In this document: positions 1 to 64,000 of the stretch, piece by piece
Position numbering within the stretch: position 1 is the stretch's first letter
Layout: each line of letters starts with the position of its first letter
Assembly: GCF_000317145.1 (NCBI RefSeq)
Contig: NC_019697.1
Coordinates: 4,538,886 to 4,602,885 of the forward strand
Length of the DNA: 64,000 bases
DNA from: Chamaesiphon minutus PCC 6605
GTDB taxonomy: Bacteria; Cyanobacteriota; Cyanobacteriia; Cyanobacteriales; Chamaesiphonaceae
Reading direction: 5' to 3'
Program-made: the position numbers and the translations under genes
The notes under the pieces: model-generated
Seen by the model: the letters and a program-made list of their open reading frames with translations, nothing else
What the model was told of the DNA's origin: nothing
The model's database searches: none

Positions 1-507
1 AGTCCTCAATATATGTCTAATGCTCAAGTTGAATTGAGCGCGATTTTACCAGATCTACTATTGACTGTCGCCGGACAACTATTTCTCAATCCGGGTTGGT
101 GGATCGATTTAGATTCAGAAACAGAAATTACTCCAGAGTCGGGAGTTTCGCAGTTACTCACGATTCATGGCGAAACCATGCACGGACTCCGCAAGCAAGT
201 CAAAGCTCTACGTTATTTAATGGAAATGTTTCCCGATCGCTATCCCGATCGATATCGCGATTATCTTAAAGAGTTCAAACAAATTCATCAAATCTTTGGA
301 AATATTCAAGATAATTTAGTGCTAGACAAGTTTATTCGCAAAGTTTTGGGTAAACGATCGCCGATAAAACTACCAATTCTTTACGAACGGCTCGCGCGAA
401 GCAATTATCTCAACTGGCAAAATTGGCAGCCAATTCAGGAACGATATCGGCAATCGGAAATTAAGCAAGACTTCAAGTTATTGCTGATTCAAGATATAAT
501 TAAGTGA
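1..507 (+). CDS. CHAD domain protein, C-terminal part (5' end outside window)
   Basis: The reading frame is open from base 1 (the codons before the first ATG at 13 are sense codons), so this is probably the 3' end of a longer gene. The visible protein contains HGLRKQVKALRYLMEMF, the His/basic helix typical of CHAD (conserved histidine alpha-helical) domains, followed by a second helix with QIHQIFGNIQDN. CHAD domains bind polyphosphate or other polyanions and are often found with CYTH/triphosphate tunnel phosphatases. No CYTH part is visible. The partner domain and the true start lie upstream of the window. The family call is fairly secure; the cellular role is inferred. Confidence 0.75.
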   Translation, partial: SPQYMSNAQVELSAILPDLLLTVAGQLFLNPGWWIDLDSETEITPESGVSQLLTIHGETMHGLRKQVKALRYLMEMFPDRYPDRYRDYLKEFKQIHQIFGNIQDNLVLDKFIRKVLGKRSPIKLPILYERLARSNYLNWQNWQPIQERYRQSEIKQDFKLLLIQDIIK

Positions 508-583
508 GTCGATGTCGATAATTGCCGAGTAAAAACTTGGTAAATTATAGAAATTCGATCGCAGCGATATTTTGATAATTTCT

Positions 584-991
584 ATGGATAATGGCGAACT
601 GGCGATCGATTACTCCAGTCTGGAATGGACTGAGCTACCACCCCTCACCACCGATACGATCTGGACGATTATTCACGAGTCGATAAGCGATTTGCAAGTG
701 AATCAGCTCCTTTGGTATTACTTAGGCTATCGGTACGATAGAGCGGAAAATAGCTGGGATCTGAGTCGAGTGGCTCCCGAATGGGGTGAAACCTATCCCA
801 CACCACCAGATTTTATCGCCAGTCGTCCCGCAACAGTCAAACTCACTCGATCGATTCCACCAGAGCACAAGCAACTGCTCAAAGAACAGCTCGGCTTTAA
901 GGGCTATAAATTTGGTGAATTTGGCCCGCGCCAGACGCGCAGAGCCACAGCCGCTAGTTGGTTGTTAGCGTCTATGGCACAGAGGGTATAG
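584..991 (+). CDS. DUF1823 family protein (conserved cyanobacterial)
   Basis: This 135-residue protein has the hallmarks I recall for the cyanobacterial/plastid DUF1823 family: LPPLTTDTIWTI near the N terminus, NQLLWYYLGYRYD, PTPPDFIASRPATVKLTRSI, and a basic end with KEQLGFKGYKFGEFGPRQTRR. The function is unknown. The frame extends upstream to a TTG at 572, but the ATG at 584 is preferred because conservation starts just after it. It has no signal peptide or membrane segment, so it is probably cytosolic. It is transcribed in the same direction as the preceding CHAD gene, about 76 bases after it. Confidence 0.75.
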   Translation: MDNGELAIDYSSLEWTELPPLTTDTIWTIIHESISDLQVNQLLWYYLGYRYDRAENSWDLSRVAPEWGETYPTPPDFIASRPATVKLTRSIPPEHKQLLKEQLGFKGYKFGEFGPRQTRRATAASWLLASMAQRV

Positions 992-1100
992 TAGCTTAGG
1001 TTGCTTAGTTAAAAATGGAAAGTAAGAGATTGGTAGTATCGAGAGTAAATCCAAAATCCACAGTCCACCATCCAAAATAAAATTAATTCAGGGAAATAAT

Positions 1101-2297
1101 ATGGCACGAGTAATGATAGTCGGCGCAGGTGGAGTTGGTAATGTCGTCGCACACAAATGTGCCGCACGCGCCGAATTTACAGATATTTTGCTAGCAAGTC
1201 GCAGCGTGGATAAATGCGAAAAAATTGCCGCGAGCATCGGCTCGCCAAAAGTAACGACAGCCGCTCTCGATGCCGACACGGTAGCAAATACAGTCAAATT
1301 AATCGAAGAATTCAAACCAGATCTGCTGATTAATGTCGCACTCCCATATCAAGATTTGGTATTAATGGATGCTTGTCTGCAAACAGGCATTCACTATCTC
1401 GATACGGCTAATTACGAACCGATCGACGTGGCTAAATTCGAGTATAGTTGGCAATGGGCATATCGAGATCGCTTCAAAAATGCTGGACTGACAGCAATTC
1501 TCGGTTGTGGATTCGATCCTGGCGTGACGGGTGTATTTAGTGCCTACGCACTCAAACATTATTTCGATGAAATCCACTATCTAGATATCATCGATTGCAA
1601 CGATGGCAACCACGGCAAATCATTTGCTACCAATTTCAACCCCGAAATTAATATTCGCGAAATCACCCAGCCAGGTCGATATTTTGAAAACGGCGAATGG
1701 GTAGAAATCCCAGCTTTATCGATCCATCGTCCAATTCCCTATCCTGAAATTGGCGATCGCGAGTCATATTTGCTCTATCACGAAGAACTCGAATCTCTAG
1801 TTAAAAATATCCCCACGCTCAAACGCGCCCGGTTCTGGATGACATTTTCTGAGAATTATATTACGCACCTGAAAGTATTAGAAAACATCGGCATGACCCG
1901 GATCGATCCGATCGAATATCAAGGTCAACAAATTGTCCCATTACAATTCCTCAAAGCTCTCCTCCCCGAACCTGCTTCTTTAGCCACAAATTATACCGGA
2001 CAAACCTCGATCGGTTGTCATATTACTGGTATTAAAGATGGTAAAGAGAAGAAATATTATGTCTATAATAACTGTCAACATGCGGCAGCATATAAAGAGG
2101 TAGGATCGCAAGGCATTTCCTATACAACAGGTGTCCCGGCTGTGGTTGGTGCATTGATGATTGTCAACGGCAATTGGAAAAAGCCGGGAGTATTTAATGT
2201 CGAAGAATGCGATCCAGATCCATTCATGGAATTACTCGGCCCGATGGGATTGCCTTGGCATGAAGTATTTGATGGTGTATCGCCATTCGAGAATTAG
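1101..2297 (+). CDS. Carboxynorspermidine synthase (carboxynorspermidine dehydrogenase), saccharopine dehydrogenase family
   Basis: The 398-residue protein begins with a Rossmann fold (MIVGAGGVGNVVAHKCA, residues 5-21) and has the saccharopine-dehydrogenase-like body expected of carboxynorspermidine synthases (GCGFDPGVTGVFSAYALKH; HPI/YP-rich substrate region; TTGVPAVVGALMIV). Enzymes of this family reductively condense aspartate semialdehyde with a diamine (diaminopropane or putrescine) using NADPH. A purine-rich AGGGA lies just before the ATG. The matching decarboxylase (4961-6118) is 2.7 kb downstream on the same strand, with a SWIM-domain gene between them, which supports a polyamine role over lysine metabolism. 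The preferred diamine cannot be read from sequence. Confidence 0.85.
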   Translation: MARVMIVGAGGVGNVVAHKCAARAEFTDILLASRSVDKCEKIAASIGSPKVTTAALDADTVANTVKLIEEFKPDLLINVALPYQDLVLMDACLQTGIHYLDTANYEPIDVAKFEYSWQWAYRDRFKNAGLTAILGCGFDPGVTGVFSAYALKHYFDEIHYLDIIDCNDGNHGKSFATNFNPEINIREITQPGRYFENGEWVEIPALSIHRPIPYPEIGDRESYLLYHEELESLVKNIPTLKRARFWMTFSENYITHLKVLENIGMTRIDPIEYQGQQIVPLQFLKALLPEPASLATNYTGQTSIGCHITGIKDGKEKKYYVYNNCQHAAAYKEVGSQGISYTTGVPAVVGALMIVNGNWKKPGVFNVEECDPDPFMELLGPMGLPWHEVFDGVSPFEN

Positions 2298-2840
2298 AAG
2301 ATTTGTAGGAGTAGGTTTATGTCACTAATTCAAATGTGCAATTAATCTCCGTACAAACCTGCCCAATCCTACCAATAACATTATAGGTATATCTTCACAG
2401 ATATCAGGAGAAATACGATCTGAAGGTTGCTGGTGGGTGAGGGCGGGTTTGTACGATAGTTATCGTTACAATCGCGATTAGTAGCATAAACCCGCCCCTA
2501 CAGATTGTTCGGATGAAACGATCGAATCGATCGAGATATTGCTAATCGATCGCGATGAATATACTTAGTGCTGACCGATGGTAGTAATCTCAATCTTTTT
2601 GGCTGTTCTAGAATCGCGATTGCATTACTTCTACTGGTCGATCGATGGATAAAATTAGATTGGAATTACGAGATGAGAGCAGCATAACTAATATTTATAC
2701 CCCTCCCAGTTCGTTTTTTCATTTACTGTTTTGGTAATTGTGTATTGACTCGCGAGCAATGGGAAAACATAGATATTTGTTGCCGATAGCGTTCTCGTAC
2801 AGAAGTCAAGCTATGCTCGATCGTGAGTAGTTTTTATAGA
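2298..2840. other. Intergenic region holding a nested inverted-repeat element
   Basis: This 540-base gap has no convincing reading frame. Its first half (2304-2502) is a nested inverted repeat described separately. The rest is AT-rich with many CGATCG motifs. I see no clear promoter consensus, but the promoter of the SWIM gene should lie in the last 150 bases. Confidence 0.5.
2304..2502. repeat. MITE-like nested inverted repeat (about 200 bp)
   Basis: The outer arms are at 2304-2321 (TGTAGGAGTAGGTTTATG) and 2485-2502 (CATAAACCCGCCCCTACA), complementary except for a few positions. Inner arms at 2351-2373 and about 2433-2454 (GTACAAACCTGCCC against GGGCGGGTTTGTAC) are also complementary. The two nested pairs would fold into a long hairpin. 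There is no coding capacity, so it resembles a non-autonomous miniature element or dispersed cyanobacterial repeat. No target-site duplication was identified. Confidence 0.5.
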
Positions 2841-4685
2841 ATGAATCTCATTATGCGCATCGCAAATCTCGATGAAACTACCCTGCGCTACCACGCTACC
2901 GATAAATCTTTCCAGCGGGGCGAATCTTACTATCAACAGGGAGCGGTAGTCGATCTTTGTCAGCGGGGAAATTGTCTTTATGGGGAAGTCGAAGGTAACG
3001 AAGTCGAACCATACCATGTCACCATTCAATTTGATGCTGGGGGCGTGACTGAAGCTGAATGCAGTTGCGAGTATAGTTTTGAAGGATGGTGCAAGCACAT
3101 CGTCGCAGTGGCTCTGACTTCGATTCGCCAGCCGGAAAAGATTCAGCAACGGTTGTCTTTGAATGAGTTGCTCGATCGATTAAACCACGTTCAGACTCAA
3201 ACATTGGTGCAAGAATTAGTTGCTAAAGAACCAAATTTATTAGAGCGGATCGATCGATTCGTCAACAAGATTTTGCCGCCAATCGTCGAGCAAATTTCTA
3301 CAACCGTAAACCGTCCCAAACGTCAGACGAGTGTCGATCCGCAACCCTATCGACATCAAACCAAACAAATGATGCGGCATTGCGTGCAGCATTGGGAAGA
3401 AGGCTGGGAAGAAAATCCGATCGATACCGATTTACCAGAAATTTTAGACCAGGCGCAGGCTTTTATTGACAACGGTGATGGCAATAATGCCTTAGTAATT
3501 TTAGAAGCAATTACCCAAGCTTGTATTGAAGATTGGGACGAGGTAACCGACTATGGTGCAGATGGTGACGATCTGGTGGCAATGCTCGATCCGATTTGGG
3601 CAGCGGCAGTGTTGACAGCAGAATTATCATCGGAAGAAGCGATCGATATTCAGGTAAATTTGGAAGAATGGCAAGATCGTCTGGGCGGTAACTTTGAGAT
3701 CTGCGCCGCAGCGTTGCGGCAAGGTTGGGATACACCAGAACTTGTGGCAGTACTTGAAGGGGAAAGCGAAGATCTGTGGGAAGATGGACGACCGAGTTAT
3801 GCGGATAAATTAGCGCGGATTCGATTGGAGCTTTTGAATTTACAGGAACGTTACCCAGAGTATTTGAACCTAGCACGGGCGGAGGATCTAGTTGAAGAAT
3901 ACTTGGTAATGTTGGCACAATTGGGAAGGGTTGGCGAAGTCATGGCGGCGAGCATTCGCCTCAAGGATGCCGGACAAGCACTCGCCGTAGCGAAGGTATT
4001 GAGAGAACAGGATGCGCTCGCAGAAGCACTTCTAATTGCAAAAGCGGGATTGGATTTACCCGATCGTATTTTCGCAGCACCCGCAGAGCATCAATTCTTT
4101 AATATCCATCAGAGTCCGCTGCTCGACAAACATCGCTACGAATTAGCCGATTGGACGAGCGAACTGGCACAGGGACTGGGCGAACTGTCCACAGCTCTGA
4201 GCGCAAGAATTACCGCTTTTAAGCTGCGTCCGTCGATGCGGGGGTATCAACAAATCCAAACGCTGGCAGGTGAGGCTTGGCAGACCTTACAGGCCGATTT
4301 GCTGCAACATTTACGGACGATCGATAGCTGGAGACATGCGGAAGCCAAAGTCCAAATCTTTTTGCATGAAGGCTCGATCGATGATGCGATCGCGACTGTC
4401 ACCGATAGTTATGCTAGGGGCCACTTGATTCAATTGGTGATGGATGCAGCGATGTCTCATCGACCGGAATGGGTGATTGCGAAGGCTATTCCCCCAGCAG
4501 AAGATATCATCAATCGCGGTAAAGCCGAAGCTTATCAAGAGGCAGTAAACTGGTTGACTAGAGCGCGGGCTGCTTATCTGCAATCTGGACGTCAAGATGA
4601 ATGGCAGCAATATCGTGCCCAGTTGATTGCCACACACGGACGCAAACGCAAACTGATGGGATTAATTGAAGGTGCAAATTTATAG
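2841..4685 (+). CDS. SWIM zinc-finger domain protein
   Basis: The 614-residue protein carries a SWIM zinc finger (C-x-C-x7-C-x-H, seen as CSCEYSFEGWCKH) at residues about 74-86, preceded by the usual RGESYYQQGAV segment. The rest is helical and acidic, with alanine/leucine-rich repeats that could be TPR-like (about residues 190-600) and no membrane segment. SWIM domains mediate DNA or protein contacts; in bacteria they often accompany SNF2 helicases, but none is adjacent here. The frame is open back to a GTG at 2823. ATGs at 2841 and 2853 are both possible and no strong ribosome site decides between them. It lies between two norspermidine-pathway genes; a functional link is only suggested by position. 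Confidence 0.75.
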   Translation: MNLIMRIANLDETTLRYHATDKSFQRGESYYQQGAVVDLCQRGNCLYGEVEGNEVEPYHVTIQFDAGGVTEAECSCEYSFEGWCKHIVAVALTSIRQPEKIQQRLSLNELLDRLNHVQTQTLVQELVAKEPNLLERIDRFVNKILPPIVEQISTTVNRPKRQTSVDPQPYRHQTKQMMRHCVQHWEEGWEENPIDTDLPEILDQAQAFIDNGDGNNALVILEAITQACIEDWDEVTDYGADGDDLVAMLDPIWAAAVLTAELSSEEAIDIQVNLEEWQDRLGGNFEICAAALRQGWDTPELVAVLEGESEDLWEDGRPSYADKLARIRLELLNLQERYPEYLNLARAEDLVEEYLVMLAQLGRVGEVMAASIRLKDAGQALAVAKVLREQDALAEALLIAKAGLDLPDRIFAAPAEHQFFNIHQSPLLDKHRYELADWTSELAQGLGELSTALSARITAFKLRPSMRGYQQIQTLAGEAWQTLQADLLQHLRTIDSWRHAEAKVQIFLHEGSIDDAIATVTDSYARGHLIQLVMDAAMSHRPEWVIAKAIPPAEDIINRGKAEAYQEAVNWLTRARAAYLQSGRQDEWQQYRAQLIATHGRKRKLMGLIEGANL

Positions 4686-4754
4686 TTGCGAGAGACTTGC
4701 TAAGATTGAGTGTAGAGATAATAAAATATCAGCGATTAAAATCGCCGCTAGTGT

Positions 4755-4800
4755 TGCAAAGTCCGCCTACGCGGACTGAATTATTAGTCCGCGTAGCCGA
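4755..4800. repeat. Dispersed palindromic repeat, copy 1 (TTGCAAAGTCCGC family)
   Basis: The segment TTGCAAAGTCCGCCTACG is followed by GCGGACT, a short AT-rich centre and AGTCCGCGTAGCCGA. The arms 4762-4777 and 4786-4800 are nearly complementary. The same core, including TTGCAAAGTCCGC and TTAGTCCGCG, recurs near 24031-24108 and 55747-55914, always outside genes. Confidence 0.6.
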
Positions 4801-4960
4801 TACCGATCGAAGTACCTACAATTAACGTTGGCGTTAATGTTTCAAAGTCAGCAATTACCAAACCGATGTGGTGGGTTTTGCAATGATAGTATCGGGATTG
4901 TCTTGTACTAGCTCGCAACTTGGGTTAATATCTCTATCTCCGCCAATTTATTGAGTAAAC

Positions 4961-6118
4961 ATGACCCAAACTAACAACGACATTTTAGCTAATATTCCAT
5001 CACCTTGCTTCGTCTTAGAAGAGCAACTGTTAGCGCGAAATTTAGCAATATTCGATCGAGTCCAAAAAGCTGCCCCGATTCGGATTATGCTTGCGCTCAA
5101 GGGGTTTTCGCTCTTTCATAGCTTTCCCCAGATTCGCACCACACTTAAGGGTGCTTCTGCTAGCTCGCTGTGGGAAGCAAGACTCGCCGCAGAGGAATTT
5201 GGCACGGAGGTACATGTTTATTCCCCTGCCTATCGCGCTGAAGATGTGCCGGAGATTCTGCCCTTAGCCTCGCACATGACCTTTAATTCGATCGGTCAGT
5301 ACTCCCAATTTCGATCGCAGATTGCAGGCTCTGGCACTGCTAAACCATCGGTAGGACTGCGCATCAATCCTGAATACTCGCCAGTCAAAACCGCCCTTTA
5401 CAATCCCTGTCAGCCATCTACGCGCTTGGGCATCTCCGCAGCACATTTAGGGGATACTTTACCGGAGGGTATCGATGGATTTTTATCGCACAATTTATGC
5501 GAGAGCGACTCATTTGCATTAGAAAAAACGATTGCAAATATCGAGCGGTTATTTGGCAAGTTTTTACCACAACTTAAGTGGTTAAATTTCGGTGGCGGTC
5601 ATTTAATGACGCGTAAAGATTATGATGTCGATCGTGCGATCGAGGTTTTAAATGCATTCCACGATCGTCACCCACACATTCAACTGCTGATGGAACCAGG
5701 GTCTGCAATTGTCTGGGAAACTGGATTTTTGACTGGTAAAGTATTGGATCTAATTCCTACTGATGATGTGGTAAATGTGATGTTAGACGTATCGTTTACC
5801 GCCCACATGCCCGATTGTTTAGAAATGCCTTACAAGCCAGCAATTCGCGGCGCGCGCGAGCCAGAAGTAGGCGATACACTATATCGGATGGGTGGTTCTA
5901 GTTGTCTGGCTGGTGACTTTTTAGGCGACTATGCGTTCGACAAGGAGTTAGCGATAGGCGATCGCTTGATTTTTGAAGATATGATGCACTATACGATGGT
6001 CAAAACTTCAACATTCAATGGTGTCTTCCATCCCTCGATCGGACGACTCGATAAAGATGGTAACTTTAAGCTCTGGCGTGAGTTTGGCTACGAAGATTAT
6101 CGATCGAGATTGGGCTAA
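4961..6118 (+). CDS. nspC: Carboxynorspermidine/carboxyspermidine decarboxylase
   Basis: This 385-residue protein is a fold-type-III (alanine-racemase-like) PLP decarboxylase. The PLP lysine is in LALKGF (K47), and the glycine-rich phosphate-binding stretch LNFGGGHLM and the catalytic-cysteine region GGSSCLAGD are both present. It decarboxylates carboxynorspermidine or carboxyspermidine to norspermidine or spermidine. Length and motifs fit NspC rather than the longer diaminopimelate decarboxylase or arginine decarboxylase. It pairs functionally with the dehydrogenase at 1101-2297. It is followed by the convergent pyrD gene after 55 bases. Confidence 0.9.
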   Translation: MTQTNNDILANIPSPCFVLEEQLLARNLAIFDRVQKAAPIRIMLALKGFSLFHSFPQIRTTLKGASASSLWEARLAAEEFGTEVHVYSPAYRAEDVPEILPLASHMTFNSIGQYSQFRSQIAGSGTAKPSVGLRINPEYSPVKTALYNPCQPSTRLGISAAHLGDTLPEGIDGFLSHNLCESDSFALEKTIANIERLFGKFLPQLKWLNFGGGHLMTRKDYDVDRAIEVLNAFHDRHPHIQLLMEPGSAIVWETGFLTGKVLDLIPTDDVVNVMLDVSFTAHMPDCLEMPYKPAIRGAREPEVGDTLYRMGGSSCLAGDFLGDYAFDKELAIGDRLIFEDMMHYTMVKTSTFNGVFHPSIGRLDKDGNFKLWREFGYEDYRSRLG

Positions 6119-6173
6119 TAATTTGCAAACTTTTAGAAACTCGAATTCTCTTGAAGTCGGGTTTCTTTGAAAT

Positions 6174-7304
6174 CTAATCTTTGCCAATCCCGACAGCTTC
6201 AGAGATCGATCGTAATCCCCTTGCCTCCAATTTGGCTAATAATCCAGTTAAAATGCGATCGACCATCCACGGGCCATTATAAGTCCACCCGGTATAAACT
6301 TGAATCAAGCTCGCTCCGGCAGTAATTTTCTCCCAGGCGTCATCGGCGGTAAAAATCCCCCCTACCCCAATAATCGGCAGACTTCCACCCGTTTGCTGAT
6401 GGATAAACCGGATGACTTCGGTAGACTTTTGACGGACTGGCGCGCCACTAATTCCGCCTGCTTCTTCAGTTACTGTTTTACCTGTGCGCGCGATAATTTT
6501 AGTAGTTAATTGCGATCGATCCAATGTCGTATTCGTCGCAATAATGCCTGCTAATTTAGATGCTTGCGATAATTCTACTACCGCTGAGATATCTTCCCAG
6601 GCTAGATCGGGAGCAATCTTGACTAAAATTGGTTTGCGACCTTGATTTTCTTGTTGTAAAGTATCGAAAATAATCCGCAAAGGTTCGATCTCTTGTAACG
6701 TTCGCAAACCAGGTGTATTTGGCGAACTGACATTAATCACAAAATAGTCGCCGAGATCTTTTAACCGTTGAAAACTACCCAAATAATCCGTCGCGGCATC
6801 TTCTAGCTCGGTAATCTTTGACTTACCTAAATTAATCCCGATCGGAATGGTAAAATCGCCCCGCTCTCGCTGTTGCAGTGCCGCAGCCATTGCCGCACTA
6901 CCCAAATTATTAAATCCCATCCGATTTAATGCTGCACGATCTTGAGGCAATCTAAATAACCGGGGTCGCTCGTTACCCGGTTGCGGATGATAGGTTACCG
7001 TACCGAGTTCGGCAAATCCAAAGCCTAAATATTGCCAGATCCCCGCCGCAATTCCATCTTTGTCAAATCCAGCAGCTAACCCCACCGGATTGGCAAATTT
7101 CAACCCAAATAAAGACTGTTCTAACTGTCGATCTGCCCGACAAAAATACTGCTGGAAGCTCGCTTTAGCAATTTTGGTCAGGGGGGATGTCGGTGTAGAA
7201 TCGATCGCGTGTAGTAGGTCTAATGACTGCTTATGGACAGCTTCTGGATCGGCTTTGAGAGCCGAAAATAACAGCGGACGAACTGCAAGTTGATAAATAT
7301 CCAA
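6174..7304 (-). CDS. pyrD: Dihydroorotate dehydrogenase (quinone), class 2
   Basis: The 376-residue protein has the class-2 N-terminal helices (YQLAVRPLLFSALKADPEAVHKQSL) that dock to the membrane, followed by an FMN barrel. NPVGLAAGFDKDG, the catalytic-serine region NVSSPNTPGLR, KIAPDL, and the FMN phosphate-binding GVGGI and YTGW segments are all visible. It oxidises dihydroorotate to orotate using the quinone pool, the fourth step of pyrimidine synthesis. The gene stands alone and converges on nspC. Length and motif order are normal, so this is a confident call. Confidence 0.96.
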   Translation of the reverse strand: MDIYQLAVRPLLFSALKADPEAVHKQSLDLLHAIDSTPTSPLTKIAKASFQQYFCRADRQLEQSLFGLKFANPVGLAAGFDKDGIAAGIWQYLGFGFAELGTVTYHPQPGNERPRLFRLPQDRAALNRMGFNNLGSAAMAAALQQRERGDFTIPIGINLGKSKITELEDAATDYLGSFQRLKDLGDYFVINVSSPNTPGLRTLQEIEPLRIIFDTLQQENQGRKPILVKIAPDLAWEDISAVVELSQASKLAGIIATNTTLDRSQLTTKIIARTGKTVTEEAGGISGAPVRQKSTEVIRFIHQQTGGSLPIIGVGGIFTADDAWEKITAGASLIQVYTGWTYNGPWMVDRILTGLLAKLEARGLRSISEAVGIGKD

Positions 7305-7584
7305 AGTGATTACAATCGGCTGCGAACTTTTAACTATCGATGATGTGAGTATATTTTAGCCGATCGAGTCTCGCGCGATCGCGCCCCGATCGTCTGTAAC
7401 ACAACATTCAGGGTGCTCCATCGATTCCCAATTCCTAACTCCACACACCAACGCAAACCGAAATCTGCAATAGAGACGATTTGAAGTGCGGAAACTATAT
7501 AATCAATTAGCAGTCTAAGTTCTTATAGTTCGGCATTTAGCCTGTCAGTATTAAATCAAGTGACTCATCTTTGAGGAGTAATTA

Positions 7585-8274
7585 ATGCACCCCACGATCC
7601 CACCAACTGCAACACCACAGATTGTCAGCACTGTCGCGCAACAACATCGTACTGCGCCGATCGCCAAATCTACAACTGGTGCAGCCCAAAAGCTGGGCAC
7701 ATTGTCTACAGTTGCCATGCCAAACTGGCAAGACCGATCGCCCTTAACTAGCCCCAATATCCATGCTAAACCAAAAGCGATCGCTCAATCCGAACTCCCT
7801 GGCGGCTCCACGCCGCCGCCGCCACCCTCACCCGGTTCGGCACCGAGTACTATAGATACAGGCGATGGCTATCCTACCAGAATCCCTGCTAACTATTTTG
7901 GCCCAGCCATTGGCTTTGGTAGTGGATCTGCAGCTTTTGGTATAATTAGTAGATTCCCATTCGGCACCAATTACTCGATTCGTCCCTCCGCAGTTTTTGG
8001 CAATGGTGGCACGATCGTCCGAGTTCCCATTACCTATGATTTTGCACTAGGTGACAGAGAACCATTCGAGCGCAACCCGTTGGTCACTTTTCATGCTGGT
8101 GGTGGCGTGCAATATAGTTCGGGAATTAATGGTGCCAGCTCTTCCCAATTCGGACTGCTAGGCACGATCGGGGTTGATGTCAATCTGTTTGAAGGTGTGG
8201 CATTATTGGGTAGTTTTAATACTGACTTTGGGTCGATTAGCGGTACGAATATCGGTCTGGGATTTGAATTTTAG
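7585..8274 (+). CDS. Hypothetical protein with proline-rich N-terminal part and beta-barrel-like C-terminal part
   Basis: A strong GAGGAG ribosome site seven bases before the ATG supports this start. The 229-residue protein has a polar N-terminal third, a PPPPPPSPGS linker near residues 73-85, and then about 130 residues of alternating, glycine-rich strands ending in GLGFEF. A terminal phenylalanine is typical of small outer-membrane beta-barrels. Oddly, no hydrophobic signal peptide is present, so export is uncertain. A perfect palindrome just after the stop may terminate transcription. I do not recognise a named family. Confidence 0.65.
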   Translation: MHPTIPPTATPQIVSTVAQQHRTAPIAKSTTGAAQKLGTLSTVAMPNWQDRSPLTSPNIHAKPKAIAQSELPGGSTPPPPPSPGSAPSTIDTGDGYPTRIPANYFGPAIGFGSGSAAFGIISRFPFGTNYSIRPSAVFGNGGTIVRVPITYDFALGDREPFERNPLVTFHAGGGVQYSSGINGASSSQFGLLGTIGVDVNLFEGVALLGSFNTDFGSISGTNIGLGFEF

Positions 8275-8292
8275 AGCAATAGAATAATATCT

Positions 8293-8325
8293 GGGAATAA
8301 TTCGATCGTCGATCGAATTATTCCC
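8293..8325 (+). terminator. Perfect 16-bp palindrome after the 7585-8274 gene, possible terminator
   Basis: Arms 8293-8308 (GGGAATAATTCGATCG) and 8310-8325 are exactly complementary around one central base. No long T-tract follows (only TTAATTTTT some ten bases on), so it may terminate or simply stabilise the 3' end. Confidence 0.5.
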
Positions 8326-8453
8326 CATCGCCTTAATTTTTAGGACTCGATCGCTAAATTACACCTCAACTTAGCCGATCGGATCGTGTAGGGTGGACAT
8401 CGGCCACCAGCTAGGTTTCAGGCATCATCTATTTTCTAGATATTTACACCTGC

Positions 8454-10718
8454 CTACTTATTACTGTAAACCACCACAGGCACCCGCTTATATGCTGGAG
8501 TACCCGATCGAGTTTCGGTTTGGGCGGTGAAAATGACATTAACTTCGGGATAAAACATCAACGCCGCACCCTCGCGTACCGAGCCGTAAATTACTTCGAC
8601 TTCCTCTAACTTGCCAGCATCGCCTTGGACTGTAACTCGATCGTGTGCCGCTAGCCCGATTTTCTCAGCATCGATCCGGTTGACAAGAATACAGTTGCGA
8701 TGGGGCATTCCCCGATATTTATCGCCGAGTTTGTAGACGACGGTGTTGTGTTGGGAATAGCTGCGTCCGGTCATCAGAGCTAGCACTAGGGCACGTTCTG
8801 GTCGATCGATTCCAAAGTCTTCCGGTGTTGGTAGCGTCAGAGTTGGTAGCGGCGTCGGAAACATTTTTGCTTTACCAGAGGGCGTTTTAAAGTGGGGGGT
8901 GGTCACGATCCGCCCAGAGATAGTAAACTCTTCATTTGTCTGGTCGATCGTGCCGATTTTTTCGTAGCCAGGAATCGTTGTCGCGATGAGTTGTCGCACA
9001 TAGCGCGGATCGGACAACTTATGCCACTGAATCGGATCTTCACCCAAAACCCGGTGCGCCAAAGTGGTTAAAAATTCAACTTCGGTTACCAAATCTGCAC
9101 CCTTTAAATGAGTTTCTCCAGTATCGTTGAATCGGACAAAATTGTTACCCGATTCGACTGTGGTTTTATATGGATGCTCGAAGCGATTAAAGACGGGAAT
9201 AATAATAGTATTAGTTTTCGCCAGTCCGTTAAAGTGGCCGATATTGGGTTTGGTGGCGAGATAAATAATTGTATCGATCTTGCTCAATGCGCGTTGTGCC
9301 TGCACTGAATTGGGATTGGCTCCGTAGAGATTGCCACCGACACAGATGAGTGTATCGACTTTTTCAGCGTCTGCTGCTTCAATTAAATCGCGGGTGTGAT
9401 AGCCCTTGGGCAGTGTCAGAGGTCGCCCTAGCAGTCGCTCCATGGCTTGCTTAATCTCTTCTTTAAGCTTTACCGTCACGCCCATCGAGCCAAAGCCCTG
9501 CACGTTAGAATGCCCCCGCACGGGCATGACACCAGCACCTACTTTGCCAGCATTCCCCGTTATCAAGGCGGTATTGGCAATGCTGTAAACATTATCGACG
9601 CCATTAGTCTGTTGGGTAATCCCCATTGCCCAACCAAATACTACCCGTGGCGATCGACCGATTATCGTTGCCGCAGTTTCTATTTCCGCCTGAGAGACGC
9701 CGCAGGTGGCGGTAATAGTTTCCCACGTCATATTCTGCGCTTGCTCTAGAATCGCCTCCCAGCCTTCAGTATGTGCTTCTAGAAAGGCTCGATCGACAAG
9801 TCCTTGGGCGACTAAAGATTTTTGAATGCCTACGAATAACGCTACATCGCTACCTGGAATCGGCTGGAGATACAGCGAAGCAATATCCGACCCTGGAATT
9901 AGAGATTTGACGGGAAATGCAGGAGAGCCAAATTTCACCAGCCCAATTTCCATCATCGGATTGATGATGATAATTTTCGCGCCCTTTTCACGCAATTTAA
10001 TCAATTCATTCATCAATCGTGGGTGATTGGACGGCGAATTCGCTCCCGCCAATACCACGCAATCAGCTTCCTTCAAGTTTTCCAAACTGACGATCGATGT
10101 CTTGGTACCAAACATCGCATCGAGTGCGGTAGTCGAAGGTGCATGGCATAAATCCGAGCAATCCGCCAGATTATTAGAACCCAGCGTCCGCATCATCAAT
10201 TGCAAGATAAATGCCGCTTCATTGCAACCGCGCCCCGAACTATAAGAAGCCACGCGCTCCGGCTCTCTTTTGAAAGCCTCAGTCGCGATCGAGTAAATTT
10301 CATCCCAATCAATCCGCTCGTAGTGAGAACTTCCCGCTCGCAAAATCACCGGAAAACTCAACCGTCCCAACCTGTCGGCTTCATAAGAGGATAATTGTCT
10401 CAATCTGGCGATCGGATTGGTATCGAAAAAATGCGTCGAAACCCCTGGCTGAATCTCAGCGGTAATTGCCTCCACACTCTTCATACAGCGTTGGAGCTTT
10501 TCACCTTCTTCATTAGTGAATCCCCCTTTTTGCCCGCCCGTTCCCCACGAGCAAGATAGACACGCACTCTTATGGAGCAATGTTTTCCAGAGTTTAGGGC
10601 CTTGTGGCGAGATTGTTTTCTCCGCCCAATACTCAATTACAGGCAATCCCCCACCAATTGCTGGTGTATCCTCATTGGTTTCGTTGAAGGGCGGTTTTTG
10701 CTGCGGGTTAGTTTCCAT
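8454..10718 (-). CDS. FdhF/YdeP-family molybdopterin oxidoreductase
   Basis: This 754-residue protein belongs to the bis-MGD molybdopterin oxidoreductases of the FdhF/YdeP (formate-dehydrogenase-alpha-like) type. CLSCSW near residue 53 stands where the family has its N-terminal cysteines. The Moco-binding core is visible (YSSGRGCNEAAF; ADCVVLAGANSPSNHPRLM; NPMMEIG; GWAMGITQQTNG; VRGHSNVQG) and the C-terminal domain has MTGRSYSQHNT and AHDRVTV. The substrate of this subfamily is unclear; YdeP itself is linked to acid resistance. No electron-transfer partner or Moco gene lies next to it. It has no Tat signal, so it should be cytosolic. Confidence 0.85.
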   Translation of the reverse strand: METNPQQKPPFNETNEDTPAIGGGLPVIEYWAEKTISPQGPKLWKTLLHKSACLSCSWGTGGQKGGFTNEEGEKLQRCMKSVEAITAEIQPGVSTHFFDTNPIARLRQLSSYEADRLGRLSFPVILRAGSSHYERIDWDEIYSIATEAFKREPERVASYSSGRGCNEAAFILQLMMRTLGSNNLADCSDLCHAPSTTALDAMFGTKTSIVSLENLKEADCVVLAGANSPSNHPRLMNELIKLREKGAKIIIINPMMEIGLVKFGSPAFPVKSLIPGSDIASLYLQPIPGSDVALFVGIQKSLVAQGLVDRAFLEAHTEGWEAILEQAQNMTWETITATCGVSQAEIETAATIIGRSPRVVFGWAMGITQQTNGVDNVYSIANTALITGNAGKVGAGVMPVRGHSNVQGFGSMGVTVKLKEEIKQAMERLLGRPLTLPKGYHTRDLIEAADAEKVDTLICVGGNLYGANPNSVQAQRALSKIDTIIYLATKPNIGHFNGLAKTNTIIIPVFNRFEHPYKTTVESGNNFVRFNDTGETHLKGADLVTEVEFLTTLAHRVLGEDPIQWHKLSDPRYVRQLIATTIPGYEKIGTIDQTNEEFTISGRIVTTPHFKTPSGKAKMFPTPLPTLTLPTPEDFGIDRPERALVLALMTGRSYSQHNTVVYKLGDKYRGMPHRNCILVNRIDAEKIGLAAHDRVTVQGDAGKLEEVEVIYGSVREGAALMFYPEVNVIFTAQTETRSGTPAYKRVPVVVYSNK

Positions 10719-10803
10719 TCGATCGCAAGATGGGGAGCTTATTTCGATAAGCTACCATAATTCTCTAGATGCCTCGGTATATAAATGGACAGATTTCAGC
10801 AAT

Positions 10804-11136
10804 TCACTCCTCAGAGAACATCTCAATCAAAGTACCCAAAACAGCCTTCTGTTCATCTGGATCGATCGTACCTAACTTTTTAATCAGCCTCGTTTTATCG
10901 ACCGTGCGAATTTGGTCTAAAACTATCCGCCCATCTTTGCCATCAAAGTAAACGGGAATTCTACTGGGGTATAGCTTTCCTTTGGTCGTCATCGGTGCAA
11001 CAATTGCTGTTGCCAAGTGCAAATTCATCTCATCAGGTGAAATCACCACACATGGACGAGTTTTTTGAATTTCGCTCCCAACAGTCGGATCTAGCACCAC
11101 CAAAAACACATCAAATCTCGCTACTACCACTCCCAT
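10804..11136 (-). CDS. MazF/PemK-type endoribonuclease toxin
   Basis: The 110-residue protein has the PemK/MazF fold signature: FLVVLDPTVGSEIQKTRPCVVISPDE, then MTTKGKLYPSRIPV, then GRIVLDQIRTVDKTRLIKKLG. The conserved Arg in KTRPC and the Thr/Ser in VAPMTTK are present. Such toxins cut mRNA. It overlaps the upstream antitoxin gene by 13 bases, the usual antitoxin-first arrangement that couples translation. Length is standard. Confidence 0.92.
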   Translation of the reverse strand: MGVVVARFDVFLVVLDPTVGSEIQKTRPCVVISPDEMNLHLATAIVAPMTTKGKLYPSRIPVYFDGKDGRIVLDQIRTVDKTRLIKKLGTIDPDEQKAVLGTLIEMFSEE

Positions 11137-11387
11137 TCTTCCTCATCCCAGACAGTAGCAGTATGACTATCGAGTAAAACATCTTCATCCTCATTACCAG
11201 CTACTCGTGAAAAGGCTGACGCCCATCCAGCTCGAACTTTGGGTGCTGCCGTAATCACGATCTGATTATCTCGAACTTCAATCTCGACATTTTCTTGGAT
11301 ACCACTTTGCTCTAACAAGACTTTCGGAATTCTAATTCCTTGAGAGTTCCCGACTTTAATGATTCGCCCTTTGACAGATGCCGCCAT
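11124..11387 (-). CDS. AbrB/MazE-type antitoxin
   Basis: The 87-residue protein starts with the swapped-hairpin AbrB fold typical of MazE (GRIIKVGNSQGIRIPKVLLEQSGI, residues 7-30) and continues to an acidic, Trp-rich tail (DEDVLLDSHTATVWDEEEW) that would occupy the toxin's active site. It should neutralise the MazF-like protein encoded downstream and repress its own promoter. A 21-base stretch coding for the DEDVLLD segment is repeated at 11517-11537 in the next reading frame. Confidence 0.92.
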   Translation of the reverse strand: MAASVKGRIIKVGNSQGIRIPKVLLEQSGIQENVEIEVRDNQIVITAAPKVRAGWASAFSRVAGNEDEDVLLDSHTATVWDEEEWEW

Positions 11388-11477
11388 AGATTTAGGGATA
11401 ATAGTAATTACATTATATCCACATATCGATCGACTGCCAAGATCCGAGTGTTCTAATAGAACAGTGTTACATCAGCA

Positions 11478-11759
11478 TCAAGAGATTCGATCCCGAATAG
11501 CTGTATTCCAAACTCGATCGAGTAAAACATCTTCATCTCGATCGGAATCAATTACGTTACCATTTTCAAATAGAATATACATTCCTGCATACTGTGCAAT
11601 TAACTCAGGCAACATCGCCTCAAAAAGATCGCTTTGCTTGGTGATGTAACTATAAGCTTCTTGACTCCAAAATAATTCTTTAACTACATTTGTGGCATTT
11701 TTGGCTTGAAGTTGTTGGTATTTAGCTCGATCTCTTAAGGTATTAATTTCAATATATTG
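11478..11759 (-). pseudogene. Start-less reading frame, about 93 codons, possible broken or unusually started small gene
   Basis: The minus strand from 11759 to the TGA at 11478-11480 is open and reads like a real protein: QYIEINTLRDRAKYQQ..., ELFWSQEAYSYITKQSD, AMLPELIAQYAGMYILFENG, DEDVLLDRVWNTAIRDR. It directly follows the stop codon of the PIN gene in the same frame. It has no ATG, GTG or TTG before an internal ATG some 47 codons in, although an ATT start is possible. The YAGMYILFENG..VIDSDRDED pattern resembles small cyanobacterial DUF5678-like proteins. It may be a remnant, a readthrough extension of the PIN protein, or a gene with a rare start. Confidence 0.45.
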
Positions 11760-12578
11760 TTACTCTATATAAGATTTTATCATCTTTTCTTTCACTAATT
11801 GCTTTGCTATTTCTTGAAAATTCAGTACATCTCTGTGATAAATCTTACCCGTTGCTTGACCAAATTTTATATTTATAACTTCTCTATTATTTACCTGACA
11901 AAAGACTGTTAAAGAGCTAATGTCTGATTCAATTCTATACTTTTCTCCTTTCACAGGGGAGGGGTTTTGAGACTTCGCCCAAATATACTGAAGCTTGCGA
12001 GCTACATTTTCAATCATTTTGCTATATACATGAAGAAGCAGCCTACTAGCAAATAGTGGCTGCTCTTTTTCAATCCTTTCTATAAGATCGAGAAATGTTT
12101 GAGGTGGCTTGCGCAAATCCGCAGCTTGCAATTGAATTAATTTGTATAGTGTTTCTTCTCCATGAAGATCGCACAACATATTAAGAAATTCATCAGGTGT
12201 TATCGCTTCTATATTCCAAGGTTGTAACGATTCTGATTTAAAATGCTTAATATTAGCTGTCACAATAACATCAGCTTTTACAGTTACCGCTGCTGCTAGT
12301 ACATGACGATCGCCTGGATGATTAGTCATCACTAGTTCTAATCCTGCTGGTACTTCTACTAAACCTTCTGGAAAGGTATTAATAATCAACTGCTGGAATC
12401 GACTAGCCTTATCTGGTGTCATTCTCCCTTTTTTTATCAGATTGCGGGTAGCACCATCTAATATATCTTGGGAATAGTAAAGTTGATATAACCCAGACTC
12501 CCCTGCACGCAATAGAGTATCACAAAGGGGCATCGGGAAAATAACACAAGAGTCCAACAAAGCTAATAATTGAGCCAC
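11760..12578 (-). CDS. PIN-domain protein, probable toxin
   Basis: The 272-residue protein opens with LLALLDSCVIFPMPLCD (first PIN acidic residue) and has NHPGDRHVLAAAVTVKADVIVTANIKHF, which carries the central DRHV..AA and the terminal TAN-x-KHF motif of PIN nucleases. About 85 extra residues follow the PIN fold (from about residue 188), containing SPVKGEKYRIESDISSLTVFCQVNNRE; I do not recognise this part. It lies 7 bases after an HTH gene and is probably the toxin of that pair. Its stop is followed in frame by another open stretch. Confidence 0.8.
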   Translation of the reverse strand: MAQLLALLDSCVIFPMPLCDTLLRAGESGLYQLYYSQDILDGATRNLIKKGRMTPDKASRFQQLIINTFPEGLVEVPAGLELVMTNHPGDRHVLAAAVTVKADVIVTANIKHFKSESLQPWNIEAITPDEFLNMLCDLHGEETLYKLIQLQAADLRKPPQTFLDLIERIEKEQPLFASRLLLHVYSKMIENVARKLQYIWAKSQNPSPVKGEKYRIESDISSLTVFCQVNNREVINIKFGQATGKIYHRDVLNFQEIAKQLVKEKMIKSYIE

Positions 12579-12585
12579 AATTTAA

Positions 12586-13044
12586 TTAATCACAACTGTC
12601 ATCTGATTCATTGTAATCGTAAAAACCTTCCTCTTGCAAAAATTCAGTGATCTCTGTCAATTTGCTATGACGAATTGAGGCTCGTTGTTCTTTGTAAGCT
12701 ATCAAGTCACATAACAACACTCGACGATGAGCACCAACCTTAGAGTAAGGAATTTCTTGATTATCAAGTAATTTAATCATGTATGGACGAGATACATTGA
12801 TTAAATCCGCAGCTTCTTGGGTTGTTAATTGTTTATTTATTGGAATAATAGAAATTTCTTGCCCAGCAGACATATCTCGGACTACATCTAGCAAGATTTC
12901 ATAAACTGATTGTGGCAGTACGATTTCTTCACCAGTAGCACTTAACAGCTTTGGCGGTGATGTGTTTTGAGTTAATATCCGTTCGAGTTTCTTAATTTCT
13001 TTCGTTTGATTAGAAGTTGGTTGTGAATTTATATTTTTTAGCAT
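12586..13044 (-). CDS. Excisionase-type helix-turn-helix protein, probable antitoxin of the PIN toxin
   Basis: The 152-residue protein has a MerR/excisionase-type winged HTH at about residues 83-127 (LTTQEAADLINVSRPYMIKLLDN, then IPYSKVGAHRRVLLCDLIAYK). The N-terminal half is helical and the C terminus acidic (EGFYDYNESDDSCD), suited to binding a nuclease. It precedes the PIN gene by 7 bases. HTH-then-PIN pairs of this kind are annotated as type II toxin-antitoxin systems, in which the HTH protein represses the operon. Confidence 0.8.
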   Translation of the reverse strand: MLKNINSQPTSNQTKEIKKLERILTQNTSPPKLLSATGEEIVLPQSVYEILLDVVRDMSAGQEISIIPINKQLTTQEAADLINVSRPYMIKLLDNQEIPYSKVGAHRRVLLCDLIAYKEQRASIRHSKLTEITEFLQEEGFYDYNESDDSCD

Positions 13045-13698
13045 TTTTTAATCCTTTAGTGGAGCTTAATCTTTTTGATTAATTGACCAAATATCTAGCG
13101 AAATCTTGGTCACTAAACTCTCGATACTCAGTTGTTAATTGCTAGTTTTTAGCAATCTTAGGATTATCTGAAGTGCCAAAATGTAAGTTTTGACACTGTA
13201 TGTAAGGGGATAATGCTGCTCATCTTATTTAATCTCATGTCTCTACTATACCCATACAAGACCGTAATCGCAATATCCGCAATAAACGTAATAACCGAAA
13301 TATATCTACGGGTTTTAGGATCTGTAGACTTAACTCCGCTCTCCCTTTGCGACTTTTGGCTGATTGGTACACTCACATCTTGCACTAATACAAAAAGACT
13401 AATATGGGCATAGAGCGGATGTTACCCCGCAAGGGGCACCCCTAAAGATTGATTAATTGTGCAAGGGTTTCCCTCCCTTACTTGCGTTGAGCGACTTGTA
13501 GGTCAGCCACTTGCACGTCAGCGAAGTCTTAGCGTCTCCGTTAGAAGAAGTGAGTCGAGGTAAGCCCAAACGCGGGTACGCTGGGTCAAAGCCAATCAAT
13601 AGTGTGCTTGAACTATTTTTTGACGCATCGATCTAGAGGTTCCCTCTAGATCGATGCGTCGCTGGCGCAAGATGAGAGTAGATCCTATTCTCGAAATT
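13045..13698. other. 650-base region with no supported gene
   Basis: Two short opposing open frames around 13164-13413 have no family resemblance. The plus-strand one has an AAGGGG before its ATG and some hydrophobic stretches, but nothing else supports it. The second half holds GC-rich repeat-like sequence (TTAGCGTCTCCGTTAGAAG, CTTGCACGTCAGCGAAG) and a perfect hairpin at 13622-13660. The promoter of the HTH-PIN pair should lie near 13050-13150. Confidence 0.5.
13622..13660. repeat. Perfect 18-bp inverted repeat with TTC loop
   Basis: Arms 13622-13639 (GACGCATCGATCTAGAGG) and 13643-13660 are exactly complementary with a 3-base loop. It lies 38 bases beyond the 3' end of mutS, so it might act as a terminator, but it has no T-tract. 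The same design (GACGCATCGA...GAGG-TTC-CC...) occurs inside the NRPS gene at 25468-25507, so it belongs to a mobile palindrome family. Confidence 0.65.
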
Positions 13699-16302
13699 TC
13701 ACAACATTGACTCCCTCAAACCGATCGCGATTTTACTATGCTCCTCAATCTGTGACATTACCTGACGCGCGCGACTGATTACCGTTGGGGGTAAACCTGC
13801 CAATCGTCCGGCTTCAATTCCGTAGGATTTACTCGCTCCGCCTGGTTGGACTTGGTGGAGGAAGATAATTTGGTCGGGTAATTCTTTGACGGTGACTTGA
13901 TAATTGGCTACGTTTGGTAGGATCGAGGCGAGTTCGTTGAGTTCGTGATAATGGGTGGCGAAAATCGTGCGCGATCGAATTTCGGTAGCTAAATATTCGG
14001 CGACTGCCCAGGCGATCGAAAGTCCGTCAAATGTCGCCGTACCGCGTCCGATTTCGTCTAATAATACGAGGGAATTGGGGGTGGCGTGGTTGAGAATATT
14101 GGCGGTTTCATTCATCTCGACCATGAAGGTGGATTGTCCGGTGGCGAGGTCGTCTACTGCGCCGACGCGGGTGAAGATGCGATCGCAGATTCCCAACGTA
14201 GCAGCAGTGGCGGGGATAAAACTACCGATTTGCGCCATGATTTGGATCAAGCCTAATTGACGCAAATAACAACTTTTACCGCTGGCATTCGGCCCCGTCA
14301 GGATAATTAGATCGGGATGTTCGACAGTGGCGGTGATGTGTTCGGCTTGGCCTAATTGGGTGGAATTAGGGACGAAAAATCCGGCTAATAGGGCTTTTTC
14401 AACTACCGGATGGCGACCGTCGGTAATGTGGATTTCGCGACTCGGTACCATTTGGGGGCGGCAATAGCCTTGAGTGGCGGCAATTTCGGATAAACCGCAC
14501 AGAACATCGATCGCGGAGATACTGCGGGCGATCGTGCGGATTTGCTCGGTATGGGCGGCAACTGTAGCGCGGAGTTCGAGGAAGATTTCGTGTTCGATCC
14601 GGTTGAGATCGTCTTGGGCGGTGAGGATGCGGACTTCCCGTTCTTTGAGTTCGGGGGTGATGTAGCGTTCTTCGTTGGTGAGGGTTTGTTTGCGGATGTA
14701 GTCGCCTGGTACTTGGTCGGCTTTGAGGCGAGAAATGCTGATATAATAACCGAAAGTTTTGTTAAAACCAACTTTTAAATTGGCTATTCCCGTGCGATCG
14801 CGTTCGATGACTTCAAGATTGGCAATCCATTGATGATCTTCGGCGGCTGAGGCGCGGAGTTCGTCGAGTTGGGGATCGATCCCCGATCGAATCAAGCCGC
14901 CTTCTTTGAGGTGTTGGGGCGGATGTTCGACTAGATGTGCGACGATTTTTTGTCCCAAGGCTTCGAGTTCGGCAGGGACGTGGTGGAGGATTTTCAGGAA
15001 GGGAGATTTGCCTTGGCTGGCGATATTTGCGAGTTCCGGGAGTTTGAGGAAGGAGTCGGCAAGGGCGACTAAATCGCGGGCGTTGGCACGTCCCGAAGCG
15101 GCTTTACCAGTCAGGCGTTCGATATCGTAGATCTGTTTGAGCAGTTGTTGGAGATCTTGCCGCAAGAAGGTGTGTTCGACAAGTTCTTGGATCGTATCTT
15201 GGCGTTTGGTAATCGAGTGAAGATCGAGCAGGGGTTGGAGTACCCACCGTCGCAAAGCGCGTCCGCCCATGGCAGTACAGGTTTTATCTAACGCCCACAA
15301 TAGGGAGCCTTGGAAATGATTGTCGCGGACGGTTTGAGTAATTTCGAGGTTGCGGCGGGATTGGTGATCTAAGACTAGATAATCGCCTAAAGAATAGGTA
15401 CGTAGCGGTTGGAGGGTAACGGGGTTGCCTTTTTGGGTGGCTTCGAGATATTCTAATAGGCCGCCAGCCGCCCGCACAGCCAGCGGAAATGGCGTACACC
15501 CCAAAGATTCTAGCGATCGCATTTTGAAGGTGTCCATCAGCCGTTGCTTGGCTTCTGGGAGGGTAAATGGTGCCAGCGGACGCATGGCATAGCAGAAGCA
15601 ATTGGGCAGATTAGTGGGGAGTAAGTCGGAGGTTTCGCCGGGACGCAAGAGACGGTTGAGATCGGGTGCGGCGATCGGAATCAGGATTTCGGGCGGTTGG
15701 AGCCGCATCAGCTCTTGGGTGAGGACTTCTAAATCGGTGCTTTGGGTGGTGAGAAATTCGCCTGTAGAGATGTCTGTGTAAGCTAGTCCCCAATTTTCGC
15801 CTACTAAGACGATCGCGGCGAGGAAGTTATTCCGGCGCGATTGGAGCATTTCTTCTTCCTGAATCGTGCCGGGAGTCAAAACGCGGACGACTTCACGGCG
15901 AACTAAATTACTCCCCAAGGCAGCGGATTCGGCAGCAGTTTCCATCTGATCGCACAGGGCGATCGCATACCCTTTTTCGACGAGCATGGCACAATAGCGA
16001 TCGACCGCATGGTGCGGTACGCCTGTCATGGGTACTCTCCCCACTTCTTTACCGCCTTCTTTACTAGTGAGCACTAGTTCGAGTTCGCGCGCAATAGTGA
16101 TGGCATCCTGAAAAAATGTCTCAAAGAAGTCCCCACAACGGTATAACAGCAGTGCGTGGGGGTATTGCTCCTTCACCTCGACGTAGTGTTGGTACATCGG
16201 CGACAGTTTGGTGCGATCGAGCAGGCGATAATCGGCGTTGCGAATTTGACTCTGGCTGGTGCGAATGCCAGTCAAGTCGGGAGTATTTTCGGACATGGAC
16301 AT
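13699..16302 (-). CDS. mutS: DNA mismatch repair protein MutS
   Basis: The 867-residue protein is a full-length MutS. Domain I carries the mismatch-reading F-x-E element in [15 protein letters not shown] (near residue 60). Connector, lever ([20 protein letters not shown]) and clamp regions follow. The ATPase domain has the Walker A sequence [13 protein letters not shown], Walker [17 protein letters not shown], and the ATHYHEL motif. The C-terminal part ends with [22 protein letters not shown]. It recognises mismatches and recruits MutL. The gene is monocistronic here. MSMSENT offers two adjacent ATG starts. Confidence 0.97.
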
Positions 16303-16475
16303 GATGAAATGTGAGGTGCGGCTAATCCTATTGTACTATTGACGGTTCGACGCGCGATCTCGATCGTCCTCAGATTGTCATAATGGCTGAGAATGTTGAT
16401 TCGCTCCGTCCGGACAACGCTCTCAACCGGAGCAAATCGATCGTTGTACGGATTCAGAAGAACCGATCGAGCGAG

Positions 16476-17069
16476 CTATTTATTAGATAAATTTTCCGAG
16501 ACTAAAGTCCTCTCGATCCGTCGATCGGGAATCAGCCACATCGCTGCTACTAGAGCATAGATGCCACAGGCTAGCCATGAATTGACAAACGAAAGTAAGA
16601 TTCCCACTACGTAAAATGCCAAAGAAACTTTACCTTTAAAATCTCGACCGATCGCGATCGCTAGCTCGGACTCTCGACCGTGATGTGCGATTAATGTAAT
16701 CGTTAAAATTAGATAAGCGATCGCGCAAAATAACAGTACCGCACCGTAGAGCGCGGCAGGAATGGGGGCGAACTGATTTTCACCCATCCACGCAGTGACA
16801 AATGGAATCAGCGACAACCAGAATAATAAATGGACATTCGCCCACAAAATTCGACCATTTACATGCCTCACAGCTTGTAATAAATGATGGTGATTGTTCC
16901 AATAAATCGCGATATAAATAAAACTTAAAATATAGCTAAGAAATACTGGAATTAATGGGGTCAATGCGGCAAAAGTTTCGCCGTGAGGTACTTTTAGTTC
17001 CAATACCATAATCGTGATGATAATGGCAATGACACCATCGCTGAATGCTTCCAATCTCCCTTTAACCAC
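16476..17069 (-). CDS. TMEM175-like potassium channel family protein (DUF1211)
   Basis: This 197-residue integral membrane protein begins with RLEAFSDGVIAIIITIMVLEL, the FSDG-containing first helix characteristic of bacterial TMEM175/DUF1211 proteins. About five further hydrophobic helices follow. Bacterial TMEM175 proteins have one six-helix repeat and tetramerise to form K+-selective or leak channels. The FSD residues at the helix start are intact. It stands alone between mutS and a divergent transporter gene. Confidence 0.88.
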   Translation of the reverse strand: MVKGRLEAFSDGVIAIIITIMVLELKVPHGETFAALTPLIPVFLSYILSFIYIAIYWNNHHHLLQAVRHVNGRILWANVHLLFWLSLIPFVTAWMGENQFAPIPAALYGAVLLFCAIAYLILTITLIAHHGRESELAIAIGRDFKGKVSLAFYVVGILLSFVNSWLACGIYALVAAMWLIPDRRIERTLVSENLSNK

Positions 17070-17299
17070 AATCTTTCTCCTGAAATTCTCTATTTTAGAA
17101 GTTTGCTAGCACTATTAGCGATCGCTAGGCTCGGTGGTATGGCTTTGCCACGAAGGTAATCGGGTGTTAGAGCAGTTTCCACTCTCTTAAAATCCAGTTT
17201 AAACTTGTTTTATATTGTGACACGAGAATAGCTGAGATAATTGTAGCTGTTAATCAATGCTGACAATTGCATTGACACTCTCATGGAACCGACTAAATC

Positions 17300-18031
17300 G
17301 TGTCTGAATTATTATTAGCTAGTTGCATTTTTATCGCTGCTATATTGTACAGCTCGGTCGGACATGGTGGCGCGTCGGGTTACCTGGCAGCAATGGCACT
17401 ATTTGGTGTCGCGCCAGCGGTAATGAAACCGACAGCCCTAGTCTTGAATATCATTGTGGCCGCGATCGCGACGTTAAAATTTTATCGCGCGGGTTATTTT
17501 AAGCGATCGTTATTTATCCCCTTTGCGATCGGTTCGATTCCCTGTGCCTTTATTGGTGGCTCGATTGTCGTGCCTACTCAACTTTATAAGCCGATTGTCG
17601 GGATGGTATTGCTCTATGCGGCTGCGAGATTAGGCTTTATTAAAACTACTGCCGAACCGCCGCTACCCCGTCCAATTTCCGTGTATCTAGCGATCGGATT
17701 GGGGATGGCAATCGGTTTATTATCGGGCTTAACTGGCGTTGGTGGCGGCATTTTTCTGAGTCCGTTGCTGCTGTTAATGGGATGGGCGACGATTTCTGAG
17801 TCTGCTGGCGTATCGGCAGCATTTATCTTAGTTAATTCGATATCGGGATTGCTCGGTTATCTGACTAAGTTACCCACCTTACCATCGAGCCTCTGGCTGT
17901 GGTCGATCGTTGCTGCTGTCGGCGGCTGGATTGGAGCGGAATATGGTAGTAAAAGAATTGGCTCGCAACGGCTCCGGTATTTACTAGCGGCAGTTTTGGC
18001 GATCGCTGGGATAAAATTAATTTTGACCTGA
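17300..18031 (+). CDS. TSUP (TauE/SafE) family membrane transporter
   Basis: The 243-residue protein has about eight membrane segments and both TSUP internal-repeat signatures: SSVGHGGASGYLAAMALFG near the N terminus and LLSGLTGVGGGIFLSPLLLL in the middle. Members export or import sulfite, sulfonates or other organic anions; the substrate cannot be read here. The start codon is GTG (MSELLLASCIF). It is read in the same direction as the secreted protease gene that follows about 100-160 bases downstream. Confidence 0.87.
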   Translation: MSELLLASCIFIAAILYSSVGHGGASGYLAAMALFGVAPAVMKPTALVLNIIVAAIATLKFYRAGYFKRSLFIPFAIGSIPCAFIGGSIVVPTQLYKPIVGMVLLYAAARLGFIKTTAEPPLPRPISVYLAIGLGMAIGLLSGLTGVGGGIFLSPLLLLMGWATISESAGVSAAFILVNSISGLLGYLTKLPTLPSSLWLWSIVAAVGGWIGAEYGSKRIGSQRLRYLLAAVLAIAGIKLILT

Positions 18032-18190
18032 AATTAGAGCATAGAAGATAAGCATAGTGAAAATACAGCATTTTCCTGACAGATTAGTTTGATAAGAAGG
18101 GAACGGGAATCGGGGGAATGACTGTATCGCATGAGAGTGGAAAGCGTTTTATCAAATACAAAAGAGATGCACAACGAGCGATTGAGTGGA

Positions 18191-19717
18191 ATGTCTATCT
18201 GGATTCGGCAGTGGCTGACGATTGGTGCGATCGTCGGCATCAATATTTGGCTCGCGCCATCGGCGAGCGCGCTATCGGCAAGCGAAGTGGGTAAAATTGC
18301 CAAATCGGTGACAGTCTCGATCGATAGCGAGAATTCTGTCGGCTCTGGAGTAGTAATTAGCAAAGAAGGCAATATTTATACAGTACTAACGGCTGCACAT
18401 GTGGTTCGCGATCGTCAAGCTCAATTTAAACTTACCACTCCAGATGGTAAAAATTATCCGTTAACTCCGACGAATATTAAAGCGACTACCGATGTGGATT
18501 TAGCGATCGTTAAGTTTCAAAGTTCGACTAATTATCCAATCGCTAAATTGGGCAATGTCGAGACAGTAAGTGAAGGCACGATCGTTTACGTTGCGGGTTT
18601 CCCACTAGCCACAGCCGCCATTAGCGCATCGATTTATAATTTTACTGAGGGGAAAGTTACGGCAAATGCCAACCGCCCATTAGCAGGTGGTTATTCGTTA
18701 GTTTATAGTAATAATACCCTACCCGGAATGAGTGGCGGGCCAGTATTTAATGAAGCTGGGGAAACGATCGCCATCCATGGCAAAGGCGATGTCCAAGAAT
18801 CTAATCAAGCCTCCGAAATTAATGAGAATATTCGGATTAAAACTGGGTTTAATCTGGGCATTCCAACTAACACTTTTATGCGCTTGGCTGGTAAACTAGG
18901 TGTAAATTTTGGCGGCAAGCCCCCGATCGTCGTCGCTGCAAATACGCCCAAAACTCCGCAAGCTGTAGACTTTTTCTTGATCGGTGTCGATCGATTCAAT
19001 CGTGGCAATCTCGGCGGCTCGATCGAGGCAATGAATGAAGCAATTAAGCTCAATCCTCGCTATACCAAGGCTTATATTGCTAGAGCTACCGCCAATTTTA
19101 TGTCTAAACGGATCGGTGCGGCAATTTCCGATGTCGATTTGGCAATTCAGAGCGAGCCAACTTCGGGGCTGGCTTATGCTGGCAAATGTTTCTTCCTCAG
19201 TGAGTTTGGCAAACATGGCGAAGCTTTGGGTGCTTGCAATCGAGCGGTATCGCTGGCTCCGAAAAGTGCGATGGTTTACAATGTCAAAGGATTAGTAGGA
19301 TTGCGACTGCGTAATTATAGTGTCGCCGCTGCCGATCTCGAACGATCGATCGAACTCGATCCAAAACTTTATTACGCTTACAATAATCTCGCGATCGTTC
19401 GTAACGCGCAACGCAATACCTTAGCCGCTATCAATCTGGCGCGTCGCGCCGTGCAAATTGCCCCCAAATCGCCCGCAACCCGCGCCCTATTGGGACAATT
19501 ATTAGTAGCCAACAAGGACTATCGACAAGGCTTGATGGAACTCAATATGGCTTTGGGCTGGAATCCCCGGATGACAGAAGCTTACAAAGCTAGAGCCGTC
19601 GCCAATCGTGCCATCGGCAATACCGCAGCCGCCCAACTCGATGACAGGTTAGCTCGACAATACGCACTCACCAGCACTGAGGGGTTTATTGATGATATTA
19701 GTTTCTTGAATCAGTAA
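18191..19717 (+). CDS. Secreted trypsin-like serine protease with C-terminal TPR repeats
   Basis: The protein starts with a signal peptide (about residues 1-28 from this ATG, ending APSASALSA). A chymotrypsin-fold protease domain follows with all three catalytic residues in context: His in VLTAAHVV, Asp in TTDVDLAIVKF, and Ser in LPGMSGGPVFN. From about residue 260 there are roughly six TPR units (GNLGGSIEAMNEAIKLNPRYTKAY and similar). ATGs at 18131 and 18167 lie upstream in frame; the chosen one places the hydrophobic stretch near the N terminus. It is probably periplasmic, with the TPRs recruiting partners. The next gene follows closely on the same strand. Confidence 0.85.
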   Translation: MSIWIRQWLTIGAIVGINIWLAPSASALSASEVGKIAKSVTVSIDSENSVGSGVVISKEGNIYTVLTAAHVVRDRQAQFKLTTPDGKNYPLTPTNIKATTDVDLAIVKFQSSTNYPIAKLGNVETVSEGTIVYVAGFPLATAAISASIYNFTEGKVTANANRPLAGGYSLVYSNNTLPGMSGGPVFNEAGETIAIHGKGDVQESNQASEINENIRIKTGFNLGIPTNTFMRLAGKLGVNFGGKPPIVVAANTPKTPQAVDFFLIGVDRFNRGNLGGSIEAMNEAIKLNPRYTKAYIARATANFMSKRIGAAISDVDLAIQSEPTSGLAYAGKCFFLSEFGKHGEALGACNRAVSLAPKSAMVYNVKGLVGLRLRNYSVAAADLERSIELDPKLYYAYNNLAIVRNAQRNTLAAINLARRAVQIAPKSPATRALLGQLLVANKDYRQGLMELNMALGWNPRMTEAYKARAVANRAIGNTAAAQLDDRLARQYALTSTEGFIDDISFLNQ

Positions 19718-19915
19718 TTTAGTGGATAGTGGATGACGATCGCCACAGAGAATCTCACCTTCAATGACAACTATGCCAGAATCCACTTCGATGCCCGACC
19801 TAGCGGTTATATCCTCATTTCAATCGCCGAACAATTTTGGAACCAGATTGCCAATAGCTACGGTCTGAATAATCTGCATCATTCACAATTCTGGTATCTA
19901 CCCCAACCATCGACT

Positions 19916-21763
19916 ATGAATTATCAGAGATTTTATCTCATCGCGATCGCTAGTATCGCGACTCACTTCTATGCCACATTCGGTTTTGCTAAAATCGCAC
20001 TGGCAGATTCCCAGCCAGACTTACCAATTCAAACAACTAAAAATACAGCCCCCAAAAATTTTGTCGCGCAAGGTACGGAAATATTTCTCAATGGTAAAAC
20101 GCTAAATATCCCGTGGGGGCAATGGCAAGTCGGTAATAGTGTGCGGCTGGGAATTAGCGATACCGCCCTCGATCGACAGTTAGGTGTAGAACTATTTAAT
20201 AATAGCAATTATTTAACTCAACCAGTCGATTGGTATGCAACCGATCGAGCTAGGAAAATTAGTTTGACAGCCAAACTCAGTCGGCAATATCGGTATCTAG
20301 ATATCACTGATATTGCTAAAAGTAGCGGTTGGAAATGGCAGATCTCCGGGAACAAGCTGCAACTCAATACTCCCGCGACTAAGGTAGTAGACGTTCGCCA
20401 TGACAAGATCCCTAAAAATGGCAAAATTACCGTCATATTAGATCGAGCTACCCCCTGGAAACTCAGCCAAACACCCACCGAAGGCTACTTGACGATCGAA
20501 GCCATTGCCGACCCCAAATTACTCGCCCAGTTTAATGCACCAGCACCAACTGTCGATGCCAATCTCGATCCCGACGACGACCCCACCGCCCAGAAATTAG
20601 AATATAAAGTTACCAGTAGTAAAAATCAAACGATCGTCCAATTTCCGATCGTCAAAGGACAACGCGCGCGGGCAAAATTATTATCGCCCACTACTCTAGA
20701 AGTCACCATCAATTCTAATTTAGCCGCCATCCCCGATCGCGAAATCAAGTGGGCACCCGGACTCAAATGGCGACAGAAATGGGTAAAATTGGGCGTCAAT
20801 AATTTTCCGGTCACCTATCTAGAAATCGATCCGCGCCAACAGGGTATCAAAATTAGACCGATGTTAGCTCTAGAGCCAAATTTAGTGGGTACCAATCATC
20901 TAATTAAATTCGCCCCTACCACCCAAGTCGTCGCCGCCATCAACGGGGGCTATTTCAATCGGAATAATCGAATGCTGCTCGGTGCCCTCAAACGGGATGG
21001 TAAATGGTTATCCAGTCCGATTTTAAATCGCGGCGCGATCGGCTGGAATGACAAAGGAAAAATCCAGATCGCCCGTGTAAAAATGCAGGAGACGTTAACT
21101 ACATCTACAGGCGATCGATTGCAGATTCTGACGCTAAATAGTGCCTACGTACAGGCTGGATTAGGTCGTTATACAGCAGCCTGGGGGAGTACCTACGCGC
21201 CGATGCAAGCCAATGAACTGATTTTTACAGTCCAACAAGATCGTGTCACCCAAATTACCCCTAGCAACGCCATCGGTAGCGTCATCTTTGAAATCCCTAC
21301 TAATGGTTATTTGCTGGCCTTGCGGGGGCAGCCAGAGCTAGCTGGGAAGCTATCCATTGGCACCAGCCTCAGCCTGCAACGTCAAATTACGCCACCAGAA
21401 TTCGATACTTACTCCCAGATTATCGCTGCTGGTCCCTGGCTGGTACGATCGAGTCAAATCGTTCTCGACGCTCAGGGCGAAAATTTCGGCGCGAACTTTA
21501 GTAAAGAATCAGCAGTCCGCAGCGCGATCGCCAATACCGCCAACGGGAATATTATCCTTGTCGCCGTCCACAATCGCGCTGGCGGCAAAGGCCCCACTTT
21601 GGCCGAGATGGCTCAACTGATGCAGCAAATGGGTGTTGTAGACGCACTCAACCTCGATGGCGGTAGTTCTACGAGTATCTACCTCGGCGGACAATTAATC
21701 GATCGAGCATCCGCCACCGCCGCCCGCGTCCACAATGCGATCGGGATTTCGCTAGAACCCTAA
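19916..21763 (+). CDS. Phosphodiester glycosidase family protein (NAGPA/DUF2233), secreted
   Basis: The C-terminal half has the phosphodiester glycosidase (NAGPA-like) signature: VVAAINGGYFN, GAIGWNDKGKIQIARV, SAVRSAIANTANGNIILVAVH and ALNLDGGSSTSIYLGGQLI. Such proteins cleave sugar-phosphodiester bonds in the periplasm or cell wall; related copies are common in cyanobacteria without a known substrate. The N-terminal half (about residues 45-260) resembles a periplasmic all-beta region. The frame is open back to 19733, but the ATG at 19916 gives a signal peptide (FYLIAIASIATHFYATFGFAKIALA), so it is preferred. A hairpin follows the stop. Confidence 0.82.
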   Translation: MNYQRFYLIAIASIATHFYATFGFAKIALADSQPDLPIQTTKNTAPKNFVAQGTEIFLNGKTLNIPWGQWQVGNSVRLGISDTALDRQLGVELFNNSNYLTQPVDWYATDRARKISLTAKLSRQYRYLDITDIAKSSGWKWQISGNKLQLNTPATKVVDVRHDKIPKNGKITVILDRATPWKLSQTPTEGYLTIEAIADPKLLAQFNAPAPTVDANLDPDDDPTAQKLEYKVTSSKNQTIVQFPIVKGQRARAKLLSPTTLEVTINSNLAAIPDREIKWAPGLKWRQKWVKLGVNNFPVTYLEIDPRQQGIKIRPMLALEPNLVGTNHLIKFAPTTQVVAAINGGYFNRNNRMLLGALKRDGKWLSSPILNRGAIGWNDKGKIQIARVKMQETLTTSTGDRLQILTLNSAYVQAGLGRYTAAWGSTYAPMQANELIFTVQQDRVTQITPSNAIGSVIFEIPTNGYLLALRGQPELAGKLSIGTSLSLQRQITPPEFDTYSQIIAAGPWLVRSSQIVLDAQGENFGANFSKESAVRSAIANTANGNIILVAVHNRAGGKGPTLAEMAQLMQQMGVVDALNLDGGSSTSIYLGGQLIDRASATAARVHNAIGISLEP

Positions 21764-21798
21764 TCTCGCCGTGAGATATCTTTGACTCGACTTTAGCC

Positions 21799-21830
21799 AT
21801 AAGAGGTTTTCTAGCGAGAAAATCTCTTAT
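21799..21830 (+). terminator. Hairpin downstream of the phosphodiester glycosidase gene
   Basis: Arms ATAAGAGGTTTTCT (21799-21812) and AGAAAATCTCTTAT (21817-21830) pair with a single G-T position around a four-base loop and are followed by AACTATTTTG. It is a plausible intrinsic terminator, 36 bases after the stop. Confidence 0.55.
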
Positions 21831-21989
21831 AACTATTTTGACCATGTCAGTAAATAGTATTATGACGATTGAGAAGGGTCATCCCCACACTCACAGATAG
21901 TGCCTGAAACCCAGATGGTGGTTAATATCTACCCTGTGCAGTATTTTATATCTAATTAAGCTTGCCCACTTAATTATCAATTAATCAAA

Positions 21990-23921
21990 CTATCGCAACA
22001 ACCGCAATCCACTAAGCGTAACTAATACCGTCGAGCCTTCATGCCCCAAAACACCCAAAGGCATATTAAGATTGCCCATAAAATTACCGACTAATAACAA
22101 CACAATAAACGAGAGCGCGAACGTAATATTTTGCTCGATCGCCCGCTGCGTGCGCCTACCCAACTTAATTGCTTGCTCCAATTTATCCAGCGAATCAGTC
22201 ATTAACACCACATCCGCAGTCTCTAGAGCCACATCACTTCCTGCTACACCCATCGCAATTCCAACCGTCGCCGCCGCCAGAGCTGGAGCATCATTAATAC
22301 CATCGCCCACCATCGCCACAGCTTGATATTTTGACTGTAATTGTTGAATCAGATTTACCTTATCTTCCGGCAATAAATCGGCATGTACCTGCGTAATGCC
22401 CACCTGTTGCGCGATCGCGTTTGCACTCTCCACGCGATCGCCAGTAAGCATAATTTGGGCGATACCCATCTGCTGCAACCGTCGGACTAATTCTACTGCT
22501 TCTGGGCGTAACGTATCCGCCAGGGCGATCGCGCCGCATAACCGATCGCCGCTTGCCACCCAAACGATCGTTTTACCCGTAGCAGCTATATCGTCTACCA
22601 AGGCATGGTGAATCGCAATTTTGGATTGAATCTCGGCGGACATCAATCGTGCCTTACCTACCGAAATTGGCTGCTGCCAGAGCATCCCGGTAATTCCCAG
22701 ACCCGGACTTGCCATCATCTCAGTTGCCGTGTCGAACGGGAGATTTCGAGCCTGTGTTGCCATGACGATCGCGCGTCCGATCGGATGTTCGGAGCCATTT
22801 TCCACCGCCGCCGCCAGTTGCAAAATTTCTTCAGGAGTAGCACGCTCGATGGGAATAATTTCGACTACCGCCAAGTTACCCGTCGTCAGCGTCCCCGTTT
22901 TATCAAAAGCAACCGCCTTAATTTGGCCGAGTGCTTCTAGCGTATTCCCACCTTTAAATAAAATTCCCTGTCTGGCACCATTGGCAATTCCCGACAATAG
23001 TGTCGGCATAATCGCCGCCATCAGCGCGCACGGAGAAGCTACCACCAAAAAAATCAAGGCACGATAGATCGTTGTCTCCCAATCCCAGTGCCAGATAAAT
23101 GGCGGCAGCGTTGCCAGTAATACTCCTGCCACAACAATTATTTTGGCGTACCCCCGTTCAAATTTTTCGATAAATGCTTGCGAAGCGGGAGTTGCTGTTT
23201 GAGCTTGTCGGACTAACGCAATAATCCGCTGGATTAGGCTACTTGCAGGCGGTTGATGCACTTTGAGCGTCAAGACACCATTACCATTGAGCGTACCGCC
23301 AAAAACTTCATCGCCGATCGATTTTTCCACTGGCAGCGATTCGCCCGTAATTGCCGACTGATTTACCGTACTATTACCAGCAATGACGATCGCATCTGTC
23401 GGCATCAATTCCCCCGGCTTAACCAGTAAAATATCTCCAACTTGCAGGCGATCGATCGGTGTTTCCCGCTCCACCCCAGACACGATCGATCGAGCCAGAT
23501 CCGGCGTCAGACTCATCAGACTGCGAATACTCCGTTCCGTGCGCGCCATGGCATAACCTTCTAGCGCGCCACTAATCGCAAAAATCAGAATTAACACTGC
23601 CCCATCGATAATTAGCTCGTATTCCTGCTTCCACCATCCCAACCCCGCCGCACCCAGAGCCGCCACAATCATCAACAGATCGACATCCAACTCTCGATCC
23701 TCCCACAAAGTTGTCAAACCATCGATCGCACTCCCATAACCGCCGATGATATATGCCAACACCAACAGACACAATCCCACCACCTGCAAACTCGCGCCCG
23801 CGACGGTAAAGTGCAACATCAGCCAGCCGCCGAGTAATAGGACTGCACAGCCAGCGGCAGCAACAGTTTCACCATGATTTTTGACTAGATCTGAGAAAGA
23901 AAATCGCGATGCTTGGGTCAT
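21990..23921 (-). CDS. P1B-4-type heavy-metal translocating ATPase (CoaT/CzcP-like)
   Basis: The protein has the P-type ATPase core: TGESLPVEKS, phosphorylation site AFDKTGTLTTG, an HP motif (ENGSEHPIGRAIV), and GDGINDAPAL. The membrane metal motif is SPC (VASPCALMAA) rather than CPC, and the last helix contains HEGST. Those two features define the P1B-4 group, whose members export Co, Zn or Fe. No N-terminal heavy-metal-associated domain is seen, also typical of P1B-4. The frame is open back to 24038; the ATG at 23921 (MTQASRFSFSD) is the likelier start. There is no adjacent regulator. Confidence 0.88.
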   Translation of the reverse strand: MTQASRFSFSDLVKNHGETVAAAGCAVLLLGGWLMLHFTVAGASLQVVGLCLLVLAYIIGGYGSAIDGLTTLWEDRELDVDLLMIVAALGAAGLGWWKQEYELIIDGAVLILIFAISGALEGYAMARTERSIRSLMSLTPDLARSIVSGVERETPIDRLQVGDILLVKPGELMPTDAIVIAGNSTVNQSAITGESLPVEKSIGDEVFGGTLNGNGVLTLKVHQPPASSLIQRIIALVRQAQTATPASQAFIEKFERGYAKIIVVAGVLLATLPPFIWHWDWETTIYRALIFLVVASPCALMAAIMPTLLSGIANGARQGILFKGGNTLEALGQIKAVAFDKTGTLTTGNLAVVEIIPIERATPEEILQLAAAVENGSEHPIGRAIVMATQARNLPFDTATEMMASPGLGITGMLWQQPISVGKARLMSAEIQSKIAIHHALVDDIAATGKTIVWVASGDRLCGAIALADTLRPEAVELVRRLQQMGIAQIMLTGDRVESANAIAQQVGITQVHADLLPEDKVNLIQQLQSKYQAVAMVGDGINDAPALAAATVGIAMGVAGSDVALETADVVLMTDSLDKLEQAIKLGRRTQRAIEQNITFALSFIVLLLVGNFMGNLNMPLGVLGHEGSTVLVTLSGLRLLR

Positions 23922-24030
23922 ACCAGGTGGCTGCTCTAATATATTTATCGTGTCGAATATTAGGTTATCAGCAACCACAGGTATTTTCCAGACGCAGAGG
24001 ATAAACTTAGCGGTTAGAAACCGCCGATCG

Positions 24031-24108
24031 GGTTGCAAAGTCCGCTGTCTTGGCGCGCACCAAGACGGCGGACTGATTAACTAGTCCGCGTAGTCGGACT
24101 TTGCAACC
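24031..24108. repeat. Dispersed palindromic repeat, copy 2 (TTGCAAAGTCCGC family)
   Basis: The outer arms GGTTGCAAAGTCCG (24031-24044) and CGGACTTTGCAACC (24095-24108) are perfectly complementary. Inside is a second hairpin, GTCTTGGCGCGCACCAAGAC. Just outside lie GCGGTTAGAAACCGCCGA on one side and GTAACTAGCAACTTGGGTTA on the other, both also seen around the other copies. Confidence 0.7.
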
Positions 24109-24144
24109 CCAGCCACGACTTCTAGTCGTTGGCTCCACCAGTAA

Positions 24145-27100
24145 CTAGCAACTTGGGTTAAACATCTTGTCTGTCAGACACCGATCGATCTTGGCGGCAA
24201 TGCCGTTGGTGTCTGGATCTCTTAACGCTCCATAATGAGAGCCATCGATATCGTAAATTTGCAACCTACCCCCTACTAGCTCTCCCCAGCCCAGATCGGG
24301 GTACAGAGAGTTTTCCAGAAGCTGCACTTGGCAGCGAAACAAAGCGATATCGCCGGGATAAGGTCGAGCGCGATAATTTAGTTCTGCTTGTAAATTCCGA
24401 TCGATAATATTGAGTAATTCGGGGGCGATCGGTGCATAATTGGACATTTCTTTAATTAATAATTCTCGATATTCAACTTTATTATTAAATTGATATTTAA
24501 TTCGATCGAGAATATACTTCCATCGCTCTGTCGGCCTGAGTTTCCAAATATTACGCAGATGAATTAAAATTGCTTGATGCCATGCCGGACGCAGCAGTTG
24601 TAAATTTGGGGAACTACAATCGATTAACCCTAAAAATTGGACTCGATCGCCGCGTGCCAAAAGTTGTTGGGCGATTTCAAAGGCGAGCTTCCCTCCCAGA
24701 GAGTAGCCCAGAAGATAATAAGGCGCGCCTGCGGGCTGAACTGCTGACATTTCTTGGATATAGACCCGCGCCATGTCTTCAAGACACTCAAGGGGCGGTT
24801 GGCGACCGTCTAAGCCTTGAGATTGCAGACCGTAGATGGTATGGCGATCGCTCAAACAATTGGCGAGGGGATAGTATTCTAAAACGTTGCCGCCGATGGG
24901 ATGAATACAAAATAAGGGCGGTCGGTTCTCTTTCCGAGACGCTTGGCGATCGGTCGCCCCCGATCGAATTAGTACTAACGACGAGTAGATAGTCGCTGGT
25001 AAATCTTGGCGCAACAGTACGGCCAGTTTCTCGATCGTTCCTGCTGAAAATAGAGTTGACAAAGATAGTTTAATGCCCCACTTTTTCTCAATTTCATTAA
25101 ATAGATAAACCGCCAATAAAGAATGTCCGCCCAACTCAAAAAAGTTATCGCGAACGCTCGTCGCTTGCAGTCCTACTTGTTGCCAAATTGTCAGAAGTGC
25201 GCGCTCGATCTCATCTTGGGGGAGGGCAAGATTATCTGCGCCATCCGCTCTAGTCGATTCCGGTACGGGCAGCGCACGCAGATCGACTTTGCCATTGGGT
25301 GAGAGTGGCAGTTCGGGTAAGAGTACAAACTGCGTTGGGACTAGATAATCGGGCACCTGTCGGGCGATAAAATCTCGCACTCGTTCGCGTAGCGGATGAA
25401 ATCGCGCTGAGGTCTCCGTCTGGCGACACGTCTCGCTTCGCTCGCCTACAGCGTGCGTTTCACCAGCGACGCATCGACTCGGAGGTTCCCTCCGAGTTGT
25501 GTGCGTCAAGACAAGCAGCGTCCGCTTTGCGGAATCGATGGCTGGCGGTTGGCCATGCATCGGGACGCAATAGGCAACTAATTGTTTGTTACCAGGCAGA
25601 TCTTCTCTCACCGTCACTACTGTCTGGGCAATGTCGGGATGGCGATCGAGGATGGCTTCAATTTCACCTAATTCGATCCGAAAGCCCCGAATTTTGACTT
25701 GTCGATCGATCCGCCCCAAGAAATCAATATTCCCATCTGGGCGATAGCGGACGAGATCGCCAGTGGCATACAGCCGTTCGGTTCTTGACTCAAAGGAGTG
25801 CGTGCTAAATTTGGTGGTGTTGAGTTCGGGGCGATTGTGATAGCCGCGAGCCACCCCCACGCCAGCGATATATAATTCCCCCAGCACGCCAATCGGTACT
25901 GGCTGGCAATCGGGGTCGAGGATATATGCCCGCACGTTGGGTAGCGGTTTTCCGATCGGGATTTCGGCACCAGAGGCTAAGTCGCTCAAATCGCTCCACA
26001 ACGCGCTGACTGTGGTTTCTGTGGGGCCATACGTGTTGATGAGTCTGACTTTATTACCTACTAGCTGTTGCCACGAATTAAACCTGGCAGCCGCAACGCG
26101 CTCGCCACCAATTAATACTAGCCTCAGCTCAGCAGGCAATGCTAACGGATTCCGTTCCAAGCCTAAGGTGAGTTCGTGCCAATAGGCTGTTGGCAAGCTA
26201 GCAATAGTAATTTGCCACTCCTGACAATGACGAAAAAAGGTGTCGATATTGAGGGTGTCTGCCGTCCGCAGAACTAGAGTAGCTCCTGCCACCAAGCAAG
26301 TAAAGATTTCTTCGACGCTGATATCAAAATTGAGCGATGCAAATTGGAGAATTTTATCTACAGTACTAACTGCAAATTCGCCAGCAATAGCTGTCGCATA
26401 ATTAACGAGCGATCGATGTTCGATTGCTACGCCTTTGGGAATGCCTGTCGATCCAGAAGTATAGATGACATAGGCTAAATGGTGCGGGTTGACTGGGGTG
26501 GTTAAATTATCTCCAGATAAAGCATCTACATCCGCTAGATCGCGATCGAGAAAGATAAGTTTAGCCTGACTTGGTGGCAATCTGTCGATCGATCGAGATG
26601 CAGTTAGCACGATCTCAATCTCGGTATCTGTTATCATCAATTCCAGTCGCTCTGAGGGATACGTGGGATCTAGAGGCACGTAAGCTCCACCAGCTTTTAA
26701 AATCCCTAAAATACCAACAACCATTTCGATCGATCTTTCGACGCTAATTCCCACCATCGCATCGGGTTTAACGCCCAAAGTTTGCAAGTACCGCGCTAGT
26801 CTGTTCGCGCGCTGGTTTAACTGAGCATAGGTGAGATATTTGTCTTCAAGTCTGACGGCAATTGCGTCGGGATTTAAGTTCGCTCGTTCTTCAAATAGGT
26901 GATGAATACATTTATTGGTGGGGTATGGGCGATCTGTCGCATTCCACTCTAACCAAATCCGCTCTAAGTCACGATCGCTAACTAATGACAGCTCAGAAAT
27001 TGCTCGGTGTCGGTTGCGAACCACCCGCTCGCTGAATATATTTAACTGCGCTAGCATTGCCGTTACACTTTCAGGCTCGATCGCTGCGGTTTGATAATAA

Positions 27101-28641
27101 CAACAAGCACGATTTCCATCATTAGTAACAACAAATGTCAGTCCGTTAATCTTACCCAAATAATCTTCAAGACGTTTGACAATTACAATTTCTACAGGCA
27201 GTCGCTCTGACACTGGAACCTTAGATAATGCTTTAAGTTCTGGATATCTTAATACTAAGTCTCGCGCATAAGTTTGACGGCGGTTAATTTCGCCAAGCTG
27301 ACGCTCGATCGATTCAAAGTTCTGCATAAAACTCAGGCTAGAGTCCAGATCGAATCGAACGGGTACGACATCTGTCCACAAGTCCGGCAATCCAGCCAAT
27401 TTTTCTGCAAGCCAATCGAAGCTCATGCCAATATCGAAACTATTTTGTCGCAATAATCGCGACAGAAAAGCGATAATGATTATCAGTGTAAAGTTATTAA
27501 AATGTGCTTCATCTAAGCCAGTTGATAACGACAACTCTTGACATTCGACATTGGCATTTATTAACCGATTACCAGCTTTAGCAAATGGGATCGAAATGGG
27601 ATCGATCGCGGCCAACCGTGCGACCCAAAATGGCTCATGTTTGACTAGTGCCGTTTCCAATTCAGAAATTTTGCAAGCGACATCTGGCTCGATATCTACT
27701 AACCGATTTCCAACTTTAAGCTCAAACCGATCGATAAAATCAGTTATAGATAATGTCTCGCCATTAGCACTTTTGACAGCCAACAATAGCAGATCGTTAC
27801 TAACTGTAGCGACCGTCAGGCGACTACAACCGATCTCGACGATCGATCCTGGTAGCGATTGAGATCGTACATCGAGAACGGCAACTTCAGTGACAATAAT
27901 TATTTGGTTACCGATCGCTAATTTAGGCAATCCGATAGAGTTTTCATAATCCCCAAAAGTGAGCGACCTTACCATCGCATCGATCCGCTCGGCACTCCAA
28001 GACCAAGGTAAAATACAACCAGGTGTTGGTTTGTGCTTGCGTCCGAAATAACTGCGTAGTGCTAAATTTTGTCTGGCGATCGTGACTCGATCTGTAACTA
28101 ATTCCTCTACCAATATCTCGAACAGTCTCAGGATTTCTTCATAGCACCTGACACTCAAACTCAAGGTAGTTTCATCATCATCGAGTTGAAAACTACCTTG
28201 TTTGAGCAGATCGCCACCGTCGATCTGCGTCGTGACTCGATGCCACGTAACGCCATGAATTGATTCGCGATAGAAAATTGCCCAGGCTGGAGCATTAAGT
28301 CCACCGTATTTAGGTAATAAGGCATCGTGACAATTAATCGCGCCGCGCTTAGGAAGATCGATAATTTCCTGAGTTAAAATTAGTGAATTTGATATACTAA
28401 ATAGATAATCAAATGGCTCCTGACTTAAAAATTTGTAGATATTATCGGTAGGCTCGATCCAAGGAATATTATAGTTGTTTGCCCAACTGGCGATCGATTC
28501 TCCTGTAGAAATAATCCCTAAAATCTGACAATTACGTGCTAGTAAGACTTCGCCGCAAGGAATTAAAAACGAATCGCGGCCTATTAAGTAACAAGTAAAC
28601 GGCGATCCGATCTGCCGATCGTCTGTCTCGAAACCGGACAT
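24145..28641 (-). CDS. Single-module NRPS: formyltransferase, partial condensation, adenylation, carrier and thioesterase domains
   Basis: This 1498-residue synthetase starts with a formyltransferase domain (about residues 15-310) that has NCHDALLPKYGG, GVTWHRV and QIDGGD, so the N-H-D catalytic set is present. A stretch resembling only the second half of a condensation domain follows (about 330-560, no HHxxxDG). The adenylation domain (about 575-1130) has YVIYTSGSTGIPKG, NTYGPTETT, YATGDLVRY and SPNGKVDLRAL. A carrier domain (DNFFELGGHSLL) and a thioesterase (GYSLGGKLAF; DGSHYG) close the protein. The ATG at 28641 is chosen over 28686 because GGAG lies six to nine bases before it. About 50 residues of repeat-derived sequence interrupt the adenylation domain near residue 1055. 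It likely makes an N-formylated small product. Confidence 0.88.
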   Translation of the reverse strand: MSGFETDDRQIGSPFTCYLIGRDSFLIPCGEVLLARNCQILGIISTGESIASWANNYNIPWIEPTDNIYKFLSQEPFDYLFSISNSLILTQEIIDLPKRGAINCHDALLPKYGGLNAPAWAIFYRESIHGVTWHRVTTQIDGGDLLKQGSFQLDDDETTLSLSVRCYEEILRLFEILVEELVTDRVTIARQNLALRSYFGRKHKPTPGCILPWSWSAERIDAMVRSLTFGDYENSIGLPKLAIGNQIIIVTEVAVLDVRSQSLPGSIVEIGCSRLTVATVSNDLLLLAVKSANGETLSITDFIDRFELKVGNRLVDIEPDVACKISELETALVKHEPFWVARLAAIDPISIPFAKAGNRLINANVECQELSLSTGLDEAHFNNFTLIIIIAFLSRLLRQNSFDIGMSFDWLAEKLAGLPDLWTDVVPVRFDLDSSLSFMQNFESIERQLGEINRRQTYARDLVLRYPELKALSKVPVSERLPVEIVIVKRLEDYLGKINGLTFVVTNDGNRACCYYQTAAIEPESVTAMLAQLNIFSERVVRNRHRAISELSLVSDRDLERIWLEWNATDRPYPTNKCIHHLFEERANLNPDAIAVRLEDKYLTYAQLNQRANRLARYLQTLGVKPDAMVGISVERSIEMVVGILGILKAGGAYVPLDPTYPSERLELMITDTEIEIVLTASRSIDRLPPSQAKLIFLDRDLADVDALSGDNLTTPVNPHHLAYVIYTSGSTGIPKGVAIEHRSLVNYATAIAGEFAVSTVDKILQFASLNFDISVEEIFTCLVAGATLVLRTADTLNIDTFFRHCQEWQITIASLPTAYWHELTLGLERNPLALPAELRLVLIGGERVAAARFNSWQQLVGNKVRLINTYGPTETTVSALWSDLSDLASGAEIPIGKPLPNVRAYILDPDCQPVPIGVLGELYIAGVGVARGYHNRPELNTTKFSTHSFESRTERLYATGDLVRYRPDGNIDFLGRIDRQVKIRGFRIELGEIEAILDRHPDIAQTVVTVREDLPGNKQLVAYCVPMHGQPPAIDSAKRTLLVLTHTTRREPPSRCVAGETHAVGERSETCRQTETSARFHPLRERVRDFIARQVPDYLVPTQFVLLPELPLSPNGKVDLRALPVPESTRADGADNLALPQDEIERALLTIWQQVGLQATSVRDNFFELGGHSLLAVYLFNEIEKKWGIKLSLSTLFSAGTIEKLAVLLRQDLPATIYSSLVLIRSGATDRQASRKENRPPLFCIHPIGGNVLEYYPLANCLSDRHTIYGLQSQGLDGRQPPLECLEDMARVYIQEMSAVQPAGAPYYLLGYSLGGKLAFEIAQQLLARGDRVQFLGLIDCSSPNLQLLRPAWHQAILIHLRNIWKLRPTERWKYILDRIKYQFNNKVEYRELLIKEMSNYAPIAPELLNIIDRNLQAELNYRARPYPGDIALFRCQVQLLENSLYPDLGWGELVGGRLQIYDIDGSHYGALRDPDTNGIAAKIDRCLTDKMFNPSC
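25468..25507. repeat. Palindromic repeat inside the NRPS gene
   Basis: GACGCATCGACTCGGAGG (25468-25485), loop TTC, then CCTCCGAGTTGTGTGCGTC form an imperfect hairpin with the same plan as the perfect one at 13622-13660. It lies within a roughly 150-base GC-rich insert (about 25396-25545) that stays in frame with the adenylation domain. Confidence 0.6.
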
Positions 28642-28686
28642 TTGCACTCCTTTTCCAAACTGCTCTAAATCTGGCAAATGTTCCAT

Positions 28687-29071
28687 TAGTTCGGTTTATC
28701 CTTTAGTCTTTTCCAGAGTCGCTGGCATAACAAATAAGCTAATCGTATATTTTTTGGATTATGTATTAATGTATTTAATTTTTTAATTTTAGACTAATCG
28801 ATCGCTCATACAGTGTATCAAATATTACGAATAAATGTAAAGTTGCGATCGACGATTGCATGGTAGATAAATTACCGATTTGTAGAGCTATAGATCGACT
28901 CAATCTACTGACATCTAGCTCCAATATATATTTAATATTCTTTACCCAAGCGCAGAGGTCGATCTCGATCGCGTTCTTTTCCCCTTGGCAATCGCGCTGC
29001 ATTTTTCGACTAAGGCGACGAGCTAACTAAAAATACTTTTAAAATATTCCAATTCTGTGATATTATATAGG
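28687..29071. other. AT-rich intergenic region upstream of the NRPS and SRP RNA genes
   Basis: No supported reading frame is present; a 75-codon open frame on the minus strand (28775-29002) has no recognisable features. The segment should hold the divergent promoters of the NRPS gene and of the SRP RNA. A TATTAT hexamer near 29061 is well placed as the -10 element for the RNA. Confidence 0.4.
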
Positions 29072-29166
29072 AGATCTGGCTCCACGCGGTCGTAACGCCC
29101 AAACCTTGTCAGGACTGGAAGGTAGCAGCAACACGGGATGCTTATAACAGGCGTGGTATCCGGGTC
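29072..29166 (+). ncRNA. ffs: Signal recognition particle RNA (bacterial small type, 4.5S)
   Basis: The apical domain, conserved across bacterial SRP RNAs, is present: CCCAAACCTTGTCAGGACTG followed by GAAGGTAGCAGCAACACGGG. It is flanked by pairing arms (GGCTCCACGC near 29078 with GCGTGGTATCC near 29151). The RNA binds Ffh and targets ribosomes making membrane proteins. The size of about 95 nt is normal. The ends are set by the pairing and are good to a few bases. Confidence 0.93.
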
Positions 29167-29343
29167 ACAAAAGTATTTTGCCTACAACGGGAATTGCCAT
29201 CCGACACTACAATATCGGCAAACCGTACCATCTAACCCCTAGCTGTCGATTCTCCTTCAGAGAGGCTACGCCAACGATTCGAGCGGTTATCTTATAATTA
29301 TAGATAGCTCGAAAAGTTCTCACTAATAACTCAAAATTTAACT

Positions 29344-29736
29344 ATGGCTGGACTAGGCGATATCGTTCAAAAAGCATTTTACCTTGGAGTTGGATTAGCC
29401 ACTACCGCTGGAGAACAAGCTGGCGAGAAGCTATCCTCGATCGGTGTCCAAGCCCAGAAACTCACCGATGAAATGGTTGCCAAGGGTGAAATTACCACCG
29501 AAGAAGCCCGCAAGTTGGTCGATGAGATGATTAAATCTGCCCAACAACAGAATTTAAACCAAGTTCAAGACACCACTACCGAACGCGCTAAAAAAACGAA
29601 CGAGCCGCGCCGAATCGAGATTGTCGCCGATAACGAACCTCCAGCTTCTGCCACAGAATCACCTGACAACATCAGTCAGATGCGCAAGCAGGTAGAAGAA
29701 TTGCAAGAAGAACTCAAACGGATGAAAAACTCCTAA
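29344..29736 (+). CDS. Phasin-like / PHA granule-associated family small protein
   Basis: The 130-residue protein has a helical N-terminal half (AGLGDIVQKAFYLGVGLATTAGEQ, then LTDEMVAKGEITTEEARKLVDEM), a variable linker, and a C-terminal coiled coil (MRKQVEELQEELKRMK). Similar small proteins in cyanobacteria are annotated as phasin-family or polyhydroxyalkanoate-granule-associated proteins. No PHA synthase is nearby, so granule binding is not established. The start ATG fits the conserved N-terminal helix. Confidence 0.65.
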   Translation: MAGLGDIVQKAFYLGVGLATTAGEQAGEKLSSIGVQAQKLTDEMVAKGEITTEEARKLVDEMIKSAQQQNLNQVQDTTTERAKKTNEPRRIEIVADNEPPASATESPDNISQMRKQVEELQEELKRMKNS

Positions 29737-29862
29737 ATTTATATCTCTGACTATAATAGTGCCTATTGTAGATCCAGGGTACCTATAAAGGGCATCCCTA
29801 CACGATTAATCTGTAGAGAGGTGCCCCTGATGAATACCCTCCTACGATCGCTGGTGAATATT

Positions 29863-31287
29863 CAGCAATTCCAAATTCAGATTTTGACAACTTGGTAGGG
29901 TGAGCAGGAGAATAGAGAGACTTCAAAAAGAGAAGCAGAATGGAGCCAATGAAGCTGAGTTTTGGGGTATTGATAGTCTATCTGAACCGAGCAATTCTTC
30001 AGATGAAAGATCCGCGCCTTGCCAGCAATGGCACTAAATACACCATCAGAGATGCTGTGTTGGGAGCATTTTCGATGTTTTTCATGCAAAGCGAATCCTT
30101 TTTAGAACATCAGCGGCACATGAATAGCAATCAGGGCAAAAGCAATGCTCAGACACTGTTTGGCATGATTAAAATCCCAACAGTGCCGCAAATTCGGAAT
30201 ATCCTGGATGAAATTTCAGCCACAGCACTATTTGGAGTATTCAATCACGTCTATCAGTCTTTAAGACGAGAAGGTCACTTGAAACCGTTTGAATATCTCG
30301 GTGGATTACTAGTTGCGCTGGATGGAACTCAGTATTTTGACTCGCACAAACTCAACTGTAAATGCTGTTCGAGCCGTACCCACAAAAATGGCACAGTAAC
30401 TTACTTCCACAGTGCCATTTTGCCTGTAATAGTTGCGCCTGGGCAATCTCAAGTAATTTCCTTAGCTCCGGAATTCATCACACCTCAAGATGGTCACCAG
30501 AAGCAGGACTGCGAAGTGGCAGCAGCTAAACGATGGCTCAAAACTCATGCCCCAGAATTCCAAGGACAAGCAATCACTCTACTCGGAGATGACCTCTACA
30601 GTCACCAACCAATGTGTGAACAGGTGATAGCGTCGGGAATGAACTTTATCTTTACCTGTTTAGAAACGTCTCATACTGCTGTTTATGATTGGTTGAAATA
30701 CTTGGATGGTATTGGCGAGGTGAAAAAGCTAGAAGTGAAACAGTGGAACAGCAATTCAAGCGAATTATATAGCTATCAATATGTGAATGGAATTCCTCTA
30801 AGGGACTCCCAGCCAGCAATGAAGGTCAATTGGTGTAAACTAATCCATACCCGCCAATCAGATGGAGAAATATTATATGAAAATTCATTTATTACCCGCC
30901 ATGAATTAAACGAACAGAGCGTACCTCTGGTTGCTGCGGCTGGTCGATGTCGTTGGAAGACCGAAAATGAAAATCATAATGTGCTCAAAACAAAGGGATA
31001 TCATCTGGAGCATAACTTTGGGCATGGTCAGCAGCATTTAGCTGCTTGTTTATTGACGCTGAACCTGTTGGCATTCCTTTTTCACACTGTTTTGCATTTA
31101 ACAGATCTTGCATATGGACAGATTCGTCTCAAGCGTGTTACTCGTAAAGGCTTTTTTCAAGATATCCTCAGTCTTACCAAATATTTACTCTTTGAGAGTT
31201 GGCCTTCTTTGATTGATTTCATGCTTTACGGCTCGGCTTCCACTCTGGTCGCCAACTCTTCCTAGATTTTTGAATTTGGAATTGCTG
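29863..31287 (+). mobile_element. Complete insertion sequence, 1425 bp, with 9-bp target duplication
   Basis: The ends carry a 17-base perfect terminal inverted repeat, CAGCAATTCCAAATTCA at 29863 and its complement ending at 31287. The element is flanked by an identical 9-base direct repeat, GTGAATATT (29854-29862 and 31288-31296). It holds one full-length transposase gene. Intact ends, intact duplication and an unbroken gene suggest a recent insertion. It landed in the intergenic space between the phasin-like gene and tRNA-Ser. Confidence 0.9.
29940..31265 (+). CDS. DDE transposase of the 1425-bp insertion sequence
   Basis: The 441-residue protein is a DDE-type transposase with IS4-like organisation. 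Candidate catalytic residues are the Asp in ALDGTQYFDS, the Asp pair in LLGDDLYSHQ, and the Glu in RWKTENENHN. A Cys cluster (CKCCSSRTHKNG) lies after the first Asp. I recall similar proteins being listed as ISNCY or unassigned IS4-like families, so the family name is uncertain. The start ATG at 29940 is 77 bases inside the left terminal repeat. It appears complete. Confidence 0.85.
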   Translation: MEPMKLSFGVLIVYLNRAILQMKDPRLASNGTKYTIRDAVLGAFSMFFMQSESFLEHQRHMNSNQGKSNAQTLFGMIKIPTVPQIRNILDEISATALFGVFNHVYQSLRREGHLKPFEYLGGLLVALDGTQYFDSHKLNCKCCSSRTHKNGTVTYFHSAILPVIVAPGQSQVISLAPEFITPQDGHQKQDCEVAAAKRWLKTHAPEFQGQAITLLGDDLYSHQPMCEQVIASGMNFIFTCLETSHTAVYDWLKYLDGIGEVKKLEVKQWNSNSSELYSYQYVNGIPLRDSQPAMKVNWCKLIHTRQSDGEILYENSFITRHELNEQSVPLVAAAGRCRWKTENENHNVLKTKGYHLEHNFGHGQQHLAACLLTLNLLAFLFHTVLHLTDLAYGQIRLKRVTRKGFFQDILSLTKYLLFESWPSLIDFMLYGSASTLVANSS

Positions 31288-31347
31288 GTGAATATTTGTC
31301 TGCCTATACACCGATCGCAAAATCGGGTATAATTGTACAGATTGCCT

Positions 31348-31434
31348 GGAGAGGTGTCCGAGTGGTTGATGGTGGCTGACTCGAAATCAGTTTTAGGGTT
31401 ACACCTAACGGAGGTTCGAATCCTCTCCTCTCCG
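31348..31434 (+). tRNA. tRNA-Ser (anticodon CGA)
   Basis: A full class-II tRNA cloverleaf is visible: acceptor GGAGAGG (31348-31354) pairs with CCTCTCC before the discriminator G at 31434. The anticodon loop is CTCGAAA with stem CTGA/TCAG, the long variable arm is TAGGGTTACACCTA, and the T arm has GGTTCGAATCC. It reads UCG codons. CCA is not encoded. An insertion sequence lies just upstream and a ParA-like gene downstream. Confidence 0.95.
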
Positions 31435-31557
31435 TATTTTTCATCTAATTGTGAATATTTTCACCCAAACCCCTAATTTATATTAAGGGGTTTGTTGTAT
31501 GTACGCATAACCTTTTAAAGTAATGCTAGAAATCTGGAGTATCTACCTAGCTAGCCG

Positions 31558-32145
31558 ATGATTATTACCATTACTGCGCTCAAGGGTGGTGTCGGCAAGA
31601 CAACCACATCCATTCACTTGGCTGCTTACCTTCAGGAAAATGCACCAACATTGCTCATTGATGCCGATCGCAACCGTTCGGCACTAGTCTGGTCGCGCGA
31701 AGATAAACTACCATTTACCGTCGCCTCTCAAGCTGGTGCTACGGCCATTATTAGCAAGTATACTCACATTATTACCGATACCCAAGCCCGTCCCGAACAG
31801 GACGAACTCAAAGATTTGGTTGCTAGTAGCGATCTCCTGATCGTCCCCACGACTCCCAACCATCTCGATATCGACACCACAATCAAAACCACCGAACTTC
31901 TAGAAGAGTGGGGTGCAAAATACAAGATCTTACTTACCCAAGTAGATTCACGCACCAAAACCGGACGCGAAGCCAGAGCCATCCTCGAAGAAGCGAAATT
32001 GCCTCTCTTTAAAACTGATATTCCCCTCCTAGTCGCCTTCGAGAGATCGTCTAGTCGGGGAGTAGTAATTAAAGATTATGGCGACCCCCGCGCTCAATTT
32101 GGCTGGTCTAAGTATCAAGCCGTAGGCAAAGAGATCTTGGCATAG
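31558..32145 (+). CDS. ParA/MinD-family ATPase, orphan
   Basis: The 195-residue protein is a compact ParA-type ATPase with the deviant Walker [20 protein letters not shown] (signature lysine present), LLIDADRNRSALVW, and a switch-II-like ITDTQARP. The usual Asp-x-Pro-Pro is replaced by TDTQARP. There is no ParB-like or cargo gene beside it. It is distinct from the McdA-like protein at 61658-62335, which is longer and has the DMPPAL motif. A hairpin follows its stop. The role (plasmid-type, cargo-positioning or regulatory) is not clear from context. Confidence 0.82.
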   Translation: MIITITALKGGVGKTTTSIHLAAYLQENAPTLLIDADRNRSALVWSREDKLPFTVASQAGATAIISKYTHIITDTQARPEQDELKDLVASSDLLIVPTTPNHLDIDTTIKTTELLEEWGAKYKILLTQVDSRTKTGREARAILEEAKLPLFKTDIPLLVAFERSSSRGVVIKDYGDPRAQFGWSKYQAVGKEILA

Positions 32146-32231
32146 AATAATCGATCGACCCAAGCTCGTCGATCGACAGATAGTGCTACAGACTCTAGGT
32201 ACGATCCATTTTGGAGACAATCTTTGAAAAA

Positions 32232-32267
32232 TAGAGTAAGTGCAACTGATAATTTGCGCTTACTCTA
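32232..32267 (+). terminator. Hairpin after the orphan ParA gene
   Basis: TAGAGTAAGTGCAA (32232-32245) and TTGCGCTTACTCTA (32254-32267) pair with one mismatch and are followed by CTTTTAG. This is a plausible intrinsic terminator. Confidence 0.6.
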
Positions 32268-32713
32268 CTTTTAGAGACAGATCGGATCCTCGATCGGTGT
32301 TGCCGATAATCGATAGACTGATTTAATCCCGCGCCCCGCTATCCTCCCTAGCTTTTCATACTTTCTTGGCGAAGCCTCTCTACAACAGAATCCAGCAACG
32401 CCGGAGAGAGATCGGAATCAGTATCCGCAAGATCTTTAGCTAAAGCTAACACTTTTTGACTGCACTCCAAAATAGTGCTGGCATGGAGAGATTGTTCCGC
32501 AGTAAGTTCTGTACTTACTAAGAGCTGAGTTGCACCAATGACATCTTCGATATACGCACCGAAATTGCGGCTGACGGCTGAGAATCGGTCGCTCTCTGCT
32601 TGTGCGGCTAACTGAAGACGATCGCGCTCTAGTTTGAGTCGTAAAAGTGAGGCAACTCTAGCCGACAGTTCGAGTCGACCGATCGGTTTAATCAGGAAAT
32701 CATCTGCTCCAGT

Positions 32714-34197
32714 CATTAGTGACAAGTTAAGAAGCGATCGCACTTGTCAAGCGGGCTTGAGGCGATGAGTCGAAGAAAAAATTGTCTGTTCGACTCATAG
32801 AATCAGGAAAAGGTGCAATAATTAACTTAACATTAGGTTTACGAACAGTTTTAACAATACCTAAATCTTGATTCTCTGGGGCAGCAAAATAGGTGACTGG
32901 ATTGGCAGCTAAACCTTTATGATGAGCTACATGAAAGTGATAAAGACCTCGATAAATCATCTCTAAAGAAATGCGGTCGAATGGGAGAGATAATTCATCA
33001 GCTACAGCATCACCTAAATCGACTAGAACTGCATAAAACAGCCAAGTCCCCCACATCTGTAATTTAATTCCATTAACTGAACCAGTCCATAAATAACTCA
33101 ACCCGAGCAATCGTTTAACAGTATTAAAAGCCTCTTCAATTCGCCACCGTCTTCCGTACAAATCGGCGACTACATAGGGAGGAAGATTCAATGGGTCGAG
33201 TACACTAGTTAGATAAGAATACCAGACTTTACCCACTTTAATTTCGACTAATCTTACAGTTATATATGGAGTCTTTTTGGTGCCAGACCCCATCCGCACT
33301 ATTCGGTCACGGATACTATAACTATTGCTAAATACTCGCTCTATCTGTAGCGATGCACCTTTTTTTAATCGAGTAATAAAATGAATATCTCTGTTAATTA
33401 ATTCTTGCCAAAATTGGAAATGATAGAAGCCTCGATCCAAGAGCAATAAAGTGCCCGATGTTACTAAATTCAGGATATCTTTCTCAAAATTAACATCTGA
33501 AGCTTTGGGATTTTCTCTAAACCAGATTTCAATCGGCAATCTCGTCACCAAATCTATGACTACTCCCATTTTTCCCGCTAGTTGTCCGATTGGCACATCA
33601 GATAAGCTATCTAATTTCTTGAATATCGCTTCCAATGTGGAGCCATCACATGCCCAAATCCGCTCAAATTTTGCTTGAGCAAATTCAATGCTTTGTGGCA
33701 ACAATCGCTGTTTTCTCTGGTGCCACTTCACTCTAAATTCTGGCAGTAATTCCTTAAACACTCTCTCAAATAACTCAGATGGAAAGGTCAGAAATCTTTG
33801 TGCAATCGCCTGTTGACTTACTTGTGTTGGCTCACACCACAAAAATCCTTCTCGCCCTAACATTCGGCTTAGTTCTCTGACTCCTGGCACATTCCGCCAC
33901 AGTAGCGTCAGCACTGCTGCCATCATCAAGGGTAAATTTAACAGCCGATTTCTCAGCCCTAATTGTCGGTAGTAATGACTTTGATTGAAAATTGCTGGTG
34001 TCAATAAAGCCTCTACTTGAGCGGCGATGATCTCATCTTCCACACCTGGTTGGTGGTTCTTTTTGGCGTGGTCGCGGTTACTTCTTCGGCGGCTGGTCAT
34101 CAGGCCTCTATTCCCTCAAACTCTTGACTAGAAACAGTTTGGCATCTTTTTATTACCCTTTTGACAAATCTCTGATTTTCTTAACTTGTCACGAATG
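32714..34197 (-). mobile_element. IS4-family insertion sequence, 1484 bp, with 9-bp target duplication
   Basis: The terminal inverted repeats read CATTAGTGACAAGTTAAGAA at the left and CATTCGTGACAAGTTAAGAA (complement strand) at the right, 19 of 20 matching. The flanking direct repeats TGCTCCAGT are at 32705-32713 and 34198-34206. The single transposase gene is intact. The insertion interrupts a response regulator. Confidence 0.93.
32727..34100 (-). CDS. IS4-family transposase
   Basis: The 457-residue protein has IS4-family features: the first Asp in IWACDGSTLEAIF, the second in LLLLDRGFYHFQFW, and the Y-x2-R-x3-E-x6-K type C-terminal motif in LYGRRWRIEEAFNTVKRLLGL. The N terminus is basic (MTSRRRSNRDHAKKNHQ). 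It fills most of the 1484-bp element and shows no frameshift, so it may be active. Confidence 0.92.
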   Translation of the reverse strand: MTSRRRSNRDHAKKNHQPGVEDEIIAAQVEALLTPAIFNQSHYYRQLGLRNRLLNLPLMMAAVLTLLWRNVPGVRELSRMLGREGFLWCEPTQVSQQAIAQRFLTFPSELFERVFKELLPEFRVKWHQRKQRLLPQSIEFAQAKFERIWACDGSTLEAIFKKLDSLSDVPIGQLAGKMGVVIDLVTRLPIEIWFRENPKASDVNFEKDILNLVTSGTLLLLDRGFYHFQFWQELINRDIHFITRLKKGASLQIERVFSNSYSIRDRIVRMGSGTKKTPYITVRLVEIKVGKVWYSYLTSVLDPLNLPPYVVADLYGRRWRIEEAFNTVKRLLGLSYLWTGSVNGIKLQMWGTWLFYAVLVDLGDAVADELSLPFDRISLEMIYRGLYHFHVAHHKGLAANPVTYFAAPENQDLGIVKTVRKPNVKLIIAPFPDSMSRTDNFFFDSSPQARLTSAIAS

Positions 34198-34563
34198 TGC
34201 TCCAGTAGACAGGCATTTTGCTAGTTCCGCTTTATCGGATATAGCTGTCATTAACACAATCGGAATTGCCTGCCAATTTGGCAAATTTCTGACTTGATGG
34301 CAGACTTCGATGCCATTGAGACCGGGCATCATTACATCTAGTAAAATGAGATCTGGTTGAACCCGATCGAGCCTATCGAGTGCGCGTTGACCGCTAGAAG
34401 CATAATGGAAAGTGTAGTTTTGAGTACCAAGCAAGGTTTGAATCACATCAAAATTGTTAGGCTCATCATCGATCGTCAGAATAGATGGTCGCTCGGTCAT
34501 AGAATAGTAGCAGTAGTAGCGAAGAGTGTTGTGCGGATAAATTGTTAATGCATCATTACCAAT

Positions 34564-37500
34564 TTATGTACATGCTACTACTTCTTGGATTGTAGAAGCG
34601 AGCATCTGGAGCGCGATCGGTTTAGAGATATACTGACTCGCTCCCGCCGCCAGACAGCGTTCTCGATCGCCGTCCAGATTGGCAGCAGTTAGTGCAAGAA
34701 TGGGTAGTTTGGCAAATTCAGGATCGTTACGCAGTTGTGCTATCGCTGCTAAGCCATCCAAAACTGGCATTTGAATATCCATCAAAATTGCTTCAGGATG
34801 GTGTAACTTCGCTTGCTCGATCGCCTCTCGACCATTTTTCGCCACAATAATGTTGTAACCTTTGGTTTCCAAATAATCAGAGACTGTCTCTACAGTAGAT
34901 CTGTCGTCATCGACAATTAAGATTTGTGTGCCTCTTTTTGGCGGACGCGAATTTGCGGTGAGGGCAAGCTGTCTATCCAAAGCTACCTGGCTCAGAAATG
35001 GTACTCTCGCTTCCGCAGTGGGATCTCGATCGAAGGAGACGAGCGAGCCGAGATTTCCACAAGGTAGATCGATCGTAAACCGACTACCGACATTTACTTC
35101 GCTAGTGACACTCACTTTTCCCCCATGCAACTTGACGATCTGGCGCACCAAATTTAGACCCAAACCAGTACCCTGTGCTTTGCGGTTGAACTCACTGTCG
35201 ATCTGCGCGAACGGCTGAAACAATTTATTTAAATGTTCGGGTGCAATGCCAATCCCAGTATCGGTGACGGTAAGTTGTAGCAGAGCTGGAACAGCTTCAG
35301 TTGCATTAAAATAGTCCACACCTATACCGATTCGACCACTTTCAGGCGTGAATTTGACGGCATTACCCAGCAAATTAATCAAAACTTGGCGAATCCGACG
35401 TTCGTCGATCTCCACTTTTGGTAGATGTGGGGGTAGATTTACGGCTAGTTGAATTTGTTTTTTGTCAGCTTGAGGCTTGATAAAAGATAAACTATCCTCA
35501 CAAAGTCGATCGATATCCGTGGGTTCGCGATATATCTCTAATTTTCCAGCCTCCATTTTGGCCAGATCGAGAATATCGTCGATTAATGCCAGAAGATGAT
35601 TGCCACTATTCTCGATTACCTGGATGCACCGTAATTGTTTGGGGTTGAGCGTGCCATAGACTTGTTCGATCAAGCCTTCGGACATCCCCAAAATGGCATT
35701 GAGTGGCGTGCGAAGTTCGTGACTCATATTGTTGAAGAACATTGTCTTCGATCGATTGGCTTCTTCGGCAGCTTCTTTAGCCAATTTTAACTGGCTGGTA
35801 CGTTGTTCGACCTTGTGTTCGAGTTCGACAACAGAGGCTTCCAATCGACTATAAAGCTTGGCATTCTCGATCGAGATCGCCGCTTGCGCAATCAGGATTT
35901 CGAGTGTTTCCAATCGAGGACGCGCGAACAGATCGACGGTAACCTGATTTTCTAAATATAAAATGCCCACCAGATTTCCTCGATCGAGGATTGGAGTACA
36001 CAATACACTTTTGGGTCGATACTGCTGAAGGTATTCATCTCCACTGTACTGCATCAACTGGTGAGCATCTGTCAACAAAATTGGCTCTAAACTACGGCCT
36101 ACCTGATTTACCAAACTAACAGCAATATCGGTACTTTCCTCAAATGGTATCGGCGATAATAGTTGCGTTTTATGCTCTAGTTCGACTTTGGCGACTAGCT
36201 GCAAACTATCTTCTGTTTTGAGAAATAATACACATTTATCGGCACCAGCAGTAGCAATAACGATCTCTAACAGATTGGTAATGAGTAGTTCGAGTTTTAC
36301 CTGTTGCGAAATATTCCGCGAAGCTTTGAGCAAACTTTCCAAATCTAAAAATGTCGAGTCACACATCACCGAATTAGTAACATCAGTTACTTCAGGCTCG
36401 ACAACTTCAACAGATTCTTGGTTCGTAATTGAGGCGAGGAGCTGAGGATAGAGCGTCTTTAATTGCACAACTTTAGCTTTGGCTCCCCATCGCCCATAAC
36501 AATAATAAGCTTCCATCATATAGGATTGAGCTAATTTATCTTTACCCCAACCCAAATAAAACTTACCTGCCAATTCATTTGCCAGTGCTTCTTCATGAAC
36601 GAATTGATATTCCTTTGCTCCCTCAATAGCTCGATCGTAATGTTCGATCGCCCCAGCTTTATTACCTAATACCCGTTGTTTTTCGGCTTCAATTAAATCC
36701 CACTTATGCAGATAATTCATCGGTGCATTTTGCGCCCACAGATCGATCGTCCCTTGATGGATTTCGACTTGGGCAAGAGTTTCAATCCGCTCTAGTTCCG
36801 ACCGTTCGGGATATAATGCTAAATGAGTCAGTGCTGCATAAAAATGGAACACCGGAATCTGAATCATTCCAGAGACTGCTTGTAAATACAATTTGCCTTT
36901 GGTAATATTCTCTAGTGCCGCCGAGTAATTACCAAACAAATACGCCAGCATCAACTTGTAAATATAGGCATAGGCGAGAGCAGTAAGATCGCCATCTTCA
37001 AGATGTTTGGGAATCATTACCGTTTCATCATAAGCACTACCGACAAGACAATCTACTCGATCGTTTCCCTTTGCCAACAAGTTTTGTGCTATCTGCCGCT
37101 TCATCTCTAGATAAGCTTGTGCAGAATATTGTTTGATTTGTTCTAAATCTTTACTATAAGGTGAGATTTCCCCCTCCCAAGTAATCAGCTCTACTCCAGA
37201 GATCAGATGAGCATCAAAGTAACAACTGATAGTATATCCAGTAACGAGCGAATCACCAGATGCCTTGATATCTGTATAAGCATATTTTAGGTTTGGGATA
37301 GTTTTTCCTATAATTTCTTGGCGATGCTGAATCCATGCTGCAAATAGAAATGCTATTCTGCCTTTAAATTCTTGTGCATTCATGCGATCTGCCAAATTAA
37401 GTGCTAATTTGCCAAAACGATAGCCTGCTTTCACGTCTCCAAAAAAAGCACTTAGAACTAAGCCATGATTCACATATCCTATTGATGATGCCAATGTATT

Positions 37501-40374
37501 GCCAAATTGGAGCGATAAATTCACCATCATAGAGCTAAGAATCGGCAGTAGCGGTGGCATCCCAACAAAAATAGGTGCTCCTATATCTGCTAACAGTTCT
37601 ATGGTTTGTGAAGGTTGTAAATCCTTCATCACTGGCAAATATAATAAATCTTCAATTTGGATGCCTTCGAGTTGGTGACTAAGTTTCTGTAGTGCTTGAA
37701 CAGTCCCGGCTTCATCAGGTGAGATCGGGAATTCGATTCCCAATTGAGCTAATGCAGATCTACCTACAGAGATCGCGTCTTGCATTTTGCCATTGGCAGT
37801 AAGTGCAGCAATCTGGATTTTGTAGATTTTAACTTTATCTGAAATCATCTGTGCAGATCGCAAAACGATGACTGAGATATCTTCCATCCCATCCAAATTG
37901 CCTTCTAAATAAGCAGCTTCGGCAGCCGCAACATGTAGATCTAATGTTAATTGATACTGAGTTTCCCAACAGTCGATCGCTAGGAGTGCGATACCCGATC
38001 GTAAATAAGTATTTGCCGCTGCATAAGCCGTAGCAGCTCTGGCTTTTTTGCCCGCAGTTAGATTGAGTTTGGCTAAAGATACTCTTTGATGTGGCTGCGT
38101 AATTAGTGTTTGGGCTAGATTTAAATGTCCGACTATATCGAAGAGTTTTTCTGCTCTAGCAATCTCGGAAGACTTTTGATAGAGTAATTGACCGATTTTG
38201 AGATGAGTTGCTTGTTTGCAATCGTCAGGAATGAGCGAATAAGCTGCTTGTTGAACGCGATCGTGTAAGAATCGATAAAATGGATTGGCTGCTGTCGTTG
38301 ACACCGACTGGACATCAGATCTGGTGAAAAACTTGTAGACTTCTGTTGTCGGAATTAATAAGTTATTTTGTAACCCTTCCCATAAAATTGCTGCTGTCTC
38401 TGCTGGCGAACGCTCCAAAACGATCGCTAAGGTATCCAAATCGAATTGCGATCCAATACATGCGGCTAAAGATATTGCCGATTGAGTTGCTGTCGGTAAT
38501 TTTTGTAATTGTAACGCCATAAACTCGACCACATCATCAGTTAAAGCCAAGGCTTTAACTTTGGCAACATCGCAACTCCAGCCGCCAACATCGCTATTAT
38601 GACTGACTCGATCGAATGTAATCAATCCATCTTCATGTAATGATTTGAGAAATTGCGTAGCAAAAAAGGGATTACCTTGAGTTTTTAGAGCTACCAATTT
38701 AGCTAAGGGTTGGGCGTGGAGTAGGCTACAATTTAAGGCACCCGCAACTAATTGACTTAAACCTTCTGTAGTCAGAGATTCTAATCTAATCGTATCGACG
38801 TTGATGCCAGTTTTTGCGATCTCGTCGATCGCTAAAATCGCTGGATGAACGGGTGAGACTTCATTGTCTCGATAAGCTCCCAATACTAGTAGATAGCCAG
38901 TATCTTGCATCAACAATTGCAGTAAATTGAGCGATGCTAAATCTGCCCATTGCAAATCGTCTAGGAATAATACCAGTGGATGTGCGGCGGTGGCAAACAA
39001 CCGCACGAATTTTTGCATTAGCAGATTAAATCGTTGCTGTGCGGAACTTCCAGTTAATTCCGGCACGGGAAGTTGCTTGCCGATAATGCGTTCTAATTCG
39101 GGAATGACATCGATCAATACCTGCCCATACTCGCCTACAATATTCAGGATCTCGGTTTTCCAGACGAGCAGTTGGGCATCGGATTCGCACAGCAAGTTTC
39201 GCATCAAACCGCCAAAGGCTTGCCCGAAAGCAGAAAATGGGATATTGCGCCCAAATTGGTCGTATTTACCCTTAATAAAGTAGCCGCGCTGACGCACGAT
39301 CGGTCTGTGAACTTCTTGAATCACCACAGTTTTGCCGACACCAGACGAGCCAGCAACTAAGAGCATTTCGGTAATACCCTTGCTAACTCGTTCAAAAGCA
39401 TTCAGAAGTACGGCAACTTCTGGTTCGCGACCGTATAATTTTTCGGGAATGGTAAAGCGATCGCTCGGATCGCGCTCTCCCAATTCAAATAATTCGATCT
39501 TACCCGTAGCCTGCAATCGAGCCAAACAAATCTCTAGATCGTATCTGAGTCCCAACGCATTTTGATAGCGATCTTCAGCATTCTTGGACATCAACTTGCT
39601 GACAAACTGCGAGATCGGTAAGGGAATCTGCGGCGCAATCTGGTGTACTGGCACTGCTGGTTTAGCAATATGGCTATGCACCAATTCCATCGGATCGTTG
39701 GAAATAAATGGTAATTGCCCTGTCAATAGCTCGTAGCAGGTGACACCCAATGTATAAAAATCGCTGCGATAGTCGATCCCGCGATTCATGCGTCCGGTTT
39801 GTTCGGGGGACATATAGGCTAGCGTCCCAGCTAACATATTGGCATGTTCGATCTGTTGAGTTTCTTTTGGCAACAGCGACGAAAGACCAAAGTCGATCAG
39901 TTTGACGTGCTGAGTCTCTGGGTGGATCAGGATATTGCCAGGTTTGATATCTTTGTGAATGACCCGCTGACGATATAATCCTTCTAGTGCGTCAGCAATT
40001 TGAATGGCAATTTGGAGAAAGGCAATCAATTTTTGCGGTTCGTTGCCAAAAGCTCCCGATTTATCTAAGTAAGATTTGAGTGAGATACTACCGCAATCCT
40101 CAAGGATCAGAGCATAGGCGTTTTGGTAGGGTTCTAGTGCCAGTGTTTTGATGACATTGGGCAGATTTAAATCTTTGCCGATATCGTACTGATGCCGAAA
40201 CTGCATCAGTCGCTCGAAGCTGGGAAACTTACTCCGTAAGAGTTTGATGGTAACTGGATGTAAATCGGATTCTCTAACCCCTCGGTACAGCAGGGTACGA
40301 TTGCCTACATAAATTTCTTCGGCAATCTGATAACCTGGTACATGCACGCTCGTCTTCATCATTCTAGTCCCCAA
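34564..40374 (-). CDS. Giant hybrid kinase: Ser/Thr kinase, AAA ATPase, GAF, histidine kinase and receiver domains
   Basis: The 1936-residue protein begins with a Hanks-type Ser/Thr kinase (about 15-280; HKDIKPGNILIH and LIDFGLSSLLP; APE-like MSPEQTGRMNRG). An AAA/NACHT-like ATPase follows (about 310-620; GSSGVGKT and FLDDLQWADLAS), then a long helical TPR-like region (about 700-1290) and a GAF domain (about 1390-1540). The histidine kinase core has SHELRTPLNAILG, LINLLGNAVKFTPE, DTGIGI and GTGLGLN, and a C-terminal receiver has MDIQMPVLDG. This architecture is common in filamentous and complex cyanobacteria; the signal is unknown. It was probably co-transcribed with the response regulator now split by an IS. 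Confidence 0.93.
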   Translation of the reverse strand: MGTRMMKTSVHVPGYQIAEEIYVGNRTLLYRGVRESDLHPVTIKLLRSKFPSFERLMQFRHQYDIGKDLNLPNVIKTLALEPYQNAYALILEDCGSISLKSYLDKSGAFGNEPQKLIAFLQIAIQIADALEGLYRQRVIHKDIKPGNILIHPETQHVKLIDFGLSSLLPKETQQIEHANMLAGTLAYMSPEQTGRMNRGIDYRSDFYTLGVTCYELLTGQLPFISNDPMELVHSHIAKPAVPVHQIAPQIPLPISQFVSKLMSKNAEDRYQNALGLRYDLEICLARLQATGKIELFELGERDPSDRFTIPEKLYGREPEVAVLLNAFERVSKGITEMLLVAGSSGVGKTVVIQEVHRPIVRQRGYFIKGKYDQFGRNIPFSAFGQAFGGLMRNLLCESDAQLLVWKTEILNIVGEYGQVLIDVIPELERIIGKQLPVPELTGSSAQQRFNLLMQKFVRLFATAAHPLVLFLDDLQWADLASLNLLQLLMQDTGYLLVLGAYRDNEVSPVHPAILAIDEIAKTGINVDTIRLESLTTEGLSQLVAGALNCSLLHAQPLAKLVALKTQGNPFFATQFLKSLHEDGLITFDRVSHNSDVGGWSCDVAKVKALALTDDVVEFMALQLQKLPTATQSAISLAACIGSQFDLDTLAIVLERSPAETAAILWEGLQNNLLIPTTEVYKFFTRSDVQSVSTTAANPFYRFLHDRVQQAAYSLIPDDCKQATHLKIGQLLYQKSSEIARAEKLFDIVGHLNLAQTLITQPHQRVSLAKLNLTAGKKARAATAYAAANTYLRSGIALLAIDCWETQYQLTLDLHVAAAEAAYLEGNLDGMEDISVIVLRSAQMISDKVKIYKIQIAALTANGKMQDAISVGRSALAQLGIEFPISPDEAGTVQALQKLSHQLEGIQIEDLLYLPVMKDLQPSQTIELLADIGAPIFVGMPPLLPILSSMMVNLSLQFGNTLASSIGYVNHGLVLSAFFGDVKAGYRFGKLALNLADRMNAQEFKGRIAFLFAAWIQHRQEIIGKTIPNLKYAYTDIKASGDSLVTGYTISCYFDAHLISGVELITWEGEISPYSKDLEQIKQYSAQAYLEMKRQIAQNLLAKGNDRVDCLVGSAYDETVMIPKHLEDGDLTALAYAYIYKLMLAYLFGNYSAALENITKGKLYLQAVSGMIQIPVFHFYAALTHLALYPERSELERIETLAQVEIHQGTIDLWAQNAPMNYLHKWDLIEAEKQRVLGNKAGAIEHYDRAIEGAKEYQFVHEEALANELAGKFYLGWGKDKLAQSYMMEAYYCYGRWGAKAKVVQLKTLYPQLLASITNQESVEVVEPEVTDVTNSVMCDSTFLDLESLLKASRNISQQVKLELLITNLLEIVIATAGADKCVLFLKTEDSLQLVAKVELEHKTQLLSPIPFEESTDIAVSLVNQVGRSLEPILLTDAHQLMQYSGDEYLQQYRPKSVLCTPILDRGNLVGILYLENQVTVDLFARPRLETLEILIAQAAISIENAKLYSRLEASVVELEHKVEQRTSQLKLAKEAAEEANRSKTMFFNNMSHELRTPLNAILGMSEGLIEQVYGTLNPKQLRCIQVIENSGNHLLALIDDILDLAKMEAGKLEIYREPTDIDRLCEDSLSFIKPQADKKQIQLAVNLPPHLPKVEIDERRIRQVLINLLGNAVKFTPESGRIGIGVDYFNATEAVPALLQLTVTDTGIGIAPEHLNKLFQPFAQIDSEFNRKAQGTGLGLNLVRQIVKLHGGKVSVTSEVNVGSRFTIDLPCGNLGSLVSFDRDPTAEARVPFLSQVALDRQLALTANSRPPKRGTQILIVDDDRSTVETVSDYLETKGYNIIVAKNGREAIEQAKLHHPEAILMDIQMPVLDGLAAIAQLRNDPEFAKLPILALTAANLDGDRERCLAAGASQYISKPIALQMLASTIQEVVACT

Positions 40375-40537
40375 TCTGCAACTATATGAAGATGGCTAGG
40401 AGCTAAAATTTAGTTCTACAGCTCCAAACTAATGGTAAGTGGAGCTTGCAGCCATTAAAAATTAGCTCGTTCGGTCATCTATAGTTACATTCTATGAAAT
40501 GATTTGCGGACTAGCTGTAATCTAGATCAATCGATAG

Positions 40538-41656
40538 TTATATTTTTAAATCAGATAATGGTTTTTGAGCGATGATGAGATCTCGCACCCCAGTTTCATT
40601 TTTCAAACAAAATCTAATTTCTCCAAATCCTGCTTTATCAATTATGGACTCGATTTGAGAAGGTGTAAAATTGTTGCCTTGCATTGCAAGTAACATACAT
40701 AGAGATAAGATTGCAGGCTGAAGTGGCCCTGTTTTTTGTTCGTTGAAAAGGGTTTCGCTAACTATTAATAACCCGCCAGGTTTTAATAAATTGTGCGCTT
40801 GATGTAGAATTTGCATTCTTGCATTTACACCCCAATCAGCCAGTACCCCAGAGAGAATTACGGCATCCGCGCTTTCGATTTGCGCACTGAGATCGTCGAA
40901 GAGATTGCCTGGAATACACTTGACCTGCTGTTGTAAACCCTTGGTAGAAATGCGTTGCTGGATAAATTGGCAGGCAATTGGCAGATCCACCATTGCGATC
41001 GAAAGATGAGGCAATATTTCCGCTAATTCTAGAGATACCTGCCCTCCACCCGCACCTAAATCGATAATCTGCTGAATGTTACTAAAATCTATACTTTTAG
41101 GCATTGCAGCTCCAATACCGATGCTAGAACGGTTCATTGCTTCAAGGAAGATAAAGTATTCTTCAGGATGTTGTTCTAATTGTCTATAGTAGTCATTGAC
41201 CCGATCTAGATTCTTACTTGAAGAAACTTGCTTTATCTGTTGCTTACCACTTTTGATTGCTTCAGTTAAATTACCAAACAAGTCATAGCAACGCTTGTGA
41301 AAAAGCAAAGAACTTGTCATGCTCTGGGGACTGCTTGTGGTTAGCCATGTGCTAGCGGCTGGGGTGTTATGATAATTGCCCATGCTGTCACGCTTTAATA
41401 ATTCCATCGCAGTTAAGGCGATCGCCAAGCGTTCTAATCCATCTACAGAAACTTGGATTTCAGTAGCAATTTGTTCGCAGGTTTTAGGTGCATCGACTAG
41501 ACAATCGAATAGATTAAGTTCTACTGCACTTAGCAAAATAGATGAGAGCGCGTAACTACCGCCGATATATTCTAAAGTCTCTCCACTGGCTATAGTATTC
41601 CCCAGAAAGTTGAAGCCAAAATTTTGAGAATCTGTAGACTGTATTTCGTTGCCCAT
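40538..41656 (-). CDS. SAM-dependent O-methyltransferase (plant-OMT/acetylserotonin type)
   Basis: The 372-residue protein has an N-terminal dimerisation domain (YALSSILLSAVELNLFDCL, residues about 32-110) and a methyltransferase domain with the SAM motif IIDLGAGGGQVSLELAEIL (about 190-210), MVDLPIAC, and LLKPGGLLIVSETL. This is the small-molecule OMT family acting on hydroxyl or other groups in secondary metabolism. It is the last gene of an apparent operon, 47 bases after the PLP enzyme gene and downstream of the prenyltransferase fusion. It probably tailors the same product. The substrate cannot be predicted. Confidence 0.87.
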   Translation of the reverse strand: MGNEIQSTDSQNFGFNFLGNTIASGETLEYIGGSYALSSILLSAVELNLFDCLVDAPKTCEQIATEIQVSVDGLERLAIALTAMELLKRDSMGNYHNTPAASTWLTTSSPQSMTSSLLFHKRCYDLFGNLTEAIKSGKQQIKQVSSSKNLDRVNDYYRQLEQHPEEYFIFLEAMNRSSIGIGAAMPKSIDFSNIQQIIDLGAGGGQVSLELAEILPHLSIAMVDLPIACQFIQQRISTKGLQQQVKCIPGNLFDDLSAQIESADAVILSGVLADWGVNARMQILHQAHNLLKPGGLLIVSETLFNEQKTGPLQPAILSLCMLLAMQGNNFTPSQIESIIDKAGFGEIRFCLKNETGVRDLIIAQKPLSDLKI

Positions 41657-41703
41657 CTTATTTATGAGTGCATTGTTATAATATAAAAGTGAAAGTTTTT
41701 TAG

Positions 41704-42861
41704 TTAGAGTAGAATTTTGTCTCGCTGGGTAAGTTCTACAACACTCTCAATTAGTTGCTGGCATTCTTGCTCTGTATTACAACAATGGGGTGAGACGCGG
41801 ATTCTTTGACTAGAACGGCTATCAACATCAATGCCTAAAGCGGCTAATTTCTGGACTACAATTTCAGCCCGATTTACTTCCAGGCAAACTGTTCCACCAC
41901 GATGGTGCGCAGAGCGCGGCGTATTAATTGTAATACCATTTGCATCAGCACACTCCATCAAGTAAGTTGTCAATTCAATATTACGTTGATGAATTTGTTT
42001 TACCCCAACCTCGATCGCAAAGAGCAGTCCCGCACGAGAGGTATAAATTGGCTCAAAGGATGGTGTTCCTTGTTGAAAGCGGCGTGCGCCAACAGCAGGT
42101 ACGAAAGTTGCTGCAAATGCAGTAGGCTGAAGATGAGAAAACCAGCCTGGATATACTGGATCGAGTTGTTCGGATAGAGATGAGTTGATGTATGCAAATG
42201 CTAAACCTATACCACCACAGAGCCACTTATTCATTCCCCCCAGCACCACATCTGCACCCAAAGATATGACATCAATTGGTAGCACACCAACAGCTTGATA
42301 TGCATCCAGAATCACGATTGCTCCAGCCGCGTGAGCAGCCTCAATAATGGGTTTAATATCGAGACAGGCACTATTAATATAGGAAACAAGAGATAAGGCA
42401 ACTACAGCAACTCGATCGTCAATTCGATCCATAACATCACTTGTTTCAATTTGCATTCTCTCCGACGCCTTGATCTCAATTATCTCAAAACCCCGCTGAA
42501 CTTGGGATTTCCATAAATAACGACCAGATGGAAAGTCTAAATCAGTAATAATAATGCGATTACGTTTGGCATTGGGCTGTATCGCAGCAGCGATCGCAGC
42601 TTGAGCCGCAGTTGTACTAGCAGTGATAGCCACTGAGCCAGTTGGTGCATTTATTAGTGTTTCAATCAGATGAAACATTTCTTCGTATCGTTCCTGCAAA
42701 AGTGCAAAAGCTCTTTTGCCTAGATAGAGACTCTGTATATATGCTTCTATATCTAAAAATGCTTCCTGCGGCAGTGGCCCTAGAGTATGAGTTGCTAGAT
42801 AATTACGCTGCTCAAGTAGGGGGAATTTTTTGCGGAGAGTCGTAAAATCTGAGACTGGCAT
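41704..42861 (-). CDS. Class-V PLP-dependent enzyme (kynureninase / isopenicillin-N-epimerase-like)
   Basis: The 385-residue protein is an aminotransferase class-V fold enzyme. The PLP aspartate and following Gln are in VILDAYQAVG, and the Schiff-base lysine is in GGMNKWLCGG. After the lysine comes YPGWFSHLQPTAFA, which resembles the GWFGH region of kynureninases. It has no cysteine-desulfurase active-site loop. The frame extends to a TTG at 42879, but ATG 42861 (MPVSDFTTLRKKF) is the natural start. It lies 37 bases after the prenyltransferase fusion gene and 47 before the methyltransferase, so the three are likely one transcript. Amino-acid C-C cleavage, epimerisation or desulfuration are all possible. 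Confidence 0.82.
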   Translation of the reverse strand: MPVSDFTTLRKKFPLLEQRNYLATHTLGPLPQEAFLDIEAYIQSLYLGKRAFALLQERYEEMFHLIETLINAPTGSVAITASTTAAQAAIAAAIQPNAKRNRIIITDLDFPSGRYLWKSQVQRGFEIIEIKASERMQIETSDVMDRIDDRVAVVALSLVSYINSACLDIKPIIEAAHAAGAIVILDAYQAVGVLPIDVISLGADVVLGGMNKWLCGGIGLAFAYINSSLSEQLDPVYPGWFSHLQPTAFAATFVPAVGARRFQQGTPSFEPIYTSRAGLLFAIEVGVKQIHQRNIELTTYLMECADANGITINTPRSAHHRGGTVCLEVNRAEIVVQKLAALGIDVDSRSSQRIRVSPHCCNTEQECQQLIESVVELTQRDKILL

Positions 42862-42898
42862 TATGATTGCTATTATCAAATACTGTTTACAATCGCGA

Positions 42899-44830
42899 TT
42901 AACTAAAGCAGAGTCGGTATAGTTGATTAAGAAAATTCCATGAGACTGCTCTCGTCTTTTCAGCTCCTTGTTTTGCTGCTACCATTCCCTCTTTTGAGTC
43001 GGCAATAAAGCGGGAAAGTAGCAATGCTTCATCAGCATGATCGATCTCAACTTCTTCATGGAGTGTCAACCATCCAATCTTAGAAAGTTCGATATTTGTC
43101 TTCCGAAACTCTTGGCCTAAGCATAGATCGAATTGCTTGCCGTGAATCTCCATCAATATGGCTGCGCCCACTCCTACATAGGCATCAGATTCAAAGTAAA
43201 TATCTGATAAGCTTTGGCTATATTCTTTGCCAGGAGTTAGCATTTCCTCGCTAAAATTCTCCATTTGCCAAGGTTCGATTCCATCAATCAATCGATCGAA
43301 AAGTTTTCTATGAACGCGATCGATATTTCCATTACCTAATTCCTCATTTAATTGCTTTGTGAGAATACAACGAATCCGTTCATCTTCAATTCTACCGACA
43401 ACGCTAGCAAGAAGGCGCGTAAAGTGAGTAACAACGCCCTCTCTCACATTCATAAATAACAGCCAAATATGTGCTGGATTAACTGTCTCTCGTTGCAATC
43501 GTTGCAAGAAAGGATGATGAGCTACTGTACGTTCTTCATAGTGCCATACCATCTCCTCTAAAGAAGAGACAGATTTAGTTTGTTGCGTGGCTATTTGCCG
43601 AGGCGGTCGGACTCTATTTAATTCTGGATTTAAGTAAAGAGTAACTCTTCTTTGTTGTTGCTCTCGACGCAAAGAAGTATAGGAGTGCATTCCCACGCCA
43701 GCATCTAATTGGCGTGTTGCAAATGATTGGATCGCTGACTGGTATTTAGAGACGGGAAGACCATGCTCGATGAAATATAAATCGATCGAATCGCATACGG
43801 CTCGATCGTCAGTAGCGTAGTTAGAAATTGGTAAGTGTAGCGTTCCAACTGATGGAGTTTCATTATCGCCTTCAACCCAGGAAAAAGCGGTGATAGCTGA
43901 CTTTGCTGAAAAAGAGGTTTGACCTGGTGCCATGGCTTGGCAAAACTCGATTGCGTCGCCAGGAACATAGTTACGAGCTGCACTCAGTGCTGATTCTAGT
44001 TCGGCTGGGGTGGCATCCTGATGGCGGAGGTATACTTTGACTCGCGCACGATTCTCCACCGGAGAGGCTACGCCAACGTGTGCCGCCAGATCCAAGGAGA
44101 AGTAGACAAATTCGTCTTTATCGGGGCCGCGTTGTGCTGCTGTTTCGGCGAGGGTCGGCCAAGCGTGAGTGAAACCGAGTCGAACTAAAGATTCTTCGAC
44201 GACTGCTGCGGCACGACTCGGCTGCTGAGATTGGGGGTTGAGATAGAGTTTAAAGGCTGATGGTTTGTCGGGGTAAAAGCACGCCGAGTGCCACATCGAG
44301 AATTTTGCTGCGGAATTTGTCGGTGCGAATAGATCGGCAATTCGATCGAAGCGATCGAGGCTGATGTTGTAATGTTCTGCTAAATATTGGTTGAGTTCGA
44401 GTCCGGCTTGCCAGTTGGACTCGACCGTGGCTGCGCTGCCTTGTGCTTCTACTAATACTCGTAATTCTGCTTTATCGGGATCTAAAGCGATCGAAAACTC
44501 AAAGGGAGAGCCATCATCCGAGACATCAGACGTCCAGCCAGTAGTTTCGCCAACTTTTCTTTGGCTCCAAGATGCCGCCAGTGCCCGAAAAATTTCCACG
44601 ATCTCGACAATTTTGTCATTCAGACCCAATGTATCTGCCAAAATTGTCAATTTTTCGATGCCGACTTCAACGTATGTCGGTGTAGGGATCAGTCGTTCTG
44701 GATCGAAGCCAATTTGAGGATTATGCTCGATCGAAGATCTCTCTTTTAATGGAAGTTCTATCTGTGAATCAATATTTTCAGATAGATTAGTTGGCTTCGA
44801 TCGGTTAGATGTATTCTCAAAATTAGTCAT
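42899..44830 (-). CDS. DMATS-type aromatic prenyltransferase fused to a heme-oxygenase-like di-iron (HDO) domain
   Basis: Residues about 45-390 look like an ABBA-fold DMATS prenyltransferase. There is a SPFEFS motif with the general-base-like Glu111, and repeated K/R-x-Y/T-x-Y strands (AFKLYLNPQ, RVKVYLRH, RVTLYLNPE) that would hold the prenyl diphosphate. Residues about 405-643 form a separate helical domain with the seven-ligand pattern of HDO di-iron oxygenases: Glu464, Glu497 with His507 ten residues later, Glu561, and His591-x3-Glu595-x2-His598. The whole is one unbroken frame of 643 codons. It heads a three-gene operon with a PLP enzyme and a methyltransferase. I know of no characterised enzyme with this fusion. 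A short repeat-derived stretch (HVGVASPVEN) interrupts the prenyltransferase part. Confidence 0.75.
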   Translation of the reverse strand: MTNFENTSNRSKPTNLSENIDSQIELPLKERSSIEHNPQIGFDPERLIPTPTYVEVGIEKLTILADTLGLNDKIVEIVEIFRALAASWSQRKVGETTGWTSDVSDDGSPFEFSIALDPDKAELRVLVEAQGSAATVESNWQAGLELNQYLAEHYNISLDRFDRIADLFAPTNSAAKFSMWHSACFYPDKPSAFKLYLNPQSQQPSRAAAVVEESLVRLGFTHAWPTLAETAAQRGPDKDEFVYFSLDLAAHVGVASPVENRARVKVYLRHQDATPAELESALSAARNYVPGDAIEFCQAMAPGQTSFSAKSAITAFSWVEGDNETPSVGTLHLPISNYATDDRAVCDSIDLYFIEHGLPVSKYQSAIQSFATRQLDAGVGMHSYTSLRREQQQRRVTLYLNPELNRVRPPRQIATQQTKSVSSLEEMVWHYEERTVAHHPFLQRLQRETVNPAHIWLLFMNVREGVVTHFTRLLASVVGRIEDERIRCILTKQLNEELGNGNIDRVHRKLFDRLIDGIEPWQMENFSEEMLTPGKEYSQSLSDIYFESDAYVGVGAAILMEIHGKQFDLCLGQEFRKTNIELSKIGWLTLHEEVEIDHADEALLLSRFIADSKEGMVAAKQGAEKTRAVSWNFLNQLYRLCFS

Positions 44831-45293
44831 AGCACACCCAATATTTAAATGTTAAATATTTATTTCTCGACTGTGGAAATATTTTTGATATCCTATCATA
44901 CGATCTTAAAAATTAGCAACCATGTTATTTTTATCACATTGATATATCAATTTAACGATTTAAAAAAGCTAGAAATCTCAGCTCTGAAAACAATTGCAAG
45001 CTTTGTCACAAGCTCGGTTTTCTTAGATATACAGGCTAAATTAGAGATCTAAAAATCTTTGAATGAGATCGATCGATACACACCCATACGTATGTATTAA
45101 TTTCTAAAAGATAATTATTTTATACTTGCTTTTCTATTACCGAAGAAATAACTGAAGAAAAGTTGTAGCAATCGCTACATTGCAGATATATTATCTAAAG
45201 TAATTTTATGAAGCACATCATAACAAATACAATAATTTAAACTTACTACAAAAATTGCTTTATAGAAAAAATAAGTATAGATTGACACAAAAA
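44831..45293. other. AT-rich intergenic region upstream of the prenyltransferase operon
   Basis: About 460 bases of AT-rich sequence without a supported gene; a 67-codon open frame at 44849-45052 looks random. It should carry the promoter of the minus-strand prenyltransferase operon. The partial palindrome CATACGTATG near 45091 could be an operator but is unproven. Confidence 0.4.
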
Positions 45294-45312
45294 ATCCCCA
45301 GATCGGGGGATT
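45288..45312 (-). terminator. Intrinsic terminator of the CBS/PAS/GAF hybrid kinase gene
   Basis: On the minus strand the hairpin AATCCCCCGATCTGGGGATT is followed directly by TTTTTT. It begins about 10 bases beyond the stop of the kinase gene and is a textbook rho-independent terminator. Confidence 0.85.
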
Positions 45313-45321
45313 GTTAGTTTT

Positions 45322-48300
45322 TTAGTTGCCTTGCAATAATGCTTCGATCGTCGAGACGAGTTGACCTAATTTGACGGGTTTACTTACATAGCGATCGGCT
45401 CCAGCATCGAGACATTTTTGACGATCGGCGGGCATTGCTAAAGCTGTCAAAGCCACGATCGGAATTGCCCTACAAGCCGGAATTTGGCGGAGGCGAGCGA
45501 TTGCTTCAAATCCGTCGATATCCGGCATCTGAATATCCATGAGAATCACGTCGGGAGTATGGATCTGAGCCATCTCGATCGCTTGTTGCCCAGTGCCAGC
45601 TCCTAGCAGCGCATAGCCACGACTTTGCAGGTAGCCTGTCATAGTCTCCATATTGGCTTCGTTGTCTTCTACAATGAGGATCGATGCCTTTGGCCCAGTC
45701 AAGAGAGTTGCTTGAGAGTCTGGAGCTAGATCGACAATCGGTGACACGGATGATGGCACCGCAATCGCCGCACTCAATTCGACAGGCAGACACACTCGAA
45801 AACAACTACCCCGATCGACTTGGCTCTCGACTGTGACTGTACCACCATGGAGTTCGACAATTCGCTTGACTAATGCCAATCCCAATCCCGTCCCCGCATA
45901 TTGGCGATTCAGACGGCTATCGATTTGGACGAATGACTGAAACAGCTTGGTAATATTTTCGGGAGCAATGCCAATGCCAGTATCGACGATCGACAAAGCG
46001 ATCTGCCTTGGCGTTGTAACTGTACCCAGTCCCCCCGTCCCCTCGGCTCCCAATCCTCCCGTCTCCTTGTCCAGCACCCGCACATCTAAAGTCACACTGC
46101 CCCCTTCGGGCGTAAATTTGACCGCGTTGCTGAGTAAGTTAATCAGGACTTGACGAATGCGCAGATCGTCTACGCGAATATTTATCTGCTTGAGGTATTC
46201 TGGCAGTTGGGTGGTCAGGTTGATTTGTCGCTTGTGGGCGAGTTCTTTGACAAATAACAAACTATTTTGGCACAGCGACTGAATCGAGACGTCGGTTAAT
46301 TCGAGGACGAATTTGTTAGCTTCGATCTTGGAGAGATCGAGAATATCGTTAATTAGTGAGAGTAGGTGTTTGCCGCTTTTTTCGATCGTGACGAGCGAAC
46401 TTAGTTGCTGCTGGTTGAGAGAGCCAAAGACAGATGTCTGTAAGGCTTCAGACATGCCGAGAATGGCATTGAGTGGGGTACGTAACTCGTGACTCATGCT
46501 GGCTAAAAACTCATCCTTGAGCCGGGTGGCGCGAGCGAGTTCTTGGTTGGAGATAGCGAGCTGGTAATTGGTTTGACGCAATTGGGTTTCGGCTTGCTGT
46601 CGATCGGTTAATTGAGCCTGCAATTGCTCGAATAGATTTGCCTGTTGAATCGCGATCGCTAGTCGATCGGCAATTTGTTGGAGTAATTGCGCTTCGGCAG
46701 CATCCCAGTGACGCTGGCAACCGCACGCATGGATGCTCAACAACCCCCACAATCGGAGGCGATCGCTGGGTTCGAGTCCGCTGTGAGTGTTGGCACCGCC
46801 GACGGGTAACAAAATCGGTGCGACAATTTTCGACTTGACACCGATCGTGTCTACATATTCCGGCAAGCATTCCGACCACGCATCTTGGAGCACATCGTTG
46901 ACAATATGCGGGTGGCCGTGTAGGTAAAAGTCAAACTCTGCTTGGCTGATACATTCGTCTTCCCAATTTCGTTGGAGCAGACTAGGATAGCTGGGCATGA
47001 CAACTTCTTCGACAACTCGGATGTGTCGATCGGGGAAAACGCGGAAAATCGTCACCCGATCGACAAGCATTAATTTCTGCACCTGCCCAGTTGCTGTAGT
47101 GAGGATTTCTTCGACCTTCAACGAATTGCGAGTTTGCTGGGCGATTGCCCCTAATGCTTGCTGCTGGAGCAGTTGGCGCGCGATCGTCTCTTCCGCCTGC
47201 CAGCGGATCTTCAATCCCGATCGGACTGTTTCATACAGGGTGGCTTGTTGGATCGCAATCCCGATCTGTTCGCCAATATGTTTGAGAAAGTCGATCTCAG
47301 TCTCTTGCCAAGTCCGCTGCGATCGACAATGATGGACGCACAGCAAACCCCATAAAGTTGAGCCATTGAGCAGCGGCACGACTAAATTTGCCCGTACCTG
47401 AAAGTTGGCGAGCATCTGCACCTCAGTATCTAACATTCCCGCCGTATAAATATCTTCGACGGCATTAATGCGACCTTGCTGATAGTAATGTGCCAATTGT
47501 TCGTCAAAGTTAGGATCGCGAACTTTTGCACCGACAATTGTCATAAATCCGTTAGCTACAGACTCAGCGACAAATTCACCCACGTCGCTGTGGCACTGGG
47601 GATCGAATCTGAAGATGCTAACTCGATCGGTTTCCAGAAATGCCCGGATTTCTCGCACCGCCGTGTCAAACACGATCGGTAGCTCCAGAGATTTCCGAAT
47701 CCGTTGCATCATTTCTCGCAGGAGAAATTCACGCTCGGCTTGTTGTCGGGTCGTTTGTTCGGTTTGCTGACGCAGCCATTCGTCATGTTTGGCCGCGCTA
47801 ATATCAAAGTTAATTCCCACCATCCGACAAGCCCGATCGCGCTCGTCGCGCTGTACCAAACCATAAGCTTTGAGATGATGGGTACTCCCATCTGGATGGA
47901 TGACGCGAAATTCAGCATTAAAGTCGGCTGTTTTCAATACAGCTTGCGTTAATCCTTCCCGGATGGCACGTCGATCCTCGGGATGGACAATTTTCAGCCA
48001 AGTAGCGTAGGTATTGCTTTGTTCGGAGTCGGAGTTAGTACCGATCTGTCCGTATAATTCGTACATCCGATCGTCCAAAATAAATCGATCGCCGATGATA
48101 TCCCACTCCCAACAGCCGACTGCACCAGATTTAAGCGATAATGACAGCCGCTCGGATAGTTTTTTTAGCTCCGTTTCGGCGTGCTTGCGCTGGGTAATAT
48201 CTTGATAAGTGCCCAGTACCCCGATCGTGTCGCCGTTAAGATTGCGTAAGGGTACTTTGTTGGTTTCTAACCAGATCGAGCTACCGTCTACCTGTGTCTG

Positions 48301-49107
48301 AGTTTCAATAATCCCCAATTTTGCCGTGCCTGAGGCGATCGTTTCGCGATCGTCAGCACGGTAAGCCTCGGCTTCCACCTCACCCCATGGTAGCTCGTAG
48401 TCAGTTTTGCCAATAATTTCTGCTGGCGTCAAATTAGCAGCCCGGGCAAAATTCTGATTGCAGCCTAAATAACGCGAGTCTCGATCCTTCCAAAATACAG
48501 CCAGTGGAAAAGCCTCAAATACAGTTTGCAGAAATTGCTGCGATTCTTTCAGGGCTAGTAGCGGCTCGAGATCGGGCTGTAGTGATGCGATGCCAGTTGC
48601 CAGTATGTTATCTAGGGCTGGCTCTTGTGGTGTGGTTGCTGCCGCTGCTGTAGCTAAATGACGGTACAACCGATCGCGCTTAATCATCCCCACCAAACAA
48701 TCTCGATCGTCCACAAGCGGTAAATAGTCAATGTGATGCCGCTCGAATAATTGAGTTGCTACCGATAAATCTGTCAATGCAGATTGTCGCAGTATCACCA
48801 CTGGCGATCTCATCAGATCGCGGATCGTTACTTTGCTCAAATCTCTTCCCTGGGCAAGCGATCTGATTACATCTGTCGCCGCGAACATCCCGATCGGTCG
48901 TTCGTTTTCAACAATGACGATCCACGCAGGATCGCCGCTATCTAATTCATTCAATCGATCGCTCATCAGCGCGATCGCCTCGATCGCTATTGTCTGGGGC
49001 GAGACTACGAGCGGCTGACAGACGATGTGCCGCAAGATCGACACAGAGATCGTTTCGGACTGAGCGAACGGGACGGGATCGAGCATTAATTTTCGGCAAA
49101 TCGGCAT
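45322..49107 (-). CDS. Hybrid histidine kinase with CBS pair, two PAS, two GAF and a receiver domain
   Basis: The protein starts with two CBS motifs (about residues 20-150; VVSPQTIAIEAIALMSDR and LTDLSVATQLFERHHIDYLPLVDD). Two PAS/PAC segments follow (AFPLAVFWKDRDSRYLGCN; GCWEWDIIGDRFILDDRM), then two GAF domains (about 460-840), one with the bilin-GAF-like CVHHC context. The kinase core has SHELRTPLNAILGMSE, LINLLSNAVKFTPEGG and GTGLGLAL, and the protein ends in a receiver with MDIQMPDIDG. CVHHCRSQRTW and SIHACGCQRHW resemble phytochrome-type GAFs, so chromophore binding is possible, though the usual flanks were not checked. TTG 49125 and ATG 49086 are alternative starts. Confidence 0.92.
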   Translation of the reverse strand: MPICRKLMLDPVPFAQSETISVSILRHIVCQPLVVSPQTIAIEAIALMSDRLNELDSGDPAWIVIVENERPIGMFAATDVIRSLAQGRDLSKVTIRDLMRSPVVILRQSALTDLSVATQLFERHHIDYLPLVDDRDCLVGMIKRDRLYRHLATAAAATTPQEPALDNILATGIASLQPDLEPLLALKESQQFLQTVFEAFPLAVFWKDRDSRYLGCNQNFARAANLTPAEIIGKTDYELPWGEVEAEAYRADDRETIASGTAKLGIIETQTQVDGSSIWLETNKVPLRNLNGDTIGVLGTYQDITQRKHAETELKKLSERLSLSLKSGAVGCWEWDIIGDRFILDDRMYELYGQIGTNSDSEQSNTYATWLKIVHPEDRRAIREGLTQAVLKTADFNAEFRVIHPDGSTHHLKAYGLVQRDERDRACRMVGINFDISAAKHDEWLRQQTEQTTRQQAEREFLLREMMQRIRKSLELPIVFDTAVREIRAFLETDRVSIFRFDPQCHSDVGEFVAESVANGFMTIVGAKVRDPNFDEQLAHYYQQGRINAVEDIYTAGMLDTEVQMLANFQVRANLVVPLLNGSTLWGLLCVHHCRSQRTWQETEIDFLKHIGEQIGIAIQQATLYETVRSGLKIRWQAEETIARQLLQQQALGAIAQQTRNSLKVEEILTTATGQVQKLMLVDRVTIFRVFPDRHIRVVEEVVMPSYPSLLQRNWEDECISQAEFDFYLHGHPHIVNDVLQDAWSECLPEYVDTIGVKSKIVAPILLPVGGANTHSGLEPSDRLRLWGLLSIHACGCQRHWDAAEAQLLQQIADRLAIAIQQANLFEQLQAQLTDRQQAETQLRQTNYQLAISNQELARATRLKDEFLASMSHELRTPLNAILGMSEALQTSVFGSLNQQQLSSLVTIEKSGKHLLSLINDILDLSKIEANKFVLELTDVSIQSLCQNSLLFVKELAHKRQINLTTQLPEYLKQINIRVDDLRIRQVLINLLSNAVKFTPEGGSVTLDVRVLDKETGGLGAEGTGGLGTVTTPRQIALSIVDTGIGIAPENITKLFQSFVQIDSRLNRQYAGTGLGLALVKRIVELHGGTVTVESQVDRGSCFRVCLPVELSAAIAVPSSVSPIVDLAPDSQATLLTGPKASILIVEDNEANMETMTGYLQSRGYALLGAGTGQQAIEMAQIHTPDVILMDIQMPDIDGFEAIARLRQIPACRAIPIVALTALAMPADRQKCLDAGADRYVSKPVKLGQLVSTIEALLQGN

Positions 49108-49191
49108 TACTTTTAGAATGCCCAAAAAGTGGCCGTAAATTTGGGTTGGAGAATGGGCACTCTAAAGCATATATTAAGCAAATAATTTCAG

Positions 49192-50376
49192 ATGAATAGC
49201 TATTCTATCCTAGTGGTTGATGACGAACCAGATAACTTTGATGTGATCGAAGCACTGCTACCGAGCGAAAGTTATCGATTGTATTATGCTAATTGCGGTG
49301 AAGATGCAATTAACTTGTTGGATAAATTCGACCCCGATGTCATTCTACTGGATGTGATGATGCCCGGTCTCAACGGATTTGAAGTATGTAAGCGGATCAA
49401 ACTCATGTCCCAATGGCAGGGCGTGCCGATTATTATGGTGACAGCTTTATCTAGTAAAGAAGATTTAGCCCGCTGTTTGGCCGCAGGTGCCGATGACTTT
49501 CTCTCCAAGCCCGTCAATGGTCTCGAACTATCTGCTAGAGTCAACTCCATGGTCCGAATCAAAAAACAATACGATCGGATTCAAGCATTCTCCAGACTTC
49601 AGCGAAATAATATCCATTCTTTAGCCAATAATTTAAATGAAATTCGCTTAGATTTAGCAGTAGGATTTCCCAATGAATTTAATTCGCCCCTAAGTATTAT
49701 TGCCGACAATATTGAGTATCTCAAGCAGAACGTCGAGCACTTAAGTTTGCCTACTACGCTCCAGCTTTTGGATACCAGCGATCGATCTCTCACTAAACTG
49801 CATACTCTAACTCAGAAATTTTGGTTTTATCTCAAACTTATTGTCGAACCCCCCGTACCCAGCAATCTCGATATATCGCTCCCTAGATTTATCATCGAGC
49901 GGCTCTTGAGCGATCGATTCGCTGAAGTCCCAATGCCTAGCAACTTAAGTTACGAAATTGAAAGCACAAAAATAGCTATTAATGAAGATTTGGCTCAATG
50001 GATATTTAACGAACTATTAGAATACGTATTCGCACGTTACCAAGATGATACTTATTTGAAAATTAGTGGTAAAATAATTGATAATGCTTTTCATTTTTCC
50101 TTATCTAAGCGTCACAAAAACGACGCAAATTCATTAGAGTCAGATATGTCTGATTTAATTAAATTTAATTCATCTGATGATGAAAGCTCAGAATTAGAAA
50201 TTGGGCTGAAGATTATCAAAAAAATTGTCGAAATTTACGACGGCATCTTTTTAATTTCTAATTTCGATCGGGAAGAGATCGAAATTTATGTCACTTTGCC
50301 ATTGGCATCTGAAAACACATCAATGACCGAATTACAGCTAGGATCGCCCACTATCTTCAAACAAAATCAGAATTAA
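49192..50376 (+). CDS. Response regulator with degenerate histidine-kinase-like output domain
   Basis: Residues 1-125 are a normal receiver (VVDDEPDNFDVIEAL, VILLDVMMPGLNGF, MVTAL, SKPVNG). The C-terminal 250 residues are arranged like a histidine kinase, but the phospho-acceptor helix reads FPNEFNSPLSIIADN where SHELRTPL is expected, so the His is lost. The HATPase-like part lacks clear N and G boxes. It therefore probably acts as a scaffold or phosphate sink. It is transcribed divergently from the large hybrid kinase gene, which starts about 80 bases away, and the two are likely partners. Confidence 0.85.
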   Translation: MNSYSILVVDDEPDNFDVIEALLPSESYRLYYANCGEDAINLLDKFDPDVILLDVMMPGLNGFEVCKRIKLMSQWQGVPIIMVTALSSKEDLARCLAAGADDFLSKPVNGLELSARVNSMVRIKKQYDRIQAFSRLQRNNIHSLANNLNEIRLDLAVGFPNEFNSPLSIIADNIEYLKQNVEHLSLPTTLQLLDTSDRSLTKLHTLTQKFWFYLKLIVEPPVPSNLDISLPRFIIERLLSDRFAEVPMPSNLSYEIESTKIAINEDLAQWIFNELLEYVFARYQDDTYLKISGKIIDNAFHFSLSKRHKNDANSLESDMSDLIKFNSSDDESSELEIGLKIIKKIVEIYDGIFLISNFDREEIEIYVTLPLASENTSMTELQLGSPTIFKQNQN

Positions 50377-50424
50377 GATAATTGATAATTGATAACTAGG
50401 TTTAGGGTGGATGTTAAATCTTCA

Positions 50425-50505
50425 CCCTAAAGCCTAAAGCCTAAAGCCTAAAGCCTAAAAACTAAAGCCTAAAGCCTAAAGCCTAAAAACTAAAGCCTAA
50501 AAACT
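50425..50505. repeat. Heptanucleotide tandem repeat (CCTAAAG)
   Basis: The unit CCTAAAG recurs about ten times, with some copies altered to CCTAAAAACTAAAG. It lies between the convergent REC and cupB genes. Such heptamer short tandem repeats are well known in cyanobacteria. Confidence 0.9.
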
Positions 50506-50507
50506 AT

Positions 50508-51629
50508 TTATCCCTGAATATTCGGTAACTGCGATGTTAGCAATCGATCCATCCAGCCCTCAAAATAAGCCATATTTGTGGCTTGTTGTTGTCGATCGGT
50601 ACTATCTAGCGGATAGGGAGCCAAGCCTAAAATAGTTGCACTAGTGACGCAGTACATTGACTTCTGAAAACTTTGACAAATCTTGACTAGTAAATCGTCT
50701 TCTTTGCGCTTAGTATGTTGATAAATTTCATGTAAATAAGGTGGGATATAATGGCGCATATCCTGCATTAATAAAGTGGGGGGAATCCCCGCACCGCCGA
50801 TGGGCAGCGGATCGGCATACAGCGCACCATAAGTAAAACTATTTTGTTCGACGGGAATTTGATGCGCTTGAGCATTATAAGAAACCACGCCCAAAAATGG
50901 CGTGCCGCGAAAGAAAATGGCTTCTACATAAGGTACAGCTACATCCATTAGAAAAGTCAGATTTGCCGACGGAGGTAAAATATCATAGCTACGACCGTCG
51001 ATTTCGACAGCGTAGTTAATCGGATTGCCAGCCGCTGCTACCAATCCCGCTTTTACCCAATTCACCACATCGGGAATCGTAGTTACTTTACCTGCTTCAT
51101 AGGCTTTACCTAAAGTTAAAAAAATCGGTGCCATTACCGCCCAAAATTGCCCCAGAGCATTGTAATAAACCGATTGACGTACCTGTTCTGGTAAGAACTC
51201 TGGAAATAACCGATGCAACAATTTGATTATCGGCTTGTTCTTAATTTTGGCTTGAATTGCCAGCTCGATCGAGTCGCTAAATTCTGGTGATTCAATATAT
51301 GCCTCTAGCCTACCGCCACCGTGCCAGAGCATCACCTTCATACAATATTCGGCATATTCAAAATTAATGCGATCGTGCCACCAATGCTTCAATAACCGAT
51401 CGAACGATACATTACCATCAAAATATTTAAAAAACGGAAATAGATTTAAAAACTCTCGATCGGCAATATATTGAAGATTTTTCTGATAAGCATCTAACAC
51501 ATAACCGTAACTATCTAAAATTCCAACTACTTCTTTAACATTAGTCGGGTTGTCTGGTAAAAAACTTTGGCCTTGATAAAAGCGATCGATATAAGTTGCA
51601 AAACGATGACAAGAATTAGTAGCAGTCAT
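50508..51629 (-). CDS. cupB: CO2 hydration protein CupB (ChpX)
   Basis: The 373-residue protein matches the ChpX/ChpY family of CO2-hydration subunits: KYFDGNVSFDRLLKHWWHDRINFEYAEYCMK, FFRGTPFLGVVSYNAQAHQIP, YGALYADPLPIGGAGIPPTLLMQDMRHY and FQKSMYCVTSATILGL. The length is nearer CupB (ChpX) than the longer CupA. CupB attaches to the NdhD4/NdhF4 form of NDH-1 and converts CO2 to bicarbonate on the thylakoid membrane at the expense of electron flow. The gene follows ndhD4 on the same strand, consistent with an operon of constitutive low-affinity CO2 uptake. Confidence 0.92.
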   Translation of the reverse strand: MTATNSCHRFATYIDRFYQGQSFLPDNPTNVKEVVGILDSYGYVLDAYQKNLQYIADREFLNLFPFFKYFDGNVSFDRLLKHWWHDRINFEYAEYCMKVMLWHGGGRLEAYIESPEFSDSIELAIQAKIKNKPIIKLLHRLFPEFLPEQVRQSVYYNALGQFWAVMAPIFLTLGKAYEAGKVTTIPDVVNWVKAGLVAAAGNPINYAVEIDGRSYDILPPSANLTFLMDVAVPYVEAIFFRGTPFLGVVSYNAQAHQIPVEQNSFTYGALYADPLPIGGAGIPPTLLMQDMRHYIPPYLHEIYQHTKRKEDDLLVKICQSFQKSMYCVTSATILGLAPYPLDSTDRQQQATNMAYFEGWMDRLLTSQLPNIQG

Positions 51630-51666
51630 TGGGATTTCGGATTGTAGATTGTGGATTGCAGATTGT
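51630..51666. repeat. Short GATTGNN heptad tract
   Basis: About five copies of a GATTGTA/GATTGTG/GATTGCA heptad lie between cupB and ndhD4. The same unit is more extensive at 53206-53289. Confidence 0.65.
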
Positions 51667-51684
51667 TATCTTTCTTCGTCTTAC

Positions 51685-53187
51685 TTATTGCTTATTGCTC
51701 AAAATATTAGCTACCATCGCTGGCGGCTGATGCAAAGTCGCGGCAATCGTCGGCTCACTCCACCGCGTAATCCATCCCGGCTGCAACCCAAACACCACCA
51801 CCGCGATCGTCAGAATCATCGCTGGATAACGCTCCCGCCACGTTACTGCTTCTAGATTTTGCACTGTTGCTGACAACCGCCCAAAGAAAGCCTTGTTAAT
51901 CAGCAACAGATAATAAACCGCCGTCAACCCCGTACCCACCATACAAAGAAGCGTCTGAACTGGGAAAACCGGAAAACTACTGCGGAAAATCAAAAACTCC
52001 GCCACAAACCCCACCATTCCCGGAATTCCGGCACTTGCCATCACTCCTACCACCATCAAACTGCCAATTACAGGCATCCCCCGTTCGGGATTGAGTAACC
52101 CTTCCAAGACATTGATATCTCTTGTTTTAGTTTTCTGATAAACCACTCCCACCAATAAAAATAGGGTAGCAGAAATCAAACCGTGACTGACCATCTGAAT
52201 CATCGCCGCCGAAAAACTCAGTGGCGTATTTGCCGCCGCAGCTAACAAGATATAACCCATGTGACTGACAGAACTATAAGCCACCATCTTCTTCATATCC
52301 CGTTGCGCGATCGCCATCAACGCCCCATATAATACGCTAACGATCGCCCAGACTGAGAGCCATGGTGCCGCAATCTGCCAAGCATCGGGGAATAATCCCA
52401 CGCAAAAGCGCAGAATGCCGTATGTAGCAAGTTTGAGCAATACTCCTGCCAACAATACCGAAATCGGTGTGGATGCCTCAACGTGAGCGTCGGGCAACCA
52501 AGTATGAAACGGAAACAACGGCATCTTGATTCCAAAACCCAGCAGCAGCGCACCTAGTAGCCATAACTGTTGGCCCACAGGCAAGGCATGAGCTAATGCA
52601 GGATTGTAAATAAAGCTATTGCTACCACCTAACCAGGCTAATCCTAAGAACGCCGCCAGAATTAAGGCACCCGATAAAGCAGTGTAAATCAAAAATTTAG
52701 TCGCTGCATACGCCCGCTTTTGACCGCCCCAGATGGCAATCAACAGATACAGCGGAATCAATTCTAGCTCGTAAGCGATAAAAAATAGCAATAGATCTTG
52801 AGCCAAAAATACGCCACTTACCGCCGCATTTAAGATCAAAATTAAGCTGTAATACAGGCGCGGTCGCTCGATCTGTTCGTCGGTGCTATAAATGGCAATC
52901 CATGTCAATAAACTGTTGAGAGCCACCAATGGCAATGACAAACCATCGACACCTAGCCGATAAGACAACCCCAAAGCATCGATCCAGGTGAAATTTTCGG
53001 CAAATTGCATCCCCGGATTACTTAAGTCGAACTGTGTCAATAAAAGCACCGTCCAACCAATCACAGCTAGAGAAACCGTCAAGGAGATCGTTCGCGTAGC
53101 GTCTCTAGAAGAGAATCGAGTCTGACTCGGCCACAAGGCGGCTAAAATGGCTCCCAATGCGGGAACGATTAGTAGAATACTAAGCAT
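51685..53187 (-). CDS. ndhD4: NADH dehydrogenase-like complex subunit NdhD4
   Basis: The 500-residue protein is a 14-helix proton-pumping NuoM/NdhD subunit with ELELIPLYLLIAIWGG, the lysine-bearing GFGIKMPLFPFHTWLPDAHVEA and MKKMVAYSSVSHMGYI. Its place between ndhF4-type and cupB genes marks it as the CO2-uptake isoform rather than the respiratory NdhD1/D2. It acts in the thylakoid membrane. RDATRTISLTVS near residue 28 is encoded by a stretch with repeat-like sequence (GTAGCGTCTCTAGAAGAGA), a possible small insertion. The D4 rather than D3 numbering rests on the CupB length. Confidence 0.9.
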   Translation of the reverse strand: MLSILLIVPALGAILAALWPSQTRFSSRDATRTISLTVSLAVIGWTVLLLTQFDLSNPGMQFAENFTWIDALGLSYRLGVDGLSLPLVALNSLLTWIAIYSTDEQIERPRLYYSLILILNAAVSGVFLAQDLLLFFIAYELELIPLYLLIAIWGGQKRAYAATKFLIYTALSGALILAAFLGLAWLGGSNSFIYNPALAHALPVGQQLWLLGALLLGFGIKMPLFPFHTWLPDAHVEASTPISVLLAGVLLKLATYGILRFCVGLFPDAWQIAAPWLSVWAIVSVLYGALMAIAQRDMKKMVAYSSVSHMGYILLAAAANTPLSFSAAMIQMVSHGLISATLFLLVGVVYQKTKTRDINVLEGLLNPERGMPVIGSLMVVGVMASAGIPGMVGFVAEFLIFRSSFPVFPVQTLLCMVGTGLTAVYYLLLINKAFFGRLSATVQNLEAVTWRERYPAMILTIAVVVFGLQPGWITRWSEPTIAATLHQPPAMVANILSNKQ

Positions 53188-53205
53188 CAGAGTAGAATGG
53201 TGGAT

Positions 53206-53289
53206 GGATTGAGATTGTAGATTGTAGATTGTAGATTGTAGATTGTAGATTGTGGATTGCGGATTGCGGATTGTGGATTGTGGATTGAG
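53206..53289. repeat. Heptanucleotide tandem repeat (GATTGTA/GATTGCG)
   Basis: About eleven copies of a 7-base unit (GATTGTA, drifting to GATTGCG and GATTGTG) lie between ndhF4 and ndhD4. A T/C-rich tract (CCTCCAGTCTCCCCGTCTCCC) follows. This fits the short-tandem-repeat class typical of cyanobacterial intergenic DNA. Confidence 0.9.
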
Positions 53290-53354
53290 AATAAAATACT
53301 CCCAACCTCCTCATCTCCCAGTCCTCCAGTCTCCCCGTCTCCCAACTCCTAACT

Positions 53355-55193
53355 TTAAAGCGATAAAAACAACCAAGCGACCGTCAAACCCAGAAGACCG
53401 ATGCCGACGGTAATTGTCAGAACATAGCTTTGGACTTGTCCGGAGGCACCGTATTTAAGGCTTTCGCTACCAAAGATCGTTGCAAACCCGATTAAATTGA
53501 CCAAGCCATCGACGATATAACGATCGATCCAAGCGGTTAGTTGCGAAAGTTGATACACCACCCACACCACTGTATTGTCATAGAACTTTTCGACATAAAA
53601 ATCATATGTCAGTAGCTCTTGCAACCACGGTACGGATAGTTTCACGGGGGTGCGATCTGTTCTGAAGTACAGCAATCCGCCAACGACAAATCCTAACACG
53701 CTCGATAGACTAATCGAACTAAATTGCAACACGCTAATATCGTCCAAGTCCGGTAGCAGAGCCAGTTGGGACATTACGGCGGGGGTCAATAGTGTCAACA
53801 CTGTCAAAATTACCATCGGTAAAGCCAATGGCCAAGGTACTTCTGGCGCACGTCTGGTCTTCGGCTGCGTTTTACCCAAAAATACCAAGCCGAACACGCG
53901 CGCCAGGTTGAAAGTAGTCAACCCATTAACTAACAAGATCGTCCAAATCGCCCAGGGATAATCGATCCGCAGAGCCTCAAAACCCTCTTGGAATGCCCAA
54001 AAACCACCCAATGGGAATACACCAGTCATCGCCAGAGCACCGACAATAAAAGCCGTCGTCGTGGCAGGCATACTCTTAGCCAAACCGCCAAACTCGTTCA
54101 CATCCTGAGTATTGGTCGTCAAAATTACACAACCGACACTCATAAATAGCAGTGCTTTGGCAACCGCATGAGCGAACAGCAAGAAGAACGCAAAACTAAT
54201 CCACTTTGCGCCAACGGCAATAAATACCAGCCCTAAATAAGCACTAGTAGAATATGAAATCGTGCGCTTGATATCGATTTGCGCGATCGCGACCAAAGAT
54301 GCGCCGATCGCTGTCACCGTGCCGATTACCATTAAAGTATTCGTCACGATCGGCGATAGATACAAGATTGGGTGAACTTTAATTAAGATATAAGCCCCGC
54401 CAGTCACCACCACCGAATTCCGCAGAATCGATGCGGGGTTTGGCCCTTCCATTGCTTCATCCAACCACAAGTGTAATGGAAACTGAGCGCATTTCCCGAT
54501 CGGCCCTGCAATCAAGGCCAGACCGATGAGGGTCGCTGTCAAAGGCGAAATATTTGGATGTTCGCACCACTCATACAAGTCGTTAAAATCTAAACTCCCT
54601 ACCAGACTCGACAGGGCAATCACTCCGGCAAATAGCAAGATATCCCCTGCCCGTTTGGTCAAAAAAGCATCGCGAGCCGCTTTGACTACCAACGGTTGTG
54701 CGTACCAAAATCCCACCAGCAGGTAGGTGGACAACGTTAATAATTCCAGCAAGCCATAGCTAACCAGCAGCGAATCGCTAATGGCAACCGCACTCATTGC
54801 CCCTTCAAAAAAGCCCACCAAAGCGAAGAATCTCGCCAGTGCCCAGTCTTTTTCCATGTAGCCCAAGGCAAACACCTGAGCTAGCAAACTCAAAATCGTC
54901 ACTGACTCCATCGCGCCGACGCTCACCGACGACAGCTCGAACGTCAGATCGAGATCTAGTCCCGCTACTGTCAACCAATTAAAAACAATCCGGTATGGCT
55001 CGTGATTCCAGACTGCCTGAAACAACGCCGTGCCGTGAATAAAGGCGATCGTCGTCATCAGGATATTTAAATAGGCTGCTGGTCTAGGGCCAGTCCGGCG
55101 TACTAATCTCGTCATCCAGGGAATGGTAAGAATAGCCCCAACCAAGCCATAGCAAGGTATCCACCAACCTGTATCCAGCAGCATTTGTTCCAT
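53355..55193 (-). CDS. ndhF4: NADH dehydrogenase-like complex subunit NdhF4
   Basis: The 612-residue protein is an antiporter-like NuoL/NdhF subunit with SDSLLVSYGLLELLTLSTYLLVG, KCAQFPLHLWLDEAMEGPNPAS and KRTISYSTSAYLGLVFIAVGAK, plus a C-terminal amphipathic-helix region and final membrane helix. It is the first gene of the ndhF4-ndhD4-cupB operon. The NdhF3/F4 isoforms serve CO2 uptake rather than respiration. The gap to ndhD4 (167 bases) holds heptamer repeats. Confidence 0.9.
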   Translation of the reverse strand: MEQMLLDTGWWIPCYGLVGAILTIPWMTRLVRRTGPRPAAYLNILMTTIAFIHGTALFQAVWNHEPYRIVFNWLTVAGLDLDLTFELSSVSVGAMESVTILSLLAQVFALGYMEKDWALARFFALVGFFEGAMSAVAISDSLLVSYGLLELLTLSTYLLVGFWYAQPLVVKAARDAFLTKRAGDILLFAGVIALSSLVGSLDFNDLYEWCEHPNISPLTATLIGLALIAGPIGKCAQFPLHLWLDEAMEGPNPASILRNSVVVTGGAYILIKVHPILYLSPIVTNTLMVIGTVTAIGASLVAIAQIDIKRTISYSTSAYLGLVFIAVGAKWISFAFFLLFAHAVAKALLFMSVGCVILTTNTQDVNEFGGLAKSMPATTTAFIVGALAMTGVFPLGGFWAFQEGFEALRIDYPWAIWTILLVNGLTTFNLARVFGLVFLGKTQPKTRRAPEVPWPLALPMVILTVLTLLTPAVMSQLALLPDLDDISVLQFSSISLSSVLGFVVGGLLYFRTDRTPVKLSVPWLQELLTYDFYVEKFYDNTVVWVVYQLSQLTAWIDRYIVDGLVNLIGFATIFGSESLKYGASGQVQSYVLTITVGIGLLGLTVAWLFLSL

Positions 55194-56055
55194 AAATTAT
55201 GTCTAGCTATATATTTTGAGAATGTTAAAATTTTTTACAGCCAACGCCAGCACAAATCGCGGCAATCGAGGTATATCTGCGTATTTCACAATTGAAATTG
55301 GAAACTTTAGATTTTTTTAAGCTATCACTTATTATCTATCACAACTAACCGATCGCGCTTAGGACTAAAGACGGTACCGATCGAGTCGCGACTCTCTAGC
55401 CGGATTTTAACCGTATGTTTATACTATAGACATCCCACTGCCACCCCGGGGTAAGCCTGCGAATATCAGCACAGCTTATGACAGAAATCAAAAATAATAA
55501 TTTTGTATTATATTGCCAAAGCGATCCCCTAAACTGTACTATCGATCGTATCCTTATCGCGATTTTGAATTTTAAAGACCTTTAATCTGCCCAGCTTTTG
55601 CCAATCGCCGCACAAGCGACAGTTTTCGTTTCTAAAAATTTTGCTCGACTCTATACTTACAATAAAAAAATATCTAACTGACTAATCGATCGCCAGAGAG
55701 TTCGGCAGCCCAGATGCTGTATTTAAGACAGTTCCGCTACTAACTCAAGTTGCTAGTTACTCAATCATCAGCGACTAAAACCGCCGCTGATGTTGCAAAG
55801 TCCGCCTATGCCTCGGTCACGCTACGCGAACGCGGACTAGTTTATTAGTCCGCGAAGGCGGACTTTGTATTCTGAGCGGCGGTTTCTAACCGCTGAGATT
55901 GTAACTAGCAACTTACATTACTAGTGGCGCAATATCAACAAAACTCTCATCCCTTTTAGAGTAATTCTCACCCAGAGAAGCGGACAACTCTAAACGGCGT
56001 TGCACTACTGCTGGACGCTCCCCGTGTAACTTAAACATCAAGGAAAATTTAGACA
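55194..56055. other. 860-base divergent intergenic region between ndhF4 and ccmM
   Basis: No gene is supported. The region must contain the divergent promoters of two CO2-related transcripts (ndhF4 operon and ccmM). It holds a complete MITE-like repeat (55747-55914) and several CGATCG motifs. I could not identify an unambiguous LysR-type (CmpR/NdhR) operator by eye. Confidence 0.5.
55747..55914. repeat. Dispersed palindromic repeat, copy 3: MITE-like element with terminal inverted repeats
   Basis: The outer arms AAGTTGCTAGTTAC (55747-55760) and GTAACTAGCAACTT (55901-55914) are perfect complements. Inside come AGCGACTAAAACCGCCGCT against AGCGGCGGTTTCTAACCGCT, then TTGCAAAGTCCGC against GCGGACTTTG around a central hairpin. 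This is the most complete copy of the family seen also at 4755 and 24031. Confidence 0.75.
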
Positions 56056-57759
56056 ATGATAGTAGTCCCGGAAAATATTACCGCTTCGCCACCTACCCCG
56101 TGGTTGAAGACTTTAGTCGAACCCCAGATCCACCCTAGTGCCTACGTACACGCTTTTTCTAACATTATCGGTGATGTCCGCATCGGTGCCAATGTGATGA
56201 TCGCCCCGGGGATTTCGATTCGGGCGGATGAAGGCAACCCCTTTGGCATTGGCGATAATACCAATATCCAAGATGGCGTCGTCATCCACGGTTTGGAACA
56301 GGGTAGAGTTATCGGCGACGATAATGCCGAATACTCAGTCTGGATTGGCGCGAATACCTCGATCACCCACATGGCCTTGATTCACGGCCCTGCCTACGTC
56401 GGTGATAATTGTTTTATCGGCTTTCGTTCCACCGTTTTTAACGCCAAAGTCGGCGATGGTTGCATCGTGATGATGCACGCCCTGATTCAGGATGTCGAAA
56501 TTCCACCCGGTAAATACGTCCCATCGGGAGCAATTATTACCAACCAGCAACAAGCCGATCGCTTATCTGAAGTACAGCCAGACGATCGCAAATTTGCTGC
56601 ACACATTATCAGTATTAACGATTCGTTACGTTCCGGCTATCGCTGTGCCGACGATATCGAGTGTATTACACCGCTGCAAGAAGCGATCGATATCTCTAGT
56701 TCTGGTTTGTACGGCATTGCCAGAGCAGAAAAGCTCAAAACTACGACCTCCAGCCATGCTTCTACCCTCTCACCCGATGTCGTCAGCAACGTCCGTCGCT
56801 TGCTGTCTCAGGGTTATAACGTCGGTACCGAACATGCAGACAAACGTCGCTTCCAGACTAGCTCTTGGACTAGCTGTGCGTCTTTTAACACCGATCGCGA
56901 AGGCGAGATCTTCACCGCTCTAGAAAATTGTCTCCAAGAGCATAACGGCGAATATGTCCGGCTGATCGGCATCGATCCTCAAGCCAAACGGCGCGTCCTA
57001 GAGAGCATAATTCAGCGACCAGGCGATATCGCTCCCAAAACATCTAATTCTCGCCCAGCGCAAGCTGAAGCTCACAACAGAGCCTCTGCGGCAAGTCAGA
57101 CTCATGCTGCGTCTGCACATAGCACTACTGGGGTAGATCCAGAAATCAAGAAGCTCGTCACTCAGCTCCTCAATAGTGGTTCGCAAGTAGCTGTAGAGCG
57201 CGCCGACAAGCGTCATTTCCAAACTAGTTCTTGGACTACCTGCGGTCGGATCGAAGCTCAACACGAAGCAGCCGTCATTGGCGCGATCGCCGATTGTATT
57301 GCCAATCATCCCAACGATTACATCCGCGTCATCGGTGTCGATGCCCATGCAAAACGACGCGTAGCTGAAAAAATCGTCCATCGCCCCGGCGCGATCGTTC
57401 AAACTCAAAGCACCAATGGTAGTAGTACTCGCAGTTTTGCCACTAACAGCCATGCTACCACCAGCCATACGAGCAGTACTGCTGCCAGTAGCAGCTTGAG
57501 CCTCGATGTCGTCGAGACGATCTCCCGATTAGTCGCTCAAGGAAGTGCCATCTTCACCGAGTTCGCCGACGAGCGTCGCTATAAGAGCAACGCTTGGGAA
57601 ACTGGCAGTAAAGTCGCTGGTAACAATGCCGCCGACATCGCCCGCGCCCTCGAATCGATCGTCCGCGATCGATCCAAATCCTACATCCGGCTGATCGGTG
57701 TAGACCAACAAGCCAGAAAACGGACGGTTGAAAAACTCATTCACCGCCCAACCAAGTAA
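56056..57759 (+). CDS. ccmM: Carboxysome assembly protein CcmM (gamma-carbonic anhydrase plus three SSUL domains)
   Basis: Residues 1-205 form a left-handed beta-helix gamma-carbonic anhydrase with the three zinc histidines His78 (IQDGVVIHG), His105 (SITHMALI) and His110 (LIHGPAYVG). Cys197 and Cys203 have the six-residue spacing of the redox-switch pair reported in active thermophilic CcmM. Three Rubisco-small-subunit-like domains follow (about 240-320, 355-435 and 480-565), joined by Ser/Thr-rich linkers. The first two SSULs each carry a Cys pair; the third has none. CcmM condenses Rubisco into the carboxysome core. The gene stands about 900 bases upstream of ccmK2 rather than after ccmL. 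A start at 56056 follows AAGGAAAAT. Confidence 0.96.
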
Positions 57760-58570
57760 GCTACTATCCGAATTTTAAGGCTTTGGCCTAAAGCCTCGAT
57801 CGAGCTTGTGTATACAAGTTGGTTGGACTCCGTTTTGAGATCTGAATCCCCCCTAACCCAACCTATCCATTACCCACAGATTAACAGCCTAAAGTGCTAG
57901 TAATAATGCGAAGCGCGCTACGATCCTCACAAATCGACCCTTTGGAGGGGGTCTGGGGGACGCAACCGTCCCCCAGCGGGGGGTTTGGGGGGTCTCCCCC
58001 CAAGTCCGGGTTCTACCACACCAGTAACCTCAAAAAGCACCATTCCAAAATCTGTGGGTAATGCATAGCTCCAACGGGGGATCTGGGGGGAAGCCTCCCC
58101 CCAGATCCGGGTTCGGTAGCACCAGCAACCTAAAACTAAGCACTATTCCAAAATCTCGATATTAGGGGGGCATCTCCAGATCTATCCCCTTGAAAAGGGG
58201 AGAGCTTGGCTCGGAGTTCAGCAAATAGACCGATTGACCGATCGCCGATCGAGACCTTTGTTGCCACTGCAAAATGGCAACCGAAGCGATCGACACTAGC
58301 AAAGGCACGATAACACGTTTTTGTCAAGTAAAATTCATTGAGTTATCCGGCGAATTACAATTGTCATATAAAACTTTCTGATATCTAACTTAACAAAATA
58401 AAATTGTTGCTTATATTGCCAAAGCGTAACGTCTCAGTCTATGCTTGACTTTAGCAGATCCATATTGTTGAGTTTTTGATAGACAAAAGTCTATGGAAAC
58501 AATCAGTGTATGCTACTAAATATAGACTTTGATCGAACCTCGATCGAGTCGTCTTCTTGACTCGCTATAC
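57760..58570. other. Intergenic region between ccmM and ccmK2 with G-rich hairpin repeats
   Basis: No gene is supported in about 800 bases. The first half has duplicated G/C-rich hairpin units (see 57953-58107). The second half is AT-rich, with TTTTGTCAAGT and TATACT-like stretches, and probably holds the promoter of the ccmK2-ccmK1-ccmL operon. Confidence 0.45.
57953..58107. repeat. Duplicated G-rich hairpin repeat
   Basis: CTGGGGGACG-CAAC-CGTCCCCCAG (57953-57976) is a perfect hairpin, followed by TTTGGGGGG-TCT-CCCCCCAAG. About 100 bases later GATCTGGGGGG...CCCCCCAGATC (about 58080-58107) repeats the theme. Each is followed by similar text, TCCGGGTTC...ACCAGTAACCT and then AAAAGCACCATTCCAAAATCT. 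Two diverged copies of one unit are thus in tandem. Confidence 0.7.
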
Positions 58571-58619
58571 CGTCGGGAAACCCGACGTTGGCGTAGCCAC
58601 TCCGTCAGGAGTTACGCAA
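58571..58619. repeat. GTCGGGAAACCCGAC-type repeat upstream of ccmK2
   Basis: The unit contains the hairpin GTCGGGAAACCCGAC, then GTTGGCGTAGCCACTCCGT and AGGAGTTACGCAA. It is the reverse complement of the repeat at 63318-63387, so the two lie in opposite orientation. It extends in frame into the ccmK2 frame but is not coding. Confidence 0.7.
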
Positions 58620-58657
58620 GTCGCAAACTACAAATTTACTTTAAGGACGAAAAATAT

Positions 58658-58966
58658 ATGTCTATTGCCGTGGGAATGATTGAAACCAAAGGTTTTCCTG
58701 CTGTTGTGGAAGCTGCCGACGCCATGGTCAAAGCCGCACGAGTCACATTGGTCGGCTATGAAAAAATTGGTAGCGGTCGGGTAACTGTCATTGTCCGTGG
58801 TGATGTCTCTGAAGTACAAGCTTCCGTATCCGCAGGTGTGGAATCCGTTAAGCGCGTCAATGGTGGTGAAGTACTGTCTACACACATCATTGCTCGTCCC
58901 CACGAGAACCTAGAGTACGTCTTACCCATGAACTACACCGAAGACGTCGAAAAATTCCGCGTCTAG
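58658..58966 (+). CDS. ccmK2: Carboxysome shell hexamer protein CcmK2
   Basis: The 102-residue BMC-H protein has the family core [21 protein letters not shown] and the pore motif KIGSGRV, which lines a positively charged hole passing bicarbonate and RuBP. AAGGACG precedes the ATG at 58658. An in-frame extension upstream to 58529 is repeat DNA and is rejected as start. It differs from CcmK1 at only three of its 102 residues (K11L, E71Q, V102D), apart from the CcmK1 tail. It heads the ccmK2-ccmK1-ccmL operon. Confidence 0.96.
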
Positions 58967-59023
58967 AAGTTGCAAGTTAGCTAAAATATCGCATTAAAGT
59001 CAAAAATTCAGGAGTCATTGATA

Positions 59024-59377
59024 ATGTCTATTGCTGTTGGGATGATCGAAACCTTGGGCTTTCCCGCCGTTGTGGAAGCTGCTGACGCTATGGTTAAAGC
59101 CGCTCGCGTCACACTAGTCGGCTACGAAAAAATCGGTAGCGGTCGCGTTACTGTCATCGTTCGTGGCGACGTTTCGGAAGTACAAGCTTCTGTATCCGCA
59201 GGTGTTGAATCTGTCAAGCGCGTTAATGGCGGTCAAGTACTGTCTACACACATCATCGCTCGTCCTCATGAAAACCTTGAGTACGTCTTGCCCATGAACT
59301 ACACCGAAGATGTAGAGAAATTCCGCGATAGTTTGAATGGCCCCGGCCCACTCGCGATCGGCGGTAGACGTTCTTAA
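59024..59377 (+). CDS. ccmK1: Carboxysome shell hexamer protein CcmK1
   Basis: The 117-residue BMC-H protein is nearly identical to CcmK2 over the first 101 residues and adds a 15-residue Gly/Pro-rich tail ([16 protein letters not shown]), the usual mark of CcmK1. The pore motif KIGSG is retained. AGGAG lies 9-14 bases before the ATG at 59024; a TTG two codons earlier is possible but unlikely. It is 57 bases after ccmK2 and 6 before ccmL. Confidence 0.96.
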
Positions 59378-59383
59378 GGCTAG

Positions 59384-59683
59384 ATGAAACTAGCTAAAGT
59401 ATTGGGTACTGTGGTCAGTACCCACAAAGAACAGAGTTTAACTGGAACGAAGTTTTTGCTCGTGCAAATGCTCGATCCCGCAGGTAACGATCTTCCGGAG
59501 TATGAGGTGGCCGCCGATTGTGTGGGGGCAGGTTTAACAGAAGTAGTTTTAGTGAGTCTGGGCAGTGCTGCCCGTCAAATCTCTAACAAAGACCGCTATC
59601 CTGTCGATGCGATGGTCGTCGCGATCGTGGATACAGTGGCACTAGGTAACGATCTGACTTACAGCAAACGAGATGCCTCATAG
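59384..59683 (+). CDS. ccmL: Carboxysome vertex pentamer protein CcmL
   Basis: The 99-residue BMC-P (EutN/CcmL) protein caps the icosahedral vertices of the shell. Characteristic parts are KVLGTVVSTHKEQSLTGTKFLLVQ at the N terminus, AADCVGAGLTEVVLVSLGSAAR in the middle and DAMVVAIVDTV near the end. It starts 6 bases after the ccmK1 stop, so it is translated from the same message. An imperfect hairpin follows. Confidence 0.97.
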   Translation: MKLAKVLGTVVSTHKEQSLTGTKFLLVQMLDPAGNDLPEYEVAADCVGAGLTEVVLVSLGSAARQISNKDRYPVDAMVVAIVDTVALGNDLTYSKRDAS

Positions 59684-59711
59684 TAAAAAACTATTATGTA
59701 GTTAATTTTAG

Positions 59712-59746
59712 ACTTTGGGGAATTTTTAAACAAATTCTTCCAAAGT
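59712..59746 (+). terminator. Imperfect hairpin after ccmL, weak terminator candidate
   Basis: ACTTTGGGGAATTT pairs imperfectly with AAATTCTTCCAAAGT around TTAAAC. No T-tract follows, so it could attenuate rather than stop transcription into the SSUL gene. Confidence 0.35.
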
Positions 59747-59844
59747 TGCGATCTATAGGCCGATTCAGGTCGGCTGGATCTAGTCTGGTCAAGACTAAGA
59801 TTTAAACTCAAAAGTTATTGATGATTTAACACAGAACCGAAGAT

Positions 59845-60816
59845 ATGAGTGATATTAGTGATAGCGTCCGCCAACAGATTCGGCGGTTATTAAGTCAAGG
59901 CTACCGCGTGGGGCTAGAATACGCCGATGCTCGCCGTTTTCGGACTGGCTCGTGGCAAAGTGCGACAGTCACCCAAGGCAGTGAAAGCACTGTCCTCGCT
60001 AGTATTGCTAGCGCGCTCGGCGAGCACCAAGGTGAATACGTGCAACTACTCGGTGTCGATACCCAGTCGCGCACGCGGGTGTTGGAGTTGATGATTCAAC
60101 GTCCCGATGGTGCCGTGACCCAAGTGAGTAATACCAAGATCAATGGCGGCAAAACCTCAGTTGCTAGCAGCGGTAATTCCGTCAGCAATGGTGGTGGCAC
60201 TGATGTTGCTCGTGCGGTTCGGGATCTGTTGAGTCAGGGTTGTCGGATCGGCACAGAGTTTGCCGATCCTCGCCGCTATCGCGCCACTTCCTGGACGAGT
60301 GGACCATCTTATCAAGGCACTCGCGATGCCGAAGCAATCGCCATGCTAAGTGAGCTAGTAGCCAACCATCCAGACGATTATGTACGGCTGATCGGCATCG
60401 ATACTCACGCGCGTCGTCGGGTCGTCGAATTAGTCATCCACAAACCAGGAGAGCCAGTAACACTCAGTATTGGCGGCGGTAGCAGTCAAAAAACTAGCTC
60501 ATTTAGTAGCTCCTATGGTGGATCGAGTGTGAGTAGTAATATCAAAACCTCCCTCAGTGCCGAAGTCGTTGCCTCCGTACGTCGCCTGCTGGAAAATAGC
60601 TACCAGATCGGTACAGAACATGCCGATAGCCGTCGCTTCCGCAGTAGCTCTTGGCACACTTGTAAGCCAGTATCGGCCACTCGCCTCCAAGATGCAGTCG
60701 CACAACTAGAGACTTGTTTACACGAGCATGAAGGCGAATACGTGCGGCTGATTGGGATCGATACCCAAGCAAGACGTCGCGTTCATGAGGAAATCATCCA
60801 ACGCCCTCAAAAGTAA
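59845..60816 (+). CDS. Stand-alone triple SSUL (RbcS-like) protein, resembling the short form of CcmM without the carbonic anhydrase domain
   Basis: The 323-residue protein consists of three SSUL domains (about 5-87, 123-205 and 238-322) and Ser/Gly-rich linkers, with no gamma-carbonic anhydrase part. Each domain has the family pattern [19 protein letters not shown]...SW, then [10 protein letters not shown]..., then R-x-R-V. Only the third domain has a Cys pair (SSWHTCKP and [12 protein letters not shown]); the first two lack both. The gene lies exactly between ccmL and ccmN, the normal ccmM position, while full-length ccmM is upstream. The product should bind Rubisco like the M35 form of CcmM, which other species make by internal translation initiation. 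Confidence 0.93.
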
Positions 60817-61038
60817 CACGAACGGCAAACGGCAAAAAGTTACCAGTAAACAGTTGGAGCCTAAAAGTCAGCCAAAGCTGATGCCGATCGATAGTTGTCC
60901 TAGCTAACAGCTCGTTATGCCCAGGTGCAGCTCTAGAACGTCCAAATTATCCCAATTGCCAAAACTTAACTTTAAGTAAATGGCAGCCGCTCGGCTTCGC
61001 TGGTAGACCCCTGTTTTGCGCTCCCTCGATCGATCCTC

Positions 61039-61677
61039 ATGCTAACTAAGTTCCGATCTTTATCTAGGGAGGTAGTCCCCGTCCATCTCAATGGTAATGT
61101 CTCGATCGATCCGAGTGCCGCGATCGCGCCTGGAGTCTTACTTCAAGCCGAAGCGAACAGTCAGATTACGATCGGGGCTGGGGTATGTATTGGTGCGGGG
61201 ACGATCGTTCACGCAGCAGGCGGAAATCTAGAAATTGGTGCGGGAGTTTGCTTGGGTCGAGGCGTACTGATTCTGGGTAGCGGCTCGATCGAGCGCAATG
61301 CTTGTATCGGTGCGGGGACAACCGCGATCGATCCGCAGATCGAAGAGGGTGCGGCAATTCCACCTCATTCGCTGCTAGGAGATCGCAGTCGCGGTGAGGT
61401 ATCGGTCGTTGAAGAGACACCAGCGGCTGATGTCGCACCAACAGCCGCCAAAACCGCAGAACCAGGAGATCTTTGGGATACTACCGATGCTTGGGATACA
61501 CCAAAAATCGAGACTCCCGCTGTGGCAGACCCTGCCGTTAACAATTCTCCCGATCGAGCGGAAACGCTGACAGTGACACTCGAAATCGATCGCAAATCTG
61601 CTAAATCGGTCGCTGGACGTGCCAACTTCGAGCGACTCAAACGTCACCTTTTCCCCGATGGCCGAACCAATGACTAA
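61039..61677 (+). CDS. ccmN: Carboxysome assembly protein CcmN
   Basis: The 212-residue protein has a left-handed beta-helix of hexapeptide repeats (about residues 15-115; [33 protein letters not shown]), a variable linker rich in Ala/Pro/Asp, and a C-terminal amphipathic encapsulation peptide ([19 protein letters not shown]). CcmN bridges the CcmM-Rubisco core to the CcmK2 shell through this peptide. Its last codons overlap the start of the downstream ParA-type gene. Confidence 0.94.
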
Positions 61678-62335
61678 ACCCAAACCACCCAAACTGACAT
61701 CAACCAAAATTACGATCGTGTTGAACGGGAAAGGTGGTGTCGGTAAAACCACGACCGCCGTCAATCTAGCAGCGATTTTTGCAGAAGATCATCGCGTGCT
61801 GCTAGTCGATGCCGATCCGCAAGGGTCGGCAAGTTGGTGGGTCAAGCAATCCGATGGTGTAGATTTAGGCTTCAAAACCCAAGAGTTAACCGATCTAACG
61901 GGTGTCAGTCGCCAACAGTGGGCTGATTATGACATTGTAGTGGTCGATATGCCGCCAGCACTCGACTCGGTGGCTTTAGCCGCAATTTTGCCAATCGCCG
62001 ATTACTTAGTCTTGCCAACCCCGCCAGCTCCAATGGATCTGGCGGCATTGATTCGCACGGTCAGACAGGTGGTTCTGCCCACGAAAATCGGCCATCGCGT
62101 CCTGTTGACTAAAGTGAATGCTCGCGGTTTGAGAGAAGCTCAAGAAGCACAACAAACCTTATTAGAGTGTCAGATTCCGGTTTACTATACAGTAATTCGG
62201 AACTTGAAAATTCACGAACGGGCGGCGATGGCAGGCTTGCCCATCAGTCAATTTAAAAGTCAAGCAGCCGCACCCGCAGCCGCAGACTACCGTTGTGTCG
62301 TCAATGAAATCTGGAAAGACTGGAGCAAAATATGA
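61658..62335 (+). CDS. mcdA: ParA-type ATPase McdA, carboxysome positioning (type 2)
   Basis: The protein has a deviant Walker A with the signature lysine ([12 protein letters not shown]; Lys25 and Lys30), [14 protein letters not shown] and [11 protein letters not shown]. McdA ATPases coat the nucleoid and move carboxysomes along gradients set by McdB. A ParA with the signature lysine, placed directly after ccmN, fits the type-2 McdA class. ATG starts at 61658 and 61670 both lie within the end of ccmN; a GTG at 61619 is less likely. The stop overlaps the next start (ATGA), so the two genes are translationally coupled. Confidence 0.88.
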
Positions 62336-62784
62336 CTGTTAGAAAAAAAAGATCTTCACCTGCTGATGTATTGCGGCAAGAAATGCAGCAACCATTGGTC
62401 ATCCCCGAACGGAGTGCTGCCCCCAACAATACTCCTCAAAACCCCCCAACCACTCCTACGCCAACAACTACTAATAATACTACCGACATGACTCCCCCTA
62501 ATAACGATGATGCCGCTACCATCGCCCAACTTAAAGCGGCTCAAGAGAAAGAAGCCAAACAGCAACAGCAGCAACTCGAAGCTGTCACTAAAGAATTGAA
62601 AGAAGCTCAAGAAAAAATCCTCAAGCTAGTAGAACAAAACCAAGCACCCGCTAAGAACAAGAGTGCGGCAATCGTCAAACAAGATACATCCAGATCCAAT
62701 GCTTCAATTACGGCTCGTCCGACCGAATCCCGTGAGGAAACAGCTCGTCGTCGCGCCAACACCGATATCGGCTGGCTCGACTAA
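62332..62784 (+). CDS. mcdB: Carboxysome positioning adaptor McdB-like protein (type 2)
   Basis: The 150-residue protein has a basic N terminus (MTVRKKRSS), a Pro/Thr/Asn-rich disordered stretch, a Gln/Lys/Glu coiled coil (about 65-110; [19 protein letters not shown]), and a C-terminal tail ending GWLD with a single Trp at residue 148. Type-2 McdB proteins are known for Q-rich coiled coils, phase separation and a C-terminal tryptophan. It overlaps mcdA by four bases (ATGA). Direct sequence identity to known McdB is low in such families, so the call rests on composition and position. Confidence 0.82.
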
Positions 62785-62959
62785 TGGCGAACGACTGGTG
62801 ACGAACGTAGCAATTCTGCTTTGCAGAGGCTCTGCCAACGACTCTAGCGATTGACTATTGTCACTTTCTGGATGAAAAACACAATCCAGTTAGAGCCTAT
62901 TTCTACCTCGTAACCAATTTATGCTGGCTATTTGTCGATCTTTGTAAGGAGTATTTTGT

Positions 62960-63286
62960 ATGGCTGATGCGCGAAGTTCCGCTCAGGCAGTGGGCACGAT
63001 CGAAACCGACGGATTCCCCCCCGTCTTAGCCGCTGCTGATGCCATGGTTAAAGCCGGAAATGTTACCTTAGTGTACTTTGGTTTAGCAGAGCGCGCTGAG
63101 TTTATCGTAGCGGTTCGCGGAACTGTATCTGAGGTGCAACAAGCTGTTGCGGCTGGCGTCCGCGCGGGTGAAGAAGCTAAACGTGGCGGAGTAGTGAGTC
63201 ACTATATCGTTCCGCATCCAACTGGCAATGTAGATAGCGTATTACCAATTCACTATACATCGGCATCAGAAGATTTTTGGGTGTAA
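62960..63286 (+). CDS. ccmK3: Carboxysome shell hexamer protein CcmK3
   Basis: The 108-residue BMC-H protein has [30 protein letters not shown]. The usual pore residues are replaced by LAERAEF, typical of CcmK3, which does not form homohexamers well but joins CcmK4 in mixed hexamers. AAGGAG precedes the ATG by about 9 bases. ccmK3 and ccmK4 are often a satellite locus in other beta-cyanobacteria; here they follow the main operon. Confidence 0.88.
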   Translation: MADARSSAQAVGTIETDGFPPVLAAADAMVKAGNVTLVYFGLAERAEFIVAVRGTVSEVQQAVAAGVRAGEEAKRGGVVSHYIVPHPTGNVDSVLPIHYTSASEDFWV

Positions 63287-63317
63287 TTTGGTGAAGAGTG
63301 GATAGTGGATAACGATT

Positions 63318-63387
63318 TGCGTAACTCCTACGGAGTGGCTGTGCCTCCGGCAGGCTACGCCAACGCCAACGTCGGGAAACCCGACGG
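63318..63387. repeat. GTCGGGAAACCCGAC-type repeat between ccmK3 and ccmK4
   Basis: TGCGTAACTCCTACGGAGTGGCT, GGCTACGCCAACG and GTCGGGAAACCCGAC occur in this order. It is an inverted copy of the repeat at 58571-58619 with a small internal duplication (GCCAACGCCAACG) and an extra TGTGCCTCCGGCA segment. Confidence 0.7.
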
Positions 63388-63582
63388 TTTAGCAAATCAA
63401 GACAGTGGATAGTGAAGCTATCGGTTAGTGTGGGCAACTATGGCAATATCTAAACTGCTAAATCCTGACTAAGTTATTAATCATTTAATTTATTTGTCTT
63501 CTCCCAACTCCCCGCTTCCCGCTCCCCGCTTTTAGTAAATCTAGTATGCGATCGATAATTTATTTTAGGAGTTTATATTTAA

Positions 63583-63930
63583 ATGGCTGATTCCATGAGT
63601 TCTCAACAGGCAGTTGGTTCGATCGAAACCAAAGGGTTTCCCGCTGTCTTAGCCGCTGCTGATGCGATGCTCAAAGCAGGACGCGTCACTCTAGTCGGAT
63701 ACCTTAGGGCTGGTAGTGCCCGTTTCACCGTCAACGTGCGCGGTGATGTCTCCGAAGTCAAGCAAGCAATGGCGGCTGGTGTCGATGTGGTCGAAAAAGT
63801 GTACGGTGGAACCTTAGAATCTTGGGTGATCATCCCGCGTCCGCATCCCAACGTTGAGCGAATTTTGCCAATTGGTTATACTGAAGAAGTCGAAGAATTT
63901 CGCGCTCAAGTTGAAGGTCGCATTAGCTAG
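63583..63930 (+). CDS. ccmK4: Carboxysome shell hexamer protein CcmK4
   Basis: The 115-residue BMC-H protein has [29 protein letters not shown] and the pore sequence RAGSARF, characteristic of CcmK4. AGGAG lies about 12 bases before the ATG; a second ATG four codons on (MSSQQAVG) is a possible alternative. It pairs with ccmK3, 296 bases upstream, with which it likely forms mixed hexamers that tune shell permeability. Confidence 0.92.
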
Positions 63931-63960
63931 TAGCTAGCACTCATCTAAAGGATAGTTTCG

Positions 63961-64000
63961 ATGTTAGCCGATCGCCATCGTAGAGCAAGGCTAGGTTCGC
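63961..64000 (+). CDS. Possible start of a further gene, cut by the window edge
   Basis: An ATG at 63961 is preceded by AAAGGATAG and opens a frame (MLADRHRRARLGS) that runs to the end of the window. Its position after ccmK4 suggests another gene in the same direction. Thirteen codons are too few to identify it. Confidence 0.3.
   Translation, partial: MLADRHRRARLGS

Follow-up and report, generated by a model that had tools for sequence, protein, structure and literature searches.

The solved bacterial aromatic prenyltransferases of the DMATS family (6-DMATS, CymD, PriB, IptA and the 5-DMATS of Streptomyces coelicolor) are chains of about 360–405 residues that consist of the prenyltransferase alone, and DMATS enzymes are promiscuous. 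The heme-oxygenase-like di-iron oxygenases (HDOs) number more than 10,000 members, of which about a dozen are characterised, according to the part of the review PMC13108848 that was available; the same text counts HrmI as a six-ligand enzyme and gives HrmI and BesC similar ligand sets with different chemistry. The family motif is E-H-E-H-(D/E)-H (PMC11363339, available part). The reaction of an HDO cannot be read from its ligand set. Among the described members, HrmI is an L-lysine N-oxygenase, AetD and SktA act on tryptophan, and SznF, the streptozotocin N-oxygenase, carries its HDO domain within a multi-domain enzyme, where the partner domain is a cupin. Our literature search found no paper describing an enzyme in which a DMATS and an HDO are fused, in line with the first-pass annotation of the locus described here, which knew of none.

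The window analysed, a stretch of 64,000 nucleotides from Chamaesiphon minutus PCC 6605, contains such a fusion (P0001), which is a new architecture built from known enzyme families. The single unbroken frame of 643 codons reported in the first-pass annotation was confirmed; its strand, omitted there, is minus, and the plus strand of the same interval has many stops. All eight residues named there (E111, E464, E497, H507, E561, H591, E595 and H598) are at the positions claimed and are invariant in an alignment of the five Chamaesiphon homologues. The features of the locus are listed in Table 1. The predicted model of the whole fusion (pTM 0.49, mean pLDDT 68) does not predict the relative placement of the two domains.

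Table 1. Features of the DMATS-HDO locus, in window coordinates.
Feature	Coordinates	Strand	Remarks
DMATS-HDO fusion gene (P0001), 643 aa	42899..44830	-	ATG to stop, unbroken frame
N-terminal tail, residues 1-45	44696..44830	-	Weakly conserved, pLDDT <50
DMATS aromatic prenyltransferase domain, residues 46-412	43595..44695	-	PF11991; PDB and Foldseek matches to 6zry
Linker, residues 413-421	43568..43594	-	Variable
HDO domain, residues 422-643	42902..43567	-	PF14518; predicted model pLDDT 85; fold matches
Glu111 codon, putative catalytic base	44498..44500	-	Invariant in 14/14 aligned DMATS proteins
Glu464 codon, claimed seventh ligand, candidate only	43439..43441	-	Invariant in 5/5 fusions
Glu497 codon, predicted first core ligand	43340..43342	-	Invariant in 15/15 HDO rows
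His507 codon, predicted second core ligand	43310..43312	-	Invariant in 15/15 HDO rows
Glu561 codon, predicted third core ligand	43148..43150	-	Invariant in 5/5 fusions
His591 codon, predicted fourth core ligand	43058..43060	-	Invariant in 15/15 HDO rows
Glu595 codon, predicted fifth core ligand	43046..43048	-	Glu in 5/5 fusions; Asp in ten other HDO rows
His598 codon, predicted sixth core ligand	43037..43039	-	Invariant in 15/15 HDO rows
Kynureninase-like PLP enzyme, aminotransferase class V	41704..42879	-	19 nt past fusion stop codon
O-methyltransferase	40538..41656	-	Nearest relative with a solved structure: hydroxyindole O-methyltransferase (4a6d, 3.1e-36)
Downstream Ser/Thr kinase-histidine kinase hybrid	34564..40374	-	Reading of sequence; likeness to annotated Calothrix gene
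Terminator-like stem-loop, between upstream kinase gene and fusion	45293..45312	-	Consensus scan only
Upstream CBS/PAS/GAF hybrid histidine kinase	45322..49125	-	Domains named by reading sequence

The genes around the fusion stand in an operon-like order. The upstream hybrid histidine kinase adjoins the fusion in all five loci (in L012 the contig stops within it), the downstream kinase hybrid is present also in L010 and L013, and the O-methyltransferase is found at that place in the window's genome only. A promoter scan was uninformative (13 found, 12.9 expected), and a PHROGs search gave no match.

The N-terminal half scores 38.3 bits against PF11991 (Trp_DMAT; curated cut-off 25) over residues 96–282, and matches 6zry in the PDB by sequence at 6.6e-40. 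This chain is nearly identical to 6zrx, the 6-DMATS of Micromonospora olivasterospora, which shares the PT-barrel fold and the catalytic residues with the fusion. In its predicted structure, a model of intermediate confidence, the half has the PT-barrel fold of bacterial DMATS. Foldseek gives 6zry an E value of 3.7e-17 and 30% identity, with a TM score of 0.49 when normalised to query length and of 0.85 when normalised to target length, and ranks 1–23 are taken by 6-DMATS, CymD, PriB, IptA and 5-DMATS, several of them solved with L-Trp bound; identity to the solved bacterial enzymes is 26–30%, and these solved chains have no HDO domain. In the DMATS alignment (A4), E111, K194, R263, K265, Y267 and Y399 are invariant in all 14 rows, and R395 is conserved in at least 90%. 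We take Glu111 to be a putative catalytic base beside the indole NH, and the residues of the K-x-Y, R-x-K-x-Y and R-x3-Y elements presumably bind diphosphate. The earlier description of an ABBA-type prenyltransferase with Glu111 and three K/R-x-Y-type strands agrees with Pfam, fold and conserved residues alike. The score against TIGR03429 (arom_pren_DMATS) is 84.3 bits, below its cut-off of 163.85, so we do not file the fusion in that subfamily; the Calothrix DMATS discussed below also falls short, at 109 bits. Judged by sequence and model, the DMATS half probably prenylates L-Trp with DMAPP. The Foldseek matches also include FunA, named as a free histidine prenyltransferase, and TleC and MpnD; the latter two have structures with indolactam V, so an acceptor other than free tryptophan is conceivable.

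The C-terminal half scores 51.3 bits against PF14518 (Haem_oxygenas_2; curated cut-off 28.9) over residues 466–626, and its predicted model has the seven-helix heme-oxygenase-like fold. Among the best 50 fold matches listed, HrmI is the closest (Z 25.4, rmsd 2.5 over 220), followed by CADD (23.8), BesC (20.4), RohS (18.8), AetD (16.7) and SznF (16.5); the HDOs HrmI and CADD fill ranks 1–7. In the best 50 Foldseek matches, CADD, HrmI and BesC occupy ranks 1–9. Relatives of PqqC and TenA score not far below the HDOs in both of these lists of 50. The family assignment made in the first-pass annotation is therefore supported by profile, motif and fold; its comparison with HDOs of the SznF and BesC types is not supported as stated, HrmI and CADD being nearer by fold among the best 50 matches. 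HrmI and the fusion have in common the spacings E-x9-H and H-x3-[D/E]-x2-H and a local likeness (ELGNGNIDRVH in the fusion, EMGNGKPAEVH in HrmI), whereas overall identity is about 16%, HrmI has Asp where the fusion has Glu, and the N-terminal parts differ. CADD and BesC share the HDO fold and the six-ligand motif with the fusion, but lack a prenyltransferase and have other substrates. Both the motif and the fold matches among the best 50 listed indicate an HDO, which makes a haem oxygenase proper the less favoured assignment.

The E-H-E-H-E-H motif is invariant in all five fusions, including the divergent L013 described below, and fits the HDO motif. The ligands lie on predicted helices 484–497, 507–521, 550–575 and 582–609; in the wider 15-row HDO alignment the Glu561 column is gapped in four rows, which form one group. 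Glu595, previously remarked on as replacing the usual Asp, is a known variant: the motif allows either residue (PMC11363339), and AetD has E176 at this position (PMC11611611, PMC10654658; available parts of each). Of the full seven-ligand set that had been claimed, the six core ligands are well supported, whereas the seventh, Glu464, is an unproven candidate, invariant but spaced unlike E189 of SznF. SznF-type (3H/4C) N-oxygenases draw a seventh carboxylate ligand from auxiliary helix 2. Glu464 is 33 residues before Glu497 (His469 is 28 before) and sits on predicted helix 452–467, which we take as auxiliary helix 2; by residue count its place differs by one to two helical turns from those in SznF and AetD. 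The ligand spacings of SznF are similar to those of the fusion, and its first core ligand is E215. Its extra ligand E189 is 26 residues before E215, and the AetD equivalent, F48, is 28 before D76 (PMC11611611 and PMC10654658, in the parts available); E189 is without a proven counterpart in the fusion. HrmI has a Glu 33 residues before its first core Glu, as the fusion does, in an alignment counted by eye.

We then considered how widely the fusion occurs. Full-length homologues are present in five of nine Chamaesiphon genomes, the window's own counted, and in four of the five genomes with completeness of 90% or more and contamination of 5% or less. Both halves are under purifying selection, with dN/dS of 0.08–0.17 in the DMATS part and 0.07–0.25 in the HDO part over ten pairs, values that are rough because many dS exceed 1. 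A chance join, assembly accident or frameshift artefact is excluded by the full-length copies in independent genomes, the purifying selection and the motif invariant in all five. A sample of 386 phylum genomes held no further full-length match. PF11991 was present in two of these, the window's genome and G334, and the HDO profile (A2) in 13; in the other 12 the matching frames are of 186–320 aa, too short to be fusions. A scan of genome contigs, which detects close relatives only, returned four Chamaesiphon loci. In 72,556 plasmid records there were ten matches, all on the DMATS part and none covering more than 80% of the query. Neither the A2 nor the A3 profile matched beside the DMATS at locus L002 or at the actinomycete plasmid loci L020–L026, which are seven of the nine matched actinomycete records (H7 and H9, from Streptomyces clavuligerus, were left out). 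No spread of the fusion beyond Chamaesiphon was seen in the material searched.

The gene that follows the fusion encodes a kynureninase-like PLP enzyme, with a likely true start at the ATG at 42861. It is next to the fusion in four of the five loci, and genus genomes without the fusion gave no match to it at E 1e-20. The protein scores 47.8 bits against KYNU_C (PF22580; cut-off 27) and matches the PDB kynureninase 1qz9 at 2.7e-27; it reaches 109 bits on the kynureninase equivalog TIGR01814, below the cut-off of 246.4, and for this reason we call it kynureninase-like. In the L011 orthologue a lysine aligns with what we take to be the PLP lysine of 1qz9, and the window's protein has N-K there. 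Of the KYNU_C loci fetched, L056 and L057 hold the proteins most similar to it (34–36% identity, 233–263 bits; the next best reach 134–137 bits). The KYNU_C genes of L056, L057 and L060 each adjoin a gene for tryptophan 2,3-dioxygenase (TDO); that of L060 (G021) scores 25.8, below the KYNU_C cut-off. The TDO-adjacent relatives in L056 and L057 are also below the TIGR01814 cut-off (141 and 94.5), so that all of these enzymes may do something else.

The window's genome gave no match to TDO. At E 0.001, KYNU_C is present in 12 of the 386 phylum genomes, TDO in 13 and both in nine (11, 12 and eight after dropping one below-cut-off match per list); 10 of the 12 and 12 of the 13 are sample members marked only as of the same phylum. 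Two other genomes, G016 and G382 (the latter with a partial match), have KYNU_C without TDO. In a tree, the four Chamaesiphon enzymes group with those of G026 and G044, both TDO-adjacent, and with three sequences on long branches (G004b, G032a, G010b), at support 91/89, which is below the tool's star; TDO-adjacent G021 is outside, on a long branch. The order within the group is unresolved, and the tree therefore gives mild support only. In the two-gene loci of G026, G044 and G021 the kynureninase-like gene comes directly after the ring opener TDO, whereas in Chamaesiphon the fusion, a possible ring opener, stands in the place of TDO.

The fifth fusion, L013, is different. Its HDO part is only 48% identical; the divergence sets in at about residue 410, close to the border between the domains, and its genome gave no match to the PLP enzyme. 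Since L013 keeps the fusion without this gene, the PLP enzyme is not obligatory for the fusion. A domain-swap test on synonymous sites was significant in three of four pairs with L013 (p 0.0015–0.0475; fourth 0.10), and on non-synonymous sites in all four (p 0.0005, the minimum attainable from 2000 shuffles). The divergence reflects either a swap or rapid change, which are not separable because dS is near saturation.

A second pairing of the two families occurs on a plasmid of Calothrix sp. NIES-4101, where the gene after a stand-alone DMATS encodes a homologue (P0003) of AetD. P0003 keeps the six ligands and F48 of AetD, in the order D-x2-H, E, H-x3-E-x2-H. AetD shares H-x3-E-x2-H with the fusion and, as proposed below for the fusion, acts on a tryptophan with a substituted ring, but belongs to a different HDO subfamily, and an AetD type for the fusion HDO was rejected by sequence: AetD was absent from the fusion-HDO profile search up to E 10, and P0003 had no blastp match to the fusion HDO at E 0.1. 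The Calothrix pair are separate genes with FMO and SDR partners, in contrast to the fusion with its kynureninase-like partner. An AetF-like halogenase was considered for the FMO (P0004) and set aside; most of its PDB matches are to flavin monooxygenases, and none of the best 60 of 68 is named as AetF or as a halogenase. Neither the AetD-like gene of Calothrix sp. PCC 7716 nor that of Aulosira laxa NIES-50 is flanked by an annotated DMATS, and their plasmid records gave no DMATS match, so the pairing rests on one locus. It is independent of the fusion, and hints that HDOs may act on prenyl-tryptophan more than once in cyanobacterial chemistry. We note that neither this pairing nor the kynureninase-like neighbour featured in the first-pass annotation.

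That annotation proposed prenylation of an aromatic amino acid followed by oxidation, which the families and fold matches make plausible. We consider it likely that the DMATS half prenylates free L-Trp and the HDO half oxidises the product, and, with somewhat less assurance, lean overall towards a bifunctional tryptophan-tailoring enzyme, with ring opening as the leading candidate for the oxidation. The DMATS domain would use DMAPP to attach a dimethylallyl group to free L-Trp at the indole ring. The HDO domain would hold two irons by Glu497, His507, Glu561, His591, Glu595 and His598, activate O2 and oxidise the prenylated tryptophan, most likely at the indole ring. Of the individual reactions we would place first an oxidative C2–C3 opening to prenylated (N-formyl)kynurenine, although this step taken by itself is doubtful: indole ring opening is not among the HDO reactions found in our literature search. 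That HrmI, the nearest fold among the best 50 listed, is an N-oxygenase also counts against it, as do the low TIGR01814 scores of the PLP enzyme and its relatives. In its favour are the PLP gene beside four of the five fusions, the TDO neighbours of that enzyme's best relatives, the lack of a TDO match in the window's genome and the diverged HDO of L013, whose genome has no PLP match. Coupling of the two halves is supported by retention of the fusion in five of nine genomes, by purifying selection on both parts and by the Calothrix pair. The PLP enzyme would then convert prenylated kynurenine to prenylated anthranilate and alanine, and in the window's strain the O-methyltransferase may decorate the product. 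A touch more tentative is the wider proposal of a non-heme di-iron dioxygenase that replaces heme TDO in a prenyl-kynurenine route to prenylated anthranilates, on a swappable two-module scaffold whose HDO was replaced or re-tuned where the PLP gene is absent.

The likeness to HrmI, in fold (among the best 50 matches) and in local sequence, points to a different reaction, N-oxygenation of the α-amine or indole nitrogen of prenyl-tryptophan to a hydroxylamine, oxime or nitro compound, followed by the PLP enzyme or the methyltransferase; Glu464 could then be an SznF-like extra ligand. We think this unlikely, as fold does not show function (HrmI and BesC differ in chemistry; PMC13108848, available part) and a kynureninase-like partner is unexpected for simple N-hydroxylation. 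Less likely again is breakage of the prenyl-tryptophan side chain in the manner of AetD, SktA or BesC; the product would be a nitrile, a skatole or a comparable indole bearing the prenyl group, and the PLP enzyme would have no part in that step. The tryptophan-acting HDOs do work in this way, AetD yielding a nitrile and SktA skatole and cyanide (PMC11611611, PMC13108848; available parts), the Calothrix DMATS is paired with an AetD homologue, and AetD, like the fusion, has H-x3-E-x2-H; however, the fusion HDO lacks a sequence match to AetD in both searches above, its first ligands are E-x9-H rather than D-x2-H, and among the best 50 listed AetD has a Z of 16.7 against 25.4 and 23.8 for HrmI and CADD.

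Doubt may also attach to the substrate, given the low identity to the solved bacterial enzymes and the matches to TleC, MpnD and FunA: the prenyltransferase half might act on tyrosine, kynurenine, indole or a peptide residue, in a pathway that does not start from free L-Trp. Since the best sequence and fold matches are tryptophan enzymes and the neighbours fit tryptophan metabolism, we regard this as slightly more improbable than side-chain breakage. Kynurenine as acceptor would reverse the order of the steps. That the HDO half is structural or regulatory, or that the halves serve separate reactions, fits a variable linker, an inter-domain arrangement that is not predicted and the lack of a known activity, but is very improbable given purifying selection and a six-ligand set that does not vary in any fusion, the divergent L013 included.

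The fusion itself points to indole prenylation as the likely step before the HDO, and the PLP neighbour indicates the likely step after it; because these adjoining steps are named, the substrate and reaction of the HDO are directly testable with few compounds. Ring opening, if true, would be a way of doing the job of heme tryptophan dioxygenase that is unrelated to it, and HDOs that oxidise prenyl-tryptophan may represent a recurring and unexplored branch of cyanobacterial chemistry.

The DMATS–HDO fusion is one gene that joins an aromatic prenyltransferase domain (DMATS, residues 46–412) to a heme-oxygenase-like dimetal oxidase domain (HDO, residues 422–643). The Pfam family Trp_DMAT (PF11991) covers residues 96–282, scoring 38.3 bits against a cut-off of 25, and Haem_oxygenas_2 covers residues 466–626 with 51.3 bits against 28.9. 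The NCBIfam DMATS subfamily model matches residues 97–401, but its 84 bits fall short of the cut-off, 164. The first-pass annotation reported this fusion as an unbroken gene, and the observation is confirmed: its coordinates and named residues are correct, and the strand, which it did not give, is minus (see table).

Positions of the features discussed, in the coordinates of the window or of the locus named
Feature	Position	Strand	Remarks
DMATS–HDO fusion gene	42899-44830	minus	one ORF, 643 codons, ATG to stop
Terminator-like inverted repeat (stem-loop)	45293-45312	scored so on both strands	between upstream kinase gene and fusion
Upstream hybrid sensor kinase	45322-49125		
Downstream hybrid sensor kinase	34564-40374		
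L013 fusion (Chamaesiphon)	7851-9767		HDO module far more divergent than DMATS half; break near domain border
Calothrix DMATS/HDO cluster	L019 7407-12042 (AP018277.1, Calothrix sp. NIES-4101 plasmid4)		DMATS, AetD homologue, flavin monooxygenase, SDR in a row
DMATS, then aminotransferase I/II-type PLP enzyme	L002 310-2739 (G334)		directly adjacent
DMATS, then annotated tryptophanase	L020 7854-10505; L022 7935-10536		directly adjacent; two Streptomyces plasmids
Trp_DMAT and cupin in a single open frame	L023 7989-9536		Streptomyces sp. YIM 121038 plasmid; 45.3 and 56.5 bits
AetD-like match on pCERC13	L074 5001-6503		first part of 500-aa 'hypothetical protein'; flanked by two IS1 copies

Full-length fusions are present in five of the nine genus genomes, that of the window included, and the other four are 90% (L010), 74% (L011 and L012) and 64% (L013) identical to the window protein. 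No further full-length fusion was found among the 386 sampled phylum genomes, in which PF11991 itself occurs only twice, in the window's genome and as a lone DMATS in G334. Over ten pairs, dN/dS is 0.08–0.17 for the DMATS half and 0.07–0.25 for the HDO half; constraint is loose in the first 45 residues and in the linker.

The closest solved relatives of the DMATS half by sequence are the 6zry and 6zrx chains (approximately 1e-39; 6zrx is from Micromonospora olivasterospora), followed by CymD and the 6-dimethylallyltryptophan synthase 7w8u. The model of the full-length fusion (built from 13 rows; mean pLDDT 68, pTM 0.49) matches the 6-dimethylallyltryptophan synthase 6zry with a TM score of 0.85 by target length, and next CymD, PriB, IptA and 5-DMATS. 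Glu111 and the Lys, Arg and Tyr residues of the diphosphate site, which we take to have their usual roles in the family (diphosphate binding for the latter), are invariant in all 14 aligned proteins. Free L-Trp is the likeliest acceptor; it may be a different one, since the fold matches also include TleC and MpnD, whose solved structures contain indolactam V.

The HDO half was modelled from 15 rows with a mean pLDDT of 85. The Foldseek matches listed are CtCADD, HrmI, BesC, RohS, UndA, AetD and FlcD; relatives of PqqC and TenA are interspersed among them. Among the matches listed in a second fold comparison, HrmI came first (Z 25.4, rmsd 2.5, 220 aligned), the others including CADD (23.8), FlcD (20.9), BesC (20.4), PqqC (20.3), AetD (16.7) and SznF (16.5). 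The HDO motif, E-H-E-H-(D/E)-H (PMC11363339, in the text available), corresponds to Glu497, His507, Glu561, His591, Glu595 and His598, which are invariant in all five fusions and lie on predicted helices 484–497, 507–521, 550–575 and 582–609. Glu595 had been called a departure from the usual Asp; the residue is indeed Glu, which the motif shows to be a known variant, found also in AetD as E176 (PMC10654658, excerpt).

The first-pass interpretation is sound in outline, and six of the seven ligands that it proposed fit the HDO motif in every fusion; the seventh, Glu464, is unproven. This residue is invariant and lies on predicted helix 452–467, 33 residues ahead of Glu497 (His469 is 28 ahead). 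We take E215 to be the core ligand position in SznF. The spacing of Glu464 differs from that of the extra SznF ligand E189 (PMC11611611, excerpt), 26 residues ahead of E215, and of AetD F48, 28 ahead of D76 (PMC10654658, excerpt). HrmI, counted as a six-ligand enzyme in the available part of a review (PMC13108848), also has a Glu 33 residues ahead of its first core Glu (alignment, counted by eye), so that Glu464, a candidate seventh ligand by sequence, could equally contact the substrate.

The gene for a kynureninase-like class V PLP enzyme begins 19 nt after the fusion. It has a kynureninase C-terminal domain (KYNU_C; 47.8 bits, cut-off 27), and the solved protein closest to it is kynureninase 1qz9 (2.7e-27), although it falls far under the kynureninase equivalog cut-off. 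It is also next after the fusion in L010, L011 and L012; at E 1e-20 it occurs in four of the nine genus genomes, every one with the fusion. The following gene encodes an O-methyltransferase (best solved relative hydroxyindole O-methyltransferase, 3.1e-36), found at this position in the window's genome only, with a 28% relative elsewhere in one other genus genome. The stem-loop divides this set from the upstream kinase gene. Large hybrid sensor kinases, which may be common in cyanobacteria, lie at both sides of this set of genes. All five fusion loci retain the upstream kinase, and the downstream one has a 37% relative near the Calothrix DMATS cluster.

The L013 locus lacks the PLP gene, which has no match elsewhere in its genome (G389). 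Against the other four fusions, in 40-residue windows, L013 is 62–100% identical at centres 101–380, 64–67% at 400 and 35–62% at 419–619, where the PCC 6605–L011 and L011–L012 pairs are 57–93% identical. The HDO half shows a significant non-synonymous excess in all four L013 pairs and in none of the six others, and a significant synonymous excess in three of the four. Replacement and rapid change of the HDO module would look alike in these sequences. Given the divergent HDO and the missing PLP gene, the PLP enzyme seems, on this one case, to be linked to the HDO half.

Trp_dioxygenase (TDO) has no match in the window's genome at E 0.001, and the sole KYNU_C match there is the PLP gene. Among the 386 phylum genomes, KYNU_C occurs in 12, TDO in 13 and both in nine (11, 12 and 8 without G021's KYNU_C and G096's TDO, which are below the family cut-off); KYNU_C occurs without TDO in the window's genome, G016 and G382 (a partial match). 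Among the KYNU_C loci compared, all four Chamaesiphon PLP enzymes have those of L056 and L057 as their top two relatives (34–36% identity, 233–263 bits), likewise under the kynureninase cut-off; the remaining loci reach at most 137 bits. Both genes directly adjoin a TDO gene, as does that of L060, which by bit score comes third or close to a tie for third. Among the phylum matches to the two families, only these three loci have KYNU_C and TDO on one contig; several of the genomes are in many contigs. A tree of kynureninase-like enzymes mildly supports the relationship with TDO-adjacent enzymes. Because these best relatives adjoin TDO and the Chamaesiphon gene adjoins the fusion, we suggest, indirectly, that this kind of PLP enzyme accompanies an indole-opening enzyme, whose place the fusion takes in Chamaesiphon.

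On Calothrix plasmid4, a lone DMATS that aligns to 54% of the query (42% identity) precedes a 268-residue AetD homologue (3.1e-43) that keeps AetD's six iron ligands and F48; both are annotated 'hypothetical protein'. AetD converts (bromo)tryptophan to indole-3-carbonitrile, and its relative SktA yields skatole (PMC11611611 and PMC13108848, excerpts). The cluster is predicted to be a prenylated indole nitrile or skatole pathway. Since its HDO belongs to a subfamily other than that of the fusion, the pairing of DMATS and HDO probably arose at least twice in cyanobacteria. The Calothrix AetD-like protein also matches 332 plasmid records (approximately 28% identity where shown; 266 Escherichia, 22 Salmonella and 36 Piscirickettsia among them), only 45 of which cover 80% of the query. 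The L023 frame, for which an incomplete gene table lists the cupin alone, could represent another type of fusion involving DMATS, or else two genes that share a frame.

We propose that the DMATS barrel would convert L-Trp and DMAPP to prenyl-Trp. The HDO domain would receive this compound and oxidise it by way of a peroxo species formed from O2 at a diferrous centre, and the product would then go to the PLP enzyme. The single most likely HDO reaction, itself a tentative choice, is ring opening, ranked so because of the kynureninase-like partner; FlcD is a precedent for four-electron dioxygenation by an HDO, though a mononuclear one (PMC11363339, in the text available). N-oxygenation, suggested by the closest fold, and side-chain cleavage, as in AetD, SktA and BesC, follow. 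SktA reportedly forms cyanide as well, according to the title of its paper.

The adjacency of the PLP relatives to TDO is the main new argument for ring opening. No description of a DMATS–HDO fusion was found in the titles and abstract openings listed from a literature collection with a minority of subscription papers and no bioRxiv preprints, and no word beginning with 'prenyl' occurs in the main text of the HDO papers examined. We conclude that the fusion is a new architecture built from known kinds of domain, and that its reaction can be tested and may be new.
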